This document shows, one piece after another, positions 1 through 64,000 of a DNA stretch of 64,000 bases. The position numbers and the translations under genes were made by a program. This DNA is from Nakamurella flava. Its GTDB lineage: Bacteria; Actinomycetota; Actinomycetes; Mycobacteriales; Nakamurellaceae. Location of the stretch: assembly GCF_005298075.1 (NCBI RefSeq), contig NZ_SZZH01000006.1, positions 1 to 64,000 of the forward strand. Reading direction: 5' to 3'. The stretch's first letter is position 1, and the number at the start of each line of letters is the position of its first letter. The notes beneath the pieces are model-generated. The model searched no databases and had not been told where the DNA came from. It worked only from the letters and a program-made list of their open reading frames with translations.

Positions 1-144
1 GGGGGGGCCGGCGCCGGGGCGCCGCCACCGCTCGGAGCAGTACCGCACGTTCTCCCAATCCCGGGCCCACTTCTTGCGCCAGACGAACGGCCGCCCGCAC
101 ACCGGGCACGTCTTGCTCGGCAGCGTCAGCTTCTTGTGGACCAC
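1..144 (-). CDS. DUF2256 small zinc-ribbon-like protein (partial, runs off window)
   Basis: 48 residues are readable from a GTG at 144 and the frame leaves the window at base 1. The sequence has a CPVCGRPF motif followed by WRKKW and a Y-C-S-E-R stretch, the layout of the small DUF2256 family (about 45-60 aa, function unknown, putative Cys-pair metal site). A purine-rich AGGGAG lies a few bases upstream of the GTG. The usual last Cys of the family (CSERC) is replaced by Trp at residue 40. The end of the protein is not visible. It is codirectional with the oxidoreductase at 155-1027, with only 10 bases between them, so the two are probably cotranscribed. Confidence 0.75.
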
Positions 145-154
145 GGCGGGCTCC

Positions 155-1027
155 CTACCAGTCGGCGATCTGCGGGAGTACCCGCTCACCGAGGATCTGC
201 AACCGGTCCGACGAGGCGATGTCCGGCAGCCCGAGATGCACGTGCTGAATGCCCAGGTCGGCCAGCCGCCGCAGACTCGCCAGCACGTCGTCGACTCCCT
301 CGCCGTCCGCGCCCGGATCGAGCCGGGCCATCACCGTCTTCTCGACCTCCGCCTCGTCGCGTCCGAGGTCGGCGCAGTGGCCGCGCAGCACCTCGAGTTT
401 GTGGGCCAGGTCCGGGGTGTCGAAGAGATTGCAGGCGTCGGCGTACTGGGCCACCATCCGCAGCGTCTTCTTCTCGCCCCCGCCGCCGATCAGGATCGGC
501 GGGTGCGGCCGGCTGATGGGCTGCGGGTGGTTCAGCGTCCGGGTCAGGGTGTAGTGCCGGCCGTGGAACGGCTCCTGCGTGTCGGTCCACATCAGCTGGT
601 GGATCTGCAGCGTCTCCTCCAGCCGCTCGAACCGTTCCTTGGTCGGCGGGAACGGCAGGCCCAGGCCGGCGGCCTCCTCGTCGTTCCAGGCCGCGCCGAT
701 CCCGAGCATGGCCCGCCCGCCGGACAGCACGTCCAGCGTGGTGACGCACTTGGCCAGCAGGCCGGGCTCGCGGTAGACGACCGCGGTGACCCAGGCCAGC
801 AGCTGGGCGCGCCGGGTGTGCGCGGCCAGGAACCCGAGCGTCGTGTAGGCCTCCAGCATCGGATCGTCGACCGGCCCGACCGGGCCGATCTGCCAGACGT
901 GGTCCATCACGCTGATCCGGGCGAAGCCGAGATCGTCGGCCTGCCGGGCGACCCGGGCGAGATCGTCGGCCAGAGTGGCCGTCCCGCCCGGGAACGTCAG
1001 GTTGGCCAGGTGGATGCCGAGCTTCAT
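155..1027 (-). CDS. LLM-class F420-type flavin-dependent oxidoreductase
   Basis: This is a 290-residue luciferase-like TIM-barrel protein. The N-terminus [15 protein letters not shown], the DHVWQ motif, the [16 protein letters not shown] segment and the [15 protein letters not shown] segment are characteristic of the F420-dependent LLM family. Such enzymes move hydride from reduced F420 (or FMN) to small substrates in the cytoplasm; the substrate here is unknown. The ATG at 1027 starts at the conserved barrel strand, and longer in-frame extensions have no family similarity. It lies downstream of the CMD-DUF664 fusion gene on the same strand with a 70-base gap. Confidence 0.88.
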
Positions 1028-1097
1028 CGTCTTTCTCCGATCCTTCCGCGCCGCGAGCGGCGGCGCCGTCCTCCAGGGTGCTCCCGTCGACGTCCGG

Positions 1098-2120
1098 TCA
1101 CTGCCCGACCCGGCCGTCGATGCACTCGCGCAGCAGATCCGCGTGCCCGCAGTGCCGGGCGTACTCGTCGATGCGATGGACCCAGATCTCGCGGAGGGCG
1201 ATCCCCTGGTCGCCCACCCGCTCGCCGAGGTCGGGGTACCGGTCGAGCAACTCGTCGGTCTCCCGCTGTTCGCGCGCAAGATCGGCGAACGCACCGTCGA
1301 CGACGGCGGGATCGCCCACCGCGCCGGCGAAGTCGCCGCCATCAGGCCCGTACAGCTTGTCCAGCGGCCGGTCCGGACGGACCCAGGTCCGCCAGTCCCG
1401 TTCCACCTCGGCCAGGTGGCGGACCAGACCCAGCAGCGACAGCGACGACGGTGGCACCGATCGCCGGGCCAGCTGCTCCGCGTCGAGCCCTTCGCACTTC
1501 ATCGTCAGGGTCAATCGGTAGTCGCGCAGATAGTCCTGGAGGGTGGGGAGTTCACCGTCCGGGCTGACCCCGTCGGTGTTGCGCGGATCGTTCTGCGGGT
1601 TCACCCACATGTCCGGGTAGACGGTCGCCTGCGTCCAGCGCTCGGGTCGTTCGGTCATGGGCCCAGCGTCCTCCGCTGCCCCCGACGCGCAACCGGCGGT
1701 GCCGGCGTTCCGGACGGGCAGCAGACCGCGCTCGGCGAACATCTTGCGGGCGGTGAAGGTGGCGTTGAGCGCCCGCGGGAATCCGCAGTACACGGCGCTG
1801 TGCAGCAGCGCCTCCACGATCTCCGGGGCCGTCAGCCCGACGTCGAGAGCCGCGTTCACGTGGACTTCGAGCTGCGGTTCGCAGCCGCCCAGCGCGGTCA
1901 GCATGCCCAGCGTCACCAGCTGTCGGTCGCGGGGCCGCAGGCCGGGCCGGGCGTAGATGTCGCCGAAGCCCCAGGCGACGACATGGTGGGCGAGGTCCGG
2001 CGAGACGTCGGCCAGGGCGGCGACGACGCGGGCCCCGGCCGCACCGTCCACCGCGTCCAGTACCGCGGCGCCCCGCTCGTACCGCTGCTGCCGGGTCTGC
2101 GCACCGTCGGCCGCGGTCAT
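1098..2120 (-). CDS. Carboxymuconolactone decarboxylase-like domain fused to DUF664/DinB-like domain
   Basis: One uninterrupted 340-residue frame. Residues about 1-135 are a carboxymuconolactone decarboxylase/AhpD-like domain (RPGLRPRDRQLVTLGMLTALGG, then HVNAALDVGLTAPEIVEALLH and VYCGFPRAL). Residues about 155-340 form a DinB_2/DUF664 four-helix domain (LTLTMKCEGLDAEQLARRSV, then LGLVRHLAEVERDWRTWV, ending EIWVHRIDEYARHCGHADLL). A Gly/Ala-rich linker joins them. An ATG at 1658 begins the second domain, so internal initiation is possible, but no stop separates the halves. The start overlaps the MerR gene by four bases (ATGA), implying coupled expression. A role in handling a reactive compound is inference; the exact reaction is unknown. 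Confidence 0.82.
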   Translation of the reverse strand: MTAADGAQTRQQRYERGAAVLDAVDGAAGARVVAALADVSPDLAHHVVAWGFGDIYARPGLRPRDRQLVTLGMLTALGGCEPQLEVHVNAALDVGLTAPEIVEALLHSAVYCGFPRALNATFTARKMFAERGLLPVRNAGTAGCASGAAEDAGPMTERPERWTQATVYPDMWVNPQNDPRNTDGVSPDGELPTLQDYLRDYRLTLTMKCEGLDAEQLARRSVPPSSLSLLGLVRHLAEVERDWRTWVRPDRPLDKLYGPDGGDFAGAVGDPAVVDGAFADLAREQRETDELLDRYPDLGERVGDQGIALREIWVHRIDEYARHCGHADLLRECIDGRVGQ

Positions 2121-2542
2121 GACGCGGCCCCGTCGACTCGGGAGTCGGCGCCCAGCAAGGTGTCCCGGTAGGCGGCGATCTTGTCGGCCAGCGCCGCGTC
2201 GTGCGACTGCAGGCGGGCGATCTGCTCGCGCAGCGCGGCCTGATGCCGTTCGAGCACGGCCAGCCGCGCCCGCGTGGTCGCCGGACCCTGCGCCCGCAGG
2301 TCGGCGTACTCCCGCATCTGCGCCACCGGCATTCCCGTCTCGCGCAGACGCAGCAGGAACGCCACCCAGCCGACGTCCTGCTCGTCGTACCGCCGCCGGC
2401 CACCGCTGGTGCGGGCGATGGGGCGGATCAGTCCGACGCGTTCGTACCAGCGGAGGGTGTGGGCCGTCAGACCGGTGACGGCGGCCATCTCGGCCACCGA
2501 CAACCCGCCGCCCGGCGCCCACGCCTCGTTCTGTGTGCTCAC
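2117..2542 (-). CDS. MerR-family transcriptional regulator
   Basis: This 141-residue protein has an N-terminal winged-helix MerR domain (LSVAEMAAVTGLTAHTLRWYER, then VGLIRPIARTSGGRRRYDEQD) and a C-terminal coiled-coil dimerisation helix (LEQHQAALREQIARL-like). There are no Cys residues in the tail, so it is more like the drug- or aldehyde-responsive MerR members than the metal sensors. It is the first gene of a likely operon, overlapping the CMD-DUF664 gene by four bases, and probably regulates that gene. The ligand cannot be told from sequence. Confidence 0.9.
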   Translation of the reverse strand: MSTQNEAWAPGGGLSVAEMAAVTGLTAHTLRWYERVGLIRPIARTSGGRRRYDEQDVGWVAFLLRLRETGMPVAQMREYADLRAQGPATTRARLAVLERHQAALREQIARLQSHDAALADKIAAYRDTLLGADSRVDGAAS

Positions 2543-2590
2543 TCCATCGACGGTAGGAGTGCGAGCGCACTCGAAGTCAAGGGCGTGTTC

Positions 2591-3529
2591 TCAGGAGGCG
2601 GGCAGCACGGATGACAGCGCCTGGGACTGCCCGCGGCCATCCCGCAGCTCGAACTGTTCCCACGTCCCGACCCGGACCCGATCGGCGATCAGCGGGGATT
2701 GCCCGGCGTCGTCGGCCGACACCCACCGATCGTCGGAATGGCTGAACAGGGCGACGGAGGTGGCGTCGACGGGCACGACGGTGAAGGTCTCCCAGCCGCC
2801 GACCCCCGACCGGTTGGCGATGAGGGGACGAGTGCCAGCCGCCTCCCCGGTGACGTACCGGCCGTTGGCCAGTGACCGCAGACTGACATCGGTGGCCGAC
2901 AGACTCACCATGTCGAATTGCTCCCACGACCCGCCGACCGCGTCGCGGGCGGCGATCAACGGCAGCCGCCCGCCGTTCTCAGCGGTGACGAATAGGCCGT
3001 TGGCCTTGGACATCAGGGTGACGACCCTGCCCATCGCCAGCACGCCCCCGGTGACGATCGCGGCGGTACGCACCTGGTCCGGGCACTGCTCACCGCCGGT
3101 GATCGACACGATGCCGACGAAGGTGAACTGAGGCTGCAGCAGGGCCGTGTTGTCCTTGGTCAGCTCGGTGAGGATGCTGTCGACGGTCGCCGTCGCGGCC
3201 GGTTCCGAGCTCATCAGTTCGGCCCACGGGTTGTTCGAGACGCCGAAGGTGGGGGCCATCTTGATCCCGTAGGGGTTCGTCCCACCGCCACAGGCCCACT
3301 CCCCGTTCACGGTGTAACGGGCATAGTCGAAAGCGCTACCGGCGGCCTGCAACGGCGGAGAACCGACGGCGGCCCGGGCCTGGTTTAACCTGGCCATCAG
3401 GGCTGCGGGGAGCCCCACCTCGTCGACGACGGGCGTCGCGTCCCGGGCCGTCGCTGTGGGGGCGGTGATCATCGTCCCGATGAGGGCGAGCACGGCGGCC
3501 AGCACTGCGGAGCGAAGGGGACGGTGCAT
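2591..3529 (-). CDS. Secreted CAP-like plus fascin-type beta-trefoil protein, copy 1
   Basis: 312 residues from an ATG at 3529 preceded by GGGAGG at good spacing; a GTG six codons upstream is less likely. There is a Sec signal peptide (hydrophobic LAAVLALIGTMITA, Ala-rich cleavage region). Residues about 35-165 resemble a reduced CAP/SCP module (LNQARAAVGSPPLQ, CPDQVRTAAIV). The C-terminal part carries three fascin/actin-cross-linking-like beta-trefoil repeats, each with the pattern xxVxLxSxANGxYVTAE-G-xPLIAxR-xxVGxWExF. It is probably an exported, cell-surface or extracellular binding protein. Copy 2 (3782-4720) has the same length and architecture. Function unknown. Confidence 0.8.
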   Translation of the reverse strand: MHRPLRSAVLAAVLALIGTMITAPTATARDATPVVDEVGLPAALMARLNQARAAVGSPPLQAAGSAFDYARYTVNGEWACGGGTNPYGIKMAPTFGVSNNPWAELMSSEPAATATVDSILTELTKDNTALLQPQFTFVGIVSITGGEQCPDQVRTAAIVTGGVLAMGRVVTLMSKANGLFVTAENGGRLPLIAARDAVGGSWEQFDMVSLSATDVSLRSLANGRYVTGEAAGTRPLIANRSGVGGWETFTVVPVDATSVALFSHSDDRWVSADDAGQSPLIADRVRVGTWEQFELRDGRGQSQALSSVLPAS

Positions 3530-3653
3530 GACGGCCTCCCGGGACACGAGCGGACAGTGATCGCGCGATCACGGTAACGCCGTTCCCATCCCCCCACCCG
3601 GTCACATCGGACAATTCGCCGGGCCGGCCGTCGTGGTGGCGCCGATGACCTGC

Positions 3654-3723
3654 GCTGACGCTGGTCACCTCGGCCGAACGGGGCGGGCGGCGGCCCGGAT
3701 TCGGCGAGATGACCAGCGTCAGC
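3654..3723. repeat. Imperfect inverted repeat between the two paralogous secreted-protein genes
   Basis: The left arm 3654-3678 and right arm 3699-3723 are complementary over 25 positions apart from small differences; the core GCTGACGCTGGTCA is perfectly matched by TGACCAGCGTCAGC. The loop is about 20 bases. It could be a transcription terminator or REP-like palindrome. The element lies downstream of copy 2 and upstream of copy 1 of the CAP/beta-trefoil genes. Confidence 0.6.
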
Positions 3724-3740
3724 GGCGTTCGACAGCGTCA

Positions 3741-3771
3741 GTCCGGGCGGGCGGCGGGAGGCCGCCCGGAC
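3741..3771 (-). terminator. Factor-independent-type hairpin downstream of beta-trefoil copy 2
   Basis: Perfect 10-bp arms GTCCGGGCGG (3741-3750) and CCGCCCGGAC (3762-3771) surround an 11-base loop. It begins 10 bases past the stop codon of the minus-strand gene at 3782-4720. No U-run follows, as is common in high-GC actinobacteria. Confidence 0.65.
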
Positions 3772-3781
3772 GACGGATCGG

Positions 3782-4720
3782 TCACTGCTGTCCGGCGAGG
3801 GTCCGCATCTGCTCGGCCCCGAACGCGTCACCCAGCGGGCCGCGCAGTTCGAACTGCTCCCAGCCACCGATGACGGCCCGGTTCGCGATCAACGGTGCCC
3901 GCCCGGCACTCTCGGCCGTCACCCAGCGGTTGTCGGCCCGGCTGGCCAGGGCCACGGTGCTGCCGTCGACGGGAACCAGCGAGAACGTCTCCCACGTCCC
4001 GACCGAGGAGCGGTTGGCGATGAGCGGGAGCGCCCCGGCGGCTTCCGCGGAGACGTACTGGCCGTTCGCGAGGGAACGCAGAGTGACGTCGGTGGCGGAG
4101 ACCCGCACGACGTCGAACCGTTCCCACTGGCCGACGCGGTCACGGTTGGCGATCAGTGGGAGGGCGCCGCCCTTCTCCGCGGTGACGTACTTGCCGTTCG
4201 CCTTCGACACCATGGTCACGACCTGGCCGAACCAGGCGACCTGGTCGGTCGCGACGACGACCGTCCGCAGCGTGTCCCCGCACTGGGATCCGCCGGACAG
4301 CGAGGCCAGACCGACGTACCGCAACTTCGGGTCGAGCAGGGACTTGTCGTTCAGCAGATCCGCCAGGATCGCCGTGATGTCATCGGAGGCCGCCGGCTGA
4401 GCGTGCACGCGTTCGGTGAACAGCTCCGGGTCGAGACCGAACGACGGCAGCACCGAAGGCCCGTCCGGATTGGGCTGGCCGTTGCAGGCCCAATCGCCGG
4501 ATGCGGAGAACAGGGCATAGATGTCGGCGCTCTGGGTCGCACTCAGTGGCGGCGCCCCGGCCTTCGCCCGCGCCTGGTTGATCCCGGTGACCAAGGCCAG
4601 ATCGAGCGCCTGGTTCGCGACCACCGGGGGCGGATCCGCCGCCGCCGCCGGTCCGGCGGTCATCACCCCCGTCACGACCATCAGCAACGCGGCGAGCAGG
4701 AGACGCAAACGCTGGGCCAT
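3782..4720 (-). CDS. Secreted CAP-like plus fascin-type beta-trefoil protein, copy 2
   Basis: 312 residues, the same length as the neighbour at 2591-3529. The ATG at 4720 has GGAGG five bases upstream; longer in-frame readings lack a signal peptide. The signal peptide (RLLLAALLMVVTGVMTA, AAAA) is followed by a CAP-like module starting INQARAKAGAPPLSATQS and containing paired Cys (DWACNG and SQCGDTL). Three beta-trefoil repeats follow (SKANGKYVTAEKGGALPLIA, SLANGQYVSAEAAGALPLIA, SRADNRWVTAESAG). Tandem duplication is evident. The trefoil may bind a glycan or protein ligand outside the cell; this is inferred from the fold family only. Confidence 0.8.
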   Translation of the reverse strand: MAQRLRLLLAALLMVVTGVMTAGPAAAADPPPVVANQALDLALVTGINQARAKAGAPPLSATQSADIYALFSASGDWACNGQPNPDGPSVLPSFGLDPELFTERVHAQPAASDDITAILADLLNDKSLLDPKLRYVGLASLSGGSQCGDTLRTVVVATDQVAWFGQVVTMVSKANGKYVTAEKGGALPLIANRDRVGQWERFDVVRVSATDVTLRSLANGQYVSAEAAGALPLIANRSSVGTWETFSLVPVDGSTVALASRADNRWVTAESAGRAPLIANRAVIGGWEQFELRGPLGDAFGAEQMRTLAGQQ

Positions 4721-4922
4721 GAAAGCCTCCGGTTGGTGGCCACCTGGGCGTGACCGTGCGCGGAACGTACCGGTATGCGGATGGCTCTGCACGGTGAACG
4801 GCACCGGTTCGGGCGCGCCCCGATCGGGGGTTTCGTCCTCCGAAAGTGGGGGTGCTGGCCCCACCCCGGGGGATCGGCCAGCGCCCGAGCCGGGTGTCGG
4901 GTCCGGCTCCTACAGTGACCCC

Positions 4923-5651
4923 ATGTCCGAGCCCCCGGCGATCGAGCGCGCCTCCGACGCGCCGGCCGTCCTGGTGCGCTCGGTGCACCGGACCTTCGAG
5001 CCGGACACCGCCCCGGTCCGCGCGCTGCGGGGCGCCGACCTGACGGTGGAACACGGCGAATTCGTCGCGCTGACCGGCCCCTCGGGCAGCGGGAAGTCGA
5101 CGCTGCTGCAGGTGGTCGCCGGTCTGGACCGTCCGGACAGCGGTTCCGTCCGATTGGCCGGCACGGCGCTGGACGACCTGAGCGACGACGAACTCGCCGT
5201 CCTGCGACGCCGGCACATCGGGTTCGTCTTCCAGTTCTTCCGGTTGCTGGACAGCATGACGGCGCTCGAGAACGTGGCGCTGGCGGCCATGATCGCCGGG
5301 GCGGGCCGGGCGGCGGCCGAGGCGCGAGCCCGGGAGCTGCTGGATCTGCTCGGCCTGCTCGACAAATCGGGTAGCAGTCCGGTCACGCTGTCCGGGGGGC
5401 AACGGCAGCGCCTGGCCATCGCCCGCGCGCTGGCCAACCGGCCGACCGTGCTGCTGGCCGACGAACCGACCGGCGCGTTGGACAGCGCCGGAGCGGCCGG
5501 CATTCTCGAGCTGTTCCAGCGGCTGAACGCTGCCGGCCAGACCATCCTGTTGGTGACCCATAGCGAGGAGGTGGCGGCCGGGGCGGGTCGCCGGGTCGCG
5601 ATGCGCGACGGCCGTCTCGAGCCCGTCGCCGTCGGTGCGGGCGACCGGTGA
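4923..5651 (+). CDS. ABC transporter ATP-binding protein (LolD/MacB type)
   Basis: 242 residues with Walker A GPSGSGKST at about 52-60, Q-loop FVFQFFRLL, signature LSGGQRQR at about 156, Walker B TVLLADEPTGALDS and the H-loop VTHS. This pattern is typical of ATPases paired with FtsX-like permeases in lipoprotein, peptide or bacitracin-type efflux. Its stop overlaps the GTG of the histidine kinase gene, and the permease follows that, so the three genes form a translationally coupled operon. Confidence 0.92.
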   Translation: MSEPPAIERASDAPAVLVRSVHRTFEPDTAPVRALRGADLTVEHGEFVALTGPSGSGKSTLLQVVAGLDRPDSGSVRLAGTALDDLSDDELAVLRRRHIGFVFQFFRLLDSMTALENVALAAMIAGAGRAAAEARARELLDLLGLLDKSGSSPVTLSGGQRQRLAIARALANRPTVLLADEPTGALDSAGAAGILELFQRLNAAGQTILLVTHSEEVAAGAGRRVAMRDGRLEPVAVGAGDR

Positions 5652-7306
5652 TCGGCGACCGTCAGGGTCGGGCCCGGGCCCGCCGCGCCCTGACGTCGGC
5701 GTCGCTGCTGGCCGCCGTCGCCGTGGCCGCGCCGGCCTGTCTGGCCGGGCTGCTCGCCGGCTGGCCGTCGCTGCCCTGGGTCCTGGTGGTGGTCGCCGTC
5801 CTGCTGATCGCCGGGCAGGTGGCCGGGGCTGTGCCCGGTGCGCGCCGCCGGTCGACCGACATCCTGCTGACCGCCGTCACGGTCGCCGGCGCGGCGGCCG
5901 CGGTGGTCGTCGGGTTGGTCAGCTGGTTGCTGGTCGTCGGTCGGGTCCCGATGGGGGAACCCGGTTCGGCCGAACGCCCCCTGGTCGTGGCCACCCTCGT
6001 CGCGTTGCTGGCGACCGCGGTCACCGGCGCGTCGATCGCCCCGGCGATCGCCCGTGGGGTGCGTCGACGCCGGATCGGGCCGGCGACGGCGGTGGCCGAT
6101 GTGCTGTCGGTGCTCCCGGAGCAGCCGGCGTCCAGCGCCTACGACGCGACCGGCACGACGGCGCGCGAATTCCTGCACGACTACGCCGATTCGGCCCGCC
6201 GGGTGCTCCGGTTGGGCACCATCACGGTCTGGGCCGGGGACGGGTATCGCTTGACCCCGGCCGTGCGGCTACCGACCCCTCTGGAGGAACCGGACGGGCG
6301 TGAACTGACCGGCGAGGCGCTCCGGGTGCTGACCCGGGCCGGGGTCGCCGGTCCGGGCTGGGTCTCGCTGTGGCTGCCCGACCATGCCGACACCCTGCAC
6401 CGGCACCCGGCAGAGGGGGCGCCGGACCAGCTGCGGATCGCCCCCGCGGTGGCCGGGACCGGCGACGGGGTCGAGGTGCTCGCCCTGCTGGTGGTGACCC
6501 GGGCGGCCGAGGACGAGGAGTTCGGGCCGGCCGACGAACGGGCCCTGGCCGCGGTGGCCACCCGGCTCGCCATCCTGCTGCGCAACCGCACCCTGGACTC
6601 GGCGTTGACCCGCACGCTGGAAGAGCTCCAGGTCGCCAACGGCGAACTCCGCGCCTCCCGCGCCCGCCTGGTCGCCACCGCCGACGCCCAGCGGCGCGCC
6701 CTGGAACGCGATCTGCACGACGGCGCCCAGCAGCATCTGGTCGCTCTGGCGGTGACGGTCAACCTGCTGCGATCGACCATGCCGGAGATCACCGACGACC
6801 AGCAGGAGCTGCTCGACGAGCTGGACGCCGGCGTCCGGTCGAGCATCGCCGAACTCCGCAGCCTCGCCCACGGCATCTACCCGCCGCTGCTCCGCGACGC
6901 CGGACTGGGGAGCGCCCTGTCGGCCGCCGCGCGACGCAGCCCGGTCAGGGTGACGGTGCAGGCGCGGCTCAGCCGTCGGTACCCGGCCGACATCGAGTCC
7001 GCCGTCTACTTCAGCTGTCTCGAGGCACTGCAGAACGCGGCGAAGTACGCCGAGGGCAGCCCGGTGACGATCACGGTCAGCGACGGACCGGAGATCGCCG
7101 CCGACGGCCTCGCGCGACGGGGGGAGCTCGTCTTCGAGGTCGCCGACCAGGGGCCGGGTTTCGACCCGGCGACGGTGGCTCGCGGGGCGGGCCTGACGAA
7201 CATGGCCGACCGCATCGGCGCCATCGGCGGCACACTCGACCTGCAGGCGGCCCCGGGCGCGGGGAGTGCGGTCCGCGGTCGCGTGCCGCTGGCGGAGCCG
7301 TCATGA
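5648..7306 (+). CDS. NarL-type sensor histidine kinase between ABC transporter genes
   Basis: 552 residues from a GTG overlapping the ATPase stop. The N-terminus has about four hydrophobic segments (residues about 15-140), followed by a GAF-like region. The HisKA_3 dimerisation/phosphoacceptor box is ALERDLHDGAQQHLVALAV with the phosphorylated His at residue 357. A HATPase_c domain follows (CLEALQNAAKYA N-box, FEVADQGPGFDP, and GLTNMADRIGAIGGTL). It should autophosphorylate in response to an envelope or drug signal. No response regulator gene is adjacent: its ATGA stop overlaps the permease start instead. Sitting inside the transporter operon suggests that the transporter itself may be part of the sensor. 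Confidence 0.9.
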   Translation: MIGDRQGRARARRALTSASLLAAVAVAAPACLAGLLAGWPSLPWVLVVVAVLLIAGQVAGAVPGARRRSTDILLTAVTVAGAAAAVVVGLVSWLLVVGRVPMGEPGSAERPLVVATLVALLATAVTGASIAPAIARGVRRRRIGPATAVADVLSVLPEQPASSAYDATGTTAREFLHDYADSARRVLRLGTITVWAGDGYRLTPAVRLPTPLEEPDGRELTGEALRVLTRAGVAGPGWVSLWLPDHADTLHRHPAEGAPDQLRIAPAVAGTGDGVEVLALLVVTRAAEDEEFGPADERALAAVATRLAILLRNRTLDSALTRTLEELQVANGELRASRARLVATADAQRRALERDLHDGAQQHLVALAVTVNLLRSTMPEITDDQQELLDELDAGVRSSIAELRSLAHGIYPPLLRDAGLGSALSAAARRSPVRVTVQARLSRRYPADIESAVYFSCLEALQNAAKYAEGSPVTITVSDGPEIAADGLARRGELVFEVADQGPGFDPATVARGAGLTNMADRIGAIGGTLDLQAAPGAGSAVRGRVPLAEPS

Positions 7307-9759
7307 CCTCGCCCGCTGCCGCGCCGGAAAGACCTGCCGCCGCGACGTTGTCGAGCTCGACCGATACCCGGCGAGCCGACTCGCCCACCGCGGCGATCGT
7401 GCTGCTGGCCCGGGCCCGCTGGCGCGACGGCTGGAAGGGTTTTCTCGTCTGGGGCCTGCTGATCGGGGTGCTGGCCGGGGCGGCGCTGACCGAGGTGGCG
7501 GCCGGGCAGCGCACGGCCACCGTCTACGACCGGCTGGTCGATGCCGTCGGCTGGGACGATGCCCGGCTCAACCCGCGGCCGGACCCGGCCGAACTCGCGC
7601 GGATCGCGGCGCTCCCCGGTGTCGAGGCCAGCTACCACGAATGGTCGTGGGTCGCCCAGGTGGAGGGCCCCGGCGTGCGGTACATCGACATCGGGGCCGG
7701 TCCGGCCGACCACCAGGGGCTGGTCGACCCCGTCATCGTCGACGGCCGCGCCGCGGACGAGACCCGCCCGGACGAACTGGTCATCGCCGAGGGACTGGCC
7801 CAGGATTCGGGATGGACCGTGGGCTCGCAGGTCTCGACCCAGCTGCTCACCCCGCAGGAGGTCACCCAGTTCGGCGCGGGCTTCGACACACCCGACGGGG
7901 GCCCCGCCCGCTTCACCGTCGTCGGCATCGCCCGGCTGCCCGCCTTCGGCAGCGGCATCGCCAACACGCACGCCACCGAGGCGTTCTACCAGGCCCACGC
8001 CGACACCGCGGCGCTGCTCACGGTCTTCCTCCGCCTGTCCGACGACCCGGCGGAGCGCGAGGCCTTCCGGGCGGCGGCGGCCGAGTACCTGGCGGACAAC
8101 CCGCCCGACCTGGGGATCAGCGGGCTCGGACCGGTGCGGGTCATCGACACCTCGACGCTGGTCAACCCCTCGGTGCTGACCGGCATCAGCGTCCTGAGCA
8201 CCGCACTGCGGGTGGTCGCCATGGTGGTGGCCCTCGCGGCCGCACTGCTGTTGCTGACCGTCGTCACCCGGCGGTCCAGCAGCGACCGCATCGACGAGAC
8301 CGTCGAACGAGCACTGGGTCTCACGCAGGCGCAGCGGGTCCTGAGCCGGGTTCTCCCGCTGACCGCCACCGCCGGTGTCGCCGCCCTGACCTGCGGCGTG
8401 ATCGGCCTGGCCTCGTCGGCGATTCCCCCGATCGGCGGTCTCGCCCGCCTGGAACCACGTCCCGGTTTCGCGCCCCAGTGGTGGGTGCTCGCGGCCGGGG
8501 TGGTCGTCACCCTGGTGGGCGTCGTCGTCATCTCGACCCTCGGATGCTGGGTGGTCCGCAGCCGATCGGCGTCCGGATGGACGGCGGCCGGTCTGCTCCC
8601 CCGGTCGTCGACCCGATGGGATCCGTCCCGCGCGACGCGCCCGCGGCTGTCGCGGTCACCCGCGCTGACCGTCGCGCGCCGGCTCGGGTCCGGCCGTCGG
8701 CGGTGGGTGGCTATGACCCGGACCGCGGTGGTGGCCGTCTTCGTCGTCGCAGTGGTCGCCTCGGCCACCGTCGCGGCCAGCATGGGACGCACGGTCGACA
8801 CCCCCGCCCGGTGGGGCTGGAACGCCGACGTCTCCCTCATCGACGCCACCCCCGAACAGGCTCAGGCCCTGTCGCTCGATCCGCGGGTCGCGGCGATCAG
8901 GCTGGTCCGGGCGGCCACGGTCCCCCTGGTGCCGGGGGCGGCGGCTGACGGTACGGCGGCCAGCGGCGACGCGGTCCTGGCGTTCGGCTACCGGGACCAG
9001 CTGGGAAGCATCCCCTGGTCGGTCATCACCGGACGGGTTCCGACCACCGATAACGAGGTGGCGGTGGGCACCCTCACCGCCGGTCGGCTCGGGCTGATGG
9101 TCGGGTCGACGATGCAGTTCCCGGGGCCTTCCGGACCCGCGGACTACACCGTCGTCGGGACCGTGACTGTCGCCCCGGTGTCGAGCACACCGCTGGGCGA
9201 CATGGCCCTCATGACACTGGATGGCCTGACCCGGATCGACCGGGGCCAGTCCTACGACCACGCCGACATCGTGGCCCGCCCCGGTCAGGCGGAGTCACTG
9301 ATCGCCGACCTCGCCCAGCAGGCCGAGATCGCCCTCCCCGGACGGCCGGAGTCCGTCGTCTATCTGGCCGACGTCCGGGAGCTGCCCGGTCTGGGAGCGT
9401 GGCTCTGGGCGGGCGCCACCATCGCCCTGCTCGTCGCCGGGTGCACGGCCGCCATCCGCCGCGGGGCCACCGAGGGCGCCACCCTGGCCGTGCTCGGCAT
9501 GACCCGATCCGACCGACGATCCGCGGCGGCCTGGGCCGCGTTCCTGGTGGTCACCCCGGGGGCGCTGATCGGGACTCTGCTCGGCGTGCTCGTCGGACGG
9601 CTGGTCTGGTCCAACACCTGGGTGAGCGGGATCGCCACCGACGCCGTCGTCGGGTGGCCGGTCCTCGTCGCGGCTGCGGTCGGCCCGGTGGTGGTGGCGG
9701 TGCTCGCCGCCGTAGTGGTCGCCGGGCGGGACGTGCCGGCCAGATCGCCGGTGGAGTAG
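7303..9759 (+). CDS. FtsX-like ABC transporter permease
   Basis: 818 residues. A first membrane segment (FLVWGLLIGVLAGAALTEV) is followed by a large extracytoplasmic MacB_PCD-like domain, then FtsX blocks with membrane helices around LRVVAMVVALAAALLLL, WVLAAGVVVTLVGVVVI, AVFVVAVVASATVAAS, a second periplasmic-type domain, and three C-terminal helices ending in VLVAAAVGPVVVAVLAAVVVAG. This duplicated permease layout fits the ATPase two genes upstream. Substrate unknown; mechanotransmission-type export of peptides, lipids or antibiotics is likely from the family. Confidence 0.88.
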   Translation: MTSPAAAPERPAAATLSSSTDTRRADSPTAAIVLLARARWRDGWKGFLVWGLLIGVLAGAALTEVAAGQRTATVYDRLVDAVGWDDARLNPRPDPAELARIAALPGVEASYHEWSWVAQVEGPGVRYIDIGAGPADHQGLVDPVIVDGRAADETRPDELVIAEGLAQDSGWTVGSQVSTQLLTPQEVTQFGAGFDTPDGGPARFTVVGIARLPAFGSGIANTHATEAFYQAHADTAALLTVFLRLSDDPAEREAFRAAAAEYLADNPPDLGISGLGPVRVIDTSTLVNPSVLTGISVLSTALRVVAMVVALAAALLLLTVVTRRSSSDRIDETVERALGLTQAQRVLSRVLPLTATAGVAALTCGVIGLASSAIPPIGGLARLEPRPGFAPQWWVLAAGVVVTLVGVVVISTLGCWVVRSRSASGWTAAGLLPRSSTRWDPSRATRPRLSRSPALTVARRLGSGRRRWVAMTRTAVVAVFVVAVVASATVAASMGRTVDTPARWGWNADVSLIDATPEQAQALSLDPRVAAIRLVRAATVPLVPGAAADGTAASGDAVLAFGYRDQLGSIPWSVITGRVPTTDNEVAVGTLTAGRLGLMVGSTMQFPGPSGPADYTVVGTVTVAPVSSTPLGDMALMTLDGLTRIDRGQSYDHADIVARPGQAESLIADLAQQAEIALPGRPESVVYLADVRELPGLGAWLWAGATIALLVAGCTAAIRRGATEGATLAVLGMTRSDRRSAAAWAAFLVVTPGALIGTLLGVLVGRLVWSNTWVSGIATDAVVGWPVLVAAAVGPVVVAVLAAVVVAGRDVPARSPVE

Positions 9760-9917
9760 CAACGCCCGTCGCGATCGCGGCCGGCGGGCCTGGCCGACGC
9801 GGAGTCCAGCTCCCCGCGTGGCAGAGTGACCCGATGACCGGGATCCCCGTCGAGTTCGCCGATCGGCCCGAGAACGCGGAGCCGCGTCAACGCTATGGTT
9901 TGTTGCGCGGGAACCTC

Positions 9918-10874
9918 TCAGCTTGACCGTGACGCATCCTGGGCTGACTCTAGGGCTGACGCACTCCGGTCTGTGACGGTGGCAGCCCATTCAACGAGCG
10001 CGTCATGATTCTTGGCCAGATCTTCTGCGTTCGCCGTCGATACGGCCTCAATCCAAGCACCTGGGGCACCCGCTTGTTCGGCGCAATCCGCATCAGCCGT
10101 GGCTAGTTCGCGCTCGTTGTCACGCATCTGTAGGTATTGACTGAATCTGTCCTCAGACGAAGAGACTGCCACTGCACCTCTTGCCTCGTACAGGTTGGCA
10201 CGGATTGCTCCGCTAGAAGCGGCATTCAAACCCTTACCCTCGATGCAAACCCTCCATTCTGAGGCCACGCCTTGCCACTTCGAACTCTCGGCGACAGCTG
10301 TCTTGGCCTGATTGAGACTCTGGCTAGCTATCCAGGTCATGCGCGTATAGCGGGCCAAATCTCCATACAGATCCCGACGCACATCTGCATAGCATCCATC
10401 GGCACCTACATTTACCGTGTAGCCATCGTCGAAGGTCTCTGTGACTATTTTTGAAGGATCGCCGAACGCTGCCTTGTACGCTGCCTCGCGATCCAGGTCA
10501 CTAGCTGCTTTCCATTGGCTAGACTCGTCAGGCGTTTGGGCCTTGAGAAGTCTGGTCGCCACGCCGTATCCAACTTCTTCCGCGATCGCACGGGTGGGCG
10601 GCGGCAACAGGCCCAAATCGGTTTCGTCGGGCTCGGCTTGCGGTTCGGCCGACGACGGGTAGCCCTTCTCGTGAACACACTTTTTCACGAGGACGGCTTC
10701 GGCTGAGCCTATGACCTCCGAGGTTCGTTGAACCTGTGCCAGCGCGGCGGCCGCTTCTTGTGCTCGGGCTTCTATTCCAGGTCCTGAACCAGAGCAGCCA
10801 GAAGCAGTAGACATTGCGACGATCGCGAGCGTGGCAGCAGCCCACCAACGGGCCCGGGTCTGGCAAGCTGCCAC
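9918..10874 (-). CDS. Putative lipoprotein of unknown function
   Basis: 318 residues from a GTG at 10874, chosen because it gives a compact lipoprotein signal peptide (hydrophobic WWAAATLAIVA, lipobox A-S-G-C with Cys27). The mature part is mainly helical with several Cys (KKCVHEKGYP, GADGCYADVR, EWRVCIEGKGL, ADADCAEQAG), a pattern found in uncharacterised actinobacterial lipoproteins. Codon use is visibly less GC-rich than flanking genes. It starts 27 bases after the stop of the I36-like gene, so the two are likely cotranscribed. No recognised catalytic motif. Confidence 0.7.
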   Translation of the reverse strand: MAACQTRARWWAAATLAIVAMSTASGCSGSGPGIEARAQEAAAALAQVQRTSEVIGSAEAVLVKKCVHEKGYPSSAEPQAEPDETDLGLLPPPTRAIAEEVGYGVATRLLKAQTPDESSQWKAASDLDREAAYKAAFGDPSKIVTETFDDGYTVNVGADGCYADVRRDLYGDLARYTRMTWIASQSLNQAKTAVAESSKWQGVASEWRVCIEGKGLNAASSGAIRANLYEARGAVAVSSSEDRFSQYLQMRDNERELATADADCAEQAGAPGAWIEAVSTANAEDLAKNHDALVEWAATVTDRSASALESAQDASRSS

Positions 10875-10900
10875 GACCCAGGCCCGACGAGCTGGCTGCG

Positions 10901-11377
10901 TCAGCAACTGGGGCGTCCGTCCCACTTGTGGGAGGAGCCCCGATCGCTGGCGGAGGAGTTGTAGAAAACGTCCCAGCCCTGCGCGACACAAATGGTCTGC
11001 GCGCCGCTGAACTGGGTGTAGTCGTAGACGACGACTGGGACGTCCCAGCGGCTTCGCCATGAGCTGTCCTCGTTGTAGAGATTCGCGTAGCTCGTGAAGG
11101 ACCAGTTGGTGTTCGCCTGCGTAAACTTATAGGTGGGGCCGTTGAAATAGGTGTCCTTCGAGACGCAGAACTCCTGGCTGGCGCAGGCCAAGGCAGCCCT
11201 GGCTGCGGTACCGGAGCCAGCGGCTGGTGCAGGTGCCGCGGATGATCCAACCGGGGCGCCTGGGGTGGTCACAGGAGGGCTGTCGTCGGCATTGGCGACG
11301 CCGGACGGGGCGAAGAGCATGCACCCAGCAGCGACGGCAACACCGACGGTAGAACAGACTCGCGAGAGCAAGGACAT
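10901..11377 (-). CDS. Secreted peptidase-inhibitor I36/crystallin-like protein
   Basis: 158 residues from an ATG with GGAGGA five bases upstream. A Sec signal peptide (VGVAVAAGCMLFAPSGVANA) is followed by an Ala/Pro/Gly linker and a C-terminal domain with FCVSKDTYFNGPTYKF, WSFTSYANLYNEDSS and QTICVAQGWDV. This resembles the beta/gamma-crystallin-fold proteins of the I36 protease-inhibitor family of actinomycetes. Four Cys probably form disulfides outside the cell. Protease inhibition is possible but unproven. Lower GC than the surroundings; divergent from padR. Confidence 0.72.
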   Translation of the reverse strand: MSLLSRVCSTVGVAVAAGCMLFAPSGVANADDSPPVTTPGAPVGSSAAPAPAAGSGTAARAALACASQEFCVSKDTYFNGPTYKFTQANTNWSFTSYANLYNEDSSWRSRWDVPVVVYDYTQFSGAQTICVAQGWDVFYNSSASDRGSSHKWDGRPSC

Positions 11378-11438
11378 TTTCTCCTCCAAGAGCTGCGGAT
11401 GCCTCGATTGCTGCCGGGGCGTGAACCTTCAGGAAGCT

Positions 11439-11464
11439 TAGACAGGCTAGGCACGGTCTGTCTA
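11439..11464. promoter_or_regulatory. Candidate PadR operator (inverted repeat)
   Basis: Perfect 7-bp arms TAGACAG (11439-11445) and CTGTCTA (11458-11464) separated by 12 bases lie in the divergent intergenic region between the I36-like gene and padR. PadR repressors usually bind inverted repeats in their own promoters, so autoregulation is plausible. Confidence 0.45.
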
Positions 11465-11500
11465 TGCATCGTGCTGTCCGAATCTAGGTATGGTCGACAC

Positions 11501-11821
11501 ATGCGCCCAGACGCGGTCCGTGGCCACCTAGACATGCTGATCTTGGCGGTGCTCGCCGCTGGGCCCCTTCACGGATACGCACTCCTCAACGAGATTCGGA
11601 ACCGAAGTCGAGGTGAGCTGGATCTTGCACAGGGCACCGTTTATCCGGCACTTCATAGACTCGAAGGTGCAAACCTGCTGGCCAGTGACTGGCGAAGAGT
11701 TGATGGTCGTAGACGCCGCTACTACCACCTCACGAGTCCGGGCCGCGAGGCGCTCGCCGATGAACGATCGAACTGGAACAGACTCATGTTAGCCATCAGT
11801 GCGACCATCGCGGAGCGTTGA
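11501..11821 (+). CDS. PadR-family transcriptional regulator
   Basis: 106 residues from the ATG at 11501; the upstream in-frame extension lies in promoter-like sequence. PadR winged-helix hallmarks are all present: HLDMLILAVLAAGPLHGYAL, LDLAQGTVYPALHRLEGANLL and RRRYYHLTSPGREAL. The length is typical of the short PadR subfamily. The HAAS membrane protein gene follows after six bases, a classic PadR/HAAS pairing. The effector is unknown. Confidence 0.9.
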   Translation: MRPDAVRGHLDMLILAVLAAGPLHGYALLNEIRNRSRGELDLAQGTVYPALHRLEGANLLASDWRRVDGRRRRYYHLTSPGREALADERSNWNRLMLAISATIAER

Positions 11822-11827
11822 TTCAAC

Positions 11828-12655
11828 GTGAACGAGACATACCAGCTCTATTTGCAGAGTATCGAAAAAGAACTTGCGTGGCGTCAAGATGTCGGCGACA
11901 TTGTCGATGAATTGCACGACCATTTGTCATCGTCTCACGAGCGGCTGATTTCGATGGGACTGAACCCATCAGAGGCGGTCGATCGAACGATCTGCGAAAT
12001 GGGAAGCCCAGAGGCCGTAGCGTCGTCGTTCTTAGACGACGGCTATGGCGGCGTCGCATACCCGTCCCGCTCCTCGAGGGCGGGAGGCCTGGCCTTCATC
12101 GTTGCTGGTTTGATGTGGTTAAGCCTAGGATTGTCCTGGTCGTTCTCGTACTACCGTCCCGCAAGTTGGGTCGCGGTCCTCAATTCCTACTGGTCCGGTC
12201 TCGTTTCAGTCGCTGTTCTGCTGACTTCACTCGGGGTCATTTCTTTAGCTTCGAGACTAGCTCGCCCGGTGACCGCTATGCTCAGATTTGGGTCAGCTAG
12301 TGCTGCACTGGCGGCGGTCGTCGCTATCGTTTGTCAAGATTCAGCCCCAGTTTGGGCACCATTGCTGGGTGCTAGTACTGCGCTCTCAGCTCTGGCGTAC
12401 AATAAGTCGTTCTGTGTGTTAAGAATTAGTTCGGCCGTGCTCACGAGTCTGAAGTTTTGGTTCCTGCCCACCTTGCCTCTGCAATTGACAATCGGGCTGA
12501 TTAGACCCCAGGTGGCAGATGGCGCACCACTTGGATGGCTCGCCGGCTTTGCTCTCCTCGGGATCTCACTGATCAAGACCGGTAGTGCATTATCTTCGGA
12601 GCACTGCAGGATCAGTCCCCCTGAAGTGGATCTCGCACAGACATCTGCAAATTGA
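11828..12655 (+). CDS. HAAS-domain multi-pass membrane protein
   Basis: 275 residues from a GTG. The N-terminal 75 residues match the HAAS/permease-prefix domain (YLQSIEKELAWRQDVGDIVDEL, LNPSEAVDRTICEMGSPEAVASSF). About six hydrophobic segments follow (GGLAFIVAGLMWLSLGLS, LVSVAVLLTSLGVISLA, AALAAVVAIVC, and further segments to GWLAGFALLGISLI). Such proteins are regularly encoded directly after PadR and may act as its sensor or antagonist. Codon use is lower in GC than the genome backbone. Confidence 0.75.
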   Translation: MNETYQLYLQSIEKELAWRQDVGDIVDELHDHLSSSHERLISMGLNPSEAVDRTICEMGSPEAVASSFLDDGYGGVAYPSRSSRAGGLAFIVAGLMWLSLGLSWSFSYYRPASWVAVLNSYWSGLVSVAVLLTSLGVISLASRLARPVTAMLRFGSASAALAAVVAIVCQDSAPVWAPLLGASTALSALAYNKSFCVLRISSAVLTSLKFWFLPTLPLQLTIGLIRPQVADGAPLGWLAGFALLGISLIKTGSALSSEHCRISPPEVDLAQTSAN

Positions 12656-13143
12656 TCGGGCGATAGGAACGGCAGCATCCTCGAACCAGTTGTGTCGGCC
12701 GGTCGGGCGAACGCGCGTTGCGCCTCGATGGACACGTGCTCTTGACCGACGATCGCACCCGTACTGGGTTTGGGGCCTTGGCTGGGGTGACGGCGACGAC
12801 GACCACACCCCGGGCATAACACAGGCCCGGTTGTTGGACGCGGCGGCGCCGCCACCGTGGCTTCGGAGCGTTGGCGGGGTCCTTCCTCAGAGGCACATGT
12901 GAACGGACGCCTACCGCACGGGTGCGCGGAGACGGCATTCCCCGGCCGCCTTGACCAGGTCCGGAGCAGATCGTGTCTCGCGTCGGTCTGCGCTTCCGAC
13001 CGAGGTCGCCGAGTACCTGTCGACCCACCACGCGCCACCCGGGCAGCTGACCAGGCCCGATCTCGCGGTGACCGCGCAGTCCGTCGTCCTCGACGCACCG
13101 ACCGACCCGCTGCGGGCGGAGCCGACCGCCGATCCGCGGTCAC
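12656..13143. other. Gene-poor stretch at the right edge of the low-GC island
   Basis: 488 bases between the HAAS gene and the response regulator genes. Short open frames exist on both strands, but none has a convincing ribosome site or family motif. GC content climbs from island-like to genome-like across it. It may be a degraded remnant at an insertion boundary. No repeat, tRNA or attachment site was recognised. Confidence 0.4.
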
Positions 13144-13542
13144 TCAGGCCGGCGCCGACGGCCGACTGACCTGAGCCCAGAGCTCGGCCAACCGCGCCGG
13201 GGTCAGACTCTCCTTGGGCAGGAACAGCAGTTCCTCCCCGGTGGTGGGGTCGGCCAGGTCGAGATCGTCGCGGGACTGGGTCGAGACGAGTACCACCAGC
13301 GACCAGCCCGCGGCCCGGACGAGGCGGGCGGCCTCGACTCCGCCCATGCCGGGCATCTGCACGTCGATGAGCAGCAGGTCGGGGTGCAACTCGCGGCAGA
13401 GACGGACCGCCTCTTCGCCGCTGTCGCCGTCGGCGACGACCTCGAAGCCGGGGGTGCGGCCGACGACGGCCCGGGCGACCCGACGGAAGGGGGCCTGGTC
13501 GTCGACGATCGCGACGCGCACCGAGGGCGCCGGGGCGGTCAT
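13144..13542 (-). CDS. Stand-alone response regulator receiver domain
   Basis: 132 residues consisting only of a REC domain: acidic pair VAIVDDQ near the N-terminus, phosphoacceptor D60 in LLLIDVQMPGMGG, and conserved Lys in FLPKESL. There is no DNA-binding domain. The start overlaps the end of the LuxR-type regulator gene by four bases (ATGA), so the two are coexpressed. It may act as a phosphate sink or protein-interaction switch. No kinase gene is adjacent. Confidence 0.85.
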   Translation of the reverse strand: MTAPAPSVRVAIVDDQAPFRRVARAVVGRTPGFEVVADGDSGEEAVRLCRELHPDLLLIDVQMPGMGGVEAARLVRAAGWSLVVLVSTQSRDDLDLADPTTGEELLFLPKESLTPARLAELWAQVSRPSAPA

Positions 13543-14201
13543 TGCGATTCCTTGAGGAACACCAGGACGGCACGGACCCGGCGGTTCAGGTCCTTCTCCT
13601 CGGCCAGTCCGAGCTTGGTGAAGATCGAGTTGATGTGCTTCTCGATGGCCCGTTCGGACAGGAACAGGGTTCCGGCGATCGCCGCATTGCTCTTGCCCTG
13701 CGCCATGTTCGACAGCACCTCGGTCTCCCGGGGGCTGAGCGAGTCGATGACCGACGGCCGCGCGGTGCTCGCCGTGACGAGTTGCTCGACGACCGTCGGG
13801 TCAATGACGGACCCGCCGTCGGCGACGGCCCGGATGGCGGCGGTCAGCTCGCCGACGTCGGCGACCCGCTCCTTGAGCAGGTAGGCCCGTCGGGCAGCCC
13901 CACCGGACAGCAGGGCCAGCGCGTAGGCGGCCTCAGCGAACTGACTGAGCAGGACGAGTCCGGTGTCCGGGTGCCGGTCCCGCAGGTGACCGGCCACCTG
14001 AATGCCCTCGTCGGAGTGGCTCGGTGGCATGCGGATATCGGAGACGACGACGTCCGGGCGTTGTTCGTCGACGAGGGCGAGCAGCGAGGGCAGGTCGGTC
14101 GCGGTGCCGACCAGCTTCAGGGTCGGGTCGAGTTCGATGAGGCGCACCAGCCCCTGCCGGAGCAGCGAGTTGTCCTCGGCCAGCACCACGGAGATCGTCA
14201 C
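13539..14201 (-). CDS. NarL/LuxR-family response regulator
   Basis: 220 residues from a GTG at 14201, the usual family length; a longer reading from a GTG at 14273 lacks homology. The REC domain has D55 in VVVSDIRMPP, and the C-terminal LuxR helix-turn-helix is LSPRETEVLSNMAQGKSNAA with FLSERAIEKHINSIFTKLGL. It is coupled to the stand-alone receiver downstream. The cognate kinase must be encoded elsewhere. Confidence 0.9.
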   Translation of the reverse strand: MTISVVLAEDNSLLRQGLVRLIELDPTLKLVGTATDLPSLLALVDEQRPDVVVSDIRMPPSHSDEGIQVAGHLRDRHPDTGLVLLSQFAEAAYALALLSGGAARRAYLLKERVADVGELTAAIRAVADGGSVIDPTVVEQLVTASTARPSVIDSLSPRETEVLSNMAQGKSNAAIAGTLFLSERAIEKHINSIFTKLGLAEEKDLNRRVRAVLVFLKESQ

Positions 14202-14303
14202 GTCGAAAAGGGTAGCGACGTCCGGTTCACCGATCCGGGGTGCAGGTTCCCCGGATCCGGTGGTGCTGTCCACACCCGGCCACCCGAGGTCCCGGCGGGA
14301 ATC

Positions 14304-15179
14304 TCAGAACCAGCGCTCCAGCACCCGCGCGACCCCGTCGTCGTGATGATCGGCGGCGATCTCGTCGGCGACGGCGACGACGTCGTTGTGGGCGTTGCCC
14401 ATGGCGACGGCCCGACCGGCCCAGGCGAACATCTCCAGGTCGTTGGGCATGTCGCCGAAGGCGATGGCGTGGGCGGGGTCGATGTCCCAGCGGGCCGCGA
14501 GCCGGTCCAGGGCGGCGCCCTTGTTGACGCCGGCGGCGGCGACCTCGATGAGCCCGTCGTCGGTGGACCAGGTGATGTGCACGGGACTCCCGTCCACCTC
14601 GGCCGAGTCCTCGGTCGTCGTCCAGCCCATCGTGTCGGCCGCCTCCTGGGCGACGGCGGCGAGCGTCCGGGAGTCCGTGCGCCCCCGGACCAGGAGTTTG
14701 GCGACCGGTTCGGCCAGCAGGGTCTCCCGCGGCGACCGCTGGAAGTAGCCGAACGCCCACGGATGGTCGTACGACTCTTCGGCGATGCAGGCCTGCAGGG
14801 TGGTGCCGAGCCGTTCGACGGCCAGCGAGACCGTCGGGTCCAGTTCGGTGAGGCGCCCGATGAAGGTCTGCATGACCTCGGGGGTCAGCGGCGAGGCCGC
14901 GATGATGTCGTCGGCCCCGACGTCGTAGACGATGGCCCCGTTCATGCAGACGGCGACCCCGGTGAACCCGGCCTCCAGGACCGGGGTCAGCCACCAGATC
15001 GGCCTCCCGGTGGCGATGACGACGGGGACGCCGGCGTCCTGGGCCCGGCGCAGCGCGGCCATGTTGCGGTCGCTGACCTTCATGCCGGACGCGTCGAGCA
15101 GGGTGCCGTCCATGTCGGTGACGATCAACCGGGGCGGGGTTTCGGCAGCGGACCGGACCGGGGACGGGGAGGAACTCAC
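14304..15179 (-). CDS. HAD-superfamily (Cof-type) phosphatase
   Basis: 291 residues from a GTG at 15179, placed after GGGAG. Motif I is VTDMDGTLLD, motif II VVIATGR, the Lys of motif III lies in GVNKGAAL and motif IV is AFGDMPNDLEMF, as in Cof-type IIB HAD hydrolases that dephosphorylate sugar phosphates or nucleotides in the cytoplasm. The cap region lies between motifs II and III. The specific substrate cannot be assigned. Confidence 0.9.
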   Translation of the reverse strand: MSSSPSPVRSAAETPPRLIVTDMDGTLLDASGMKVSDRNMAALRRAQDAGVPVVIATGRPIWWLTPVLEAGFTGVAVCMNGAIVYDVGADDIIAASPLTPEVMQTFIGRLTELDPTVSLAVERLGTTLQACIAEESYDHPWAFGYFQRSPRETLLAEPVAKLLVRGRTDSRTLAAVAQEAADTMGWTTTEDSAEVDGSPVHITWSTDDGLIEVAAAGVNKGAALDRLAARWDIDPAHAIAFGDMPNDLEMFAWAGRAVAMGNAHNDVVAVADEIAADHHDDGVARVLERWF

Positions 15180-15239
15180 CGGTGCATTCTCCCGCAACGG
15201 CCGGCCGGGGCCGGACCGCCGCGGGCCTGCCGGCCCGAA

Positions 15240-15641
15240 CTAGCGGCGGGCGTCGACTCCGCCACGGTGCAGCCGGCGGGCGAGGGCCCGCTCCCGGTAC
15301 CAGGCCCGGATCTGCGGCGTGATGCTGTCCGGCTCGTCACCGGAGAGCCGTTGCCGATGCCGCTGGGCTGCGCCCTCCCAGGTCAGCACGCCCAGCTCGA
15401 CCGCGACCAGATCGGCGACCTCGGCCCGACCGGGCCGCCAGTCCTCGTAGTACCCGACGGTCAACCGCGAGATCATGCCGCGACGCTGCGCCGGCGAGAG
15501 GTAGCGGAGCAGGTCCGCGTAGTCGTCGGCGATGGTGGGGGTGGACGGGCCGGCCTCGACGATCGGCCAGGGCGAGATCGGGCGGTGGGCGGCGGCCGGG
15601 CCCGCGGACAACGACGATCCCCCTCGCCGCTGTCCATTCAT
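15240..15641 (-). CDS. Hypothetical protein, 133 aa
   Basis: The ATG at 15641 has GGGAG seven bases upstream. The protein has a Pro-rich N-terminus and a helical Arg-rich body (YADLLRYLSPAQRRGMISRL, WRPGRAEVADLVAVELGVLT, RAWYRERALARRLHRGG). No family is recognised. It is codirectional with the HAD gene, 60 bases apart. AT-rich sequence upstream (about 15690-15725) may hold its promoter. Confidence 0.6.
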   Translation of the reverse strand: MNGQRRGGSSLSAGPAAAHRPISPWPIVEAGPSTPTIADDYADLLRYLSPAQRRGMISRLTVGYYEDWRPGRAEVADLVAVELGVLTWEGAAQRHRQRLSGDEPDSITPQIRAWYRERALARRLHRGGVDARR

Positions 15642-15915
15642 CGTCGTGCTCCCGTCCACCGGCCGACCGGTCGCTCGCCAGAGCGTCGAATTAGCTCGTT
15701 AGCATTCACTGTAGTTAATCAGCTAACTGTTGGCAGCACCCGTCAGGGTGACCCGTCACACCCCTGTCCACCAGCGACAACCGATCCGGTGGTGCGTCCG
15801 CGCCCGCCCGACCGGCACCGGCCGGGGACCCTATGCTCGGCTGCGGTCGGTGACCTCGCCGCCGGCGGGGCGCCGAGGACCCGCATCCGGGTCGGTGCGC
15901 CAAGAAGGGTTTCCC

Positions 15916-16755
15916 ATGGGGGCGACGGACGACGCACGTTCGCGGTCGTCGCGCATCCTGGTGGCCACCGCGGAACGCGGCCGCGTCCTGCACAAGAGCG
16001 GCACCTTCGACAAGCTGATCGCCCTCGGCCTCGTCGCCTACGGCGTCCTGCACCTGTTGGTGGCCTGGATCATCGTCCGCATCGCCTGGTCGGGCCGGCA
16101 CGGCAACGTCACCGACGAGACGGCGCTCCACGAGATGGCCGCCACCCTCGGCGGAGAGGCCCTACTGTGGGCCACCGCCCTCGGCCTGATGGCGATGACC
16201 CTCTGGCAGATCTTCGAGACCATCTGGCGGCGCAACCCGTCCGAGAGTGCGCTCATGCGCCGTTTCGGCCGGTTCGGCAGCCTGATCAGCGCCGGCGTTT
16301 ATTTCGGCGTGGGGTTCAGCGCGGCCCGCGTCGCCCTGGCCGGTCGCCTCGTCCGTGAAGGCCGTGCTCCACTCGATCCCACCCCGGAGATCGCCCTGAT
16401 GACCACCCGCGTCCTCGCAGTGGGGATCGGCATCGGCATCGTCATCGCGGCGGGCCGGCAGTTCTACCAGATCGGCCGCACCCGGTTCGCCGGCGAGCTG
16501 CGCCCCGGCGTCCCCGCCTGGGTCCTGGTCGCCGGCCGGGTCGGGTACGTGGGCAAGGGCATCACGCTCGGCATCATCGGCGTGCTCATGATCATCGTCG
16601 GCGTCAACGGCCGCGTCGGTCCGCCGGGGTTCGAGGCCCTGGTCCGGCTGATGAATCTCACCCCCGCCGACGGCTCACTGCTCGTCATCAAGGCGGTCGG
16701 CCTGGTCCTGTTCGGCCTGTACTGCTTCCTCTGGGCCGCCTACCGCAGGAGATGA
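15916..16755 (+). CDS. DUF1206 membrane protein
   Basis: 279 residues with an ATG preceded by AAGAAGGG. There are three repeats of paired membrane helices, each pair starting with an R-x-G-(R/S)-x-x-x-G-type helix (LGLVAYGVLHLLVAWIIV, FGRFGSLISAGVYFGVGFSA, AGRVGYVGKGITLGIIGVLM), the arrangement of DUF1206. These are integral membrane proteins of unknown function. It converges on the FUSC gene, with 10 bases between stops. Confidence 0.85.
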   Translation: MGATDDARSRSSRILVATAERGRVLHKSGTFDKLIALGLVAYGVLHLLVAWIIVRIAWSGRHGNVTDETALHEMAATLGGEALLWATALGLMAMTLWQIFETIWRRNPSESALMRRFGRFGSLISAGVYFGVGFSAARVALAGRLVREGRAPLDPTPEIALMTTRVLAVGIGIGIVIAAGRQFYQIGRTRFAGELRPGVPAWVLVAGRVGYVGKGITLGIIGVLMIIVGVNGRVGPPGFEALVRLMNLTPADGSLLVIKAVGLVLFGLYCFLWAAYRRR

Positions 16756-16765
16756 CCGACGCCGA

Positions 16766-17902
16766 TCACCGGCTGCCGTCGAACGGAAGCCGCCGGGACA
16801 CCGGGTCGATGATCTCCTCCATGGACCGCATGTCCAACAGGGGCAACCCGGCGAAGGCGGCGAGCCGGTCCAGCACCCGGCGCATCGGATTGCGCAGCAG
16901 CACCGCCACCGGATCCGGCTGGGCCTGCCGGAAGGTCAACAGGGCGGCCCCGGCCCGTTCCGCCTCGGCCCGGCAGTCCGCGCCGGTCAGCGCGGCCGCG
17001 ATGGCCGCACCGAGCGGCTCGGTGACCGCACCGGCCTGCTCCCGGACGACCGGCCACCGCCGGTCGTAGACCTCGCGGCCGGCCAGATCGTCGACAGTGG
17101 TGGCCAGCGCGGTCAGCTGGTGCCCGACGGACCGGGCCAGGTCGGCCCGGGGCAGGAGCATCCGGACGGCCGCCCGGTGGCGCAGGTGGGTCGGGGCGAC
17201 GCGGCCGGTCCGGCCGGCCCGGCGCACGTCGTCGGCCAGCTGCTCGGCCCGGATGGACAGGTCGGCGGCGTCGGCAACGAGCCGACCGGAGCCGCCGGCG
17301 TCGGTGGTGGTCACGCGGGTCACCACCTCGGCCATCCCCGCAGCCAGTGCCGCCAGCTCCCCGGTGGCCGCCCGCACCGGGTTCGGCGGGACGAGCAGCA
17401 GCGCGACGACGACGGTGACAACGGCCCCGACCACCGTCTCCCACAGCCGGTCCCAGGCATAGGTGTGGGGGTCGGCGTCCGCCGCCGCGAACACCAGCAG
17501 GGCCGACAGCGCCACCTGCGCGTTGACCGTCGCGCCCGGGCCGCGGGAACCCCACCGGATGGATCCGAGACCGAGGCCCACCAGTAGAAGCAGGCCCAGT
17601 GTGAGCAAGGTGGGGGGCAGCACGTGCAGGGCGGCCAGCCCCAGGGTGACGCCCAGCAGCACACCGACGATGCGGGTGAGCGAGACGTCGAACGAGGCGA
17701 ACGGGTCGGTCCGCATGGTGAGCACCGGAACGATGACGGCGTAGATCGGGGACGGTGGTGAGCCGAGCCGCCGGCACAGCTCCCAGGCGATGAGCGCCGC
17801 CACCAGGGTCCGGCCGATGTCGGACGCGACCGCCGACCACGACCGGGGCCGCACCTGGTACGGACGGGACCCGGACGGCGCCGGGTCCGGACGGATGCTC
17901 AC
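16766..17902 (-). CDS. FUSC/aromatic-acid-exporter-like membrane protein
   Basis: 378 residues from a GTG at 17902. The N-terminal half has about six closely spaced hydrophobic helices (IGRTLVAALIAWELCRRL, IYAVIVPVLTMR, IVGVLLGVTLGLAALHVL, LLTLGLLLLVGLGLGSI, VALSALLVFAAA, VVGAVVTVVVALLLVPP), the FUSC_2 pattern. A long cytoplasmic helical domain follows. Relatives export aromatic acids or confer resistance; the substrate here is unknown. Divergent from the DUF2071 gene. Confidence 0.78.
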   Translation of the reverse strand: MSIRPDPAPSGSRPYQVRPRSWSAVASDIGRTLVAALIAWELCRRLGSPPSPIYAVIVPVLTMRTDPFASFDVSLTRIVGVLLGVTLGLAALHVLPPTLLTLGLLLLVGLGLGSIRWGSRGPGATVNAQVALSALLVFAAADADPHTYAWDRLWETVVGAVVTVVVALLLVPPNPVRAATGELAALAAGMAEVVTRVTTTDAGGSGRLVADAADLSIRAEQLADDVRRAGRTGRVAPTHLRHRAAVRMLLPRADLARSVGHQLTALATTVDDLAGREVYDRRWPVVREQAGAVTEPLGAAIAAALTGADCRAEAERAGAALLTFRQAQPDPVAVLLRNPMRRVLDRLAAFAGLPLLDMRSMEEIIDPVSRRLPFDGSR

Positions 17903-17980
17903 CGGCCCAGCATCGCCGATCACCCGGCGGAAGGTGGCCGCCCCGGCGTGATCACCACCGCCACGGGGCACCGAACGACC

Positions 17981-18781
17981 ATGATCTCCCGCGCCCCCCA
18001 GGGTGGCCAGACACCGGGCACTGCGTCCTGGGCGCCCCCGGAAGCCGTCACTCCGGAGCCGCCCCGCCGGCTACGGGGCCGTCTGCTGCGGCAGTACTGG
18101 GACGACGTGGCGATGGCCCACTGGCCCGTCGACCCGGAACAGGTCGCCCGGCTGCTCCCCGCCGGTTGCCGCCCCGACACCCTGGACGGCCGCACCTACG
18201 TCGGGCTGATCGGCTTCCGCATGGTGAAGCTGGGGTTCGGTCCCGGCCCCGGGCTGCCCTGGCTGGGCACGTTCCTGGAGACCAACGTCCGGCTCTACAC
18301 CGTCGACCGGCTCGGCCGGCGCGGCGTCTACTTCTGCTCTCTGGACGCCCAGCGGGCGTTGCCCGTGCTGGGTGCCCGGCTGGCCTTGCGGCTGCCCTAC
18401 GAATGGTCACGGATGTCCCTGGAGCGACACGGGGACGAACTGACCTACCGGTGCCGGCGGCTCCTCCCCCGGCCGGCGGCACAGGGGTCGATGACCGTCC
18501 GGGTCGGCGAGCCGATGACCGCACCGTCGGCCCTCGACCACTTCCTCACCGCTCGGTGGGGCCTGCACGTCCGCTGGTACGGCGGCCGCACTCTGTATCT
18601 GCCCAACCGGCACGAGCAGTGGCCGCTGGCCGCGGCGTCGCTGATCCGGCTGGACGACGATCCAATCGGCGGACTGCTCGGCCGAGCCGGATTCGCCGTC
18701 GGCGGCGAGCCGGTCAGCGTGGTCTACGCGCCGCGGGTGCGGGTCGAATTCGGCCCGGGGGACGTCGTCCCGACGGAGTGA
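17981..18781 (+). CDS. DUF2071 (YqjF-like) protein
   Basis: 266 residues from the ATG at 17981. Hallmarks of DUF2071 are the motif QYWDDVAMAHWPVDPEQVARLLP, TYVGLIGFRMVKLGFG and FLETNVRLYTVDRLGRRGVYFCSLDA, then SALDHFLTARWGLHVRWYGG. Structures of relatives are acetoacetate-decarboxylase-like barrels, but the function is unknown. It starts 78 bases from the divergent FUSC gene and could share its promoter region. Confidence 0.85.
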   Translation: MISRAPQGGQTPGTASWAPPEAVTPEPPRRLRGRLLRQYWDDVAMAHWPVDPEQVARLLPAGCRPDTLDGRTYVGLIGFRMVKLGFGPGPGLPWLGTFLETNVRLYTVDRLGRRGVYFCSLDAQRALPVLGARLALRLPYEWSRMSLERHGDELTYRCRRLLPRPAAQGSMTVRVGEPMTAPSALDHFLTARWGLHVRWYGGRTLYLPNRHEQWPLAAASLIRLDDDPIGGLLGRAGFAVGGEPVSVVYAPRVRVEFGPGDVVPTE

Positions 18782-18806
18782 CGTGAGCCCCGGCGGGTCC
18801 GCGCGG

Positions 18807-19715
18807 TCAGTGCGAGCGGCCGGCGTCCGGACCCCAGGCCGACAGCACGGCGGCCTCCACGATGGTGGCGACGGCGTACAGGACGATGGAGCTGACGACC
18901 GCGAGAACCACGATGGTCCAGACGCCGCCGTAGTTGCCCTGGCCCTTGTAGCCGGACAGCACACCGCCCATGCCGTCGAACCCGGCCAGCCACTCGGCCA
19001 GCATCGCGCCGACCACGGCGCCGGGGACGGAGATCCGCACCGAGGCGAAGAACTGCGGCAGTGCGGACGGGATCCGCACCTTGAGCAGCGCGGTCAGCTT
19101 GGATCCGCCGTTGACCCGGATGACGTCCAACGCCTGCGGTGAGGCGCCCCGCAGGCCGAGCACGATGTTCACCAGCGCCGGGAACAGCACCACGATGGCG
19201 GCGATGACCGCGATGGCCACCTTGCCCTGCCCGAACATCAGCAGCAGCACCGGCGCCATCGCGACCAGCGGCACGGACCGCAGCAGCATGGCGATCGGCA
19301 TGAAGGCGAACTCGAACGGCTGGAACAGCACGAAGCCGACGGCGATCGCCGAGGCGATGACCATGCCGGCGACGAAGCCGATGGCCGCGTCCAGCAGCGT
19401 GGTCCCGAGCGCCGAGAAGGCCGCCGATCGGGCCGCCTCGGCGGTGAGCGACGCCGGCCGCACCCCGGGCGGCGGGGTGGCGGAGAACAGGTAGTTCCAC
19501 ACGTCGAGCGGGGTCTTGCCCACGAACGGCGAGACGTCGAAGACCTTGAGCATCAGCGCCCAGAGAGCGGCCAGGACGATCAGGGCGACCACGACGGTGA
19601 CGACGGCGGTCAGGATCCGCCGGCCGATGCCCGAACCGCCGGACCGGGTCTCGAAAGCCGCGGCGGCGGCGGGCCCGGCGGCGGCGGTGACGGGTTCGGT
19701 GCGGGTGAGCGTCAT
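18807..19715 (-). CDS. NitT/TauT-type ABC importer permease (second)
   Basis: 302 residues with six membrane helices and the binding-protein-dependent permease motif ALDVIRVNGGSKLTALLKVRIPSA (EAA-loop equivalent). Last gene of a four-gene minus-strand operon; its ATG overlaps the previous permease stop by four bases. The family imports nitrate, taurine, pyrimidine precursors or other small N/S compounds. The divergence of the two permeases implies a heterodimeric channel. Confidence 0.9.
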   Translation of the reverse strand: MTLTRTEPVTAAAGPAAAAAFETRSGGSGIGRRILTAVVTVVVALIVLAALWALMLKVFDVSPFVGKTPLDVWNYLFSATPPPGVRPASLTAEAARSAAFSALGTTLLDAAIGFVAGMVIASAIAVGFVLFQPFEFAFMPIAMLLRSVPLVAMAPVLLLMFGQGKVAIAVIAAIVVLFPALVNIVLGLRGASPQALDVIRVNGGSKLTALLKVRIPSALPQFFASVRISVPGAVVGAMLAEWLAGFDGMGGVLSGYKGQGNYGGVWTIVVLAVVSSIVLYAVATIVEAAVLSAWGPDAGRSH

Positions 19716-20623
19716 CGCCGGCCTCCTTCGGTGCCGCCGGTGGTCCACGGGGTGACGAGCCGGGCGACCAGCCCGACGAGCAGGTACCCGGCGCCGGCGA
19801 TCAGACCGGAGATCAACGCGAGGTACCACAGCTGGGGGGCGTCCGACTGGGACTGCGCGGCGATCAGCGCGCGGCCCATCGTCGAATCCCCGCCGGAGCC
19901 GAGGTACTCGGCCAGGACCGCACCGAGGAACGCGGCCGGGGCAGCGATCTTGAGCGCGGCGAACAGGCTGGGCAGGGCGGCGATGAGCTGGACCTTGCGC
20001 AGCATCGTCCACTTCGAGCCGCCGTAGGCGCGGATGAGATCCAGCGACGTCCGCGGCGCGGCCCGCAGGCCGACCAGGCAGCCGACCACGGTGGTGAAGA
20101 AGACCGACATCGCGGCCAGCACCACCGAGGCGCCGCTGGGGTTGGCGCGACCGAAGGTGATGACCAGGATCGGCCCGATCGCCACCAGCGGGATGCAGTA
20201 GGTGACGATGGCGATCTGATTGACGATCTCGGCCAGGAACGGCAGCAGCAGGACCAGCACCGACAGGGCGATCGCGGCCAGGTTGCCCCACACATAGCCC
20301 AGGGCAGCGGATTTCACGGTCGCGCCGGCGTTGTTCAGGGTCGACGACCACTGCGCGCCGTCGAAGAACTTGGCGACAACCTCGACGGGACTGGGGATGG
20401 CCTGGCTGCTCTGGAACAGCGTGAAGGACGCGACCCACCAGACGACGATGATGGCGACCGTGCCGACCAGTCCACCCAGCCACGGCGGGGAGTCCTGCCA
20501 CCACCGCTGCCGCGGTGCGGTCGGGCCGGGAGCGGGGACGGGCCCGCCCGGGCCGGGGATCTGCTTGGCCGTCAACAGGTCGGCCTCGACGGTCGACCCG
20601 GACGACGTCTGACTGTCACTCAT
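19712..20623 (-). CDS. NitT/TauT-type ABC importer permease (first)
   Basis: 303 residues with a Pro-rich cytoplasmic N-terminus, then six helices (VGTVAIIVVWWVASFTLF, AAIALSVLVLLLPFLAEIV, and further) and the conserved coupling loop SLDLIRAYGGSKWTMLRKVQL that contacts the ATPase. It is seven bases downstream of the ATPase gene and overlaps the next permease, so translation is coupled. Confidence 0.9.
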   Translation of the reverse strand: MSDSQTSSGSTVEADLLTAKQIPGPGGPVPAPGPTAPRQRWWQDSPPWLGGLVGTVAIIVVWWVASFTLFQSSQAIPSPVEVVAKFFDGAQWSSTLNNAGATVKSAALGYVWGNLAAIALSVLVLLLPFLAEIVNQIAIVTYCIPLVAIGPILVITFGRANPSGASVVLAAMSVFFTTVVGCLVGLRAAPRTSLDLIRAYGGSKWTMLRKVQLIAALPSLFAALKIAAPAAFLGAVLAEYLGSGGDSTMGRALIAAQSQSDAPQLWYLALISGLIAGAGYLLVGLVARLVTPWTTGGTEGGRR

Positions 20624-20630
20624 CGCCGGT

Positions 20631-21506
20631 TCACCCGGCCTCGGCGCCGGGCTGACCGCCCCGGCCGAACAGGATCTCGGACAGCTGGTCGGCGTAGGCG
20701 TGGAACTCGGGGGTGCGCATCAGGTCCGGCGTCCGCGGCCGGGGCAGATCGATGGTGACGACCTCGGCGACCCGGCCGGGCCGGGGGCTCATCACCGCGA
20801 CCACGTCGGACAGGAACACGGCCTCCGAGATGCCGTGCGTGACCATCAAAGTCGTCGCCGGCTTCTCCGTCCAGATGCGGAGCAATTCGACATTCAGCCG
20901 CTGACGGGTCATGTCGTCGAGGGCGCCGAACGGCTCGTCGAGCAGCATGACCGTCGGCTGGACGACCAGGCAGCGGGCGATGGCCACCCGCTGCCGCATA
21001 CCGCCCGAGAGCTGAGCGGGCTTGGCGTTCTCGAAGCCCTTGAGCCCGACCAGCGAGATCAGGTCGTCGATCAGACCGGACTCCGGCTTGATCCCGGCGA
21101 CCTCCAGGGGCAACCGGATGTTGCTGGTCACCGTGCGCCAGGGCAGGAGCGCGGCCTCCTGGAAGGCGATGCCCAGCTCGTGGTTGCGCTGGATCTCGCC
21201 GGTCGACGAACCGTTGATCAGGGCCCGTCCCGACGTCGGCGTCTCCAGACCGGCGAGGATCCGCAGGATCGTGGACTTCCCGCAGCCCGACGGCCCCAGC
21301 AGGGACAGGAACGAGTTCCGCTTGGTGCCGAGACTGGTGTCGGCCAACGCCGTCACCGAACTGCGGCCCAGGCTGAACTCCTTGCTGAGCCCCTGGATGT
21401 CGATACCGGTGGCGGCCCACGGTTCGGCCGCCGGGTCGATGGTGCTGACGGCCGACCGACGATCGGCCGTCACCACCTCGGTCTGCTCGGTGCTGCTCAT
21501 CGACAT
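20631..21506 (-). CDS. NitT/TauT-type ABC importer ATPase
   Basis: 291 residues with Walker [11 protein letters not shown]-loop [13 protein letters not shown], signature [15 protein letters not shown], Walker [14 protein letters not shown] and H-loop VTHG. The LPWRT sequence after the Q-loop is typical of the SsuB/TauB/NrtD group. It lies between the substrate-binding protein gene (71 bases upstream) and the permeases. ATP hydrolysis drives uptake. Confidence 0.92.
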
Positions 21507-21577
21507 CTCCCTCGCCCCAGTGGGTCCCGGTGGCTTCGTGATGGGCGGTGGTGCGGGTGGGGCACGGTCGGCGCCGG

Positions 21578-22774
21578 TCAGGCCTTGATCAGGCTCGGGT
21601 CGGCCGCGTAGACCTCCTTGAGGAGGCTCATGTCGAACAGCTGGTCGGCGGTGACCGTGATCCCGATCTCGCCCAGCGCGGTGATGATCTGGGAGATCAG
21701 GGTGTCGGTCATCGTGAACAGACCGTTGGCCTTCGTGTCGGCCGAGACGACGAGCTCGTTCTGAGCGGTGGCCTGCTCGGTCTGCTCGTCGAGCTTGAGG
21801 CCGAGATCCTTGCCGTAGGTGTTGACCGCGAGGGCGGCGGCCCCGGCCGGATCGGCCACAGCATCGGTCCAGCCGCGGATCTCGGCGGTCAGGAAGGCCT
21901 TGAGCATGTCGCGCTGGGAGTCGATCGTCTCCTGCGCCACGGTGAACGTCTCCGCGGTCAGCGGCAGACCGTTGTCGGCGAACGAGAGCGTGACCGGCGT
22001 GAAGCCCTGCGCCTTGACCAGGAACGGCTCGTTGGTCAGGTACGCCATGAAGCCGTCGACCTTCTTCTCGGTCAGCGGCGTCGGCTCGTACTGGACCACG
22101 ACCTGCGTCAGGGAGGACGGGTCGATGTTGTTGGCCTTGAGGAACCCGGCGAAGATCGCCTGGTTGGTGCCGGCCTGGATGCCGAGGGTCTTGCCGACCA
22201 GGTCCTGCGGGGTGCGGATCGGCTTGCCCTCCTCCAGCGAGAGGATGCAGAACGGGTTCTTCTGGAAGGTGCTGCCGATGATCTTCAGCGGCGCGCCCTG
22301 CTCGGTGACCAGGCGGGCGGTGGCGTCCGGCGCGGACAGACCGATCGTCACGGTGCCGGCCGCGACGAGCGCGTCCGCGCTCTCGACCGGCCCGGTGACC
22401 AGGTCGACCTTCCCGAAGCCCGCGTCGGTGTAGTAGCCCTTGCTGTCGGCGAAGAACTCGCCACCGAACTCGATGTTCTTGATCCAGGACAGCTGCAGCG
22501 AGATGTCGCCGTAGGTCCCGGGGGCGACGGACGCCGCACCGGACGAGGCGCTGGCCGAACCACCGGACGCGGCCGCGCTGGTCGCCGAGGACGTGCTGGC
22601 CGACCCCGAACCGGAACCGCAGGCGGCCAGCGCACCGGCACCGGCGACACCGAGGGCGCCCAGGCCCGCGATCCGCAGGAACGACCGGCGGCTGGAGGTC
22701 GACGCGGCGACCCGCGCGGCGGGGTCGGTCAGGGCCGGCGGCAGCTGCGGGCTACGGGGATCGTTCGAGGTCAT
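21578..22774 (-). CDS. Substrate-binding lipoprotein, NMT1/THI5-like, of the ABC importer
   Basis: 398 residues. A twin-arginine lipoprotein signal ([20 protein letters not shown], then L-A-A-C) is followed by a Ser/Ala-rich linker and an NMT1/THI5-like fold ([59 protein letters not shown]). The ATG at 22774 is chosen over a longer upstream frame because the Tat motif then lies at a normal distance. The NMT1/THI5 class binds pyrimidine-like and other small nitrogen heterocycles; proximity to urease genes favours a nitrogen source, which is inference. Confidence 0.88.
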
Positions 22775-22932
22775 CGGGTCCTGCTTTCGCGTCGAGTCGG
22801 GCGGCGCCGTGAACAGCACCGGGAGGCAGCGCGCGAACGCTGCACTCGGACACGTGGACGCCACGTCGGTCCGCAGACCGACCCGCCGGACGTGCCGTTG
22901 CGCCGAATGTAGGAACGCGGATGACGCGGGGG

Positions 22933-22959
22933 ATGACCGCTGTGTTTCCGGCTCGTTGC
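22933..22959 (-). promoter_or_regulatory. GlnR-like box upstream of the ABC importer operon
   Basis: On the minus strand the sequence reads GCAAC-6 nt-GAAAC-6 nt-GTCAT. The actinobacterial GlnR pattern is gTnAc-n6-GaAAc-n6-gTnAc. One half is a perfect GAAAC, the two gTnAc-type halves have one mismatch each, and both spacings are exactly six. It lies about 160 bases before the substrate-binding protein start, suggesting nitrogen-dependent control. Motif matching by eye only. Confidence 0.4.
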
Positions 22960-23063
22960 CGACCGGCCGGACGAGCCACCCGTCGACCCGCCGTGGCGCG
23001 CAGTGATCGCCTGCTCACGAGAACTCGCACGGCACAGCCGGATTCCGGCGGGAGATGGAGCGA

Positions 23064-23720
23064 TCAGCCGCCGTCGGCCATCGACTGCGCCCACCGTCGC
23101 GCCACCGGAGCCAGCGGGGAGGTGTGGGTGGTGGCGTCCAGCGACCGGGCGAGGGCACCCGCGGCGTGGAGGTCGAAGCGCTGTCCGGCGACGAGCTCCG
23201 GTGTCGGCGGTGGGCGCCAGCCGAGCGCGCTGACCGTGTCGACCACCCGATGCGGCCCGAGCAGACCGGGGTGCGAGCGCTCCGCGGGATCGTTCAGGTC
23301 CAGTCGCTCCACCAGCAGCGGTGCACCGCCCTGGCGAACCGTGGTGCGCACGTCGACCGCGCCGCCCCGCTCACCGACCCGGCCCAGCACGACGGTCTCC
23401 CGGAGCACGGCGCTCCCGGTCGAAGCGAGGTCCACCGTGGTGACCCGGTCGACGTTGGCGCCGTCGCTGACGACGAACGGTTCCCCGAGCCAGGTCAACC
23501 GTCCCCCGTCGGCCACGCTGATCCGGGCCGACCACCGCGACGGCGTCCCGAAGGCGTTGTAGGCGACGGTGCCGGCGGTCTCGACGATCTCCAGCCACGC
23601 CCCCGCCCCGACGTGCACGTCGATGACGATGTCGTCGTCGGCGACCAGCACGGCGCTGGTCGCGACCAGTGCGACCACCGCGCCGCGGTCGGTGCTGCGC
23701 ACCCGGCGGACGGCCAACAC
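23064..23720 (-). CDS. ureD: Urease accessory protein UreD (5' end uncertain)
   Basis: UreD (UreH) scaffolds nickel delivery to urease together with UreF and UreG. Similarity is seen in GAGAWLEIVETAGTVAYNA, RETVVLGRVGERGGAVDVRT and ERLDLNDPAER. From the GTG at 23720 the protein is 218 residues, shorter than usual. The frame stays open upstream and encodes UreD-like residues (IGIEAAPGRARLDLRSG), but it holds no ATG, GTG or TTG. A CTG at 23792, overlapping the ureG stop, would give about 242 residues. Either a rare start or a sequence change is involved. It is coupled to ureG. Confidence 0.82.
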   Translation of the reverse strand: MLAVRRVRSTDRGAVVALVATSAVLVADDDIVIDVHVGAGAWLEIVETAGTVAYNAFGTPSRWSARISVADGGRLTWLGEPFVVSDGANVDRVTTVDLASTGSAVLRETVVLGRVGERGGAVDVRTTVRQGGAPLLVERLDLNDPAERSHPGLLGPHRVVDTVSALGWRPPPTPELVAGQRFDLHAAGALARSLDATTHTSPLAPVARRWAQSMADGG

Positions 23721-23788
23721 CCCCGACCGGAGATCGAGGCGGGCCCGGCCGGGCGCCGCCTCGATGCCGATCCGGGTGAGCGACCGGT

Positions 23789-24589
23789 TCAGCGCTGCGA
23801 CCCGGCGCCGGTGACGGGCGCGTGGTCGTGCTCGTGGTCGTCCGGGCCGTGACTGTGCACGTAGCCGCCGTCCTCGTCGGCGTGACTTCGCTGATGTTCC
23901 CCGCCTTCGGCGTGGAAGTGCGGGGCCATCGGTCCGGGGTCGACGGCGACGTGGTCGCCGGAGCGGAACGAGGCGAGCACACCCCGCAGCCAGGTCTTGA
24001 GTACCTCGATGGAGTCGCGGTCGGTGCGGGACAGGCCGAGCACCGGGCGGCCGTCGCGGGCGGCCTGCGCGTCGGCCACCATCTGCGGCACGTCGACCCC
24101 GACGTACGGGCCGAGGTCGGTCTTGTTGACGACCAGCAGGTCGGCCCGGCCGATCCCGGGTCCCCCCTTGCGGGCGACGTCCCCACCACCGGCGACGTCG
24201 AGGACGAAGATCTGCGCGTCGACCAGGGCCGGGGAGAACGTCGCGGTCAGGTTGTCGCCTCCGGACTCGACGAGAACGACGTCCAGAGGCGCGAAGTCGG
24301 CCTCCAGGTCCTCGACGGCGAGCAGGTTGGCGGTGACGTCGTCGCGGATGGCGGTGTGCGGGCAGGCGCCGGTCTCGACGGCCCGGATGCGCTCGGGGTC
24401 GAGCACTCCGGCCGACCGCAGGAAGCGGGCGTCCTCGTCGGTGTAGATGTCGTTGGTGATGACGCCGAGGGCCAGCTCGTCGGCGAGCTCACGGCAGATC
24501 AGGGCGATGAGCGACGACTTGCCGGTGCCGACGGGGCCGGCGACACCCAGTCGCAGCGATCGGGTTCCGGCCGGGGCGAGATCGGTCAT
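23789..24589 (-). CDS. ureG: Urease accessory GTPase UreG with His-rich C-terminal tail
   Basis: 266 residues, longer than a standard UreG of about 205-225. P-loop [13 protein letters not shown] (about 15-27), Ni-site motif [11 protein letters not shown] (C-P-H), [16 protein letters not shown], and the guanine-specificity motif NKTDL. Residues about 221-266 are an appended tail with nine histidines and many acidic residues, ending before SQR. UreG uses GTP hydrolysis to transfer nickel to urease. His-rich tails in UreG are commonly N-terminal; here it is C-terminal, and no ureE gene is in the window, so the tail may store or deliver nickel (inference). Confidence 0.93.
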
Positions 24590-24815
24590 GGGCTGTGCCT
24601 TCCGCTCGGGGATCGACCGCCGGGCCTGACGGTCGAGTCGGCCGGGCGGGACGGGGCGACCCTATACGCGCCGGCGACGGTCCCGTGGCCACGCTTCGCT
24701 CACCCCCGGTCCGCCCTCCCCGCGGGTCGCGCAGGACCACCGCCACCGCATCATGGAATGCGGCGGCCCCGGCCGACCCGACGGGGATCCGCGACCACCG
24801 GAGGTAGTACGAGCT

Positions 24816-25763
24816 GTGCGACGCCCCTTCCATCCGCTGTTCTGGACCCTGGCCCAGCTCGGCTCCCGCATCCGCGCCCACGCCCCCAGGGGCACCGAGG
24901 ATCCGACCCGGCAACTGCCCCCGCTGGAGACCGTGTGGGTCCCCACCCGGCACGGCGACCTGCGCACGGTGCTCCAGCGCCCGGCCGCACCGGATCGTGC
25001 CGGCGGGCGTCCGCCGGTGCTGGTGCACCTGCACGGCGGCGGGTTCGTCAACCGGCACCCGGAGCAGGACCGGCACATCGCCCGCCATCTGGCCGACGAG
25101 CTGGGGGCGATCGTGCTGCTCCCCGACTACAGCACCGCTCCGCGGGCGGTCTACCCCCGCGCCGAGGAGGAGGTGTTCGACCTGGTCGGGTGGGTCATGA
25201 CCGATCAGCGGTACGGCTGGGACGGCGGGCGGATCGGGCTGAGCGGGGTCAGTGCCGGCGCCAAACTCGCCATCAACGCGTGCCAGCAACGGCACGCCGC
25301 CGGGCTGGCCCGGCCGTCGGCCCTGGTCCTGGTCGTCCCGGTCACCGATGTCGTCGACAACGCCCGGACGTCCGCGATCCGGCGGCCGGTGATCGGGCCG
25401 TTCTTTCAGCGGTTCGTCGGCTGGGCGTACTTCCCCGAGATCGCCCGTCGGGCCGAGACCCTCGCGTCACCGCGCTTCGATGCCGCGCTGGCGCAGGCAC
25501 TTCCGGCCACCCTGGTGCTCACGGCCGAGTACGACACCCTGGCCCCCGAGGCCGACGAACTGGTCGGTGTGCTCCGAGCCGCCGGAGTCGAGGTGGCGCA
25601 CCACGAATACCCGGGCGCCGACCACGGTTTCGTCGCGACGAAGCCGGTGGGGACGATCCGCGACATGCTGCGTCGGATGGCCGGCTTCCTCGGCCCGCGA
25701 CTCACCTCGCCGCCGATCGCGGGCGGAGTGCCGGAGCCCGGTACGCCGGGCGACCGGCGGTAG
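24816..25763 (+). CDS. Alpha/beta-hydrolase, hormone-sensitive-lipase-type esterase
   Basis: 315 residues from a GTG at 24816 (GGAGG lies 11 bases upstream; an in-frame ATG at 24753 is an alternative). The oxyanion-hole motif HLHGGGFV, nucleophile elbow GVSAGAK, catalytic Asp in LTAEYDTLAPEAD and His in YPGADHGF define the HSL family. It would hydrolyse small acyl esters in the cytoplasm. It is divergent from ureG and not obviously related to it. Confidence 0.9.
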   Translation: MRRPFHPLFWTLAQLGSRIRAHAPRGTEDPTRQLPPLETVWVPTRHGDLRTVLQRPAAPDRAGGRPPVLVHLHGGGFVNRHPEQDRHIARHLADELGAIVLLPDYSTAPRAVYPRAEEEVFDLVGWVMTDQRYGWDGGRIGLSGVSAGAKLAINACQQRHAAGLARPSALVLVVPVTDVVDNARTSAIRRPVIGPFFQRFVGWAYFPEIARRAETLASPRFDAALAQALPATLVLTAEYDTLAPEADELVGVLRAAGVEVAHHEYPGADHGFVATKPVGTIRDMLRRMAGFLGPRLTSPPIAGGVPEPGTPGDRR

Positions 25764-25830
25764 AGACGCGCCGACCCCGTGACCGGCACCCCGGGGTGGG
25801 GCGCCGACCACGGGGTCGGGAAGCTCTGGA

Positions 25831-26076
25831 TCAGGCCGAGCGCAGCAGACGCGCGGTGTCGCGGACCGCCACGCGATGGGCGATGCGGACGGCCAGGCGC
25901 CGCTCGATCTGCTCGACGGGCAGGGACCAGTGATCGGCGACCCGGCCGGCGAGGAACCGGACCAGGGTCGGGTCCAGCTCGGGGGTCCGGACGACGGCAT
26001 CGGCGAGGCGTTCGACGTCGGCGTGGGCCGGTCGACGGGGGTCGACGAGGGTTCTCGGGGCGGTTCGTACGGTCAT
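25831..26076 (-). CDS. Small hypothetical protein, 81 aa
   Basis: The ATG at 26076 is preceded by AAGGAG at five-base spacing, which favours this start over a long upstream extension. The protein is predicted all-helical (ADVERLADAVVRTPELDPTL, VRFLAGRVADHWSLPVEQIE, RRLAVRIAHRVAVRDTARLL). No family recognised; the charged helices suggest a small cytoplasmic binding protein. Confidence 0.55.
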   Translation of the reverse strand: MTVRTAPRTLVDPRRPAHADVERLADAVVRTPELDPTLVRFLAGRVADHWSLPVEQIERRLAVRIAHRVAVRDTARLLRSA

Positions 26077-26459
26077 GGTGACTCCTTGGTGTTCAGGTCG
26101 GTGCGCGGTGGCGGAGGTTCCGCGGGACCGCAACAGCGTTGGTGTGCGGACGCGACGGCGCGCCTGGGGCCGGTTCCTCCGACTGCGGCGGCAGTGGGTC
26201 CGGCGGATCGGGGCCGACGGTGGCCGACCGCCCTGCTCGGGCGGGGTGGCGGGGCTCGGTGCAGTGCGGCACGGCCTCGTGACGATCGTCAGAACAGCCC
26301 CCCGGCGTTCTGAATCGATACATCCCACTGTACCGGCGGCCTGGACGGCGCCGCCGTGACACCACCCACACGGGTGGGACGACAGCGGGAACGGCCACGG
26401 AACGCGGTGCCGTCGCCGCCTGAACCCGGTCGCCGGATCGCGTTGTTACCGTCGGGCCG
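26077..26459. other. Divergent intergenic region, no gene seen
   Basis: 383 bases between the 81-aa protein gene and the HNH gene. Open frames here lack ribosome sites and family motifs. A short inverted repeat CCACCC/GGGTGG with a four-base loop occurs near 26363-26378. Promoters for both flanking genes are expected here, but no clear -35/-10 pair could be called. Confidence 0.35.
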
Positions 26460-26846
26460 ATGGGGAGTTCCCCGGGTGGGCAGCTCGGCCGGTCCGACCG
26501 GATGGCGGTCATCCTCGCCCGCGACGGCGACCGCTGCGTCTGGTGCGACCGCCCGTTCGGCCGGCTCGTCCCGCCCACCACCGACCACCTGATCCCGCGG
26601 GTCAAGGGCGGTCCGTCCTGGCTGGAGAACGAGGTCGCCGCCTGCCGTCGGTGCAACGGCCAGCGCGGCCACCTCGGCCCGGTCGACTGGCTGGCCGAGT
26701 GCGAAAGACGTTGCTGGGCTGTCCATGTCACGGCCATCGGCGCCGCGCTCGACCGGCTGGCCGCCGCGATCGTCGAGCGCGGCGGACAGCGCCGGGCCCG
26801 GCAGTACCTCCAGACCCAGCGCCGCCGCTTCGCCCGCCGCACCTGA
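26460..26846 (+). CDS. HNH endonuclease
   Basis: 128 residues. A zinc-binding CxxC (CVWCDRPF) and second CxxC (ACRRCNG) flank the nuclease core DHLIPRVKGGPSWLENEVAA, as in the HNH (McrA-like) family. Arg-rich C-terminus. It ends 22 bases before a 61-bp repeat. Such short HNH proteins can be DNA nucleases of mobile elements or defence; no partner gene indicates which. Confidence 0.88.
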   Translation: MGSSPGGQLGRSDRMAVILARDGDRCVWCDRPFGRLVPPTTDHLIPRVKGGPSWLENEVAACRRCNGQRGHLGPVDWLAECERRCWAVHVTAIGAALDRLAAAIVERGGQRRARQYLQTQRRRFARRT

Positions 26847-26868
26847 CTCCCCCACCCCCGCACCCCCG

Positions 26869-26929
26869 CCCGACTTGGTAAAGACGGTCGCTGTTTCGTC
26901 GGGCAGACGGCGTGTACTCCCCAGTCGCG
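26869..26929 (+). repeat. 61-bp dispersed repeat, copy R1
   Basis: It opens with CGACTTGGTAAAG after a CC (the usual CG is changed) and closes with CCAGTCGCG. It lies between the convergent HNH and FtsX-permease genes. The internal CGGCGTGT segment is shared with the other copies. In the sense frame it reads DLVKTVAVSSGRRRVLPSRE, the most divergent of the six. Confidence 0.8.
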
Positions 26930-26939
26930 AGCGGCCCGG

Positions 26940-29477
26940 TCAGCCGACGTCCACCAGGGCGGCCACCGGCGCGGTGCGGGCCGCCCGGCGGGCCGGCAGC
27001 ACCGAGGCCAGCAACCCGGCCACCACGGCGCCGCCGAGTACGGCGAGGATCTGCCCCCACGGCAGGTCCATCACCAGCGCCTCCCCCGCCGTGGTGATGA
27101 CGGCCGACGCCCCGGCCCAGCCGAACAGGATGCCGGCGAGGACGCCGACCAGGGTGCCGGCGACGGCCAGCAGCACCGCCTCGATTGCGAGCATCCGCCG
27201 CAGCTGTCCGCGTTGCAGGCCGAGAGCCCGCAGCAGACCGGACTCGCGGGTCCGCTCGACCACCGACAGGCTCAGCGTGTTCGCGATCCCGACGACGGCG
27301 ATGACCACCGCCACGGCGAGCAGGCCGATCGCGAACGTCAGGATCTGGCTGAGGCCCTTCTGCTGGTCCGTGCGGATGGGCGCGGCGCCACCGACCTGGA
27401 TCCCGTTCTCCCCCACCGTGAGACGGTTGACCTCGGCGACGATCTCGGTCGACCGGGACTGGTCGGCGATGGTCGCCCAGACCACCGTGGCCGGCGCGGT
27501 GGCCGACAACAGGTTCAGGGTCGACGCGGCGACGACGACACTCGCTCCGTTCTGCGTCCCGGCCAGACCGACCGGGGCCTGCCGCACGGCCAGCGCCGCG
27601 GTCGTCGTCCCGTCCGGCGCGGTCAGCCGAGCGGTGACCCCTTCGACCGGGCCCTCGATGCCCCAGTATTCGAGGTCGATCAGCACCTCGCCGGGAGCCG
27701 GTTGCACGGGCGCCGGCACCCCACCGGCCGGCGCTCCGAGCACGGTCACCGGCTCGGCGAGATCCTGACCGCCGACGGACACCGACAGCGTCGCCGCCGC
27801 CCCCGGGAGGGTGACCACGTCGCCCATCCCCGGCACCGCGGCCAGCCGGGCCACCAACGACGGCGCCTGCGTGCCGAGCGCACCGTCGGCGGCCGACAGC
27901 GTCAGGTCGACCGGATACCGCTCGGCCAGTTCGCGATCCAGGGTGGCGGCGGCCGATGCCGAGCCGACCAGCAGGGTGACGATGAGGCCCACACCCACCA
28001 TCAGCGCAGTACCGCTGCTGGCCGTGCGGCCCGGGTTGCGCAGCAGGTTGCCGGCCGCCATCCGGCCGGGCACGCCGGCCAGCCGACCGACCGACCCGAG
28101 GGCGGCGATGAGCGGAGGCAGGAACGTCCGGCTGAGCAGCAGCACGCCGGCCGCCGTCGCCGCCCCGCCGAGCAGGGCCAGCTCGAACCGACCGGCCGTC
28201 GCCCCGTGGACCAGCGCGACCAGGCCGGGGACGGCCAGCACCAGCGCGACCACCACCCGCACCCGGGACTGCCGGGCCGCCGATGCCGCGTCGCTGTCCA
28301 CCGGGCGCAGCGCGGCCAGCGGGGCCACCCGCATCGCCGCGGCCGACGGCACCCAGGCCGCCACGACGGTGACGACCACCGCCGCGATCGCCGTGACCAC
28401 CAACCCGACACCGTCCACCGCGAGACCACCGGTGGACACGCCGAAGAACCGGGCGACCCCGAAACCGCCGGCCACGCCGATACCGACCCCGAGCACACCG
28501 CCGATCGCGCCCAGCACCGCCGCCTCCAGGAGCACCTGCGTGCGGACCTGTTCACGGGTCGCCCCGACGCAGCGCAGCAGGCCGATCTGCCGACGCCGCT
28601 GGGCGATGAGGGTCGTGAACGTGGTCGCGATGACGATCATGGCCACGACGATGGCGACGACCGCGAACCCCGTCAGGACGTCCCCGAGCACCCGGACCTG
28701 CTGTTCCGCCACCTGCGCGGCCGTGGCCGACGCCGCTGCGGCCGTCTCGACGGTGGCCGACCCGGAGGTGGCCGCGCCGATCGACTGGGCCAGGGCGTCG
28801 GCGTCCCCGCCGCCGGTCACCAGCAGAAAGGACGGGGTGGTCCGCGGGAACAGCGCCTCCAGTGCGGCCGCGGTCACGTACCCGACGTTGGCCCCGCCCG
28901 GCGACCCGACCGCGTCGACCAGACCGACCACGGTGAACGTCGTCCGCGGGGTCGCCCGGGCCGTGGCCGCTGCGTCGGTGCTCGCCGACGGCACCGGCCA
29001 GCCCTCCACCGTCAGCGTGCCGCCCACGGGCAGATTGCCGCGGTCGGCGGTGTCCCGGGTCAGCAGGATCTCGTCGTCACCGGACGGCCACCGCCCGGAC
29101 GACAGGGTCGTCCACCGCAGGGCCGGGTCGTCCGGCAGGCTCCGCGCGCGCAGCCAGCCGCGGGAACCCTCCGCGGTGTAGGCCCCGAAGTTGTCGGCGA
29201 CCGGGGCGACCGCGGAGACCCCGGGGACGGCGCGCACGTCGTCGACCAGGATGTTCGCCGCGGCCGGGTCGTACGTGGCGTCCCCGTCCGGGACGACGAC
29301 GACATCGGCGGTGCGGTACTGGGCGGCGGCCGCGTCGGCCACGGCGGCCCGGAAGGTGGCCGAGAAGACGCCGGTGGCGGAGATGAACGCGGTCCCGATG
29401 AGGATGGCGACGGTGACGGCGACGAACCGCCCGGGAGTCGCCCGCAACTGGGCGACGGCGGTGTGACGGATGCTCAT
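26940..29477 (-). CDS. FtsX-like ABC transporter permease
   Basis: 845 residues from the ATG at 29477 (an ATG at 29489 overlapping the ATPase gene is possible). An N-terminal membrane segment (FVAVTVAILIGTAFISATGVF) and large extracytoplasmic domain precede FtsX helices (GFAVVAIVVAMIVIATTFTT), a middle pair, a second external domain, and a C-terminal FtsX block (LLAVAVVIAVVGIANTLSLS, ESGLLRALGLQRGQLRRMLAIEA). This is the MacB/SalY-like duplicated permease. It is paired with the ATPase immediately upstream and divergent to a kinase/regulator pair, the typical layout of antimicrobial-peptide detoxification modules. Confidence 0.9.
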   Translation of the reverse strand: MSIRHTAVAQLRATPGRFVAVTVAILIGTAFISATGVFSATFRAAVADAAAAQYRTADVVVVPDGDATYDPAAANILVDDVRAVPGVSAVAPVADNFGAYTAEGSRGWLRARSLPDDPALRWTTLSSGRWPSGDDEILLTRDTADRGNLPVGGTLTVEGWPVPSASTDAAATARATPRTTFTVVGLVDAVGSPGGANVGYVTAAALEALFPRTTPSFLLVTGGGDADALAQSIGAATSGSATVETAAAASATAAQVAEQQVRVLGDVLTGFAVVAIVVAMIVIATTFTTLIAQRRRQIGLLRCVGATREQVRTQVLLEAAVLGAIGGVLGVGIGVAGGFGVARFFGVSTGGLAVDGVGLVVTAIAAVVVTVVAAWVPSAAAMRVAPLAALRPVDSDAASAARQSRVRVVVALVLAVPGLVALVHGATAGRFELALLGGAATAAGVLLLSRTFLPPLIAALGSVGRLAGVPGRMAAGNLLRNPGRTASSGTALMVGVGLIVTLLVGSASAAATLDRELAERYPVDLTLSAADGALGTQAPSLVARLAAVPGMGDVVTLPGAAATLSVSVGGQDLAEPVTVLGAPAGGVPAPVQPAPGEVLIDLEYWGIEGPVEGVTARLTAPDGTTTAALAVRQAPVGLAGTQNGASVVVAASTLNLLSATAPATVVWATIADQSRSTEIVAEVNRLTVGENGIQVGGAAPIRTDQQKGLSQILTFAIGLLAVAVVIAVVGIANTLSLSVVERTRESGLLRALGLQRGQLRRMLAIEAVLLAVAGTLVGVLAGILFGWAGASAVITTAGEALVMDLPWGQILAVLGGAVVAGLLASVLPARRAARTAPVAALVDVG

Positions 29478-29481
29478 CTGC

Positions 29482-30258
29482 TCACGCATCCAAGGGGCGC
29501 AGGGTGGCCAGGATGTCGTCGGTGCTCGGCCGGTCCAGGTCGCCGGCCACCCGGCCGTCGGCCAGCAGCAGCACGCGATCCGCGTACGAGGCGGCCACCG
29601 GGTCGTGGGTGACCATGACGACGGTCCGCCCCTGTTCCCGGACCGCGCCCCGCAAGGTGGCGAGCAGCGCGTGCCCGCTGCGGATGTCCAGTGCGCCCGT
29701 CGGCTCGTCGGCGAAGATCACCTCCGGGTCGGTGACGAGCGCCCGGGCCACCGCGACCCGCTGCTGCTGGCCGCCGGACAGTTCGGCCGGGCGGTGCCGC
29801 AGGCGATCCGCCAGCCCCAGGGTGGCGACAATGCGCTCCAGGGCGGCCCGGTCGACCCGCCGCCCGGCCAGTTCCAGGGGCAGCACGATGTTCTGCTCGG
29901 CGGTCAGGGCGGGCAGCAGGTTGAACGACTGGAAGACGAACCCGATGCGGTCCCGACGGACCCGCGTCAGCTCCCGGTCGGACAACGCCGTGAGATCGGT
30001 GTCGCCCAGCAGGACGCGACCCGACGTGGCCTGGTCGAGCCCGGCCAGGCAGTGCATGAGCGTCGACTTGCCGGACCCGGACGGCCCCATGATCGCGGTG
30101 AACGCGCCGGCCGCCACCGCCACCGAGAGGCCGTCGACCGCGGTCACCTGGGCGTCGCCGGTGCCGTAGACCTTGACCAGCTGCTCGGCGGCGCAGGCCA
30201 CCCCGGCGGGTGATCGGAGGCCACCCGTGGCGGTGCTGACGGACGGGGACGACGTCAT
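29482..30258 (-). CDS. ABC transporter ATP-binding protein (MacB/LolD type)
   Basis: 258 residues from the ATG at 30258. Walker A GPSGSGKST (58-66), Q-loop FVFQSFNLLPALTA, signature LSGGQQQRVAVARAL, Walker B VIFADEPTGALD and H-loop VTHD. It is coupled to the FtsX-like permease that follows. Probably controlled by the divergent histidine kinase/response regulator pair at 30521-32514. Confidence 0.93.
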   Translation of the reverse strand: MTSSPSVSTATGGLRSPAGVACAAEQLVKVYGTGDAQVTAVDGLSVAVAAGAFTAIMGPSGSGKSTLMHCLAGLDQATSGRVLLGDTDLTALSDRELTRVRRDRIGFVFQSFNLLPALTAEQNIVLPLELAGRRVDRAALERIVATLGLADRLRHRPAELSGGQQQRVAVARALVTDPEVIFADEPTGALDIRSGHALLATLRGAVREQGRTVVMVTHDPVAASYADRVLLLADGRVAGDLDRPSTDDILATLRPLDA

Positions 30259-30520
30259 GTGGGGGTCGCTCCTTGTGGTGGGACGGTGCGGCCGGTGGGC
30301 CGCGATGGTCGTGCTCGACGCTAGGAACTCCGCGGCCCACGCACAGCGGACTCGGGTCGTCGGTACGGCCGGGGCGGGTGCCGCCACCGGGGGACCCGGT
30401 ACGACCGTGGTCCCACCTTCCCGACGCCCGGCTGCGACCGTGGTCGCGGATGGGCTGCCCGGGCGGGGGACGGGCCGCCGGGCCGACCGCCGGAGCGGCC
30501 GGTGTCCCTAGGCTGGCGGA

Positions 30521-31819
30521 ATGCAGGAGCGTCTGACCCGGTGGCTGTCGGACAGCCGGTGGCCGGGGGACGCCCTGGTGGCGCTGGCCGCCGCGCTGCT
30601 CGTCCTGTTCACCGGCGGCAATGGCGGCTACGTCGAGTGGCTGGCCAACACCGCTCTGGTCGCGACGCTCGTCTTCCGACGCACCCAGCCCCGGCTGATG
30701 ATCGTGATGGTCGCCGGACTGTGCCTGCTGCAGATCCTGCTCACCTCGCGGCCGCTGCTCGGTGACCTGGTGATCGCGGCCGTGGTGCACGCGTCGGCCG
30801 CCTACATCGCCGATCGTCGCTGGGGCAAGGCCACGCTGACGTTGGCCCTGGTGGGCGCCGGTCTGGCCGCCGTCCGCTGGAGCGTGATCCCCGACTCGAT
30901 CGCCGCCAACGACGCCCCCGGCGTGGTCACCGAAGTGCCCACCGTGCTGATGAACTTCCTGGCCGGCGCGGCTGCGGTGACCGTGATGTACCTGCTGGGC
31001 TCCCGGCAGCGGGACCGCCGCGAGCGGGCCGCCGAGCAGGTGTCGGCGATGGAGGAACGCACCCGGCTGCTCACCGCCGAACGCGACCGGCGGGTGGAAC
31101 TCGCCGCCGCCGCCGAACGGGCCCGCATCGCCCGCGACCTGCACGACATCGTCGCCCACTCGCTCGCCGTCATCGTCGTGCAGGCGCAGGGGGCGCGGGC
31201 CGCGGCGCTCGCCGATCCGTCGGTGGCCCCGGCCGCGCTGGACACCATCGCCGAGACCAGCCGGGACGCCCTGGCCCAGATGCGGCAGATGGTCGGGGTG
31301 CTGCGGGCCGGCGGCCCGGACCCGACCGGTCGACCGGCCGATGACGGTCCGGTGCCGGGCGGGTCGGTCCGGACGGCCCCGCTGCAACCGGCGCCCGACC
31401 TCGCCGCCCTGCCCGCGCTGGTCGAGGCGGTCCGCACCACCGGGCTGCCGGTGCACCTGCAGGTCTCCGTCCCCCCGGACCTGCCCGTCCCCGTGCAGCT
31501 CACCACCTACCGGATCGTCCAGGAGGGTCTGACCAACGTGCTCAAACACGGTGGGCCGGCAGCGTCCGTCCGCATCACCGTCACCGGCCCGCAGCCGTCG
31601 CCCCTGGGGCCGGCCCTGCGGGTCACCGTCATCGACGACGGACGCGGCGCCGCCGACGATCCCGCCGCCCCACCCGGCGAGCCCGGGCACGGGCTGCGGG
31701 GCATGCGGGAGCGGGTCGAGCTCCTCGGCGGCGATCTGCGCGCCGGCGCACGACCCGGCGGCGGATTCGCGATCACCGCCGTCCTGCCCGTCCAGCGACT
31801 GGTTCCGGGGCGTTCGTGA
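30521..31819 (+). CDS. NarL-type sensor histidine kinase
   Basis: 432 residues. The N-terminal sensor has four or five membrane helices (ALVALAAALLVLFTGG, MIVMVAGLCLLQILLTSR, LVIAAVVHASAAYIA, LTLALVGAGLAAVRW, LMNFLAGAAAVTVMYLLGS). HisKA_3 box ARIARDLHDIVAHSLAVIVV with phospho-His 208, then HATPase_c (YRIVQEGLTNVLKHGG, VTVIDDGRGAAD, GLRGMRERVELLGG). Its stop overlaps the regulator start. Likely senses an agent handled by the adjacent ABC exporter (inference from layout). Confidence 0.92.
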   Translation: MQERLTRWLSDSRWPGDALVALAAALLVLFTGGNGGYVEWLANTALVATLVFRRTQPRLMIVMVAGLCLLQILLTSRPLLGDLVIAAVVHASAAYIADRRWGKATLTLALVGAGLAAVRWSVIPDSIAANDAPGVVTEVPTVLMNFLAGAAAVTVMYLLGSRQRDRRERAAEQVSAMEERTRLLTAERDRRVELAAAAERARIARDLHDIVAHSLAVIVVQAQGARAAALADPSVAPAALDTIAETSRDALAQMRQMVGVLRAGGPDPTGRPADDGPVPGGSVRTAPLQPAPDLAALPALVEAVRTTGLPVHLQVSVPPDLPVPVQLTTYRIVQEGLTNVLKHGGPAASVRITVTGPQPSPLGPALRVTVIDDGRGAADDPAAPPGEPGHGLRGMRERVELLGGDLRAGARPGGGFAITAVLPVQRLVPGRS

Positions 31820-32514
31820 GCGCGCCGGACGGGGTGATCGGGGTCGTCCTGGTCGACGACCAGCACCTGGTGCGCAGCGGGTTCCGGATGCTGATCGACG
31901 CCCAACCCGACATGCAGGTGGTCGGAGAGGCCGCCGACGGCGGCGCCGCGGTCGACCTGATCGAACGGCTCGCCGACCGGGTCGGCCCCGGCGACGTGAT
32001 CCTCATGGACGTGCGGATGCCCGTGCTCGACGGCGTGGCCGCCACCCGGGCGATCCGCGCGCGGCGGGGCCCGGCGTCCCCCCAGGTGCTGGTGCTGACG
32101 ACCTTCGACCTCGACGAGTACGTGCACGCCGCCCTGCACGCCGGGGCCAGCGGATTCCTGCTCAAGGACGCCCGCCCCGAGGACCTGCTCGGCGCCGTCC
32201 GCGCCGTCGCCCGCGGCGATGCCGTCGTCGCCCCCAGCGCCACCCGCCGACTGCTCGACGCCTTCGCCGGCCGGCTGCCCGTCGGCGGCGACACCGGCCC
32301 GTCCGGCCCCGACCCGCTCGCCGCGTTGACCGACCGCGAACGGGAGGTGCTCGTCGAGATCGCCCGCGGCGCCACCAACGCCGAGATCGCCGCCACCCTC
32401 TACATGGCCGAAGGCACCGTGAAGACCCACATCGGTCGGCTGCTCACCAAACTCGAGGCGAGGGACCGGGTCGCCCTGGTGCTGGTGGCCCATCGGGCGG
32501 GGCTGCTGACCTAG
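31816..32514 (+). CDS. NarL/LuxR-family response regulator
   Basis: 232 residues from a GTG overlapping the kinase stop. The REC domain has acidic pair VDDQ, phospho-Asp 65 in VILMDVRMPVLDG, a conserved Thr (VLTTFDLDEY) and Lys (FLLKDARP); the C-terminal LuxR HTH is LTDREREVLVEIARGATNAE with TVKTHIGRLLTKL. Partner of the upstream kinase and the likely regulator of the divergent ABC exporter genes. Confidence 0.93.
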   Translation: MSAPDGVIGVVLVDDQHLVRSGFRMLIDAQPDMQVVGEAADGGAAVDLIERLADRVGPGDVILMDVRMPVLDGVAATRAIRARRGPASPQVLVLTTFDLDEYVHAALHAGASGFLLKDARPEDLLGAVRAVARGDAVVAPSATRRLLDAFAGRLPVGGDTGPSGPDPLAALTDREREVLVEIARGATNAEIAATLYMAEGTVKTHIGRLLTKLEARDRVALVLVAHRAGLLT

Positions 32515-32528
32515 TCCGCCGCCCCGCC

Positions 32529-32589
32529 CGCGACTTGGTAAAGAACGCCGCTGTTTTGTCGCGGAGGCGGCGTGTTGCGCCCAGTCGCG
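32529..32589 (+). repeat. 61-bp dispersed repeat, copy R2
   Basis: It starts CGCGACTTGGTAAAG and ends CCAGTCGCG, in the same orientation as R1. It fills most of the 81-base gap between convergent genes, the response regulator and ureF. A nested stem pairs ACGCCG with CGGCGT. The sense frame reads RDLVKNAAVLSRRRRVAPSR. Confidence 0.85.
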
Positions 32590-32595
32590 AGTGCT

Positions 32596-33285
32596 TCAGG
32601 CGCGGAACAACCGCTGCCCCGCCACGGCATGCCGCTCGGCCCATTCTTCGACGAGCGGGGCGGTAGTCGCCGGCAGATCGTCGACGGTTGCGAGACCGGC
32701 CAGCGACGAGAGGTTCTCGATGTCCGGTGCGGCCTCGAACACCCACCGGGCGGCGCGGGTGGGGTCCATCGGTTCCAGCTTGAGAGCCGCCGCAGCAACG
32801 GTCTGGGCGTCGTCGTAGCCGACGAGCCGGGCGACCTGGGCTGCCGACAGTCCAGCCGCGGCGCCCGCCACGCCGAGTACGACGCCACGACTGGGCTTCC
32901 CGACGTGGGTCAGCGCCCGCACACCGAGGTCATCGGGCCACAGCCCGCGCAACAGCCGGAGATAGCCGCGGCCGAGCACCTGTGCGTTGTCCCGCAGGGC
33001 GGGGCTGACCGTCCGGGCCCGCCAAGCCTCATCGACGGCCGTCAGCCTGGCGGTCAGGTCATCGGGGGCGGTGGCGTCAAGCACCTCGCGACGCGCCAAC
33101 ACCGCGGCCCCGGCTTCGACCGGGACGACGCTTCGCAGCCGGGCCGTCAGGTAGGACGGGATGTCGTCGACGGTCATTCCCGCGCGCAGCGCCGGCTCGA
33201 GTCCGGCCGACTGGGTGTGGGCACCGGTCGGAAGACGAGCGTCGCCCAGCAGCATCAGCAGGACCTCGGCGGACGTGGACGGCAC
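32596..33285 (-). CDS. ureF: Urease accessory protein UreF
   Basis: 229 all-helical residues from a GTG. UreF signatures are seen in LLMLLGDARLPTGAHTQSAGLEPAL, VLGRGYLRLLRGLWPDD and an LKLEPMDPTRAARWVFEA C-terminal region. UreF acts with UreD and UreG as the GTPase-regulating part of the nickel-insertion complex. In most actinobacteria ureF directly follows ureC and precedes ureG; here a DUF559 gene with two repeats separates it from ureC, and about 8 kb of unrelated genes separate it from ureG. Confidence 0.88.
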   Translation of the reverse strand: MPSTSAEVLLMLLGDARLPTGAHTQSAGLEPALRAGMTVDDIPSYLTARLRSVVPVEAGAAVLARREVLDATAPDDLTARLTAVDEAWRARTVSPALRDNAQVLGRGYLRLLRGLWPDDLGVRALTHVGKPSRGVVLGVAGAAAGLSAAQVARLVGYDDAQTVAAAALKLEPMDPTRAARWVFEAAPDIENLSSLAGLATVDDLPATTAPLVEEWAERHAVAGQRLFRA

Positions 33286-33305
33286 CCGCCGACCGTAACC
33301 CGTTC

Positions 33306-33366
33306 CGCGACTCGGTAAAGCCGGCCGTCAACTTGTCGCCGAGACGGCGTGTTCCGCCCTGTCGCG
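33306..33366 (+). repeat. 61-bp dispersed repeat, copy R3
   Basis: It starts CGCGACTCGGTAAAG and ends CTGTCGCG. It lies between ureF and the DUF559 gene and covers the last 12 codons and stop of the latter. It is in opposite orientation to R4, which lies beyond the other end of the same gene. Confidence 0.85.
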
Positions 33367-34329
33367 GTGGCGATCTGACGTCGTCCCTGACCAACCGGCG
33401 TCGAGCAGGGCCCGTCGGACCCGGTGGACCGTCGCCGCCGGGGAACCGAAGAAGGCCCGCCCGGTCACCCTGACGACTCGCCAGCCAGCCGCGGCCAGGC
33501 CGTCCAGGCGCAGGACGTCGCGGTCGAAGACGAGGGTGTCGGTCCGGTGGTGGTCGCCGTCGTACTCGACGACGACACGGAACTCCTCGTAGACCAGATC
33601 GCCACGTCCCAGGAAAGCGCCGTTGCTGGAACGGATGTCGACGTTGAGGCGGGGCTCCGGCAAGCCGCCGTCGAGCAGCCTGAGCCGGAGCAACGTCTCC
33701 GGTCGCGATTCGGACCCCTGACGGGCCAACACCACCGCCTGTGCGACCTTGCGGCGGCCGCGCCCCCGGTACGTCGTCAGGCGTTCGGTGAGGTCGGTCA
33801 GCGTCACGTACGGGCGCCCCTCCTCGGGGTAGACCGAGTCCAGGATCAGGGCGTCGGCGACCGCCACCAGGTCGGGCATCGTCAGGACGAGGGACAGGTG
33901 ACACAGCAGTGTGGCCGGGTCGATCGTGCGCAGCCCATGCCGTTCGACGATCTGCGCTCCGCGGTCGGAGATCTGCCGAGCCCGCACCCCGGGCCGCCGC
34001 GGCGTCCAGGCATCGCCCAGCGCGACGACGTGCAGGTCTTCGGCCCCGTCGTCGAACGGGAGCGGCAACGGCCAGATGCGCGCAGCCGTTAGTGAGCTGA
34101 GCGCGACTCCGTTTGGCACCGCTGCCAGCAACGCGAGGCATCGCCGGCGTAGGGCCACCGCACCCGACTCGTGCTGCCAGTCGGCGGCGCTGCCGGCGAC
34201 GATCCGTACGCCGTGGTGGGGCGCCCAGACGTCCCGACGGCGAAGTCGCGACGGCGGGACCTGACTGGAACCGACCAGGATCGGCCGGTCGACGAGGTTG
34301 TCCGGAAGTGGCCAGGGCGCTCGGGGCAT
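33328..34329 (-). CDS. DUF559 (Vsr-like endonuclease fold) protein with AbiEi-like N-terminus
   Basis: 333 residues from the ATG at 34329. The N-terminal part has a basic segment (PPSRLRRRDVWAPHHGVRI) and an AbiEi-like middle (ARIWPLPLPFDDGAEDLHVV, HGLRTIDPATLLCHLSLVL). The C-terminal DUF559 domain carries the PD-(D/E)XK-like features VVVEYDGDHHRTDTLVFDRD and AAGWRVVRVTGRAFF. These proteins occur in many copies in actinobacteria; their activity is unproven. Its 3' end is formed by repeat R3, and repeat R4 lies 120 bases upstream. The gene interrupts the urease operon between ureC and ureF, which suggests insertion. Confidence 0.82.
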   Translation of the reverse strand: MPRAPWPLPDNLVDRPILVGSSQVPPSRLRRRDVWAPHHGVRIVAGSAADWQHESGAVALRRRCLALLAAVPNGVALSSLTAARIWPLPLPFDDGAEDLHVVALGDAWTPRRPGVRARQISDRGAQIVERHGLRTIDPATLLCHLSLVLTMPDLVAVADALILDSVYPEEGRPYVTLTDLTERLTTYRGRGRRKVAQAVVLARQGSESRPETLLRLRLLDGGLPEPRLNVDIRSSNGAFLGRGDLVYEEFRVVVEYDGDHHRTDTLVFDRDVLRLDGLAAAGWRVVRVTGRAFFGSPAATVHRVRRALLDAGWSGTTSDRHRDRAEHAVSATS

Positions 34330-34449
34330 GCGCAGAGGATGGGCCGGGCGTCCGACACGCACCCGAAACTGTCCACATCCGTCGGAATGACGGCCCGGTC
34401 ATCCCCAGACCGTGGCGAGGCCTTGACGCCTTCCCGACACCCGACGGCG

Positions 34450-34510
34450 CGCGACTGAGCGCAACACGCCGCCTCCGCGACGGAACAGCGGCGGTCTTTA
34501 CCAAGTCGCG
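34450..34510 (-). repeat. 61-bp dispersed repeat, copy R4
   Basis: On the plus strand it runs from CGCGACTGAGCGC to CTTTACCAAGTCGCG, so it is inverted relative to R1-R3. It lies between ureC (22 bases from its stop) and the promoter side of the DUF559 gene. The minus-strand frame reads DLVKTAAVPSRRRRVALSRA. Confidence 0.85.
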
Positions 34511-34531
34511 GGGGACGTCAGCGCGGCGCCC

Positions 34532-36235
34532 CTAGAACATCGAGTACAGCTGCGCCAACGGCAGTTCCGTCGCCGGAGCGGGCTCGACGCGTTCACCGTC
34601 GATGGAGATCTGGAACGTGTCGGGCTCGATGTCGATCTTGGGCAGCGCGTCGTTGTTGATCATCTGGGCCTTGCCGACGTCGCGGGTGGGCTTGACGCCG
34701 ACTAGCTCTCGCCGCAGCCCGAGCCGACCGGCCAGGCCGTCGTCCAACGCGCGCGGGGCGACGAACGAGACGGACAGGTCGGCGCCGATCGCGTCGGTCA
34801 GCGCCGGGCGCATGAGCACCGGCTGCGGCGTCGGGATGGAGGCGTTCGGATCACCCAGCGCCCCCCAGACCAGTCCGCCGCCCTTGATGACGACGGACGG
34901 CCGGAACCCGAAGAACTTCGGCTCCCACAGCACCAGGTCGGCGAGCTTGCCCGGCTCGACCGAGCCGACGACGTCGTCGATGCCGTGGGTGATCGCCGGG
35001 TTGATCGTGTACTTGGCGACATACCGTCGGGCGCGCAGGTTGTCGGCCGGCAGGCCGCCACCGAGATCGCCGCGGCGGTTCTTCATGACGTGCGCGACCT
35101 GCCAGGTGCGGGTGATGACCTCGCCGATCCGGCCCATCGCCTGCGCGTCCGAGGACGTCAGGGAGATCGCGCCCATGTCGTGCAGGATGTCCTCGGCCGC
35201 GATGGTGGTGGCCCGGATCCGCGACTCGGCGAAGGCCAGGTCCTCGGGGACGGCCGGGTTGAGGTGGTGGCAGACCATCAGCATGTCGAGGTGCTCGGCG
35301 ACGGTGTTGACGGTGTGCGGCAGCGTCGGGTTGGTCGACCCGGGCAGGACGTTCGGCAGGCCGGCGATCGAGAGGATGTCCGGGGCGTGCCCGCCGCCGG
35401 CGCCCTCGACGTGGAATGCACTGATCGAGCGGCCATTGATCGCCGCGACCGTCGAAGCGACGTAACCGGCCTCGTTCAACGAGTCGGAGTGCAGCGCGAC
35501 CTGCAGGCCCCACTCGTCGGCCGCGGTCAACGCCGCGTCCACGGCGGCCGGGGTGGACCCCCAGTCCTCGTGCACCTTGAACCCGCCGGCCCCGGCCAGG
35601 GCCTGCTCGGCCAGCCCGGCGACCGAGGTGGTGTTGCCCTTGGCCAGCAGCAGCAGGTTGATCGGGTACGGGTCGATGGACCGGTGGATGGTCTTCAGGT
35701 GCCAGGGTCCCGGCGTCACGGTGGTCGCCTTGGTGCCCTCGGACGGGCCGGTGCCGCCGCCGCCCAGAGTGGTCAGCCCGGTCGCCAGGGCCTCGACGAT
35801 CTGCGACGGCGAGATCAGGTGCACGTGGGTGTCGATGCCGCCGGCGGTGAGGATCTTGCCCTCGCCGGAAATGACGTCGGTACCGGGGCCGATGACGAGC
35901 TGCGGGTGCACGCCGTCGGCGATGTCCGGGTTGCCGGCCCGGCCGAGGGCGACGATCCGGCCGTCCTTGATGCCGACGTCGGCGCGGACGATGCCCCAGT
36001 GGTCGAGCACGATCGCGTTGGTGATGACGGTGTCGAGAGCCCCGGCGGCGTTGGTCATCTCGCCCTGGGCCATCGATTCGCGGATCGACTTGCCGCCGCC
36101 GAAGACGGCCTCCTCGCCGCCCGCGGTGTAGTCGTCCTCGACCTGGATCCACAGATCGGTGTCCCCGAGCCGGATCTGGTCGCCGGTGGTCGGGCCGTAC
36201 AGGGCCGCGTACTCGGACCGGGAGATCTGCACCAT
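34532..36235 (-). CDS. ureC: Urease subunit alpha
   Basis: 567 residues, normal length. Catalytic subunit hydrolysing urea to ammonia and carbamate at a di-nickel centre. Visible: metal-binding HVHLISP, carbamylated Lys220 in [16 protein letters not shown], the flap-region motif MVCHHLNP, and metal-ligand Asp region [13 protein letters not shown]. The ATG directly follows the ureB stop (TAGATG), so translation is coupled. ureA and ureB lie upstream in the same operon, but ureF is displaced by the inserted DUF559 unit. Confidence 0.98.
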
Positions 36236-36601
36236 CTACTTGCTCCCGTCGCGCGTCGCGGAATCGAGGTCGTGCTGGTCGGCCGGCTTGATCTGCACGC
36301 CGGGGACCCGGCGCTTCCCCTTGAAGGCGACGGCGGAGACGGTGCGGGACGCACCCGGCTCGAAGCGTCGCGAGGTCCCGGACGGGATGTCGAGCCGGAA
36401 GCCGTAGGCGGCCTCGCGGTCGAAGTCCAGGGCGGCGTTGGTCTCGGCCAGGTGGATGTGCGAGCCGATCTGCACCGGCCGGTCGCCGGTGTTGAGGATG
36501 GTCAGCTCGATCCGCTCGTCGGCGGAGCGGTCGGCGTTGAGTTCGATGGTGCCCTCGGCGACGCGGATGGCGCCCGGGCCGAAACTGCTGGACGAAGCCA
36601 T
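36236..36601 (-). CDS. ureB: Urease subunit beta
   Basis: 121 residues. The beta-subunit motif is clear: [53 protein letters not shown] and [10 protein letters not shown]. Structural subunit of urease, forming the trimer with UreA and UreC. Separate genes for A and B, as in most actinobacteria. It starts 16 bases after the ureA stop. Confidence 0.96.
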
Positions 36602-36617
36602 GTCGGTCTCCTGCGTC

Positions 36618-36923
36618 TCAGGCGATCGGATCGTGGATGGTGACGAGCTTGCGGCCGTCGGGGAACGTGGCCTCCATCTGGACCTCGACGAGCATCTCGG
36701 CGACGCCGTCCATCACCTGGTCCCGGCCGAGGACCTCGCGGCCCTGCACCATCAGGTCCTCCACCGACTCCCCGTCCCGGGCCCGCTCCACCACCCACGT
36801 CGACAGCAGGGCCACCGACTCCGGATAGTTCAGCTTCACCCCGCGGGCCAGACGGTCGCGGGCGACCATCCCGGCCACGGCCAGCAGCAGTTTCTCGGTG
36901 TCCGACGGCGTCAGGTGCACCAC
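36618..36923 (-). CDS. ureA: Urease subunit gamma
   Basis: 101 residues, the family length. Motifs: [40 protein letters not shown] and [20 protein letters not shown]. First gene of ureABC. The start is GTG-GTG with GAGGAGG immediately upstream; either GTG may be used. A GlnR-type box lies about 90-100 bases upstream. Confidence 0.96.
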
Positions 36924-37006
36924 GGCCTCCTCTTCGACGGGCGGGGCGGGCCGGCGCCGTCAGGGGTGACGGCGGACGAGTCCGTGGGGATTGTGGCAGC
37001 CGGCAC

Positions 37007-37022
37007 GTTTCCGTGGTGTGAC
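37007..37022 (-). promoter_or_regulatory. GlnR-type box upstream of ureA
   Basis: On the minus strand it reads GTCAC-ACCACG-GAAAC, an exact match to the gTnAc-n6-GaAAc half of the actinobacterial GlnR consensus, 84 bases before ureA. GlnR is known to control urease genes in several actinomycetes. A second adjacent pair is not evident, so affinity could be modest. Confidence 0.55.
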
Positions 37023-37072
37023 GGGTCACCGGTCTGAGATCGGGTGTCGTACCCCGTTGATAGGTTGCCGGC

Positions 37073-37261
37073 ATGGCGATGGCCGCTGACCAGCCCCGAC
37101 AGACCTCCCCGGTGGGCGGCAGCGTGACGGTCCGCGGGCCCGAGTCACGCGACCGCCCTGTCGACGATGCCGCCGGGCTCACCCACCTCGACGTCATCCG
37201 CGGCCATTCCCAGGCAGCACGCGAACGGTACGCGGGCCTCCTCGATCGTCTCGGCCGGTGA
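37073..37261 (+). CDS. Possible small protein, 62 aa
   Basis: An ATG-started frame of 62 residues diverging from ureA, without a clear ribosome site and without a known family. Its helical C-terminus (LTHLDVIRGHSQAARERYAG) could be real. It immediately precedes a decayed YhcG-type gene, so it may equally be a remnant. Low confidence. Confidence 0.25.
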   Translation: MAMAADQPRQTSPVGGSVTVRGPESRDRPVDDAAGLTHLDVIRGHSQAARERYAGLLDRLGR

Positions 37262-37309
37262 CGGAATCGACGCCACCGCTGCGGGCCGAGTTCCAGGCCG
37301 CCGTCGCCC

Positions 37310-37641
37310 TCCCGCAGCGGGCCGCGCTTCCCGATCCGATGCCAAGGGCTACTCGCCCCGAAACCTGAAGTCGGTACGCGCGTTCGCTGCCGCGTGGCCG
37401 CGGGAGGCAATTGTGCAACAGGCTGCTGCCCAATTGCCCTGGGCCCATCACGTCATCCTGCTGAACAAGCTCAACGACCCTGACCAGCGGGGATGGCACG
37501 CAGCAGCGTCGATCGAGCACGGGGTGGAGCCGTACCGTGCTGGCCCATCAGATCGACACCCGGCCGCTCAAGCGAGCCGGACAGGCCGTCATCAACTTCA
37601 CCCGCACCCTCCCTACCGCCGACTCGAACCTGGCGCGATAG
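37310..37641 (+). pseudogene. Broken YhcG/DUF1016-type nuclease gene fragment
   Basis: The plus strand encodes recognisable YhcG N-domain sequence in pieces: KGYSPRNLKSVRAFAAAWP and QQAAAQLPWAHHVILLNKLN in one frame. After one extra G near 37522 it continues in the next frame as WSRTVLAHQIDTRPLKRAGQ and AVINFTRTLPTADSNLAR, then a TAG at 37639-37641. A further frame change is likely before KGYSP. The PD-(D/E)XK nuclease domain of the family is absent. A degraded remnant of a YhcG-like protein, which relatives use in defence- or DNA-related roles. Confidence 0.75.
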
Positions 37642-37712
37642 CCCCTCGGTGCACACGTCCGCACCCTCGACCACTCGTTGCGTATGCTTCGAATAGCGAG
37701 GAAGGAGCCGTC

Positions 37713-38159
37713 ATGACGGCAGACGTGGCGGGCGGGCCGACCACTGAACAACAGAGTCGAGCTGCGAAGGACGCGGCGTACCGCGTCCACAACATCCTGC
37801 GTACCCATTCCGGCGAGACGGTGCCACTGCATGACCCCCAGGACGACGAGCTGACCGTTCCCCGGGCGGCTGCGGAGCTCCTGCGGCAGATCCTCAGCGC
37901 CATGGCCGCTGGGGTGCCCGTGTCGGTCATCCCTGCGCATGCCGAGCTCACGACGCAGCAGGCTGCCGATCTGCTCAACGTTTCGCGACCCCACGTCATC
38001 AAGCTGTTGGAGCAGGGCGAGATCGAGTACCGGCTGGTGGGAACGCATCGCCGGGTGCTGGCCAGTTCGCTTCGGGCCTTCAAGGAGTCGTCCGAACGTC
38101 GCCAGACTGCTGCGGCCGACGAACTCACTCGGCTGACCGAGGAGATGGGGCTGTACTGA
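37713..38159 (+). CDS. Excisionase-type DNA-binding antitoxin of a PIN toxin module
   Basis: 148 residues. The C-terminal half has an excisionase/MerR-like helix-turn-helix (LTTQQAADLLNVSRPHVIKL, EIEYRLVGTHRRVLASSLRA). GGAAGGAG precedes the ATG. The PIN-domain gene starts one base after its stop. By analogy with such pairs, the protein should bind its own promoter and neutralise the toxin. The N-terminal half is helical and contains no known motif. Confidence 0.85.
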   Translation: MTADVAGGPTTEQQSRAAKDAAYRVHNILRTHSGETVPLHDPQDDELTVPRAAAELLRQILSAMAAGVPVSVIPAHAELTTQQAADLLNVSRPHVIKLLEQGEIEYRLVGTHRRVLASSLRAFKESSERRQTAAADELTRLTEEMGLY

Positions 38160-38160
38160 C

Positions 38161-38706
38161 ATGGCATTCATTGCCGTGTACGACGCCTGCGTCCTCTATC
38201 CGTCTGTCACCCGCGACGTCTTGATCCGGGTCGCCATCGCCGGGACCGTCCAGGCTCGGTGGACTGACGACATCCTCGACGAGGTTCGTCGGAATGTGGC
38301 GGCGGACCGACCCGACATTTCCCGTGACCAGTTGAGCCGCCTGTTCGAACTCATGGCCGAGGCCCTGCCGTCTGCCGCAGTCGGGAACCACCACCCCCTC
38401 ATCGATGGTCTCGAGCTTCCCGAACCTGACGACCGCCACGTGCTGGCAGCGGCCATCGCGAGCGGCGCCCAGCTGATCGTCACGGACAACCTGCGTGACT
38501 TCCCACCCGCTGTCCTCGACACGTGGAACATCGAGGCCAAGCGCGCAGACGACCTCCTGGTCGATCAGTTCCATCTCGCCCCCGATGTCCTTCACGGGGT
38601 CGTCCACCAGCTTTCCCGGGCCTGGAAGGGGGAACCCACTCCCAGCGAGGTGCTGAGGCGGTTCGAGTCGTCCGGTCTCCTGCAGACGGCGGCGCTCCTG
38701 CGCTGA
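38161..38706 (+). CDS. PIN-domain ribonuclease toxin
   Basis: 181 residues. The PIN fold is indicated by an N-terminal acidic residue (VYDACVLYP, D8), a central acidic cluster and LPEPDDRHVLAAAIASGAQL with ITDN-like sequence IVTDNLRDFPP. These acidic residues coordinate Mg2+ or Mn2+ for RNA cleavage. It is immediately downstream of the excisionase-like antitoxin, forming a type II toxin-antitoxin-like module next to a decayed YhcG gene. RNA target unknown. Confidence 0.88.
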   Translation: MAFIAVYDACVLYPSVTRDVLIRVAIAGTVQARWTDDILDEVRRNVAADRPDISRDQLSRLFELMAEALPSAAVGNHHPLIDGLELPEPDDRHVLAAAIASGAQLIVTDNLRDFPPAVLDTWNIEAKRADDLLVDQFHLAPDVLHGVVHQLSRAWKGEPTPSEVLRRFESSGLLQTAALLR

Positions 38707-38736
38707 GCACCCCTGGCAGACAGCGGAAGGCGAACC

Positions 38737-39951
38737 ATGACAGAACGCGACCACGACATCGTCCTGTTCGGCGCGAGCGGCTTCGTCGGCAGGCTCGTCG
38801 CCCGGCAGTTGGCGCAGCACGCCCCGAGCGGGACGAGGGTGGCGCTGGCCGGGCGGACCCGATCGCGGGTGGAGGCGGTCCGCGACGAGATCGGGGTCGA
38901 CTGGCCCGTCGTCGTCGCCGACAGCGCCCACGCGTCCTCGATGCGGGCCTTGGCCGAGTCGACCGGGGTCGTCATCAGCACCGTCGGACCGTACGCGCGG
39001 CACGGGTTGCCGCTGGTCAAGGCGTGCGCCGAGGCGGGCACCGATTACACCGACCTGACCGGCGAGGTGCTGTTCGTCCGGCAGAGCCTGGCCGCCGCCC
39101 ACCCGCGGGCGGGCCGGACCGGGGCGCGGATCGTGCACTCCTGCGGGTTCGACTCGGTGCCCAGCGACCTGGCCGTCCTGCTGCTGGCCGACCGGGCCGC
39201 CGCCGACGGCGCCGGTGAGCTGACCGACGTGGATCTGCTGGTGCGCTCGGCCAAGGGCGGGTTCAGCGGCGGCACCATCGACTCGCTCCGCAACCAGCTC
39301 CGCGAGACCCGGGAGGACCCGTCGCTGCGGAAGGTGGCGGCGGACCCGTACGCGCTCAGCCCGGACCGGCAGTCCGAACCGCACCTCGGCAAGCAGCCGG
39401 ACTTCACCCCGCCGACCCGGCTGGACGACGGGACGTGGGTCGCGCCGTTCGTCATGGCCCCGTACAACACCCGCGTCGTCCGCCGCAGCAACTCCCTGCT
39501 CGGCCACCGGTACGGCCGCACGATGCGGTACCGCGAGTCGGTGGCCACCGGTGATTCCTGGTGGTCCCCCGTCGCCGCCACCGGCGCCGCCGTCGGCCAG
39601 GGGCTCATCGGGCTGGCGGTCGGACAGCCGTTCCTCGCCCCGGTCGTCGACCGCATCCTGCCCTCCCCGGGCGAGGGACCGAGCGAGAAGGCGCAGCGGG
39701 AGGGACATTTCCGCATCGAGGTGCGGGCCCGGACGACCACCGGCGCCCGCTATCGGGCCACCGTGGCGGCCAAGGGTGACCCCGGCTACGCGGCCACCTC
39801 GGTGATGCTGGCCGAGAGCGCTCTGGAGCTGGCGGCCACCCGTCAGGACGGGCAGCGAGGCGGGGTGCTGACGCCCGCGGTGGCGTTGGGCGAGGGGCTG
39901 GTCGACCGGCTGCGCGGGCGCGGCTTCACCTTCGACGTCGAGCCCGCCTGA
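38737..39951 (+). CDS. Saccharopine-dehydrogenase-like/trans-acting enoyl-reductase-family oxidoreductase
   Basis: 404 residues with an N-terminal Rossmann fold (IVLFGASGFVGRLVARQLA, VALAGRTRSRVEAV) and VISTVGPYARHGLPLVKACA, ADYTDLTGEV-type sequence, and CGFDSVPSDLAV. This is the pattern of the mycobacterial enoyl-reductase/saccharopine dehydrogenase-like group, which act on lipid-linked intermediates. No lipid-synthesis partners are nearby, so the substrate is open. Confidence 0.87.
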   Translation: MTERDHDIVLFGASGFVGRLVARQLAQHAPSGTRVALAGRTRSRVEAVRDEIGVDWPVVVADSAHASSMRALAESTGVVISTVGPYARHGLPLVKACAEAGTDYTDLTGEVLFVRQSLAAAHPRAGRTGARIVHSCGFDSVPSDLAVLLLADRAAADGAGELTDVDLLVRSAKGGFSGGTIDSLRNQLRETREDPSLRKVAADPYALSPDRQSEPHLGKQPDFTPPTRLDDGTWVAPFVMAPYNTRVVRRSNSLLGHRYGRTMRYRESVATGDSWWSPVAATGAAVGQGLIGLAVGQPFLAPVVDRILPSPGEGPSEKAQREGHFRIEVRARTTTGARYRATVAAKGDPGYAATSVMLAESALELAATRQDGQRGGVLTPAVALGEGLVDRLRGRGFTFDVEPA

Positions 39952-39963
39952 CGCGTCCCGCTC

Positions 39964-40024
39964 CGCGACTGGGCGGAACACGCCGCTTCCCGAACGCTTT
40001 TCCGACGGGCTTTACCAAGTCGCG
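39964..40024 (-). repeat. 61-bp dispersed repeat, copy R5
   Basis: On the plus strand it runs from CGCGACTGGGCGGAACACGC to CTTTACCAAGTCGCG, the same orientation as R4 and R6. It lies between the convergent dehydrogenase and MFS genes, with R6 36 bases further on. Confidence 0.88.
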
Positions 40025-40059
40025 AAAGGGGCGACGGCCCGCGCGACCCCGCACCCCCG

Positions 40060-40120
40060 CGCGACTGGGCGGAACACGCCGCCTCCGCGACGTTTTTCCG
40101 ACGGGCTTTACCAAGTCGCG
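40060..40120 (-). repeat. 61-bp dispersed repeat, copy R6
   Basis: Nearly identical to R5 (CGCGACTGGGCGGAACACGC to CTTTACCAAGTCGCG), in direct tandem with it. The longer shared sequence than with the other copies suggests recent duplication. Confidence 0.88.
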
Positions 40121-40178
40121 CGGGGGGTGAGGTCGCGAGGGGGGGAGGTCGTGGCGGGGGGGTCGGGGGCGTGTGGGA

Positions 40179-41666
40179 TCAGGCTTCGACGGGTTCGGCG
40201 TGCTTCTCGTCGGCGCTGTGGGAGTTGTCGAGGGTGGCGGCGCCGAGGAGGGCGACGGCCCCGACCAGGACGGTGAGGACCAGGTAGGCGATCTGCTCGC
40301 CGTGGAAGTAGCTCTCGACCAGTTCGGGGCTCCAGGCCCCCAGCGGCAGGGTGGTGACGACCAGGGCGGCGATGAGCGTTCCCACTAGGGCCGCTCCGAT
40401 ACTGGTGCCGACCTCCTGGGCGGTGTCGTTGAGGGCGGCCCCGAGCGACGTGCGGTTCTCCGGCATGGCGTCGACGAGACCGACCGCGCAGATCGTCATG
40501 ACCGTCCGCAGACCGGCGGTCATGAGCACCATGCCGACGGCGATGGCCAGGTAGCCGTGGTCGACGGCCCAGGCCAGCCAGGCCAGCCCGACGATGAGCA
40601 CACCGACTCCGATGATGCAGGCGATGCGCCGTCCGTAGCGCCGGACCAGGAACTCGGTGAGCGGGGTCGAGGCCAGCATGGTGACGATGAACGGCAGGTT
40701 GGCCAGGCCGGCCACCACCGGGCTCCAGCCGTAGGCGTACTGGAAATGCAGGACCAGGCTGAACATCACGCCGATCATGGCCATCGACGTGCCGAGCTGG
40801 GCCAGGGTCGCCCCGCGCACGGTGGGCAGCCCCAGCAGCTTCAGGTCGAGCATCGGGGCCGCCGCGGTGCGCTCGCGCCAGACGAAGCCGACCACCGCGA
40901 GGACGGCGCCGACGGCCGACAGCACGGTGGGCCAGGACGACCAGCCGTGCTCGACGCCGCTGGTCAGCGTGTAGCAGGCCAGGCCGATGGCCAGGATGGT
41001 CAGCGCGGCCCCGGGGATGTCGAGGGCGTCGTCGGTCAGGCCGGCCGGGTCGTCCTTGGCCACCCCGAAGCGGACCCCGACCAGGGCGATGAGCGCGATC
41101 GGGGCGTTGACCAGCAGCAACCACTGCCAGCCGACGTGGGTCAGGGCGGTGCCGCCGAGCACGGGGCCGAGGATGAAGCCGCTCATGCCGACGACGATCA
41201 TCACCGTCATCGCCCGCATGCGCAGGGTCTGGTCGTCGAAGAGCCGGAAGACCAGTGAGTTGGTGATGGGGGCCATCGCGGCGGCGGCGATGCCGAGCCC
41301 GGCCCGCAGCACGATGAGTTCGCCGGTGGTGGTGACCGCCAGCACGGCCAGGCTCATCAGGCCGAACGCGGTGAGCCCGATCAGCAGGACCCGTCGCCGG
41401 CCGAAACGGTCGGCGATCGACCCGGCGGTCAGCAGCAGGCCGCCGAAGGTCAGCGAGTAGGCGCCGGTGATCCACTGCAGGGACGTGGTGCTGCCCTGCA
41501 GGTCGCGGCCGATGGTGGGCAGGGCGATGGTCAGCAGGGTGTTGTCGACCATCTCGACGAAGAAGGCCAGGCACAGCGCGGCCAGCGGGATCCAGGCGGC
41601 GCGGAGTGAGGGGTAGGTGCGGGCGGGGGTGGCCGAGTCCGCGACCGGGGAAGGGGATGTGCTCAT
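40179..41666 (-). CDS. MFS drug-efflux transporter (DHA2, 14-TM type)
   Basis: 495 residues with about 14 membrane helices. Motif A variant GSIADRFGRRRVLLIG, DNTLLTIALPTIGRDLQ near the first helix and LVLRAGLGIAAAAMAPI are typical of the DHA2 proton-driven multidrug exporters. It is divergent from a TetR gene across an 84-base region with three GAAC-N3-GTTC repeats, so it is very probably the pump under that repressor. Confidence 0.93.
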   Translation of the reverse strand: MSTSPSPVADSATPARTYPSLRAAWIPLAALCLAFFVEMVDNTLLTIALPTIGRDLQGSTTSLQWITGAYSLTFGGLLLTAGSIADRFGRRRVLLIGLTAFGLMSLAVLAVTTTGELIVLRAGLGIAAAAMAPITNSLVFRLFDDQTLRMRAMTVMIVVGMSGFILGPVLGGTALTHVGWQWLLLVNAPIALIALVGVRFGVAKDDPAGLTDDALDIPGAALTILAIGLACYTLTSGVEHGWSSWPTVLSAVGAVLAVVGFVWRERTAAAPMLDLKLLGLPTVRGATLAQLGTSMAMIGVMFSLVLHFQYAYGWSPVVAGLANLPFIVTMLASTPLTEFLVRRYGRRIACIIGVGVLIVGLAWLAWAVDHGYLAIAVGMVLMTAGLRTVMTICAVGLVDAMPENRTSLGAALNDTAQEVGTSIGAALVGTLIAALVVTTLPLGAWSPELVESYFHGEQIAYLVLTVLVGAVALLGAATLDNSHSADEKHAEPVEA

Positions 41667-41686
41667 GGGGCACCTCTCGGGAGAAT

Positions 41687-41736
41687 CGAACCGCGTTCGG
41701 TAACCGAACGACGTTCGAGACTATAGAACCGCGTTC
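41687..41736. promoter_or_regulatory. Triple TetR operator in the MFS/tetR divergent promoter
   Basis: Three inverted repeats of the type CGAAC-N3-GTTCG occur at 41687-41699, 41705-41717 and 41726-41736 (the last lacks the outer C). The centres are 18 and 20 bases apart, close to two helical turns. Between the first two, GTTCGGT-A-ACCGAAC forms another palindrome. Such arrays are usual for TetR repressors controlling divergent efflux genes. Confidence 0.7.
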
Positions 41737-41750
41737 GATACGATGCAAGG

Positions 41751-42506
41751 GTGTCGTCGCCCCAGTCGCCGCAGCGCGCCGCCCGTCCCCCTCGCCCCGC
41801 CCGGCCACCACGGCCGCCGCGCCGACGGGCCTCGCACTCGATGGAGGCCGTGCTCGCCGAGACGGTGCGGTTGCTGGACGAGTCCGGCGAACCGGCCCTG
41901 ACGTTCCGCGCCCTGGCCGCGCGGCTGGGCGGTGGCGTCGGCAGCATCTACTGGTACGTGCAGAGCAAGGACGAACTGCTCGACCGGGCCGCCGACCACG
42001 TCCTGGAATCGGTGCTGGACGACACCGAGCAGTTCGTCGACGACCCGGACCCGATCGACGCCCTGCGTCACATCGCGCTGGCTCTGTTCACCACGGCGGC
42101 GCAGCGACCCTGGTTGGCCAGCTACTTCATGCGTAACACGGCCTTTCAGCCGAACTCGTTGCGGTTCTTCGAGCGACTCGGTGGCCAGGTGCTGCGCCTG
42201 CACCTCACCCCCCGCCAGTCGTTCGACGCCACGTCGGCCGTCATCGGGTTCGTCGTCGGGGCGGCGGCCGACCTGTCGCAGGAGCCGCCCACCGAGATCG
42301 TCAGTGGCGGGGTGACCCGGGAGGAGTTCATGGATCACGTCGTGGAACAGTGGTCGGCCCTGGACGAGGACGAATTCCCCTTCCTGCACTCCATTCTCGA
42401 CGAGTTCCGGGTCCACGACGACGGCGAGCAGTTCCGGGCCGGGCTCGACCTGCTGCTCGACGGGCTGCGCCGCCAGGCCGAACGCGCCGCGGCCTCACAC
42501 GACTGA
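41751..42506 (+). CDS. TetR-family transcriptional repressor
   Basis: 251 residues from a GTG. The Pro/Arg-rich N-terminal tail (about 28 residues) precedes the TetR HTH (MEAVLAETVRLLDESGEPAL, TFRALAARLGGGVGSIYWYV, SKDELLDRAADHVL), and a TetR C-terminal helical ligand domain follows. Divergent from the MFS pump gene with operator-like palindromes between. Its 3' end overlaps the convergent terpene-cyclase-like gene by 12 bases. Confidence 0.92.
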   Translation: MSSPQSPQRAARPPRPARPPRPPRRRASHSMEAVLAETVRLLDESGEPALTFRALAARLGGGVGSIYWYVQSKDELLDRAADHVLESVLDDTEQFVDDPDPIDALRHIALALFTTAAQRPWLASYFMRNTAFQPNSLRFFERLGGQVLRLHLTPRQSFDATSAVIGFVVGAAADLSQEPPTEIVSGGVTREEFMDHVVEQWSALDEDEFPFLHSILDEFRVHDDGEQFRAGLDLLLDGLRRQAERAAASHD

Positions 42507-43490
42507 CGCGCCGTCCCACCACCGCAGCACCCGGAGGGCATGGAAGGTCAGCCATCTCGACGGCTGACCGACGAAATCGTCGACGTCGAACCAGATCTGG
42601 CCCGGGTAGGTCATCCGCCGGATCCACCGTCCGTCGTCGCTCCGGGCGGCCCGGACCAGCTCCACTGCCTCGGCCATCCGCGGGTCCGGGGCGGGATCGC
42701 CGAACAGCGCGGCGGCCCGGAAGTGATCCAGCGCCCGCAGGACCGAGTAGTACGAGCGGAACGGGGACGCGTAGTGGTCGACCCAGTCGGCCACCGTCTG
42801 CCCGGTGGTCAGGCGCCGGGTGAGATGCCTTTCCAGCAGGTACTCCTCGCCGCGCCGCCGGGATTCCCGCAGTTCCGGGCGCGGCCCGAGGAGCTGCTCG
42901 TACCCGAGCAGTCCGCGGATCGCGTTGAGCGTGGAGTGGAACGACCCGCGGACGGACCCCTCGACCCAGTCGCAGTTCCACCCGCCGTCGGCCATCTGGT
43001 GCGCCGGGAACCAGGCGCCCAGTCCGCTCATGTCCCGCCCGAGCCAGACGCCGTTGAGCAGCGTCATCGCGTTGATGCAGACGTCGACCTCGCCGTCCCA
43101 GTAGGGCAGGTCGTCGTACTCCCACCGGCTGTTGGCCGCGATCAGGTCGCCCGTGCCCGGCCGTAGCGCCGACGCCGGAACCCCCCACTCCCGCAACGAC
43201 GTCAGCGACCAGGTAGTGGCGATCCAGGGCTGGCCGATCCCGCCGCCGGCATGCTCCTTCTGCGCTTCGGGGTCCCGCGCCGGATGGTCGGCGGCCGGGA
43301 AGAACGCACCGCCGGCCCACTGGCCGTCCGGGTCCTGCCGGGCCAGCAGCGCGGCCCCGAAACCTTCCTGGGGCACCCGGTCCCGGGTCGCACGCCACAC
43401 CTTCGCCGGCGCGTCGGCCAGGTCGCGTTCGACCTGCCAGCGCAGCGCCGGATCGGACTCCAGCAACCAGCCGAGCACATCGGGGTTCAT
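42495..43490 (-). CDS. Squalene-cyclase/prenyltransferase-repeat-like alpha-toroid protein
   Basis: 331 residues from the ATG at 43490 (a GTG at 43505 is an alternative start). It shows the repeated (Q/W)-rich alpha-toroid turns of the class II terpene cyclase superfamily (QDPDGQWAGG, HQMADGGWNCDWVEG, SVRGSFHSTLNAIRGLLG, ARSDDGRWIRRMTYPG). A DxDD catalytic motif is not evident, so cyclase activity is doubtful. Function unknown. Confidence 0.75.
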   Translation of the reverse strand: MNPDVLGWLLESDPALRWQVERDLADAPAKVWRATRDRVPQEGFGAALLARQDPDGQWAGGAFFPAADHPARDPEAQKEHAGGGIGQPWIATTWSLTSLREWGVPASALRPGTGDLIAANSRWEYDDLPYWDGEVDVCINAMTLLNGVWLGRDMSGLGAWFPAHQMADGGWNCDWVEGSVRGSFHSTLNAIRGLLGYEQLLGPRPELRESRRRGEEYLLERHLTRRLTTGQTVADWVDHYASPFRSYYSVLRALDHFRAAALFGDPAPDPRMAEAVELVRAARSDDGRWIRRMTYPGQIWFDVDDFVGQPSRWLTFHALRVLRWWDGASVV

Positions 43491-43550
43491 CGCGGGACGA
43501 GCCACGCGGCCACGCTAGTACCGCCGTCCGTCACCCGCCCAGGAAGGAGG

Positions 43551-44888
43551 TCACCGCCAGTCGGGCGGGTCGGCGGGAGCGAGGTCGGGGTCGTCCGCGG
43601 CGAAGGTACGGACCGGTCCCGGGCCGGTCAGCGGGCCCTCGAACCGGACGGTCACCCGGTTCAGCCCACTGCCCCAGACCCAGCCGCGGCCCATCCCGGT
43701 GTGCTCGACGTCCTGCCCGGGCTGCCAGACCGGCACGGTGGGGACGGGCGCCGGATCGGCGACGGGGGGCAGGACGCTCTCCTCGACGTCGGTGACCGGC
43801 ACCGGGTCGGCGGCGAACAGATCCCCCTGCAGATCGGTGACGAGGCCGGACACGCCCAGGCCGAGCAGTCTGACCCCACCGGTGCGGTCGATGCCCATCA
43901 GCAGCCGTCGCGCGAGGTCCGTGACCGTGCGGGCGTCGTCGACGGGTCGGGGCAGGGTCGTGGACCGGGTGAGGGTGGTGAAGTCGTAGCGCCGGAACTT
44001 GAGGGTGACCGTGCGGCCTGCCGTCCCGTCGGCCCGCAGCCGGGTCACCACCCGCTGGGCCAGCACCCCGATCTCGCGCTCCAGGGTGGGCAGGTCGGTG
44101 AGGTCGGTGGAGTACGTGCGCTCGGCGGACACGCTCTTGACCTCCCGCTCGGGCACCACCGGTCGGGGGTCCTGCGCCCGGGCCAGCCGGTACAGCTGAT
44201 CGCCGTGGGCCTGCCCGAGCAGGGCGATCAGATCGGTCAGTGGTTGCGCGTACAGGTCGCCGACGGTGCGGACGTCCACCGCGGCCAACCGGTCGCCGGT
44301 GACCGGGCCGACGCCGGGCAGCGCCCGCACCGGTAGCGGGTGCAGCACGTCCAGCTCGCTGCCCGGTGGGACGATCCGCAGGCCGTCGGGCTTGTCGAGT
44401 TCGCTGCCGATCTTGGCCAGGGTCTTGGACGACGCGATGCCCACCGACCCGCGCACTCCGCCGGTGGCGGTGAAGATGCGGTGCTTGAGGTCGCGGGCCA
44501 GCCCGGTCAGCGCATCGAAGTCGGTGGCGTGCCCCCCGGCGGCGAGGTCGACGTAGGCCTCGTCGACGCTGACCGGCTCCACCAGGGGGGAGAGCTCGCC
44601 CAGGATGTCCATCACCACGCGGGAGGTGATCGCGTAGGCGTTGAACCGACCGCCGAGGAACGCCGTCCCCGGCGGGCAGCGGCGGCGGGCCTCGACGCTG
44701 GACATCGCAGAGCGCGCGCCGTAGGCCCGGGCCTCGTAGGAAGCGGTGGCGACGACGCCCCGTCCCCCGGTGCCACCGACCACGACCGGCTTTCCCCGCA
44801 GTGAGGGCTTGTCGCGCTGCTCCACCGCCGCGAAGAAGGCATCCAGGTCGAGGTGGAGCACGCTGGCCTCGGCCCGCATTCCGCGCAT
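43551..44888 (-). CDS. dinB: DNA polymerase IV (Y family)
   Basis: 445 residues from the ATG at 44888; a GTG at 44921 and an ATG at 44879 are alternatives. Y-family motifs: LHLDLDAFFAAVEQ (first catalytic Asp), YEARAYGARSAMSSVEARRR, VSVDEAYVDLA (SVDE active site), GIASSKTLAKIGSELDKPDG, and HhH sequence LPVRALPGVGPVTGDRLAAV, then the little finger with EREVKSVSAERTYSTD. An extra C-terminal extension of about 100 residues (WQPGQDVEHTGMGRGWVWGS) is common in actinobacteria. Error-prone translesion synthesis. Confidence 0.93.
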   Translation of the reverse strand: MRGMRAEASVLHLDLDAFFAAVEQRDKPSLRGKPVVVGGTGGRGVVATASYEARAYGARSAMSSVEARRRCPPGTAFLGGRFNAYAITSRVVMDILGELSPLVEPVSVDEAYVDLAAGGHATDFDALTGLARDLKHRIFTATGGVRGSVGIASSKTLAKIGSELDKPDGLRIVPPGSELDVLHPLPVRALPGVGPVTGDRLAAVDVRTVGDLYAQPLTDLIALLGQAHGDQLYRLARAQDPRPVVPEREVKSVSAERTYSTDLTDLPTLEREIGVLAQRVVTRLRADGTAGRTVTLKFRRYDFTTLTRSTTLPRPVDDARTVTDLARRLLMGIDRTGGVRLLGLGVSGLVTDLQGDLFAADPVPVTDVEESVLPPVADPAPVPTVPVWQPGQDVEHTGMGRGWVWGSGLNRVTVRFEGPLTGPGPVRTFAADDPDLAPADPPDWR

Positions 44889-45215
44889 GGTGCTGTCCGA
44901 ACCCTTCTCGAGACCCGTCACTGGACCGGACGGGCCTGCCGCCGTGAGCGAACTCGACGCCCGGTCCGTCGTGGTGCACCCGAACCCATGATGGACGCGC
45001 CCGGCGCCGGTCGGCGTTCCCTGTCGGGCACCCGTGGGGGGGCAGATGTCCGTTTGTGTCCAGGAACGTCAACGGACGGCAATCCCTCGGTAACAGAATG
45101 TTCGTAGGTTTCCGCCACGGCGAGCGCGCCGCCTCGGCGCCCGCTCCGGCCCCGAGCGACCGTCGTTTCCCACGGCGGCTCGGACCGGCCAGTCGTCCGG
45201 TCCAGGAGGATCGCC
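44889..45215. other. Divergent intergenic region, dinB / NCS1 permease
   Basis: 327 bases without a gene. It contains an AT-richer stretch around 45089-45112 (GGTAACAGAATGTTCGTAGG) that could be promoter sequence and, just before the permease ribosome site, the hairpin at 45182-45203. No riboswitch family was recognised. Confidence 0.4.
45182..45209 (+). promoter_or_regulatory. Hairpin abutting the ribosome site of the NCS1 permease gene
   Basis: Perfect 7-bp arms GGACCGG (45182-45188) and CCGGTCC (45197-45203) with an 8-base loop. The AGGAGG ribosome site (45204-45209) follows with no gap, and the ATG is six bases later. A stem ending at the ribosome site may affect initiation; this is inference. 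Confidence 0.4.
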
Positions 45216-46919
45216 ATGACCGATGTTGATCGCGCGGGACAGCGCACCGACGTCACCGGGCCGCCGCCCGACGTCCCGCCCACCGTGCCCCCCAGCCTCG
45301 AGGAACCGCACTCGCTGGACGCGAGCAAGGAGACGCTCGAGGACTACACGCTGCGCTTCGCGCCCCGCTCCTACCGCCGCTGGGGGACCGGGGTCGTCGC
45401 GACCTCGGCCCTGGGCGGCATCGCCTACCTGGCCGACTTCGCCATCGGCGCCAACATCGGCATCGCCCACGGCACCACCAACGCGCTGTGGGGCATCGCC
45501 ATCGCGGCGGTGATCATCTTCGTCACCGGCTTCCCGCTGGCCTACTACGCGGCCCGGTACAACATCGACCTGGACCTGATCACCCGCGGTTCCGGGTTCG
45601 GGTACTACGGGTCGGTGCTGACGAACGTCATCTTCGCGACGTTCACGTTCATCTTCTTCGCCCTCGAGGGCTCGATCATGGCCCAGGGCCTGGAACTGGG
45701 GCTCGGCATCCCGCTGTGGCTGGGGTACGCCATCTCCACGCTGATGGTCATCCCGCTGGTCATCTACGGTATGAAAGCCCTGGCCAAGCTGCAGGTCTGG
45801 ACCACACCGCTCTGGCTGGTGCTGTTCGTCATCCCGATGGTCTACCTGCTGGTCAGCCACCCCGACTCGGTCGAGACGTTCTTCGCCTACCAGGGCGCCG
45901 ACGGTGACGGGGCGCCCAGCTTCGCCTCGATGATGCTGGCCGCCGGCGTCTGCCTGTCCCTGATGGCGCAGATCGCCGAGCAGATCGACTACCTGCGCTT
46001 CATGCCGCCGCGGACCGATGCCAACCGGCGCTCCTGGTGGCGTGCGGTCATCCTGGCCGGACCGGGCTGGGTCATCTTCGGCGCGGTCAAGCAGATCGTC
46101 GGCCTGTTCGTCGCGGTCTACATCATCGCCCGGCTGACCCCCGATGCGTCGGCCACCGCCAACGAGCCGGTGCACCAGTTCCTCACCGTCTACGAGCAGT
46201 TCCTGCCCGACTGGGCGGCCATGACGCTGGCCGTCATCCTCGTCGTCATCAGCCAGATCAAGATCAACGTCACCAATGCCTACTCCGGCTCGCTGGCCTG
46301 GACGAACTCGTTCACCCGGGTCACCAAGCACTACCCGGGGCGGCTGGTGTTCGTGCTGTTCAACCTGGCCGTCGCGCTGCTGCTGATGGAGCTGAACATG
46401 TTCAGCGTCCTCAACACCATCCTGGGCTTCTACGCGAACTGCGCCATGGCCTGGGTCGTGACCGTCGCCGCCGACATCGTCATCAACAAGGGTCTGCTGA
46501 AGATCTCGCCGACCGTCCCGGAGTTCCGCCGGGGCATGCTCTACGCGTTCAACCCCGTCGGGTTCGTCTCGGTGATCCTGTCCGCCGGCCTGTCCATCGC
46601 GGTGTTCTTCGGCCTGTTCGGCAGCGGGATCCAGCCGTTCTCGCCGATCGTGGCGATCGTGCTGGCCCTGGTGCTCACCCCGCTCATCGCCGTGGTCACC
46701 AAGGGCAGGTACTACCTGCGCCGCACCGACGACGGCATCGACCTGCCGATGTTCGACGCCGACGGCAACCCCTCCGGTGAGCACCTCACCTGCCACGTCT
46801 GCCGGGTCGACTACGAGCGTCCCGACATGGTCAGGTGCCAGACGCACGACGCCTACGTGTGCTCGCTCGACCTGTCGACCGACAAGGTCGGCGACCACGT
46901 GCTGCCGGCGCAGCACTGA
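45216..46919 (+). CDS. NCS1-family purine/pyrimidine permease with C-terminal Cys cluster
   Basis: 567 residues, about 12 membrane helices, NCS1 (CodB/PucI/Fur-like) pattern: ALGGIAYLADFAIGANIGIA, GFPLAYYAARYNIDLDLITR with GSGFGYYGSVLTNVIFATFT, and QIKINVTNAYSGSLAWTNSF. Strong AGGAGG ribosome site. Proton- or sodium-coupled nucleobase or allantoin uptake is likely. Unusual C-terminus (residues 521-567): CHVC (C526, C529), C541, H544 and C549 form a possible zinc-binding tail not expected in transporters of this family. Confidence 0.9.
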   Translation: MTDVDRAGQRTDVTGPPPDVPPTVPPSLEEPHSLDASKETLEDYTLRFAPRSYRRWGTGVVATSALGGIAYLADFAIGANIGIAHGTTNALWGIAIAAVIIFVTGFPLAYYAARYNIDLDLITRGSGFGYYGSVLTNVIFATFTFIFFALEGSIMAQGLELGLGIPLWLGYAISTLMVIPLVIYGMKALAKLQVWTTPLWLVLFVIPMVYLLVSHPDSVETFFAYQGADGDGAPSFASMMLAAGVCLSLMAQIAEQIDYLRFMPPRTDANRRSWWRAVILAGPGWVIFGAVKQIVGLFVAVYIIARLTPDASATANEPVHQFLTVYEQFLPDWAAMTLAVILVVISQIKINVTNAYSGSLAWTNSFTRVTKHYPGRLVFVLFNLAVALLLMELNMFSVLNTILGFYANCAMAWVVTVAADIVINKGLLKISPTVPEFRRGMLYAFNPVGFVSVILSAGLSIAVFFGLFGSGIQPFSPIVAIVLALVLTPLIAVVTKGRYYLRRTDDGIDLPMFDADGNPSGEHLTCHVCRVDYERPDMVRCQTHDAYVCSLDLSTDKVGDHVLPAQH

Positions 46920-46943
46920 CCTCAGTCGGCGTCGGTCGCGCCG

Positions 46944-46996
46944 ACTTGTCATACCCGCACCTTCCGCCGACGGACGAAGGTGCGGGTATGACAAGT
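46944..46996. terminator. Bidirectional terminator hairpin, 21-bp perfect stem
   Basis: The arms 46944-46964 and 46976-46996 are exactly complementary over 21 bp (starting ACTTGTCATACCCGC and ending GCGGGTATGACAAGT) with an 11-base loop. It lies 25 bases past the permease stop and 32 bases before the convergent CocE-type gene end, so it can end transcription from both sides. Confidence 0.85.
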
Positions 46997-47028
46997 GGAC
47001 GGAGCGGGGGGCCGGGCGATCGGTGCGG

Positions 47029-48720
47029 TCAGTCCCGCCACACCGGCAGGGTGAGCCGGCAGCCGGCGTCCGGGCCCAGGTGCAGCGTCAACCGTCCGGT
47101 CGCGCGGGTGCGGTAGCCCGCGGGGAACTGGCCGGACACCGGGTTCCGGCCGTGGAACCAGCGGCCCTGCACGTCCAGCCGCAGTTCGTCGCCGGCCCGG
47201 AACCGGGTGGCCGACGGCAGCAACCCGATCTGCATCTCCACCCGCTCGCCCGGGGTCACCGGCTGCCGCCGGGTGTGCGGGTGGAACGGCCGGCCCGGCA
47301 GCGAACGCGCGGGGTCGGTCTCCCGATGGGACACCAGCAGCACCCCGTGGGTGACCAGGTCGCCCGCGAAGCCGAACGACCCCTCGAACGTCACTTCCCG
47401 CCCGCCGGAGAACTTGCGCACCCCGACGATGACCGGGAAGTCGTCGGCGCCGTCCACCGAGACGCTCAGGGTCACCGTCATCGGCCCGACGACGTCGGTG
47501 TCGGAGGTGAAGCGGTGGGTGAAGCAGGCCCGTCCGCGACGGCCGGCGACCACGACCGACGACGTGCTCGCGCCCGCGTCGTCGACCAGACGGCCGTGGG
47601 TGACGTCGGTCCCGGCGGCGCACGACAGGGTCCGCCACTCGCACTCGACCGGCGGCCAGGCGGTGACGTGCCGGACGTCGGCGACGGTGGTGCGGCGCTC
47701 GCGGATCTCGACCCGCACCGGCGGCTGCGTGTCGATGCCGGTGTCCCGGCCGAGCAGGAAGTGGTCGAAGAACCGGGCCTGGGCGTCGAGGGCGGCGGCC
47801 GAGTAGTACACCGACCACTTCGGGCCGCGGTGCGTGTAGAGGAACTTCTGCGCCGAGCCGATCCGGCGGAAACCCTCGAAAGAGCCGCGGGAGTGCAGGT
47901 TGTGGTCCGAGAAGCTGCCGCAGACCAGCGCGGGCACCTCGATGGCCTCGAGATCCCGGTTGCGGTCGGCGTACCAGTCGTCGATCAGCGGGCGCCGGTG
48001 CGCGGGGGCGAGGATGTCCGCCCGACCGCGACTGCGACGCCGGGTCACGGTCCCCCACACGGTGAGGAAGCCGGTCTCGAGAATGCCGCCGGGGCGGGCG
48101 AAGTCGCGGTAGAAGTCGGTGAACCCCTCCCACGGGCAGATGGCGGCCAGGTGTGGTGGCCGGGTCGCGGCGGCCGCCCACTGGCTGATCGCCAGGTAGG
48201 AGACGCCGTTCATGCCGACGCGGCCGTTGGACCAGGGCTGCGCCGCGGTCCACTCGATGAGGTCGTGGATGTCGCGGCCCTCCTGCGCGGACAGCACCTG
48301 CGGCTCACCGTCGGAGGTCCCCCAGCCCCGGAGGTCGGCGTTGACCACGACGTAGCCGCGGGCGACCCAGTGCGCGGGATCCGGGCTCTCCCAGGACGTC
48401 CACGCCGAATGGGTCACCGGGGCGCTGCGCATCAGCCGGTACTGCGGCGACGCCCGGTACCTGCGCCGGGTCCGGTGGTGGATCGGCAGGTCGTCCTTGC
48501 CGTAGGGGTGCGCGCACAGCAGCACCGGGTGCGGCCCGTCGCCGTGCGGCCGGAAGACGTTGGCCCGCAACCGGATCCCGTCCCGCATCGGCACGGCGAC
48601 GTCCCACTCGACCGTCGCGCCGCCGGGCGGGTCGGTGATGGTGATCGGCGGTCGCAGCAGCCGCCCGAGGGTCGACCGCGCCCGTGCCCAGCGGCCGTCC
48701 CGGCCGACCTCGGTGCCCAT
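47029..48720 (-). CDS. CocE/NonD-family hydrolase (X-Pro dipeptidyl-peptidase S15-like)
   Basis: 563 residues from the ATG at 48720. Catalytic alpha/beta-hydrolase domain: PMRDGIRLRANVFRPHGDGP, GRVGMNGVSYLAISQWAAAA with nucleophile Ser in G-x-S-Y-x-x-x-S, YTHRGPKWSVYY with the His. A C-terminal jelly-roll galactose-binding-like domain (LSCAAGTDVTHG, VTLSVSVDGADDFPVIVGVR, GERVEMQIGLLP) completes the S15/CocE pattern. Such enzymes hydrolyse esters or peptides such as acyl-amino acids. The substrate is unknown. Confidence 0.9.
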   Translation of the reverse strand: MGTEVGRDGRWARARSTLGRLLRPPITITDPPGGATVEWDVAVPMRDGIRLRANVFRPHGDGPHPVLLCAHPYGKDDLPIHHRTRRRYRASPQYRLMRSAPVTHSAWTSWESPDPAHWVARGYVVVNADLRGWGTSDGEPQVLSAQEGRDIHDLIEWTAAQPWSNGRVGMNGVSYLAISQWAAAATRPPHLAAICPWEGFTDFYRDFARPGGILETGFLTVWGTVTRRRSRGRADILAPAHRRPLIDDWYADRNRDLEAIEVPALVCGSFSDHNLHSRGSFEGFRRIGSAQKFLYTHRGPKWSVYYSAAALDAQARFFDHFLLGRDTGIDTQPPVRVEIRERRTTVADVRHVTAWPPVECEWRTLSCAAGTDVTHGRLVDDAGASTSSVVVAGRRGRACFTHRFTSDTDVVGPMTVTLSVSVDGADDFPVIVGVRKFSGGREVTFEGSFGFAGDLVTHGVLLVSHRETDPARSLPGRPFHPHTRRQPVTPGERVEMQIGLLPSATRFRAGDELRLDVQGRWFHGRNPVSGQFPAGYRTRATGRLTLHLGPDAGCRLTLPVWRD

Positions 48721-48831
48721 CGCCGCACGATAGGCCCACGCTGTCCGGTTCTCCCGGGTGGCGGGCGAGTCCCGCCCGAACCGGCGACCTGGTCCGCGGC
48801 CCACCGTCGTCGTCAGCGTTGCGCTGGACCG

Positions 48832-50268
48832 TCACGCGGACGGCAGCAGCTCCCCCAGGACGGCGACGGCCTCCTCGACCCGCCGGGGTGGTTGCGCGGC
48901 GTACCCGAGCACCAGACCGGGTCCACCCGGTGCGAACCGCAGCGCCGACAACGGATGCACCCGCACGCCGCGGTCGGCGGCCGCCGCACACAACGCCACG
49001 TCGTCGACGCCGGGCGGCAGTCGCACCAGCAGGTGCACGCCGGCCGCGATCCCCAACACGTCGCACCCCGGCAAGTGCCGGCCGATCGCGGCGATGGCCG
49101 CGTCACGGCGCCGGCGGTGCCGCACCCGCATGGCGCGCAGGTGACGTTCGAGCGTCCCCGAGCGGAGCAGCTCCGCCAGCACCAGCTGCGGGACTACCGG
49201 CGAGCCGAGGTCGGTGGCCCAGCGCCGGTGCACGACCTCCGCCCGCAGCGCGTCCGGTACCACCATCCAGCCCAGCCGGAGCGCCGGGGCCAGCGTCTTG
49301 GACAGGCTGGAGACGTGGACGACGCGGTCGGGCGCCAGTGGGTGCAGTGCCGGCACCGGGGCCCGGTCGTAGCGGTACTCCGAGTCGTAGTCGTCCTCGA
49401 TGACCCACCGCTGCTCGGCCCGGGCCCAGGCGACGAGCTCACGCCGTCGGGCCGGGCTCAGGACGACGCCGGTCGGGTACTGGTGGGCGGGGGTGACCAG
49501 CACCGCCGACCGGCCGGTGACCGCGAGATCGGCGACCACCAGCCCCTGGTCATCGACCGGGACCCCGACCACGTCGTCCAGCCAGGCCTGCAGGATGACC
49601 CGGTTGCCATGGGCGCTCGGATCCTCGACCGCGCAGGAGCGGACACCGCGCTCGCGCAGCACCTGGGCCAGCAGGCTCAGCGCGCCGGTCACGCCGGCGG
49701 TGATGACGACCTGTTCGGCGGTGGTGCGGATCCCGCGGCTGCGGGCCAACCAGGCCGCCAGTTCGTGCCGGAGGGCCGGCGAGCCCTGCGGATGGGCGTA
49801 ACCGAGTTCGGTGGCCGTCGCGGTGGCCAGGACCTCCCGTTCGGCCCGCAACCAGGCCGCCCGCGGGAAGGCGGCGAGATCCGGCAGACCGGAGGCGACG
49901 TCGATGACGGAGTCCGCGGTCGGCGGCGTCGACCCGACGACCGAGGGCACGGCGACCACCCGGGTCCCCGCGCCGCGGTCGCCGTCCAGCACTCCGGTCT
50001 CGGCCAGCCGCCGATAGGCCTCGACCACGGTGCCCCGGGCGAAACCCAGCTCCGCGGCGAGGATCCGCGTCGCCGGGAGCCGAGACCCGAGGCCCAGCCG
50101 CCCATCCTGGACGGCGCGCCGCAGCTCGTCGGCCAGCCACCCGACCCGGTCCCGGGCCGGGGCCGCGCCGGGGTCGAGCTGGAGAAAGTCGCTGCCGCGT
50201 GCCGCGGGGGTCGCCTCTGCAGTCGCCACCGGGCCAGGGCTCCGATGCGGATCGTCCACCGCCGTCAT
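48832..50268 (-). CDS. MocR-type regulator: GntR HTH fused to class I aminotransferase domain
   Basis: 478 residues from the ATG at 50268. The N-terminal GntR winged helix (LADELRRAVQDGRLGLGSRL, ELGFARGTVVEAYRRLAETG) is followed by a fold-type I PLP domain (GYAHPQGSPALRHELAAWL, DDYDSEYRY, and VSSLSKTLAPALRLGWMVVP with the PLP-binding Lys). MocR proteins control adjacent PLP or transport genes. It is divergent from an EamA transporter with palindromic sites between, so it probably regulates that gene. Confidence 0.93.
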   Translation of the reverse strand: MTAVDDPHRSPGPVATAEATPAARGSDFLQLDPGAAPARDRVGWLADELRRAVQDGRLGLGSRLPATRILAAELGFARGTVVEAYRRLAETGVLDGDRGAGTRVVAVPSVVGSTPPTADSVIDVASGLPDLAAFPRAAWLRAEREVLATATATELGYAHPQGSPALRHELAAWLARSRGIRTTAEQVVITAGVTGALSLLAQVLRERGVRSCAVEDPSAHGNRVILQAWLDDVVGVPVDDQGLVVADLAVTGRSAVLVTPAHQYPTGVVLSPARRRELVAWARAEQRWVIEDDYDSEYRYDRAPVPALHPLAPDRVVHVSSLSKTLAPALRLGWMVVPDALRAEVVHRRWATDLGSPVVPQLVLAELLRSGTLERHLRAMRVRHRRRRDAAIAAIGRHLPGCDVLGIAAGVHLLVRLPPGVDDVALCAAAADRGVRVHPLSALRFAPGGPGLVLGYAAQPPRRVEEAVAVLGELLPSA

Positions 50269-50288
50269 GGTCGAGCAGCATAAAGCTC

Positions 50289-50338
50289 GCATGGTCCATC
50301 GGAGCGGGTCCTGCTTGGTCCTTCTTCCTGGACCATGC
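50289..50338. promoter_or_regulatory. MocR operator candidates in the MocR/EamA divergent region
   Basis: GCATGGTCCA (50289-50298) and its exact inverse TGGACCATGC (50329-50338) frame the region, with a further TGGTCC at 50316-50321 in between. The repeated TGGTCC core with about 20-25 base steps resembles the multi-site arrangement used by MocR regulators. It overlaps the predicted promoters. Confidence 0.6.
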
Positions 50339-50356
50339 TCCTGACACGGTCGCCCG

Positions 50357-51322
50357 GTGCCCACTCCGACACCACCCACTCCGCACCCACTCCGGGCGGT
50401 CCTGCCGGCCACCACCGCGATGGTGCTGGTCGGAAGTGCCGTCGTGGCCAGTGCGCCCCTCACGTCCGCCCCGCTCTTCGCCGCCCAGGCCGTCCGCTAC
50501 GGACTGGCGGCCGCTCTTCTGCTGGCGCTGGCGCGGCCGTTCCGGCAGGTCCTGCGCCGACCGCGGGGCGCGGAGTGGCGGTGGATCGGCCTGGGCGCCG
50601 GCTCCGGTCTCGTCGCCTACAACGCGGCGCTGGTCGTCGGCACCCGCCATGCCGACCCGGCCGCGCTGGGCACCGCGGTGGCTGCCGTACCGATCCTGCT
50701 CGCCCTGCTCGGCCCGCTGACCGCGCGACGATCCGGGACCACCGGACGACGCCCCTCCGGCCGGGTGGTGCTCGGGGCCGTGGTCGTCAGCGCGGGGGCC
50801 GCCCTGGTGGCCGGCGGCGGCCGCACCGACCCCGTCGGGGTGGCCTGCGCCGTGGTCATGCTCCTCGGCGAGACGGCGTTCACGGTGTGCGGGGCCCGGG
50901 TCGTGGGTCGGCTCGGCGCGTGGACGTACTCGACGGCGACCACCGTCGTCGCCGCCCTCGGGTGCGGGGTCGTCGGCCTCACCGGGGAACGCGAGACCCT
51001 CCCCCAGCTCGGGGCGCCGGGTCCGCTGCTGGCCTGCGCGTGGCTGGCCCTGGCCACCGCAGCGGCATTCGTGCTGTGGTTCCGCAGCGTCGACCAGTTG
51101 GGGTCGGCGGTCACCGGACTGCTCGCCGGGGTGGCCGGGCCGGCGGCGACGCTCATCGCCCTGGCGGCCGGTGCCTCCGCTCCGCCCGTGGCGGTGTGGG
51201 TGGGCCTCGGCGTGGTCCTCGCCGGGCTGGCCGTGGGCCTGAGGCGGCGGCCCACCCGGGTCAGCGCAGCGCGCGGAAGTGGGCGCGCTGCTCGGGCGTC
51301 AACCGCTCGACGGCGTAGCTGA
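50357..51322 (+). CDS. EamA/DMT-family membrane transporter
   Basis: 321 residues from a GTG. About ten membrane helices in two five-helix halves (ATTAMVLVGSAVVASAPLT, YGLAAALLLALARPF, RWIGLGAGSGLVAYNAALVV, ALGTAVAAVPILLALLGPLTA, and the repeat in the second half ending with VAVWVGLGVVLAGLAVGL). DMT exporters carry amino acids, nucleobases or metabolites. Its C-terminal end overlaps the convergent alkD gene by 62 bases. Paired with the MocR-type regulator. Confidence 0.9.
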   Translation: MPTPTPPTPHPLRAVLPATTAMVLVGSAVVASAPLTSAPLFAAQAVRYGLAAALLLALARPFRQVLRRPRGAEWRWIGLGAGSGLVAYNAALVVGTRHADPAALGTAVAAVPILLALLGPLTARRSGTTGRRPSGRVVLGAVVVSAGAALVAGGGRTDPVGVACAVVMLLGETAFTVCGARVVGRLGAWTYSTATTVVAALGCGVVGLTGERETLPQLGAPGPLLACAWLALATAAAFVLWFRSVDQLGSAVTGLLAGVAGPAATLIALAAGASAPPVAVWVGLGVVLAGLAVGLRRRPTRVSAARGSGRAARASTARRRS

Positions 51323-51989
51323 GTGCGGTGCGTCCCATCCGGGCCGCGTTCTCGCTCAGGAAGTCGGTGAGCAACCGTTCGTCGATGCGCTTGCCGATCT
51401 CGCGCAGCGTCCACCCGAAGGCCTTCTGGATGAGGTCCCGCCGGTCGTCGATCACCGACGGCGCGATCTCCAGCAGCGGCGCCGGGTCGTCGTGACGGAT
51501 GAAGGCGAAGGTGCCGACGATGCCGACCCGCCGCACCCACAGGTCCGGGTGGCCGGCCATCTCGACGAGCGGATGGTGGTCGCCCTGCCGGCGCAGCCAC
51601 TCGCCGAGGATGCTGTCGGCCGAGGCGTCGACCAGATCCCAGTTGTCGACGCAGCCGTCGCGGAGCGCGTCGAGGTAGATCTGCACCCAGGGTCGCGGGT
51701 CGACGGCGCGCTCGAACTCGGTGCGCAGCAGGGTCAGGGCGATCCGCCGGTGCTCGTGGACGGGTGATTCGAGCAGCGCCCGGACCTGTGCGGGGTCGAT
51801 GCCGCGGAACTCGCGGGCGATGCGCCGCAGCTCCGGGACGGTCACCCCGACGAAGACGTCCCCCTCGCCGTACTCGCCGGGTCCGGTCTTGAAGAACCGG
51901 GCCATGACGGCGGCCCGCTCCGGGTCGCCGGCGGCGTCGACCGCCGCCTGCACGGCCGCGGCCGTCGGGTCCGCAGTCGGCAGCGTCAC
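51261..51989 (-). CDS. DNA alkylation repair protein, AlkD-like
   Basis: 242 residues from a GTG. HEAT-like helical repeats with VGVTVPELRRIAREFRGI, WVQIYLDALRDGCVDNWDLVDASAD, GHPDLWVRRVGIVGTFAFIR and LIQKAFGWTLREIG, the AlkD/AlkC-superfamily signature including the WDLVD acidic motif. AlkD removes N3/N7-alkylated purines. The 3' end overlaps the EamA gene by 62 bases on the other strand. A 22-G tract lies upstream. Confidence 0.9.
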   Translation of the reverse strand: MTLPTADPTAAAVQAAVDAAGDPERAAVMARFFKTGPGEYGEGDVFVGVTVPELRRIAREFRGIDPAQVRALLESPVHEHRRIALTLLRTEFERAVDPRPWVQIYLDALRDGCVDNWDLVDASADSILGEWLRRQGDHHPLVEMAGHPDLWVRRVGIVGTFAFIRHDDPAPLLEIAPSVIDDRRDLIQKAFGWTLREIGKRIDERLLTDFLSENAARMGRTALSYAVERLTPEQRAHFRALR

Positions 51990-52040
51990 GGTGTCCCCCC
52001 TCGACGGTTCCCGCCGAGGCTAGCGGCACCGACGAAGCCG

Positions 52041-52080
52041 GCGTGGGGGGGGGGGGGGGGGGGGGCGGGGCCCCCACGCC
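52041..52080 (-). terminator. Hairpin with a 22-G homopolymer
   Basis: Bases 52045-52066 are 22 consecutive G on the plus strand (22 C on the minus), then C, GGGG and CCCCC. The outer bases GCGTGGGGG (52041-52049) and CCCCCACGC (52072-52080) are complementary. It lies 35 bases past the stop of the NCS2 permease gene (minus) and 52 bases before alkD, so it may terminate the permease transcript. G-quadruplex formation is also possible. A run this long invites slippage in cells or errors in assembly. Confidence 0.6.
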
Positions 52081-52114
52081 GACGTCTGCAGGAGGGAACG
52101 TCTGGACGAGCGGG

Positions 52115-53548
52115 TCAGCGGGGGACGTCGGCCGCCTCGCCGATGGGGTGGACCTGCGGGGCCTCGCGGACGGCGTCGTGCCCGGCGATCCCGTCGTCAC
52201 CCTTGGCCGCTTCCTGGGCGCGGACCTTGTCAGAGTTCAGCAGCAGGTTGAGCAGGATCGCGGTGATCGCGCCGGCGCTGATGCCGGAGTGGAAGATGGT
52301 CTTGAACCACGTCGGGAAGGCGTTGTAGAAGTCGTCGCGGACGATCGGGATCATCGCGATCCCCAGCGAGATGGCCACGATGAGGATGTTCTTGTTGTTG
52401 AACTTCACCGTCGACAGCGTCCGGACACCCGACGCGGCCACCATCCCGAACAGCGCGATCCCGGCCCCACCCAGCACGGGCTGCGGGATGCCCTCGACGA
52501 TGGCCCCCATCTTCGGCGTCAGACCGAGGATCAGCAGGATGCCGCCGGCGAGGGTGGCCACGTAACGGCTGCGGACTCCGGTGATCGACACCAGGCCGAC
52601 GTTCTGCGCGAACGCCGTGTACGGGAACGTGTTGAAGACGCCGCCGAGCATCGTGGACAGGCCATCGGCCCGCAGGCCGTCGGCCAGCCGGCGGCCGTCC
52701 ACCTTGGTCTTGGTGATCTCGCCGATGGCCAGGATGTCGCCGGTGGTCTCGGTCATGATCACCAGCGCCACGATGCACATCGAGACGACCGCGGAGATCT
52801 CGAAGACCGGGAAGCCGAAGTAGAAGGGCGTGGTCACCCCGACCCAGGACGCGTCACCGACCTTGTTCCAGTGCGTCATGCCGAACGGGATGGCCACCAG
52901 CGTGCCGACGACGATGCCGAGCAGGATCGACACCCGGGCGAGCACGGGCGGGGCGAATCGTTCGATGAGGACGATGAACAGCAGCACGCCGGCGGCGAGG
53001 CCGACGTTGGCCGGAGCGGCTCCGGCCTCGGTGACGAGCCCGCCGGCCACCCAGTTGGCGGCCACACCCATCAGCGACAGACCGATGATGAGGATGACGG
53101 TGCCGGTGACCAGCGGCGGGAAGAACCGCACCAGCCGGGCGAACAGCGGTGCCAGCGCCATCATGAACACGCCGGAGGCGATGACCGCGCCGTAGATGGC
53201 GGTCACCCCGTAGGTCGAGCCGATGACGATCATCGGCGAGACGGCGGCGAACGTGCAGCCCTGCATCAGGGGTAGTCGCACGCCGAAGTACTTGAAGCCG
53301 ATCGACTGGATGATCGTGGCGATGCCGGCCACGAACAGGTCGGCCGTGACCAGGTAGCCCAGGTGAGAGGGGTCGAGCTTGCCGGCCGCGATGAGCGCGC
53401 CACCGACGACCAGGGGGACGGCGACCGCCCCGGCGTACATCGCCAGGACGTGCTGGATGCCGAGCGGGATGAGCATGCGCCACGGCGGCAGCTCGTCGAC
53501 CGGTTCGAGCACCTGACCGTCGGGACCGCGTTGCGGGCGAAAACCCAT
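52115..53548 (-). CDS. NCS2-family xanthine/urate permease
   Basis: 477 residues with about 12-14 helices. Nucleobase-ascorbate family signatures: LGIQHVLAMYAGAVAVPLVV, FGVRLPLMQGCTFAAVSPMI, and the motif TETTGDILAIGEITK with QNVGLVSITGVRSRYVA; ANP-type QN-V-G residues are intact. The AGGAG ribosome site precedes the ATG. The UapA/PbuX/UacT subgroup transports xanthine and uric acid by proton symport. The uricase gene a little downstream on the same strand supports urate as a substrate. Confidence 0.92.
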   Translation of the reverse strand: MGFRPQRGPDGQVLEPVDELPPWRMLIPLGIQHVLAMYAGAVAVPLVVGGALIAAGKLDPSHLGYLVTADLFVAGIATIIQSIGFKYFGVRLPLMQGCTFAAVSPMIVIGSTYGVTAIYGAVIASGVFMMALAPLFARLVRFFPPLVTGTVILIIGLSLMGVAANWVAGGLVTEAGAAPANVGLAAGVLLFIVLIERFAPPVLARVSILLGIVVGTLVAIPFGMTHWNKVGDASWVGVTTPFYFGFPVFEISAVVSMCIVALVIMTETTGDILAIGEITKTKVDGRRLADGLRADGLSTMLGGVFNTFPYTAFAQNVGLVSITGVRSRYVATLAGGILLILGLTPKMGAIVEGIPQPVLGGAGIALFGMVAASGVRTLSTVKFNNKNILIVAISLGIAMIPIVRDDFYNAFPTWFKTIFHSGISAGAITAILLNLLLNSDKVRAQEAAKGDDGIAGHDAVREAPQVHPIGEAADVPR

Positions 53549-53629
53549 GGTCGGCTCCTCTTCTCCTGGATCGGGACCGCCCGATCACCCTCACGTCGGC
53601 GGGTACGGCGGGCAAGCGCCGCACGGACA

Positions 53630-53645
53630 GCACTGTGATCAGTGC
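53630..53645. promoter_or_regulatory. Palindrome upstream of the NCS2 permease gene
   Basis: GCACTG-TGAT-CAGTGC, perfect 6-bp arms, lies 82 bases before the permease start within an AT-richer intergenic stretch shared with the divergent sodC. It could be an operator for a purine-catabolism or redox regulator; no known motif is matched. Confidence 0.35.
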
Positions 53646-53817
53646 AGGTTTCCGTCGGCCTCGTCATACGTAAACGTGTGATTAACCGATTCAGCGAGGA
53701 CCGCCCGATTGATCCCGTTCACTCATGGTCGGAAGGCGTGACGCGCTGCGACCTTCCGGGGTTCGGCGCCACCTGATCGGGTACCCGACTTGTCATAACG
53801 ACAACTGGAGGATTCCG

Positions 53818-54579
53818 ATGCGCACCTCGAGAACCGGCCGCCAGCTCCTGACCACCGCCGCCGCCGGGGCGGCCCTCACCCTGCTGGCCGCCTGCGGCGG
53901 CGGCGACAGCGGGACGGCCGGGACCACCGCCCCGACCACCGTCACCAGCGGCACCGACCTGAACGTCTCCGCCGGGAACGGCACCGTCCCCATCGCCACC
54001 GGGACCACGGATCCCACCGGGCTGGACGGCGGATCGGGCGGCGCCACCAGTACCAGCGCGGACCCGACGAGTGGGGCCGGCGGGACCGAGGTGGCCCGGG
54101 CTCGGCTCGCCACCCCGGACGGCACCGAGGTCGGGACCGTCACGTTCAGCACCGAGGGGTCGACCATGATCGTGCGGGCCTCGGTCACCGGACTCGAACC
54201 CGGGTTCAAGGGCTTCCACGTGCACACCATCGGCAAGTGCGAGCCGAACAGCGCCAACCCCACCGACCCGGCCCAGACCGGCGACTTCCTGTCGGCCGGC
54301 GGCCATCTCAAGTCCGAGGGCGAGAACCACGCCGGCCACGACGGCGACCTGACCTCACTGCAGATCGGGTCGGACGGGACCGCCGAGCTGATGACGACCA
54401 CCGACGCCCTGCCGGTGGACGCCCTGCTGGACGCCGACGGCAGCGCGGTGATGGTGCATCTCGGGCCGGACAACTTCGGCAACATCCCGACCCGGTACGC
54501 CCCCACCCCGGACGCCGAGACCCTCAACACCGGCGACTCCGGTGGCCGGGCGGCGTGCGGCGTGGTCGAGGCCGCCTGA
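53818..54579 (+). CDS. sodC: Cu/Zn superoxide dismutase lipoprotein
   Basis: 253 residues, ATG with GGAGG six bases upstream. Lipoprotein signal (LLTTAAAGAALTLLAAC), then a long Thr/Ser/Gly linker and the SOD domain: metal-site HVH in GFKGFHVHTIGKCE, AGGHLKSEG with the bridging His region, HAGHDGDL zinc-loop, VMVHLGPDNFG and TGDSGGRAACGVV with the disulfide Cys. The glycine/serine linker tethers the enzyme to the membrane outside the cell, where it dismutates superoxide. Converges on uricase, a hydrogen-peroxide producer. Confidence 0.92.
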   Translation: MRTSRTGRQLLTTAAAGAALTLLAACGGGDSGTAGTTAPTTVTSGTDLNVSAGNGTVPIATGTTDPTGLDGGSGGATSTSADPTSGAGGTEVARARLATPDGTEVGTVTFSTEGSTMIVRASVTGLEPGFKGFHVHTIGKCEPNSANPTDPAQTGDFLSAGGHLKSEGENHAGHDGDLTSLQIGSDGTAELMTTTDALPVDALLDADGSAVMVHLGPDNFGNIPTRYAPTPDAETLNTGDSGGRAACGVVEAA

Positions 54580-54591
54580 GGCCCTCAGGCG
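54573..54591. terminator. 19-base palindrome carrying both stop codons of sodC and uricase
   Basis: CGCCTGAG (54573-54580) and CTCAGGCG (54584-54591) pair perfectly across a three-base loop GCC. The sodC stop TGA (54577-54579) lies in the left arm, and the uricase stop (TCA, 54585-54587) in the right arm. The genes are only five bases apart. It probably serves as a shared terminator. Confidence 0.6.
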
Positions 54592-55478
54592 AAAAGCCCG
54601 GCGGCCGCCCAGATCCCGGTCGGCACCGGTGCCTCCTCCCGGACGATGGCCGCCTCGATGAGCCCGTAGGGGCGGTCGGCCGCGAAGAAGACCTGGTTCG
54701 GGTTGTCCAGGCCCCATTTGTCCAGGTCGACCAGGAAGTGGTGCTTGTTCGGCAGCGACAGCCGGATCTCCGCCACCTCGGGGACGGCCTCGAGCGCGCC
54801 CTTGCCCATGGCGTAAAGGGTCTGCTGCAGGGACAGGCTGTGGGTGGTGGCGAACGCCTCGAGCAGCGCCTCGCGGATCGTCGTGAACGTGGCGTTCCAG
54901 TCCAGGTCGGTCGACGAGTGCACCCAGGTCGCGGTGACCGCGGTGGCCAGGATGCGGTCGGCGGTCTCGACCAGTGAGGTGTAGTCGACCTGCGGGAAGC
55001 CCCAGAACTCGCTGCCGGTCGACTTCAGCACCACCAGTCCGGTGAGCCCGGAGACCACGTGCTCGGCCGCGCCGTCCTTGACGACGACGGTGGTCCGCTT
55101 CTCCTCCGTGCCCTTGGCGAAGGCGTGGTCGTGCGGGCCGGCCGAGGTGCTGATGCGGGTCCAGCCGAACTGCTCCACGGCCATCCGGGCCCCGGTGACC
55201 TGGTCGTACTGGTCGACGAAGTTGCGGGCCAGGCGGAGCGCGAACTCCTCCGGCGAGGTGATCCCGCCGGTCCGGGCCAGCGCGTAGACGGTGTTCTTCT
55301 GGGTGTCGGTCGCGATGACGGCGTCGTTCGCCCCGGTCAGGTGGGTGTCGACGAAATCGCCGATCAATTGACTGGTGACGTTGACGTCGGTGATCTCGTG
55401 GACCGGCGATTCCCGGTTCACGAAGACCATCCGCACCTCGGCCTTGCCGTAGCGGTTGGGTCCCAGCACGATGCCCAT
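54585..55478 (-). CDS. Urate oxidase (uricase)
   Basis: 297 residues. Uricase motifs: NRYGKAEVRMVFVNR, ATDTQKNTVYALAR (the catalytic Thr-Asp-x-x-K-N region), GWTRISTSAGPHDHAFAK, LVVLKSTGSEFWGF, and LPNKHHFLVDLDKWGLDN. It oxidises urate with O2 to 5-hydroxyisourate and H2O2. The downstream-acting HIU hydrolase gene lies just upstream on the same strand, so the two genes form a pathway unit. Confidence 0.97.
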   Translation of the reverse strand: MGIVLGPNRYGKAEVRMVFVNRESPVHEITDVNVTSQLIGDFVDTHLTGANDAVIATDTQKNTVYALARTGGITSPEEFALRLARNFVDQYDQVTGARMAVEQFGWTRISTSAGPHDHAFAKGTEEKRTTVVVKDGAAEHVVSGLTGLVVLKSTGSEFWGFPQVDYTSLVETADRILATAVTATWVHSSTDLDWNATFTTIREALLEAFATTHSLSLQQTLYAMGKGALEAVPEVAEIRLSLPNKHHFLVDLDKWGLDNPNQVFFAADRPYGLIEAAIVREEAPVPTGIWAAAGLFA

Positions 55479-55572
55479 CGATCAGCTCCCGTGGTCCGTC
55501 GTCGTCAGGTGTGCACCAGGGATGGTGACAACCCCGTGTGACAGCCAGGTGTCGACTGGCCGCCGTTCCGCG

Positions 55573-55938
55573 TCAGCTGCCGAGATACGTGGTGTACGAG
55601 AACGTGCTGGCCAGGACGGCGATGTGGTAGTGCGGGCGGGCCCCGTCGAGCACGAACGTCACCGCGACGGCCGGGTAGAACACGGCGCCGTGGTGGGCGG
55701 TGAAGTAGGACGCGGTGGCCAGCGACAGGCGGTACTCGCCCGGTTCGAGATCGGCCGTGTTGACCTGCCCGACCCGGCCGTCGTCGTCGGTGACGCCCTC
55801 GCCGACGAGCACGCAGCCACCGTCCGGGGCGACGGATTCCAGGACCACCGGGATGCCGGCGGCCGGCCGGCCGAGCGCGGCGTCCAGGACGTGGGTCGAC
55901 AGACGGGTGATCGGGGACGGGGCGCTGGGATCGCTCAT
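55573..55938 (-). CDS. 5-Hydroxyisourate hydrolase (transthyretin-like)
   Basis: 121 residues from the ATG at 55938. Motifs: LSTHVLDAALGRPAAGI (N-terminal His-containing signature), EYRLSLATASYF, PHYHIAVLASTFSYTTYLGS. It hydrolyses 5-hydroxyisourate to OHCU, the step after uricase. The C-terminal tetrapeptide of the family is Y-R-G-S; here it is Y-L-G-S, with Leu for Arg. 94 bases before uricase on the same strand. Confidence 0.93.
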   Translation of the reverse strand: MSDPSAPSPITRLSTHVLDAALGRPAAGIPVVLESVAPDGGCVLVGEGVTDDDGRVGQVNTADLEPGEYRLSLATASYFTAHHGAVFYPAVAVTFVLDGARPHYHIAVLASTFSYTTYLGS

Positions 55939-56076
55939 GCGCCCATCGTGACACCCGGCCGGGGGACGTCCGTCGCCCACACCGGGGTCGCGCGCGCCGG
56001 GCGGGCGCCGCCGCGCGAGGATCAGCCGGCACCGTGACATCGCGGTGCACCGGTCGGATGACGAAGGGCGTGTGCC

Positions 56077-57435
56077 ATGACCGATGTTCCGGCCCGCGAG
56101 AGGTCAGGTCTCACCCGCACCCAGCGGCTCGACTCGCTGCCGTTCACCGGGCAGCACCGCAAGCTGCTGCTCGGGTCCGGGGTGGGGTGGGCCCTGGACG
56201 CGATGGACGTCGGCCTGGTGTCGTTCATCCTCGCCCAGCTGGTCGTCACCTGGGGAGCCACGCCGGGGCAGCTGTCCTGGGTGGCCTCCGCCGGGTTCAT
56301 TGGGATGGCCCTGGGCGCGAGCCTCGGCGGGCTGCTGGCCGATCGGATCGGCCGGCGGTCGGTCTTCGCCCTGACCCTGCTGGTCTACGGCGTGGCCACC
56401 GGCGCCTCGGCGCTGTCCTGGTCGATCGGTGCGCTGATCGTGCTGCGGTTCGTCGTCGGGCTCGGGCTGGGGGCCGAGCTCCCGGTCGCCTCGACCCTAG
56501 TCAGCGAGTTCGCCCCGCCACGCATCCGGGGGCGGGTCATCGTCATCCTCGAGGCGTTCTGGGCGGTCGGCTGGACGGTCGCCGCCTTGATCGGGTACTT
56601 CGTGGTCCCGCTCGGTGACAACGGCTGGCGGTGGGCGCTGGCCCTCGGCGCCGTCCCGGCCGTCTACTCGGTGGTGGTGCGGATGGGACTGCCGGAGTCC
56701 GTGCGGTTCCTGGAGGGTCGCGGGCGGCACGCCGAGGCCGAGGCCGCCGTCCGGCGTTTCGAGGAGTCCGCCGGCCTCCCCGCTCCGGACGCGGCCTCCG
56801 CCCCACCGGCCAAGCCGACCGCCGCGACCGAGCCCACCGGCGGCCGGATCGCGGCGCTGTGGTCGTCGGGTCTGCGCCGCCGGACCGTGTGCCTGTGGCT
56901 GGTCTGGTTCTGCGTGAACTTCTCCTACTACGGCGCCTTCATCTGGTTACCGACTCTGCTGGTGGCCGACGGCTTCTCGCTGGTGAAGTCGTTCGAGTAC
57001 ACGTTGATCATCACGCTGGCCCAGCTGCCCGGGTACGCGGTGGCCGCCGTCCTCGTCGAGACCTGGGGCCGCCGGCCCACTCTGGCCACCTTCCTGGTCG
57101 GATCGGCGGTCGCGGCCGGCGTGTTCTCGATGGCCGGCAGCGTGCCGATGGTGCTGCTCGGCGGCTGTCTGCTCTCGTTCTTCAACCTCGGCGCCTGGGG
57201 CGCGCTGTACGCGGTGACCCCGGAGGTCTACCCGACGGCCCTGCGCGCCACCGGCGCCGGGTGGGCGGCCGGGACGGGCCGGATCGCCTCGGTGATCGCA
57301 CCTCTGCTGGTCCCGGTGCTGCGGGAGTGGGGCGGCACCGGTCTGCTGTTCACGGTGTTCGGGGTGTTCTTCCTCGTCGCGGCGGTCGGGGCGCTGGGTC
57401 TGCCGGAACGGCGCAGCCAGGCGCTCACCGAATGA
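56077..57435 (+). CDS. MFS transporter, NiaP/sugar-porter-like
   Basis: 452 residues, 12 helices. Motif ALDAMDVGLVSFILAQLVVT, GLLADRIGRRSVFALTLLVY (motif A), FVVGLGLGAELPVASTLVSEF and a central cytoplasmic loop. The start resembles the NiaP (nicotinate) and related aromatic-acid symporters. Its substrate could be a purine-related or aromatic acid, given the neighbourhood. Ends one base before the PP2C upstream region. Confidence 0.88.
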   Translation: MTDVPARERSGLTRTQRLDSLPFTGQHRKLLLGSGVGWALDAMDVGLVSFILAQLVVTWGATPGQLSWVASAGFIGMALGASLGGLLADRIGRRSVFALTLLVYGVATGASALSWSIGALIVLRFVVGLGLGAELPVASTLVSEFAPPRIRGRVIVILEAFWAVGWTVAALIGYFVVPLGDNGWRWALALGAVPAVYSVVVRMGLPESVRFLEGRGRHAEAEAAVRRFEESAGLPAPDAASAPPAKPTAATEPTGGRIAALWSSGLRRRTVCLWLVWFCVNFSYYGAFIWLPTLLVADGFSLVKSFEYTLIITLAQLPGYAVAAVLVETWGRRPTLATFLVGSAVAAGVFSMAGSVPMVLLGGCLLSFFNLGAWGALYAVTPEVYPTALRATGAGWAAGTGRIASVIAPLLVPVLREWGGTGLLFTVFGVFFLVAAVGALGLPERRSQALTE

Positions 57436-57574
57436 GATGAAGTGCTGCCGGAATGATCCTTTCGGCCGATATGCTCAGCCCGCCGTGCTCAACAGGCAGC
57501 GTGGTCCGGTTCTCTCGACGCGCCGCGAAAGACCCCACCGATGCCTGCACCTCGCCCCGCCGCCACCTTCCGCA

Positions 57575-59554
57575 ATGCCCGGATCAGCCCCGGCCATGGC
57601 TGACGGGCGCCCCCGGGACGCGGCCGTGGTGGCGGCGGCGTTCACCGCACTACCGGTCGCCGCCGTCGCCCTCCAGGGCCCCGAGCACCTGATCGTCGCC
57701 GCGAACCCGGCGTACGAGACGCTGATCGGCCGGGCCGATGTCGTCGGTCGCACGGTGCGGCACGTCATCCCGGAAGCCGTGTCGCAGCAGATCGTCTCGA
57801 TGCTCGACCGGGTGCGGGACAACGGACTCGGTGAACAGCTCGTCGGCTGGCGGGCGCAGCTCGGCGAGGGGACGGCGCTGCGCGAGGTCTACCTGGACTG
57901 CCTGATCGTCCCGTGGGACTGGCCGGACGGTCGGCGCCGTGGGGTCCTGGTCACCGCGGCCGACGTGTCCGACCGGGTCCGGGCCCACCACGAGGAACAG
58001 ACCCGGGCCCGGCACGCCGAACGCCGGTACGCCGCCGCCCACGACCTCACGCTGGAACTGCAGCGCGCCCTGCTGCCCGCCCACCTGCCGGTCCTGCCCG
58101 CCGTCGAACTGTCGGCCCGTTACCTCGTCGCCGCGCTTGGGCAGGCGGCCGGCGGGGACTGGTTCGACGCCGTGCAACTCGATCACGGGCGGGTCGGGCT
58201 GGTCGTCGGCGATGTCGTCGGCCACGGGGTCGCCGCGTCAGCGGCCATGGGCCAACTGCGGGTCGTGCTCCGCCATGCCCTGCAGAGCCGCCACGGCGAG
58301 CTCGCCGCGGCCGTCGCCGATCTCGACCGCTACATCGGTGACGACCCGGCCCTGCGGGCGACCACCCTGTGTGTCGCTGTCCTCGACCCGCAGGACGGCG
58401 CCCTGACCTACTGCACCATCGGCCATCCGCCGCCCCTGCTGGTGAACCCCACCGGGGCCGCCCGGTACCTGACCCCGACCGGACCCGCCCACCCGGGATC
58501 CGGTCAGCCGCCGACGGTGGGCACCGACACCGTGGGACCGGACGACGTGCTGCTGCTGTACTCCGACGGCCTGATCGACCGGGCCGGCCAGCGTCGCCGG
58601 CAGACCCTGGAGACCCTCGCGACCGTCGCGGGGGACGCGGCGGCCAACCGCATCATGCCGCTGGGCGCGTCGATGTCGCGCACGGAGCGCGTCTGCGAAC
58701 AGACGGTGGAGGTGCTCACCCGGTCCGGCCACCACGACGACGTCACCGTGCTCGCCGCCCGCCGACGGACCCCCGTCGGCCCCCTGTCCATCGACGTGCC
58801 CGCCGAGCGCGCGCAGCTGACGGTGCTGCGGTCCCGGGTCGCCGCGTGGCTGGGCGAGTTCCCGGCGACCAGCGGCCAGTCCCAGGCCCTGACGTTGGCC
58901 GTCACCGAAGTCGGCAACAACGTGGTCGAGTACGCGCACCGGCGCGGCGACGGCCGGGACGAGACCATTGCCGTGACCGGCGAACTGACGGCGGAAGGGG
59001 TCGTCGAGATCCGCATCGCCGACGGCGGTCTCTGGCCGCCGGCGACGTCCACGGCCGGGGAGGGGGCCGGGCGGGGTCTGTGGATCGCCGGGTCACTGGT
59101 CGACGAGCTGCGCGTGGAACACCCGGCCGACGGCGGGACGGTGGTGGTCCTGCGCTCGCGGATGCGGCGGCTCGCCCATCTCGGCGCGGCGACCCTCGGC
59201 TCCCGGTCCGAACCCGGCCCCGGCGTCACCGTGCGGGTCATGGCCGGGCCTCCGGCCGTGGTCGTCGTGACCGGGGCGGTCGACGCGTCGACGGCCGACA
59301 CGGTGGCCGAACGGCTCGACAGTGCGGGTCGCGGCGGGATGCTGCCCCTGACCGTGGATCTCACGGGGGTGACGGTGCTGTCCAGCGCCGGGGTACGAGC
59401 ACTGTTCACCGCCCGCGACCGGCACGAGCGGCACGGCACGGCCCTGGACGTGCTGGCCGAACCGGACAGCTCGGTGGCCGACGTCCTGGAGTTGAGCGGA
59501 CTGGACGCGAAAGCCCCGGCGGTCGGCCCGTCCACCGTGGTGGGCGAGCACTGA
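57575..59554 (+). CDS. PP2C/SpoIIE phosphatase with PAS, anti-sigma-like ATPase and STAS domains
   Basis: 659 residues from the ATG at 57575; the ATG at 57596 is an alternative and no strong ribosome site marks either. A PAS-like N-terminal part (LIVAANPAYETLIGRADVVG), PP2C phosphatase (GGDWFDAVQLDHGRVGLVVG, GHPPPLLVN, LLLYSDGLIDRAG), an HATPase_c_2 (RsbW-like) kinase domain (VTEVGNNVVEYAHRRGDGR, GRGLWIAGSLVDEL), and a C-terminal STAS domain (TVDLTGVTVLSSAGVRALFT). All parts of a partner-switching sigma-control circuit are thus in one chain. Signal unknown. Confidence 0.88.
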   Translation: MPGSAPAMADGRPRDAAVVAAAFTALPVAAVALQGPEHLIVAANPAYETLIGRADVVGRTVRHVIPEAVSQQIVSMLDRVRDNGLGEQLVGWRAQLGEGTALREVYLDCLIVPWDWPDGRRRGVLVTAADVSDRVRAHHEEQTRARHAERRYAAAHDLTLELQRALLPAHLPVLPAVELSARYLVAALGQAAGGDWFDAVQLDHGRVGLVVGDVVGHGVAASAAMGQLRVVLRHALQSRHGELAAAVADLDRYIGDDPALRATTLCVAVLDPQDGALTYCTIGHPPPLLVNPTGAARYLTPTGPAHPGSGQPPTVGTDTVGPDDVLLLYSDGLIDRAGQRRRQTLETLATVAGDAAANRIMPLGASMSRTERVCEQTVEVLTRSGHHDDVTVLAARRRTPVGPLSIDVPAERAQLTVLRSRVAAWLGEFPATSGQSQALTLAVTEVGNNVVEYAHRRGDGRDETIAVTGELTAEGVVEIRIADGGLWPPATSTAGEGAGRGLWIAGSLVDELRVEHPADGGTVVVLRSRMRRLAHLGAATLGSRSEPGPGVTVRVMAGPPAVVVVTGAVDASTADTVAERLDSAGRGGMLPLTVDLTGVTVLSSAGVRALFTARDRHERHGTALDVLAEPDSSVADVLELSGLDAKAPAVGPSTVVGEH

Positions 59555-59595
59555 CCGCCGGGGCGTGAACGTCCGGCTTGCCGTGTTTGATCGGG

Positions 59596-61149
59596 TCAGA
59601 TGACCTCGACGCCCTCGGCGCCACCGACGGTCGCCGCCGGCTTGCGCTCGGGCTGGTTGCGGCTGACCAGGTAGTGGATCGCGAAACCGACCGCGGCACC
59701 GGCGAACCAGCTGTAGTTGGCCGAGTCACCGAAGCTGAAGAAGACCAGGATCAGGGCGACGACGGCACCGACCAGGGTGGCCACGATCGCCACCGGGTTG
59801 TAGCCGTTCTTGTAGTAGTACGCCCCGTCCGACTTCATCGAGTACAGGTCGTCGATGTAGACCTTGCGCTTCTTGATCAGGTAGTAGTCGGCGATCAGCA
59901 CGCCGTACAGCGGGCCGATGAAGGCACCCAGGATGTCCAGCGTGTAGTGGATCGTGGTGGGGCTGTTGAACAGGTTCCACGGGGTGAGCAGCACCGAACC
60001 GACGGCGGCGATCATGCCGCCCATCCGCCAGCTGATCTTCTGCGGCCAGACGTTGGAGAAGTCGAACGCCGGGGAGACGAAGTTGGCGACGATGTTGATG
60101 CCGACGGTCGCGATCATGAACGTCAGGGCGCCCAGCACGATGGCGTAGGTGTTGCCGAGCCGGCCGACGGTCTCCACCGGGTCGGTGATGAGCTCGCCGT
60201 AGACGGGGCGGGTGGCCGCGGCGGTGACCACGGTGACGATCGAGAAGACCAGGAAGTTGACCGGCAGACCGAGGAAGTTGCCCTTCTTGACCGCGGCGAA
60301 CGTCTTGCCGTAGCGGGAGAAGTCGCCGTAGTTCAGCATCGGGCCGGAGAAGTACGAGACGACCAGCGCGATCGCCGACAGCAGCGCGGGCAGCACGGCC
60401 AGACCGGTGATGCTGGTGCCGTCCTCGGCCAGGTTGAAGTCGATGTTGTCCCAGCCGGCCTGCAGGACGAGGTAGCCGCAGAGCAGGAACATGACGACAT
60501 AGACGGCGGGGCCGCAGAAGTCGATGAACTTGCGGATGGCCTCCATGCCGCGCCAGAACACCAGCGCCTGGGCGACCCACATGATGAAGAAGCCGACGTA
60601 GCCGAGCAGCGACAGGCCGGCGAAGCCGTACTGGTTGACGTCACCGTAGGGGGCGAGGTTCGGCCACAGGCTGATGGCCAGGATGACCAGCGAGTGCGAG
60701 GCCAGGTAGGTCTGGATGCCGTACCAGGCGACGGCGATGAGGCCGCGGATGATGGCCGGGACGTTGGCGCCGAGCACACCGAACGGCACCCGGCAGGCGA
60801 CCGGGTAGGGCACGCCGGTGGCCTGGCTGGGCCGGGCGACCAGGTTGCAGAGCAGGTAGACGATGGTGATGCCGACCAGCAGGGCGACGAGCACCTGCCA
60901 GGCGGCCAGACCGAGGGCGAACAGGCTGCCGGCGAAGACGTAGCCGCCGACCGAGTGGACGTCGGACATCCAGAACGCGAAGAAGTTGTAGGCCTTCCAG
61001 TTCTGCTTACGCAGCGGGGCCAGTTCCTCGTTGGTCAGCCGCGGGTCGTACCCGGGCTTGATCAGCCCGGCACCGGCCGGGTGGTCGACGGACGGGGCCT
61101 GCTCGGGCGGCCCGGAGGCGGACCCGGTGACGGGGGCGGTATCGGTCAT
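59596..61149 (-). CDS. NCS1-family permease (allantoin/purine type)
   Basis: 517 residues from the ATG at 61149 with GGAG five bases before. NCS1 pattern: ASLFALGLAAWQVLVALLVG-type first helices, GVPYPVACRVPFGVLGANVP, and GDFSRYGKTFAAV. PucI/AllP-like allantoin or hydantoin permeases are the nearest group by eye. It is downstream of allantoinase on the same strand with a 255-base gap full of operator-like repeats, so it is separately controlled. It lacks the Cys tail of the paralogue at 45216-46919. Confidence 0.88.
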   Translation of the reverse strand: MTDTAPVTGSASGPPEQAPSVDHPAGAGLIKPGYDPRLTNEELAPLRKQNWKAYNFFAFWMSDVHSVGGYVFAGSLFALGLAAWQVLVALLVGITIVYLLCNLVARPSQATGVPYPVACRVPFGVLGANVPAIIRGLIAVAWYGIQTYLASHSLVILAISLWPNLAPYGDVNQYGFAGLSLLGYVGFFIMWVAQALVFWRGMEAIRKFIDFCGPAVYVVMFLLCGYLVLQAGWDNIDFNLAEDGTSITGLAVLPALLSAIALVVSYFSGPMLNYGDFSRYGKTFAAVKKGNFLGLPVNFLVFSIVTVVTAAATRPVYGELITDPVETVGRLGNTYAIVLGALTFMIATVGINIVANFVSPAFDFSNVWPQKISWRMGGMIAAVGSVLLTPWNLFNSPTTIHYTLDILGAFIGPLYGVLIADYYLIKKRKVYIDDLYSMKSDGAYYYKNGYNPVAIVATLVGAVVALILVFFSFGDSANYSWFAGAAVGFAIHYLVSRNQPERKPAATVGGAEGVEVI

Positions 61150-61285
61150 CGGAACTCCAGCAGAAGGCGACGGTCTCGACTCGGTCGAGAACACTCGGCC
61201 GGCGGACGATCGCCGCCGGCGTACCGCATCACCGCCTGCACACCGGGCCCGGGTGCACACGCGGTTCCCGTTCCGACGCGCCATT

Positions 61286-61314
61286 TCCTGTCCGCGTCAG
61301 AACGTTGGACAGGA
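61286..61314. promoter_or_regulatory. Operator-like inverted repeat before the NCS1 permease
   Basis: TCCTGTCC (61286-61293) and GGACAGGA (61307-61314), perfect 8-bp arms with 13 bases between, lie about 140 bases before the permease start. They could bind a dimeric repressor of purine catabolism. No established motif is matched. Confidence 0.45.
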
Positions 61315-61350
61315 CACTAGGAACGCATTGTTGCGGCCCGATAACGCGGG

Positions 61351-61405
61351 GGATATATCTGCCTGGTTTCGCCGTTTCCCCAGTTCAGAGCAGTCGGATA
61401 TATCT
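61351..61405. promoter_or_regulatory. Two GGATATATCT repeats between allantoinase and the NCS1 permease
   Basis: GGATATATCT occurs at 61351-61360 and 61396-61405, 45 bases apart start to start. GATATATC is itself palindromic and is very AT-rich for this genome. The right copy abuts the allantoinase stop codon. Between them lie two GTTTC words. Likely regulator-binding sites for the permease gene. Confidence 0.5.
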
Positions 61406-62781
61406 CAGAGTGCGCCGATGAGGCGTCCGGCGACCAACTCGTCGTCCAATCGGGTGCCCCGCAACCAGGTGGCGCGAACCACGCCGCGCAATTCACGTCC
61501 GAGATACGGCGTGACCGGGTGTCGGTGCCGCACGAGACCGGGGACCACGGTGTAGGTCTCGTCGACGGCCAGAGCGACCAGGTCGGCGTCGGCGCCGATC
61601 TCGATACGGCCCTTGTGCTCCAATCCGGCCAGATCGGCCGGGCCACGGGACATCCACGCCAGCACGGTGGCCAGGTCGATCCCGCGCTGCTGCGCGGCCG
61701 CCCAGACGGCACCGAGACCGAACTGCAGGCCGGCGATCCCGCCCCAGGCCAGGCCGAGGTCGCCGACGTCGAGCAGCTTCAGTTCCGGGGTGCTCGGCGA
61801 ATGGTCGGACACCACGATGTCGACGGTGCCGTCCAGCAGGCCGGCCCACAGCGCGTCCTGGTCGGACCGACCCCGGACCGGCGGGCAGCACTTGTACTGC
61901 GGCGCACCGTCCGGGATCGACTCCGCCTCGAGAGTCAGGTAGTGCGGGCAGGTCTCGGCGGTGATCGGTACGCCGTCGGCCTTGGCCTGGCGGATCAGCT
62001 CCACCCCGGCCGCGCTGGACAGGTGCACGATGTGGGTGCGGCAGCCCGTCGCCGCGGCGGTCTCGACGCACCGTTGCACGGCGCTGCTCTCGGCGGTGTC
62101 CGGCCGGGAGGCGACGAACGCGGCGTAGCTGCGGCCCTGCGGGGTGGGCGCGGTGTGCAGCACCGCCGGATCCTCGGCGTGCACCAGCAGCAGCCCCCCG
62201 ACCCCGGCGATCACCTCCATCGCCGCCTTCAGCTCGGCCGCGTCGACCGGCGGGAACTCGGGGACGCCGGAGTCCTGCAGGAAACACTTCACCCCGAACA
62301 CCCCGGCGGCGAACAGCTCCGGCAGGTCGTCGAGGTTGGTCGGGACGCAGCCGCCCCAGAACCCGGTGTCCACCCGGCAGCACCCCCGGGCGGCGGCCCG
62401 CTTGGTGGCCAGCGCGGCCGCCGTCAGGGTCGGCGGCAGCGAGTTCAACGGCATGTCGATGACGGTGGTCACGCCGCCGTGCGCGGCCGCCAGGGTGGCC
62501 GAGTCGAAGCCCTCCCACTCGGTGCGCCCCGGCTCGTTGATGTGCACGTGGGTATCGACCAAACCCGGGATCAGCACCTCGTCGGCGGCCAGGGTGACGG
62601 TGCGCCCGGCGCTGACCGGGCTGCCCGGGGCCGCCAGGGCGACGATGCGACCCAGCCGGACGTGGACGTCGACCGCCTGCTCCCGGCCGTCGATCAGGGC
62701 GCGCGGGGCCTGGATCACCAGATCGACCGGGTGGTCGTCCGGAGTGACGACAGGGCGGGAGAACGTGTGCGCGGGGCTCAT
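61405..62781 (-). CDS. allB: Allantoinase
   Basis: 458 residues. Cyclic amidohydrolase metal sites: DTHVHINEPGRTEWEGFD (HxH), GVKCFLQDS with the carbamylated Lys, HAEDPAVL, HIVHLSSAAGVELI, TAETCPHYLTL, and catalytic Asp in VSDHSPSTPEL. Hydrolyses allantoin to allantoate. The LLM enzyme gene is 37 bases upstream on the same strand and the permease downstream. Completes the visible part of the purine ring-opening route. Confidence 0.96.
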   Translation of the reverse strand: MSPAHTFSRPVVTPDDHPVDLVIQAPRALIDGREQAVDVHVRLGRIVALAAPGSPVSAGRTVTLAADEVLIPGLVDTHVHINEPGRTEWEGFDSATLAAAHGGVTTVIDMPLNSLPPTLTAAALATKRAAARGCCRVDTGFWGGCVPTNLDDLPELFAAGVFGVKCFLQDSGVPEFPPVDAAELKAAMEVIAGVGGLLLVHAEDPAVLHTAPTPQGRSYAAFVASRPDTAESSAVQRCVETAAATGCRTHIVHLSSAAGVELIRQAKADGVPITAETCPHYLTLEAESIPDGAPQYKCCPPVRGRSDQDALWAGLLDGTVDIVVSDHSPSTPELKLLDVGDLGLAWGGIAGLQFGLGAVWAAAQQRGIDLATVLAWMSRGPADLAGLEHKGRIEIGADADLVALAVDETYTVVPGLVRHRHPVTPYLGRELRGVVRATWLRGTRLDDELVAGRLIGAL

Positions 62782-62817
62782 GGGTTCGGAGTATGCCCCC
62801 GTTGCCGGGCCCGGGCG

Positions 62818-63663
62818 TCAGCTGCTCAGCCGCAGGGCCTCCGCCAGGGCGCGCACTCCGGCCGACCGGGCCGCCTCGTCCCCGTCACCACCCGGGGTGA
62901 GCACCTGTGCGCACACGTGGTCGGCGCCCGCGGCCAGGTGCTCGTCCAGACCGGCGGCGAGGGTCTGTGCATCCCCGTGCCGGGCCAGGGCGTCGATCAA
63001 CGCGTCGCTCCCGCCGCCCGCCACGTCGGCGTCCGACCATCCCAACCGCTGCAGGTTCCGGCGGTAGTTGACCCGCTCCAGGTAGTAGGCGGCGGTCGGC
63101 CGGGCCAGCTCGCGGGCCCGCCGCGGATCGGTGTCCAGCACCACCTTCTGCTCCGGCGCGAGAAGCGGCCCGGTGCCCAGGGTCTCGCGGGCCAGGCGGG
63201 TGTGTTCGGGCGTCGTGAAGTACGGGTGGGCGCCGACCGCCCGCTCCCCCGACAACCGCAGCACCCGCGGCCCCAGCGCGGCGAGCACCCGCCCCGACGC
63301 CGGCACCCCCGCTTCGTCGAGCTCGTCCAGGTAGTCGACGATCGTCGCGTAGGGGGTGCGGTACTCGGCGGTCGACTCCCGGTGGCCGATCCCAACCCCG
63401 AGCAGGAACCGCGCGCCGAACCGGTCGGCCAGCCGGTGATGGGCCGCCGCGGCCTCCGCCGCCGGGGTCGCCCACATGTTCACGACCCCGGTGGCCACCA
63501 CGATCCGGTCGGTGGCGGCCAGCAGCGCCTCCACCTCGGCCAGGTCGCCGCCCGGCGACGCACCGACCCACAACGTCCCGTAGCCGAGTTCCTCGACCTG
63601 ACGGGCGAAGTCGGGCGACACGTCCTGCTTGCGGATCCAGATGCCGTACCGGCCGAGTTCCAT
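62818..63663 (-). CDS. LLM-class F420-type oxidoreductase
   Basis: 281 residues: RYGIWIRKQDVSPDFARQVE, ELGYGTLWVGASPGGDLAEV, TDRIVVATGVVNMWATPAAE, FGARFLLGVGIGHRES. This is the F420-dependent luciferase-like group (probable F420/FMN-dependent hydride transfer); the substrate is not evident. It lies between an Lrp-type regulator and allantoinase, on the same strand, so it may be cotranscribed with them. A purine-related role is possible but unproven. Confidence 0.87.
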   Translation of the reverse strand: MELGRYGIWIRKQDVSPDFARQVEELGYGTLWVGASPGGDLAEVEALLAATDRIVVATGVVNMWATPAAEAAAAHHRLADRFGARFLLGVGIGHRESTAEYRTPYATIVDYLDELDEAGVPASGRVLAALGPRVLRLSGERAVGAHPYFTTPEHTRLARETLGTGPLLAPEQKVVLDTDPRRARELARPTAAYYLERVNYRRNLQRLGWSDADVAGGGSDALIDALARHGDAQTLAAGLDEHLAAGADHVCAQVLTPGGDGDEAARSAGVRALAEALRLSS

Positions 63664-63720
63664 GGCGGTGTCTTCTTTCTTTCTCGATGGGTCGGGCGCA
63701 GGCGTCGGGGGCGGTCCGGC

Positions 63721-64000
63721 TCAGGCCGGGTGCACGGGCCGGCCGGTCAGCGGACTGGAGTAGACGACGCTGGTCGCGATGTTCCCCAACGTCGCCAGCC
63801 GACCGGTGATCCGTTCCAGGTCGCGCATCGACCGGGCCAGGGTCTTGAGGACGAAACAGTCCTCGCCGGTGACGTGATGGGCCTCGACGATCTCCGGGGT
63901 GCTGTCGAGCAGGTCGTGGAACGGCTTGTAGTTGCCCGACCGGTACGCCAACCGCACGAACGCCATCACCGGATACCCGAGCGCCTCCGGATCGAGGCGG
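63721..64000 (-). CDS. Lrp/AsnC-family regulator, C-terminal part (runs off window)
   Basis: The frame is open to the window edge, so the 5' end with the DNA-binding domain is missing. Visible residues RLDPEALGYPVMAFVRLAYR, YKPFHDLLDSTPEIVEAHHV, TGEDCFVLKTLARSMRDLER match the RAM effector-binding domain of Lrp/AsnC. A short reading from the GTG at 63969 would be only the C-terminal part. It could regulate the LLM-allantoinase genes that follow on the same strand. Confidence 0.88.
   Translation of the reverse strand, partial: RLDPEALGYPVMAFVRLAYRSGNYKPFHDLLDSTPEIVEAHHVTGEDCFVLKTLARSMRDLERITGRLATLGNIATSVVYSSPLTGRPVHPA

Follow-up and report, generated by a model that had tools for sequence, protein, structure and literature searches.

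The 1205-bp segment lying between ureC and ureF in the window (the whole analysed stretch of 64,000 nucleotides from Nakamurella flava) is probably one case of a widespread actinobacterial unit, consisting of a repeat, a DUF559 gene and a second repeat, in which the DUF559 protein serves as the dedicated nuclease of a REPtron-like, non-homologous palindrome system whose binding, cutting and movement we infer. The repeat is about 60 bp long, often palindromic and particular to the gene lineage, and gene-less copies of it are scattered through the genome in most of the families examined. By analogy, the bracketing of DUF559 genes appears to be a so far overlooked equivalent of the selfish-repeat systems of the REP/RAYT kind. 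We also lean, if only slightly, toward the broader view that two-part DUF559 proteins constitute a second, independently evolved class of palindrome mobilisers, each of which maintains, spreads and re-tunes a private family of about 60 bp. Both readings are weakened slightly, because dispersal was seen in six of eight families and because a Vsr-type repair role has been published for a DUF559 protein. No link between DUF559 or MTES_1575 and palindromic repeats was found in the titles and abstract openings searched, with subscription journals outside the scope of the search.

The unit in the urease operon

The arrangement proposed in an earlier note, made from the sequence of the window, placed opposite-orientation 61-bp repeats (R3 and R4) around a DUF559 gene, 1205 bp in all, between ureC and ureF, and the coordinates confirm it (Table 1); the DUF559/MTES_1575 frame is the sole inner open reading frame with family matches. 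Two finer details hold as well, namely that R3 supplies the last 12 codons and the stop of the DUF559 gene, an overlap of 39 nt, and that an HNH gene ending at 26846 is separated by 22 bp from R1, which starts at 26869.

Table 1. Positions in the window of the unit, its repeats and adjoining genes
Feature	Position	Strand	Remarks
Unit R4 - DUF559 gene - R3	33306..34510	.	Flank-to-flank score 50 inverted, 20 direct
DUF559-family nuclease gene, GTG start, 344 aa	33328..34362	-	C-terminal MTES_1575/DUF559 domain
R3, 61-bp repeat	33306..33366	+	Overlaps 3' end of DUF559 gene
R4, 61-bp repeat	34450..34510	-	21 bp past ureC stop, 87 bp upstream of DUF559 GTG start
R2	32529..32589	+	Between convergent response-regulator gene and ureF
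R1	26869..26929	+	Between convergent HNH gene and FtsX-type permease gene
R5	39964..40024	-	Between convergent genes
R6	40060..40120	-	Shares interval with R5
ureC (urease alpha)	34532..36235	-	Adjoins R4
ureF	32596..33285	-	Adjoins R3; bracketed by R2 and R3
Solo copy, palindrome family of the DUF559 paralogue at G000:C5:142220, not R	46940..46996	+	

In hmmscan the window protein scores just under the Pfam cut-offs (33.7 against 38.2 for MTES_1575 and 20.3 against 20.6 for DUF559), and in a six-frame search the gene reaches 22.3 bits for DUF559, above the Pfam cut-off; closer support for its family membership than these scores comes from a paralogue with 56% identity (E 8e-109). The profile used for locating DUF559 genes was built from 34 members, the window gene among them, and its 315-bit score against that profile is therefore no evidence. 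Across 14 diverse aligned proteins, the invariant residues include E222, D255, E266, G269 and D282, and the Pfam models DUF559 and MTES_1575 are each matched by 13 of the 14 at E<=0.1. Compared with the PDB, the profile matched 3hrl (E 7e-7) and the “mobile intron protein” 3r3p (E 5e-4), which we take to be the Vsr-like homing endonuclease I-Bth0305I. Vsr matches are weak (one of the 14 members in Pfam; E 0.01 in NCBIfam), and so is the match of one of the 14 to the PADLOC homing-endonuclease model (E 0.0016). The AbiEi models of PADLOC match at least nine of the 14 members and, at E<=0.01, do not match the window protein, whose N-terminal part aligns with relatives of which some match these models; because AbiEi models match many DUF559 proteins, the family bears on the annotation of defence systems. 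Beside the window gene, the neighbours of which are ureC and ureF, no AbiEii nucleotidyltransferase toxin gene is present. A structure model computed from the single sequence had a mean pLDDT of 36 and was not used for fold searches.

Published descriptions of such proteins include that of MTES_1575 as a Vsr-type REase domain (PMC3710099) and of a Deinococcus DUF559 gene among those with expression changed in the absence of N4-cytosine methylation (PMC6712171). The sole functional account of a DUF559 protein that we met is that of Caulobacter VsrA, which is reported to cause an SOS response in cells without a cytosine methylase and is hypothesised to be a TG-mismatch repair nuclease (PMC12907096). 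Because of this SOS report, nuclease activity of the DUF559 domain in vivo is plausible.

That ureC and ureF are normally adjacent, as the earlier note assumed, was borne out by all 19 loci examined of 21 matches outside the genus; among the ten other same-genus genomes with ureF, the gap between the two genes is at most about 250 bp in six and longer, with other sequence, in four. In G004 it contains a PEP-mutase gene and a small open reading frame, in G010 a gene that we presume from its sequence to be dihydroorotase-like, and in G002 two genes, one of them presumably RraA-like judging by its sequence, with palindromes at either end. When 30 ure loci were searched in six frames with a DUF559-family profile, there were, besides the window gene, two collinear matches in different frames within the ureC-ureF gap of G009 (E 1.7e-4 for one; for the other, 1e-3 for the whole segment and 0.02 for its best domain), and nothing else above the inclusion threshold. 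An open frame of G009 gave 32% identity over 82 residues in pairwise BLASTP (E 6e-6). On these matches, the ureC-ureF gap of G009, a same-genus genome of 88% completeness that yielded no R, probably contains the decayed remains of a DUF559 gene; a possible palindrome beside this gene did not hold up. If so, a DUF559 gene may precede the amplification of R at this site: either the insertion predates the R family or there were two hits on the site. A G009 gene without R at the same place counts against a simple R-borne insertion in the window. The comparison of this junction with relatives, which the earlier note had proposed as a check, speaks in part against its reading, on account of the probable decayed gene of G009.

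The six R copies of the window are all 61 bp long and ungapped (E 5.5e-21 to 3.6e-18 against their own model), and the covariance model built from them finds 27 copies at >=51 bits in the 4.84-Mb genome; L035 (37 bits), being of another palindrome type, is not included in this number. The exact R pattern has 15 matches in the genome and its reversal has none. A search of 60 other genomes with stricter filters, 16 of these genomes being of the same genus, yielded a single match at E<=1e-4, a weak one of 31 bits in G001 with a sequence unlike R. According to a home-made codon-usage gene caller, 16 of the 27 copies lie between convergent genes, against a baseline of 53 convergent junctions among 265 in a 304-kb stretch of the same genome, and the others lie between same-direction genes (8), between genes called divergent (2) or within a called gene (1). 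Among the 16 convergent copies, there are two intervals with two copies each, and one placement rests on a very short open reading frame. A called stop codon lies <=60 bp from 24 of the 27 copies and <=25 bp from 17, and is overlapped by four. Besides R3 and R4, four of the remaining 25 copies lie within about 15 kb of the gene (p about 1e-6, a value that is after the fact because this cluster first drew attention to R), and R copies also bracket neighbouring genes, namely ureF and, on contig C7, an EamA-type gene.

R fails a crude self-complementarity test, and the family is weakly palindromic, with a CTTTACC-type stretch on one strand only. In folding, four of the six window copies beat their shuffles (z below -2.5). 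Compensatory changes were absent from R, in which 93.3% of cells are paired compared with 93.1% in shuffles, and an RNA structure under selection at R was set aside for this lack of covariation. A simple scan of positions 26000-42000 reported no terminator-like sites. The target duplication suspected at R did not materialise among the 27 copies at 3 bp or more beyond chance: flanks of 2 bp are equal in five (2.5 expected), of 3 bp in one (0.9 expected) and of >=4 bp in none. The genome has no match to the RAYT-type transposase Y1_Tnp (PF01797), and matches to the R model all span the whole repeat, with no autonomous partner with R ends evident among them; lone end-like matches were seen as well.

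Matched repeats around DUF559 genes

Relatives of the window protein were found in 53 of 61 genomes of the order searched. The starting lead for a wider test was a palindrome pattern confined to G002, two copies of which bracket a DUF559 gene of that genome. Four DUF559 genes of G002 and three further ones of the window’s own genome, with others in G055 and G022, proved to have a matched palindrome on either side, each gene with a different one. To the question whether DUF559 genes are flanked by the same repeats, the answer is no to the letter and yes in kind: no R was present in the flanks read of the other six DUF559 genes of the own genome, and three of these have matched palindromes of their own.

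For the flank test, the 300 bp before the start of the profile match and the 300 bp after the stop, plus 45 bp of the gene, were mutually aligned, and flanks scoring >=40 were counted as matched, while the remaining genes of 600-1800 bp from these loci served as controls. Matched flanks were found for 67 of 101 DUF559-family genes from 39 genomes and for 7 of 155 control genes (Fisher p 8.5e-28); randomly paired flanks reached this score in 1 of 1200 cases. Positives occur in 30 of the 39 genomes, and 11 of the order's 13 families are represented among them. Fourteen of the 20 genes scored first were positive, a set that includes some picked after palindromes had been seen, and the later ones, picked by genome from among the listed relatives, were positive in 53 of 81 cases; in the 80 loci chosen without prior sight of the flanks, these 53 of 81 compare with 3 of 118 controls. 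All seven control matches adjoin a DUF559 gene, one of them being ureF between R2 and R3. Similarly, only 1 of 163 genes scored in the 304-kb stretch of the own genome, and this was again ureF beside the DUF559 gene, which itself scored 27 there since the caller had started it late. The RAYT-like arrangement with a Vsr-fold protein as possible mobiliser, which the earlier note had put forward for this single segment, is thus supported in kind and proves general. Its mobility would still be a conjecture, R having no target duplication.

Matched flanks at this score were lacking for 34 of the 101 genes. Altogether 102 DUF559 genes were located, and one (L223) went unscored because its flank was too short; one locus of G014 (L225) appears bracketed by eye, scored 22 and was counted as a miss, and a palindrome pair around a gene missed by the DUF559 profile (L219) was excluded from the gene test. 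All four full-length DUF559 genes of the own genome have matched flanks, whereas two shorter matches have none and one is unscorable. The test covered one order and four records from outside it, since relatives were also found in 3 of 72,556 plasmid records (Arthrobacter replicons) and 1 of 50,697 phage records (a contig filed as phage); all four have matched flanks, with scores of 58-74 for slightly wider flanks. A scan of viral contigs found no relative of the window protein.

The bracketing repeats have a median length of 65 bp, and 43 of 67 measure 45-75 bp. The downstream repeat starts no farther than 30 bp past the stop codon in 60 of the 67 units and before the stop in 39, and the upstream repeat lies at a median of 50 bp before the profile start. 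Over the family, the flanks are direct in 23 cases, inverted in 7, as in the window unit, and undecided in 37. Clearly self-complementary repeats occur in 36 of the 67 units, and in these the triplet CGA falls within the outer nine bases of 35 of 72 ends, compared with 9.1 on average and at most 20 in 500 single-base shuffles, a count in which the two ends of a repeat are not independent. CGA near the repeat ends is a possible common tag.

Dispersed copies were found for six of the eight repeat families examined. A second family of the own genome occupies 11 places there (that genome alone was searched), and eight copies of a third were seen. The second family is not strictly 3', as its eight loci comprise one convergent, five same-direction and two called divergent intervals. 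A G002 family was found at 12 places in G002 and is absent from 16 other same-genus genomes, and R and this G002 family are each restricted, among the genomes searched, to the genome that has the gene. In Arthrobacter sp. StoSoilB13, two families have 38 and 10 matching places, confined to 2 of 72,556 records, both from that strain; because palindromes match both strands, the true copy numbers are perhaps half of these. For the remaining two families, dispersal was not seen: the four matching places of the ERGS1:01 family could be its pair of flanks, each read on either strand, and the repeats of the own-genome paralogue at C5:147238 were found at its own flanks alone in the stretches examined.

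Comparison of ten pairs of loci from different genomes, with common neighbours on both sides, revealed neighbours that are 66-99% identical and relative DUF559 scores of 0.42-0.83 (BLOSUM62, as a fraction of the self score). Among six orthologous pairs in which both members are bracketed, two share their repeats and four differ, though the flanks match within each locus; the six pairs come from four orthologous sets, three of which have a differing pair, and one differing pair is borderline with a cross-score of 37. As the flanks match within a locus and yet differ between species, both repeats of a unit seem to change together. Over all bracketed pairs, similarity between proteins was not significantly related to similarity between repeats (65 of 500 permutations reach the observed value), suggesting that the repeats diverge beyond recognition quickly, and repeats are common to the closest proteins only. 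An Arthrobacter unit has an RNA-methyltransferase gene on one side and fbaA on the other, a place at which one relative has a peptidase gene instead.

A possible mechanism and the alternatives

Under the preferred reading, the N-terminal part of the protein, which is AbiEi-like in many relatives, would recognise the cognate repeat and the Vsr/homing-type nuclease domain would nick or cut at or beside it. Repair or re-joining would then carry copies of the repeat, and on rare occasions of the entire unit, to other sites that tolerate them, which for R would be mostly past stop codons. The DUF559 protein may thereby play the part for its repeats that is ascribed, in the case of REPs, to the unrelated HuH protein RAYT/TnpA-REP. 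Gene-specific and often dispersed repeats provide a concrete candidate substrate for actinobacterial DUF559 genes. If the reading is true, the REP/RAYT way of life, in which a nuclease gene on the chromosome tends a set of palindromes, would have arisen a second time around an unrelated enzyme, and one source of the species-specific palindromes between genes of high-GC Gram-positives could be explained; a true mobiliser class would also account for the many DUF559 genes without an assigned function in actinobacteria and for where many of their intergenic palindromes come from.

The position of R between convergent genes and next to stop codons, together with the folding of four of the six window copies, also argues for bidirectional terminators or 3' RNA hairpins, with the DUF559 gene merely insulated by terminators on both sides. 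We regard this as unlikely, as it leaves unexplained both the DUF559-specific bracketing (67/101 versus 7/155) and the paralogue-specific repeat sequences, and R has neither covariation nor, in the scanned region, a terminator-like site. A version in which R is a repeated bidirectional terminator and its link to DUF559 accidental was at first favoured by the positions of R and by the presence of R at only one of seven own DUF559 genes in the flanks read, and was dropped as the main explanation because other DUF559 genes have other matched palindromes. Quite unlikely, too, is that the repeats are operators through which the AbiEi-like part represses its own promoter from the upstream repeat, the dispersed copies being regulon sites or decoys and the protein a defence or toxin-antitoxin component. 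Consistent with this are the AbiEi matches among relatives, the median distance of the upstream repeat from the profile start and the published binding of AbiEi proteins to inverted repeats of their own promoters (PMC7319586). The second repeat at the 3' end, however, so often at or before the stop codon, and the location of R copies mostly after genes argue against operators. Relatives on just three plasmid and one phage records weigh against a defence role in particular, such rarity being, as far as is known, unlike many defence genes.

That the DUF559 gene is a passenger, captured between two MITE-like repeats that another transposase moves as a composite element, is an account to which we give little credence. 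It would fit the bracketing of ureF and the EamA-type gene and the excess of R over the gene, but it needs many different repeats around the same gene family in 30 genomes, and neither an autonomous partner with R ends nor a match to Y1_Tnp, the transposase family searched for, is evident. The relation of the nuclease domain to the mobile intron protein 3r3p, the weak PADLOC homing-endonuclease match and the location of units between conserved neighbours (ureC and ureF; the RNA methyltransferase gene and fbaA in Arthrobacter) point to a homing-endonuclease-like element, in which the nuclease would cut unit-less alleles and spread by repair, the repeats being target and scars. Homing, however, spreads a gene at one site and by itself yields no dozens of gene-less repeats, and we hold this account to be very unlikely. 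Least credible of all is a Vsr-type mismatch or methylation-linked repair nuclease whose repeats only mark the integration site; the TG-mismatch hypothesis for Caulobacter VsrA (PMC12907096) and the weak Vsr matches are in its favour, but it gives no reason for gene-specific dispersed repeats.

Comparison with known repeat systems

With Caulobacter VsrA and other DUF559 Vsr-like endonucleases, the unit has the nuclease domain family in common, whereas VsrA is proposed to act on mismatches, and a word search of that paper gave 0 occurrences of “palindrom” (PMC12907096). MITEs and miniature IS derivatives are likewise short and interspersed with complementary ends, whereas R is without a clear target duplication, the bracketed gene is no known transposase and no autonomous IS with R ends is evident. 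The Vsr-like homing endonucleases (PDB 3r3p) are related in the sequence of the nuclease domain and, to our knowledge, have no dispersed cognate repeats. The REP13E12 or DUF222-HNH repeats of mycobacteria are also nuclease-coding repeats in actinobacteria, although their protein is of the HNH type, not DUF559, and no REP13E12 literature concerning DUF559 was found by title or abstract start. TIRtrons, tyrosine transposase genes between long terminal inverted repeats that are unrelated to GTAG REPs, resemble the unit in their gene-specific flanking repeats, some of which fall into repeated families (PMC3733652), and differ from it in their enzyme, a tyrosine transposase.

The closest likeness is to REPtrons: Nunvar et al. 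treat a RAYT gene and its two flanking REPs as one unit, other REPs being dispersed and, in certain species, concentrated around the gene (PMC2817692). In both systems, a nuclease gene lies between two repeats, copies of which are scattered between genes of the same genome, and the intergenic placement, the gathering near the gene and the housekeeping-type behaviour of the gene are comparable (PMC2817692, PMC3733652, PMC8266576): REPs are mostly found after genes, between convergent or unidirectional ones, with CGTC REPs having no known enzyme (PMC3733652), and tnpA-REP behaves like a housekeeping gene (PMC8266576). The differences concern the enzyme, which is Vsr-like rather than HuH Y1, with no PF01797 in the genome, and the repeats, which are about 60 bp long compared with 20-40 for REPs. 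In addition, the flanks of DUF559 genes are often direct, whereas the REPs on the two sides of a RAYT gene are said to be inverted in every case, and the trees of RAYTs and REPs are reported to agree in Stenotrophomonas (PMC2817692), whereas repeats here are common to the closest DUF559 proteins only. Because its enzyme is unrelated and the orientation rule is not kept, the DUF559 unit is not a REPtron by membership; by analogy, it probably works like one.

Palindromic repeats beyond DUF559 genes

The 61-bp repeat R also brackets ordinary genes, as two of three clustered copies in the Nakamurella flava genome lie on either side of an EamA-type transporter gene. A second palindrome family, which brackets another DUF559 paralogue of this genome, is found at 11 places in it, one of them a solo copy in the window. 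In the same-genus relative G002, the two palindromes in the ureC-ureF gap resemble those of two different DUF559 genes located elsewhere in that genome, and a GCAGAAA-type pair encloses a 315-codon gene that is without a match to the DUF559 profile.

Coordinates of repeats and other sequence features
Feature	Location	Remarks
R copies L019, L020, L032	G000 (own genome):C7:5818-7229	n=3 within 1.4 kb
Solo palindrome copy	window 46940-46996	family bracketing DUF559 paralogue at G000:C5:142220
Palindromes in G002 ureC-ureF gap	L116:8245-8305 and 9592-9648	
GCAGAAA-type palindrome pair	L219 (G002:C1:3779901-3784900)	
Urease cluster	window 23789-36923	
Direct repeat, 294 nt	window 2643-2936 and 3843-4136	72% identical; copies 1.2 kb apart
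21-G run	window 52037-52083	within GC-rich stretch

Layout of the urease cluster

The urease cluster in the window carries two interruptions. About 8 kb separates ureG from ureF, and this interval holds genes for a hydrolase and an HNH protein as well as, from R1 to R2, an ABC-transporter/two-component module; ureF adjoins ureG in seven of 10 same-genus relatives.

Matches to AbiEi models

PADLOC AbiEi models matched at least nine of the 14 aligned DUF559 proteins, so that defence-system annotation may label such genes as AbiE antitoxins.
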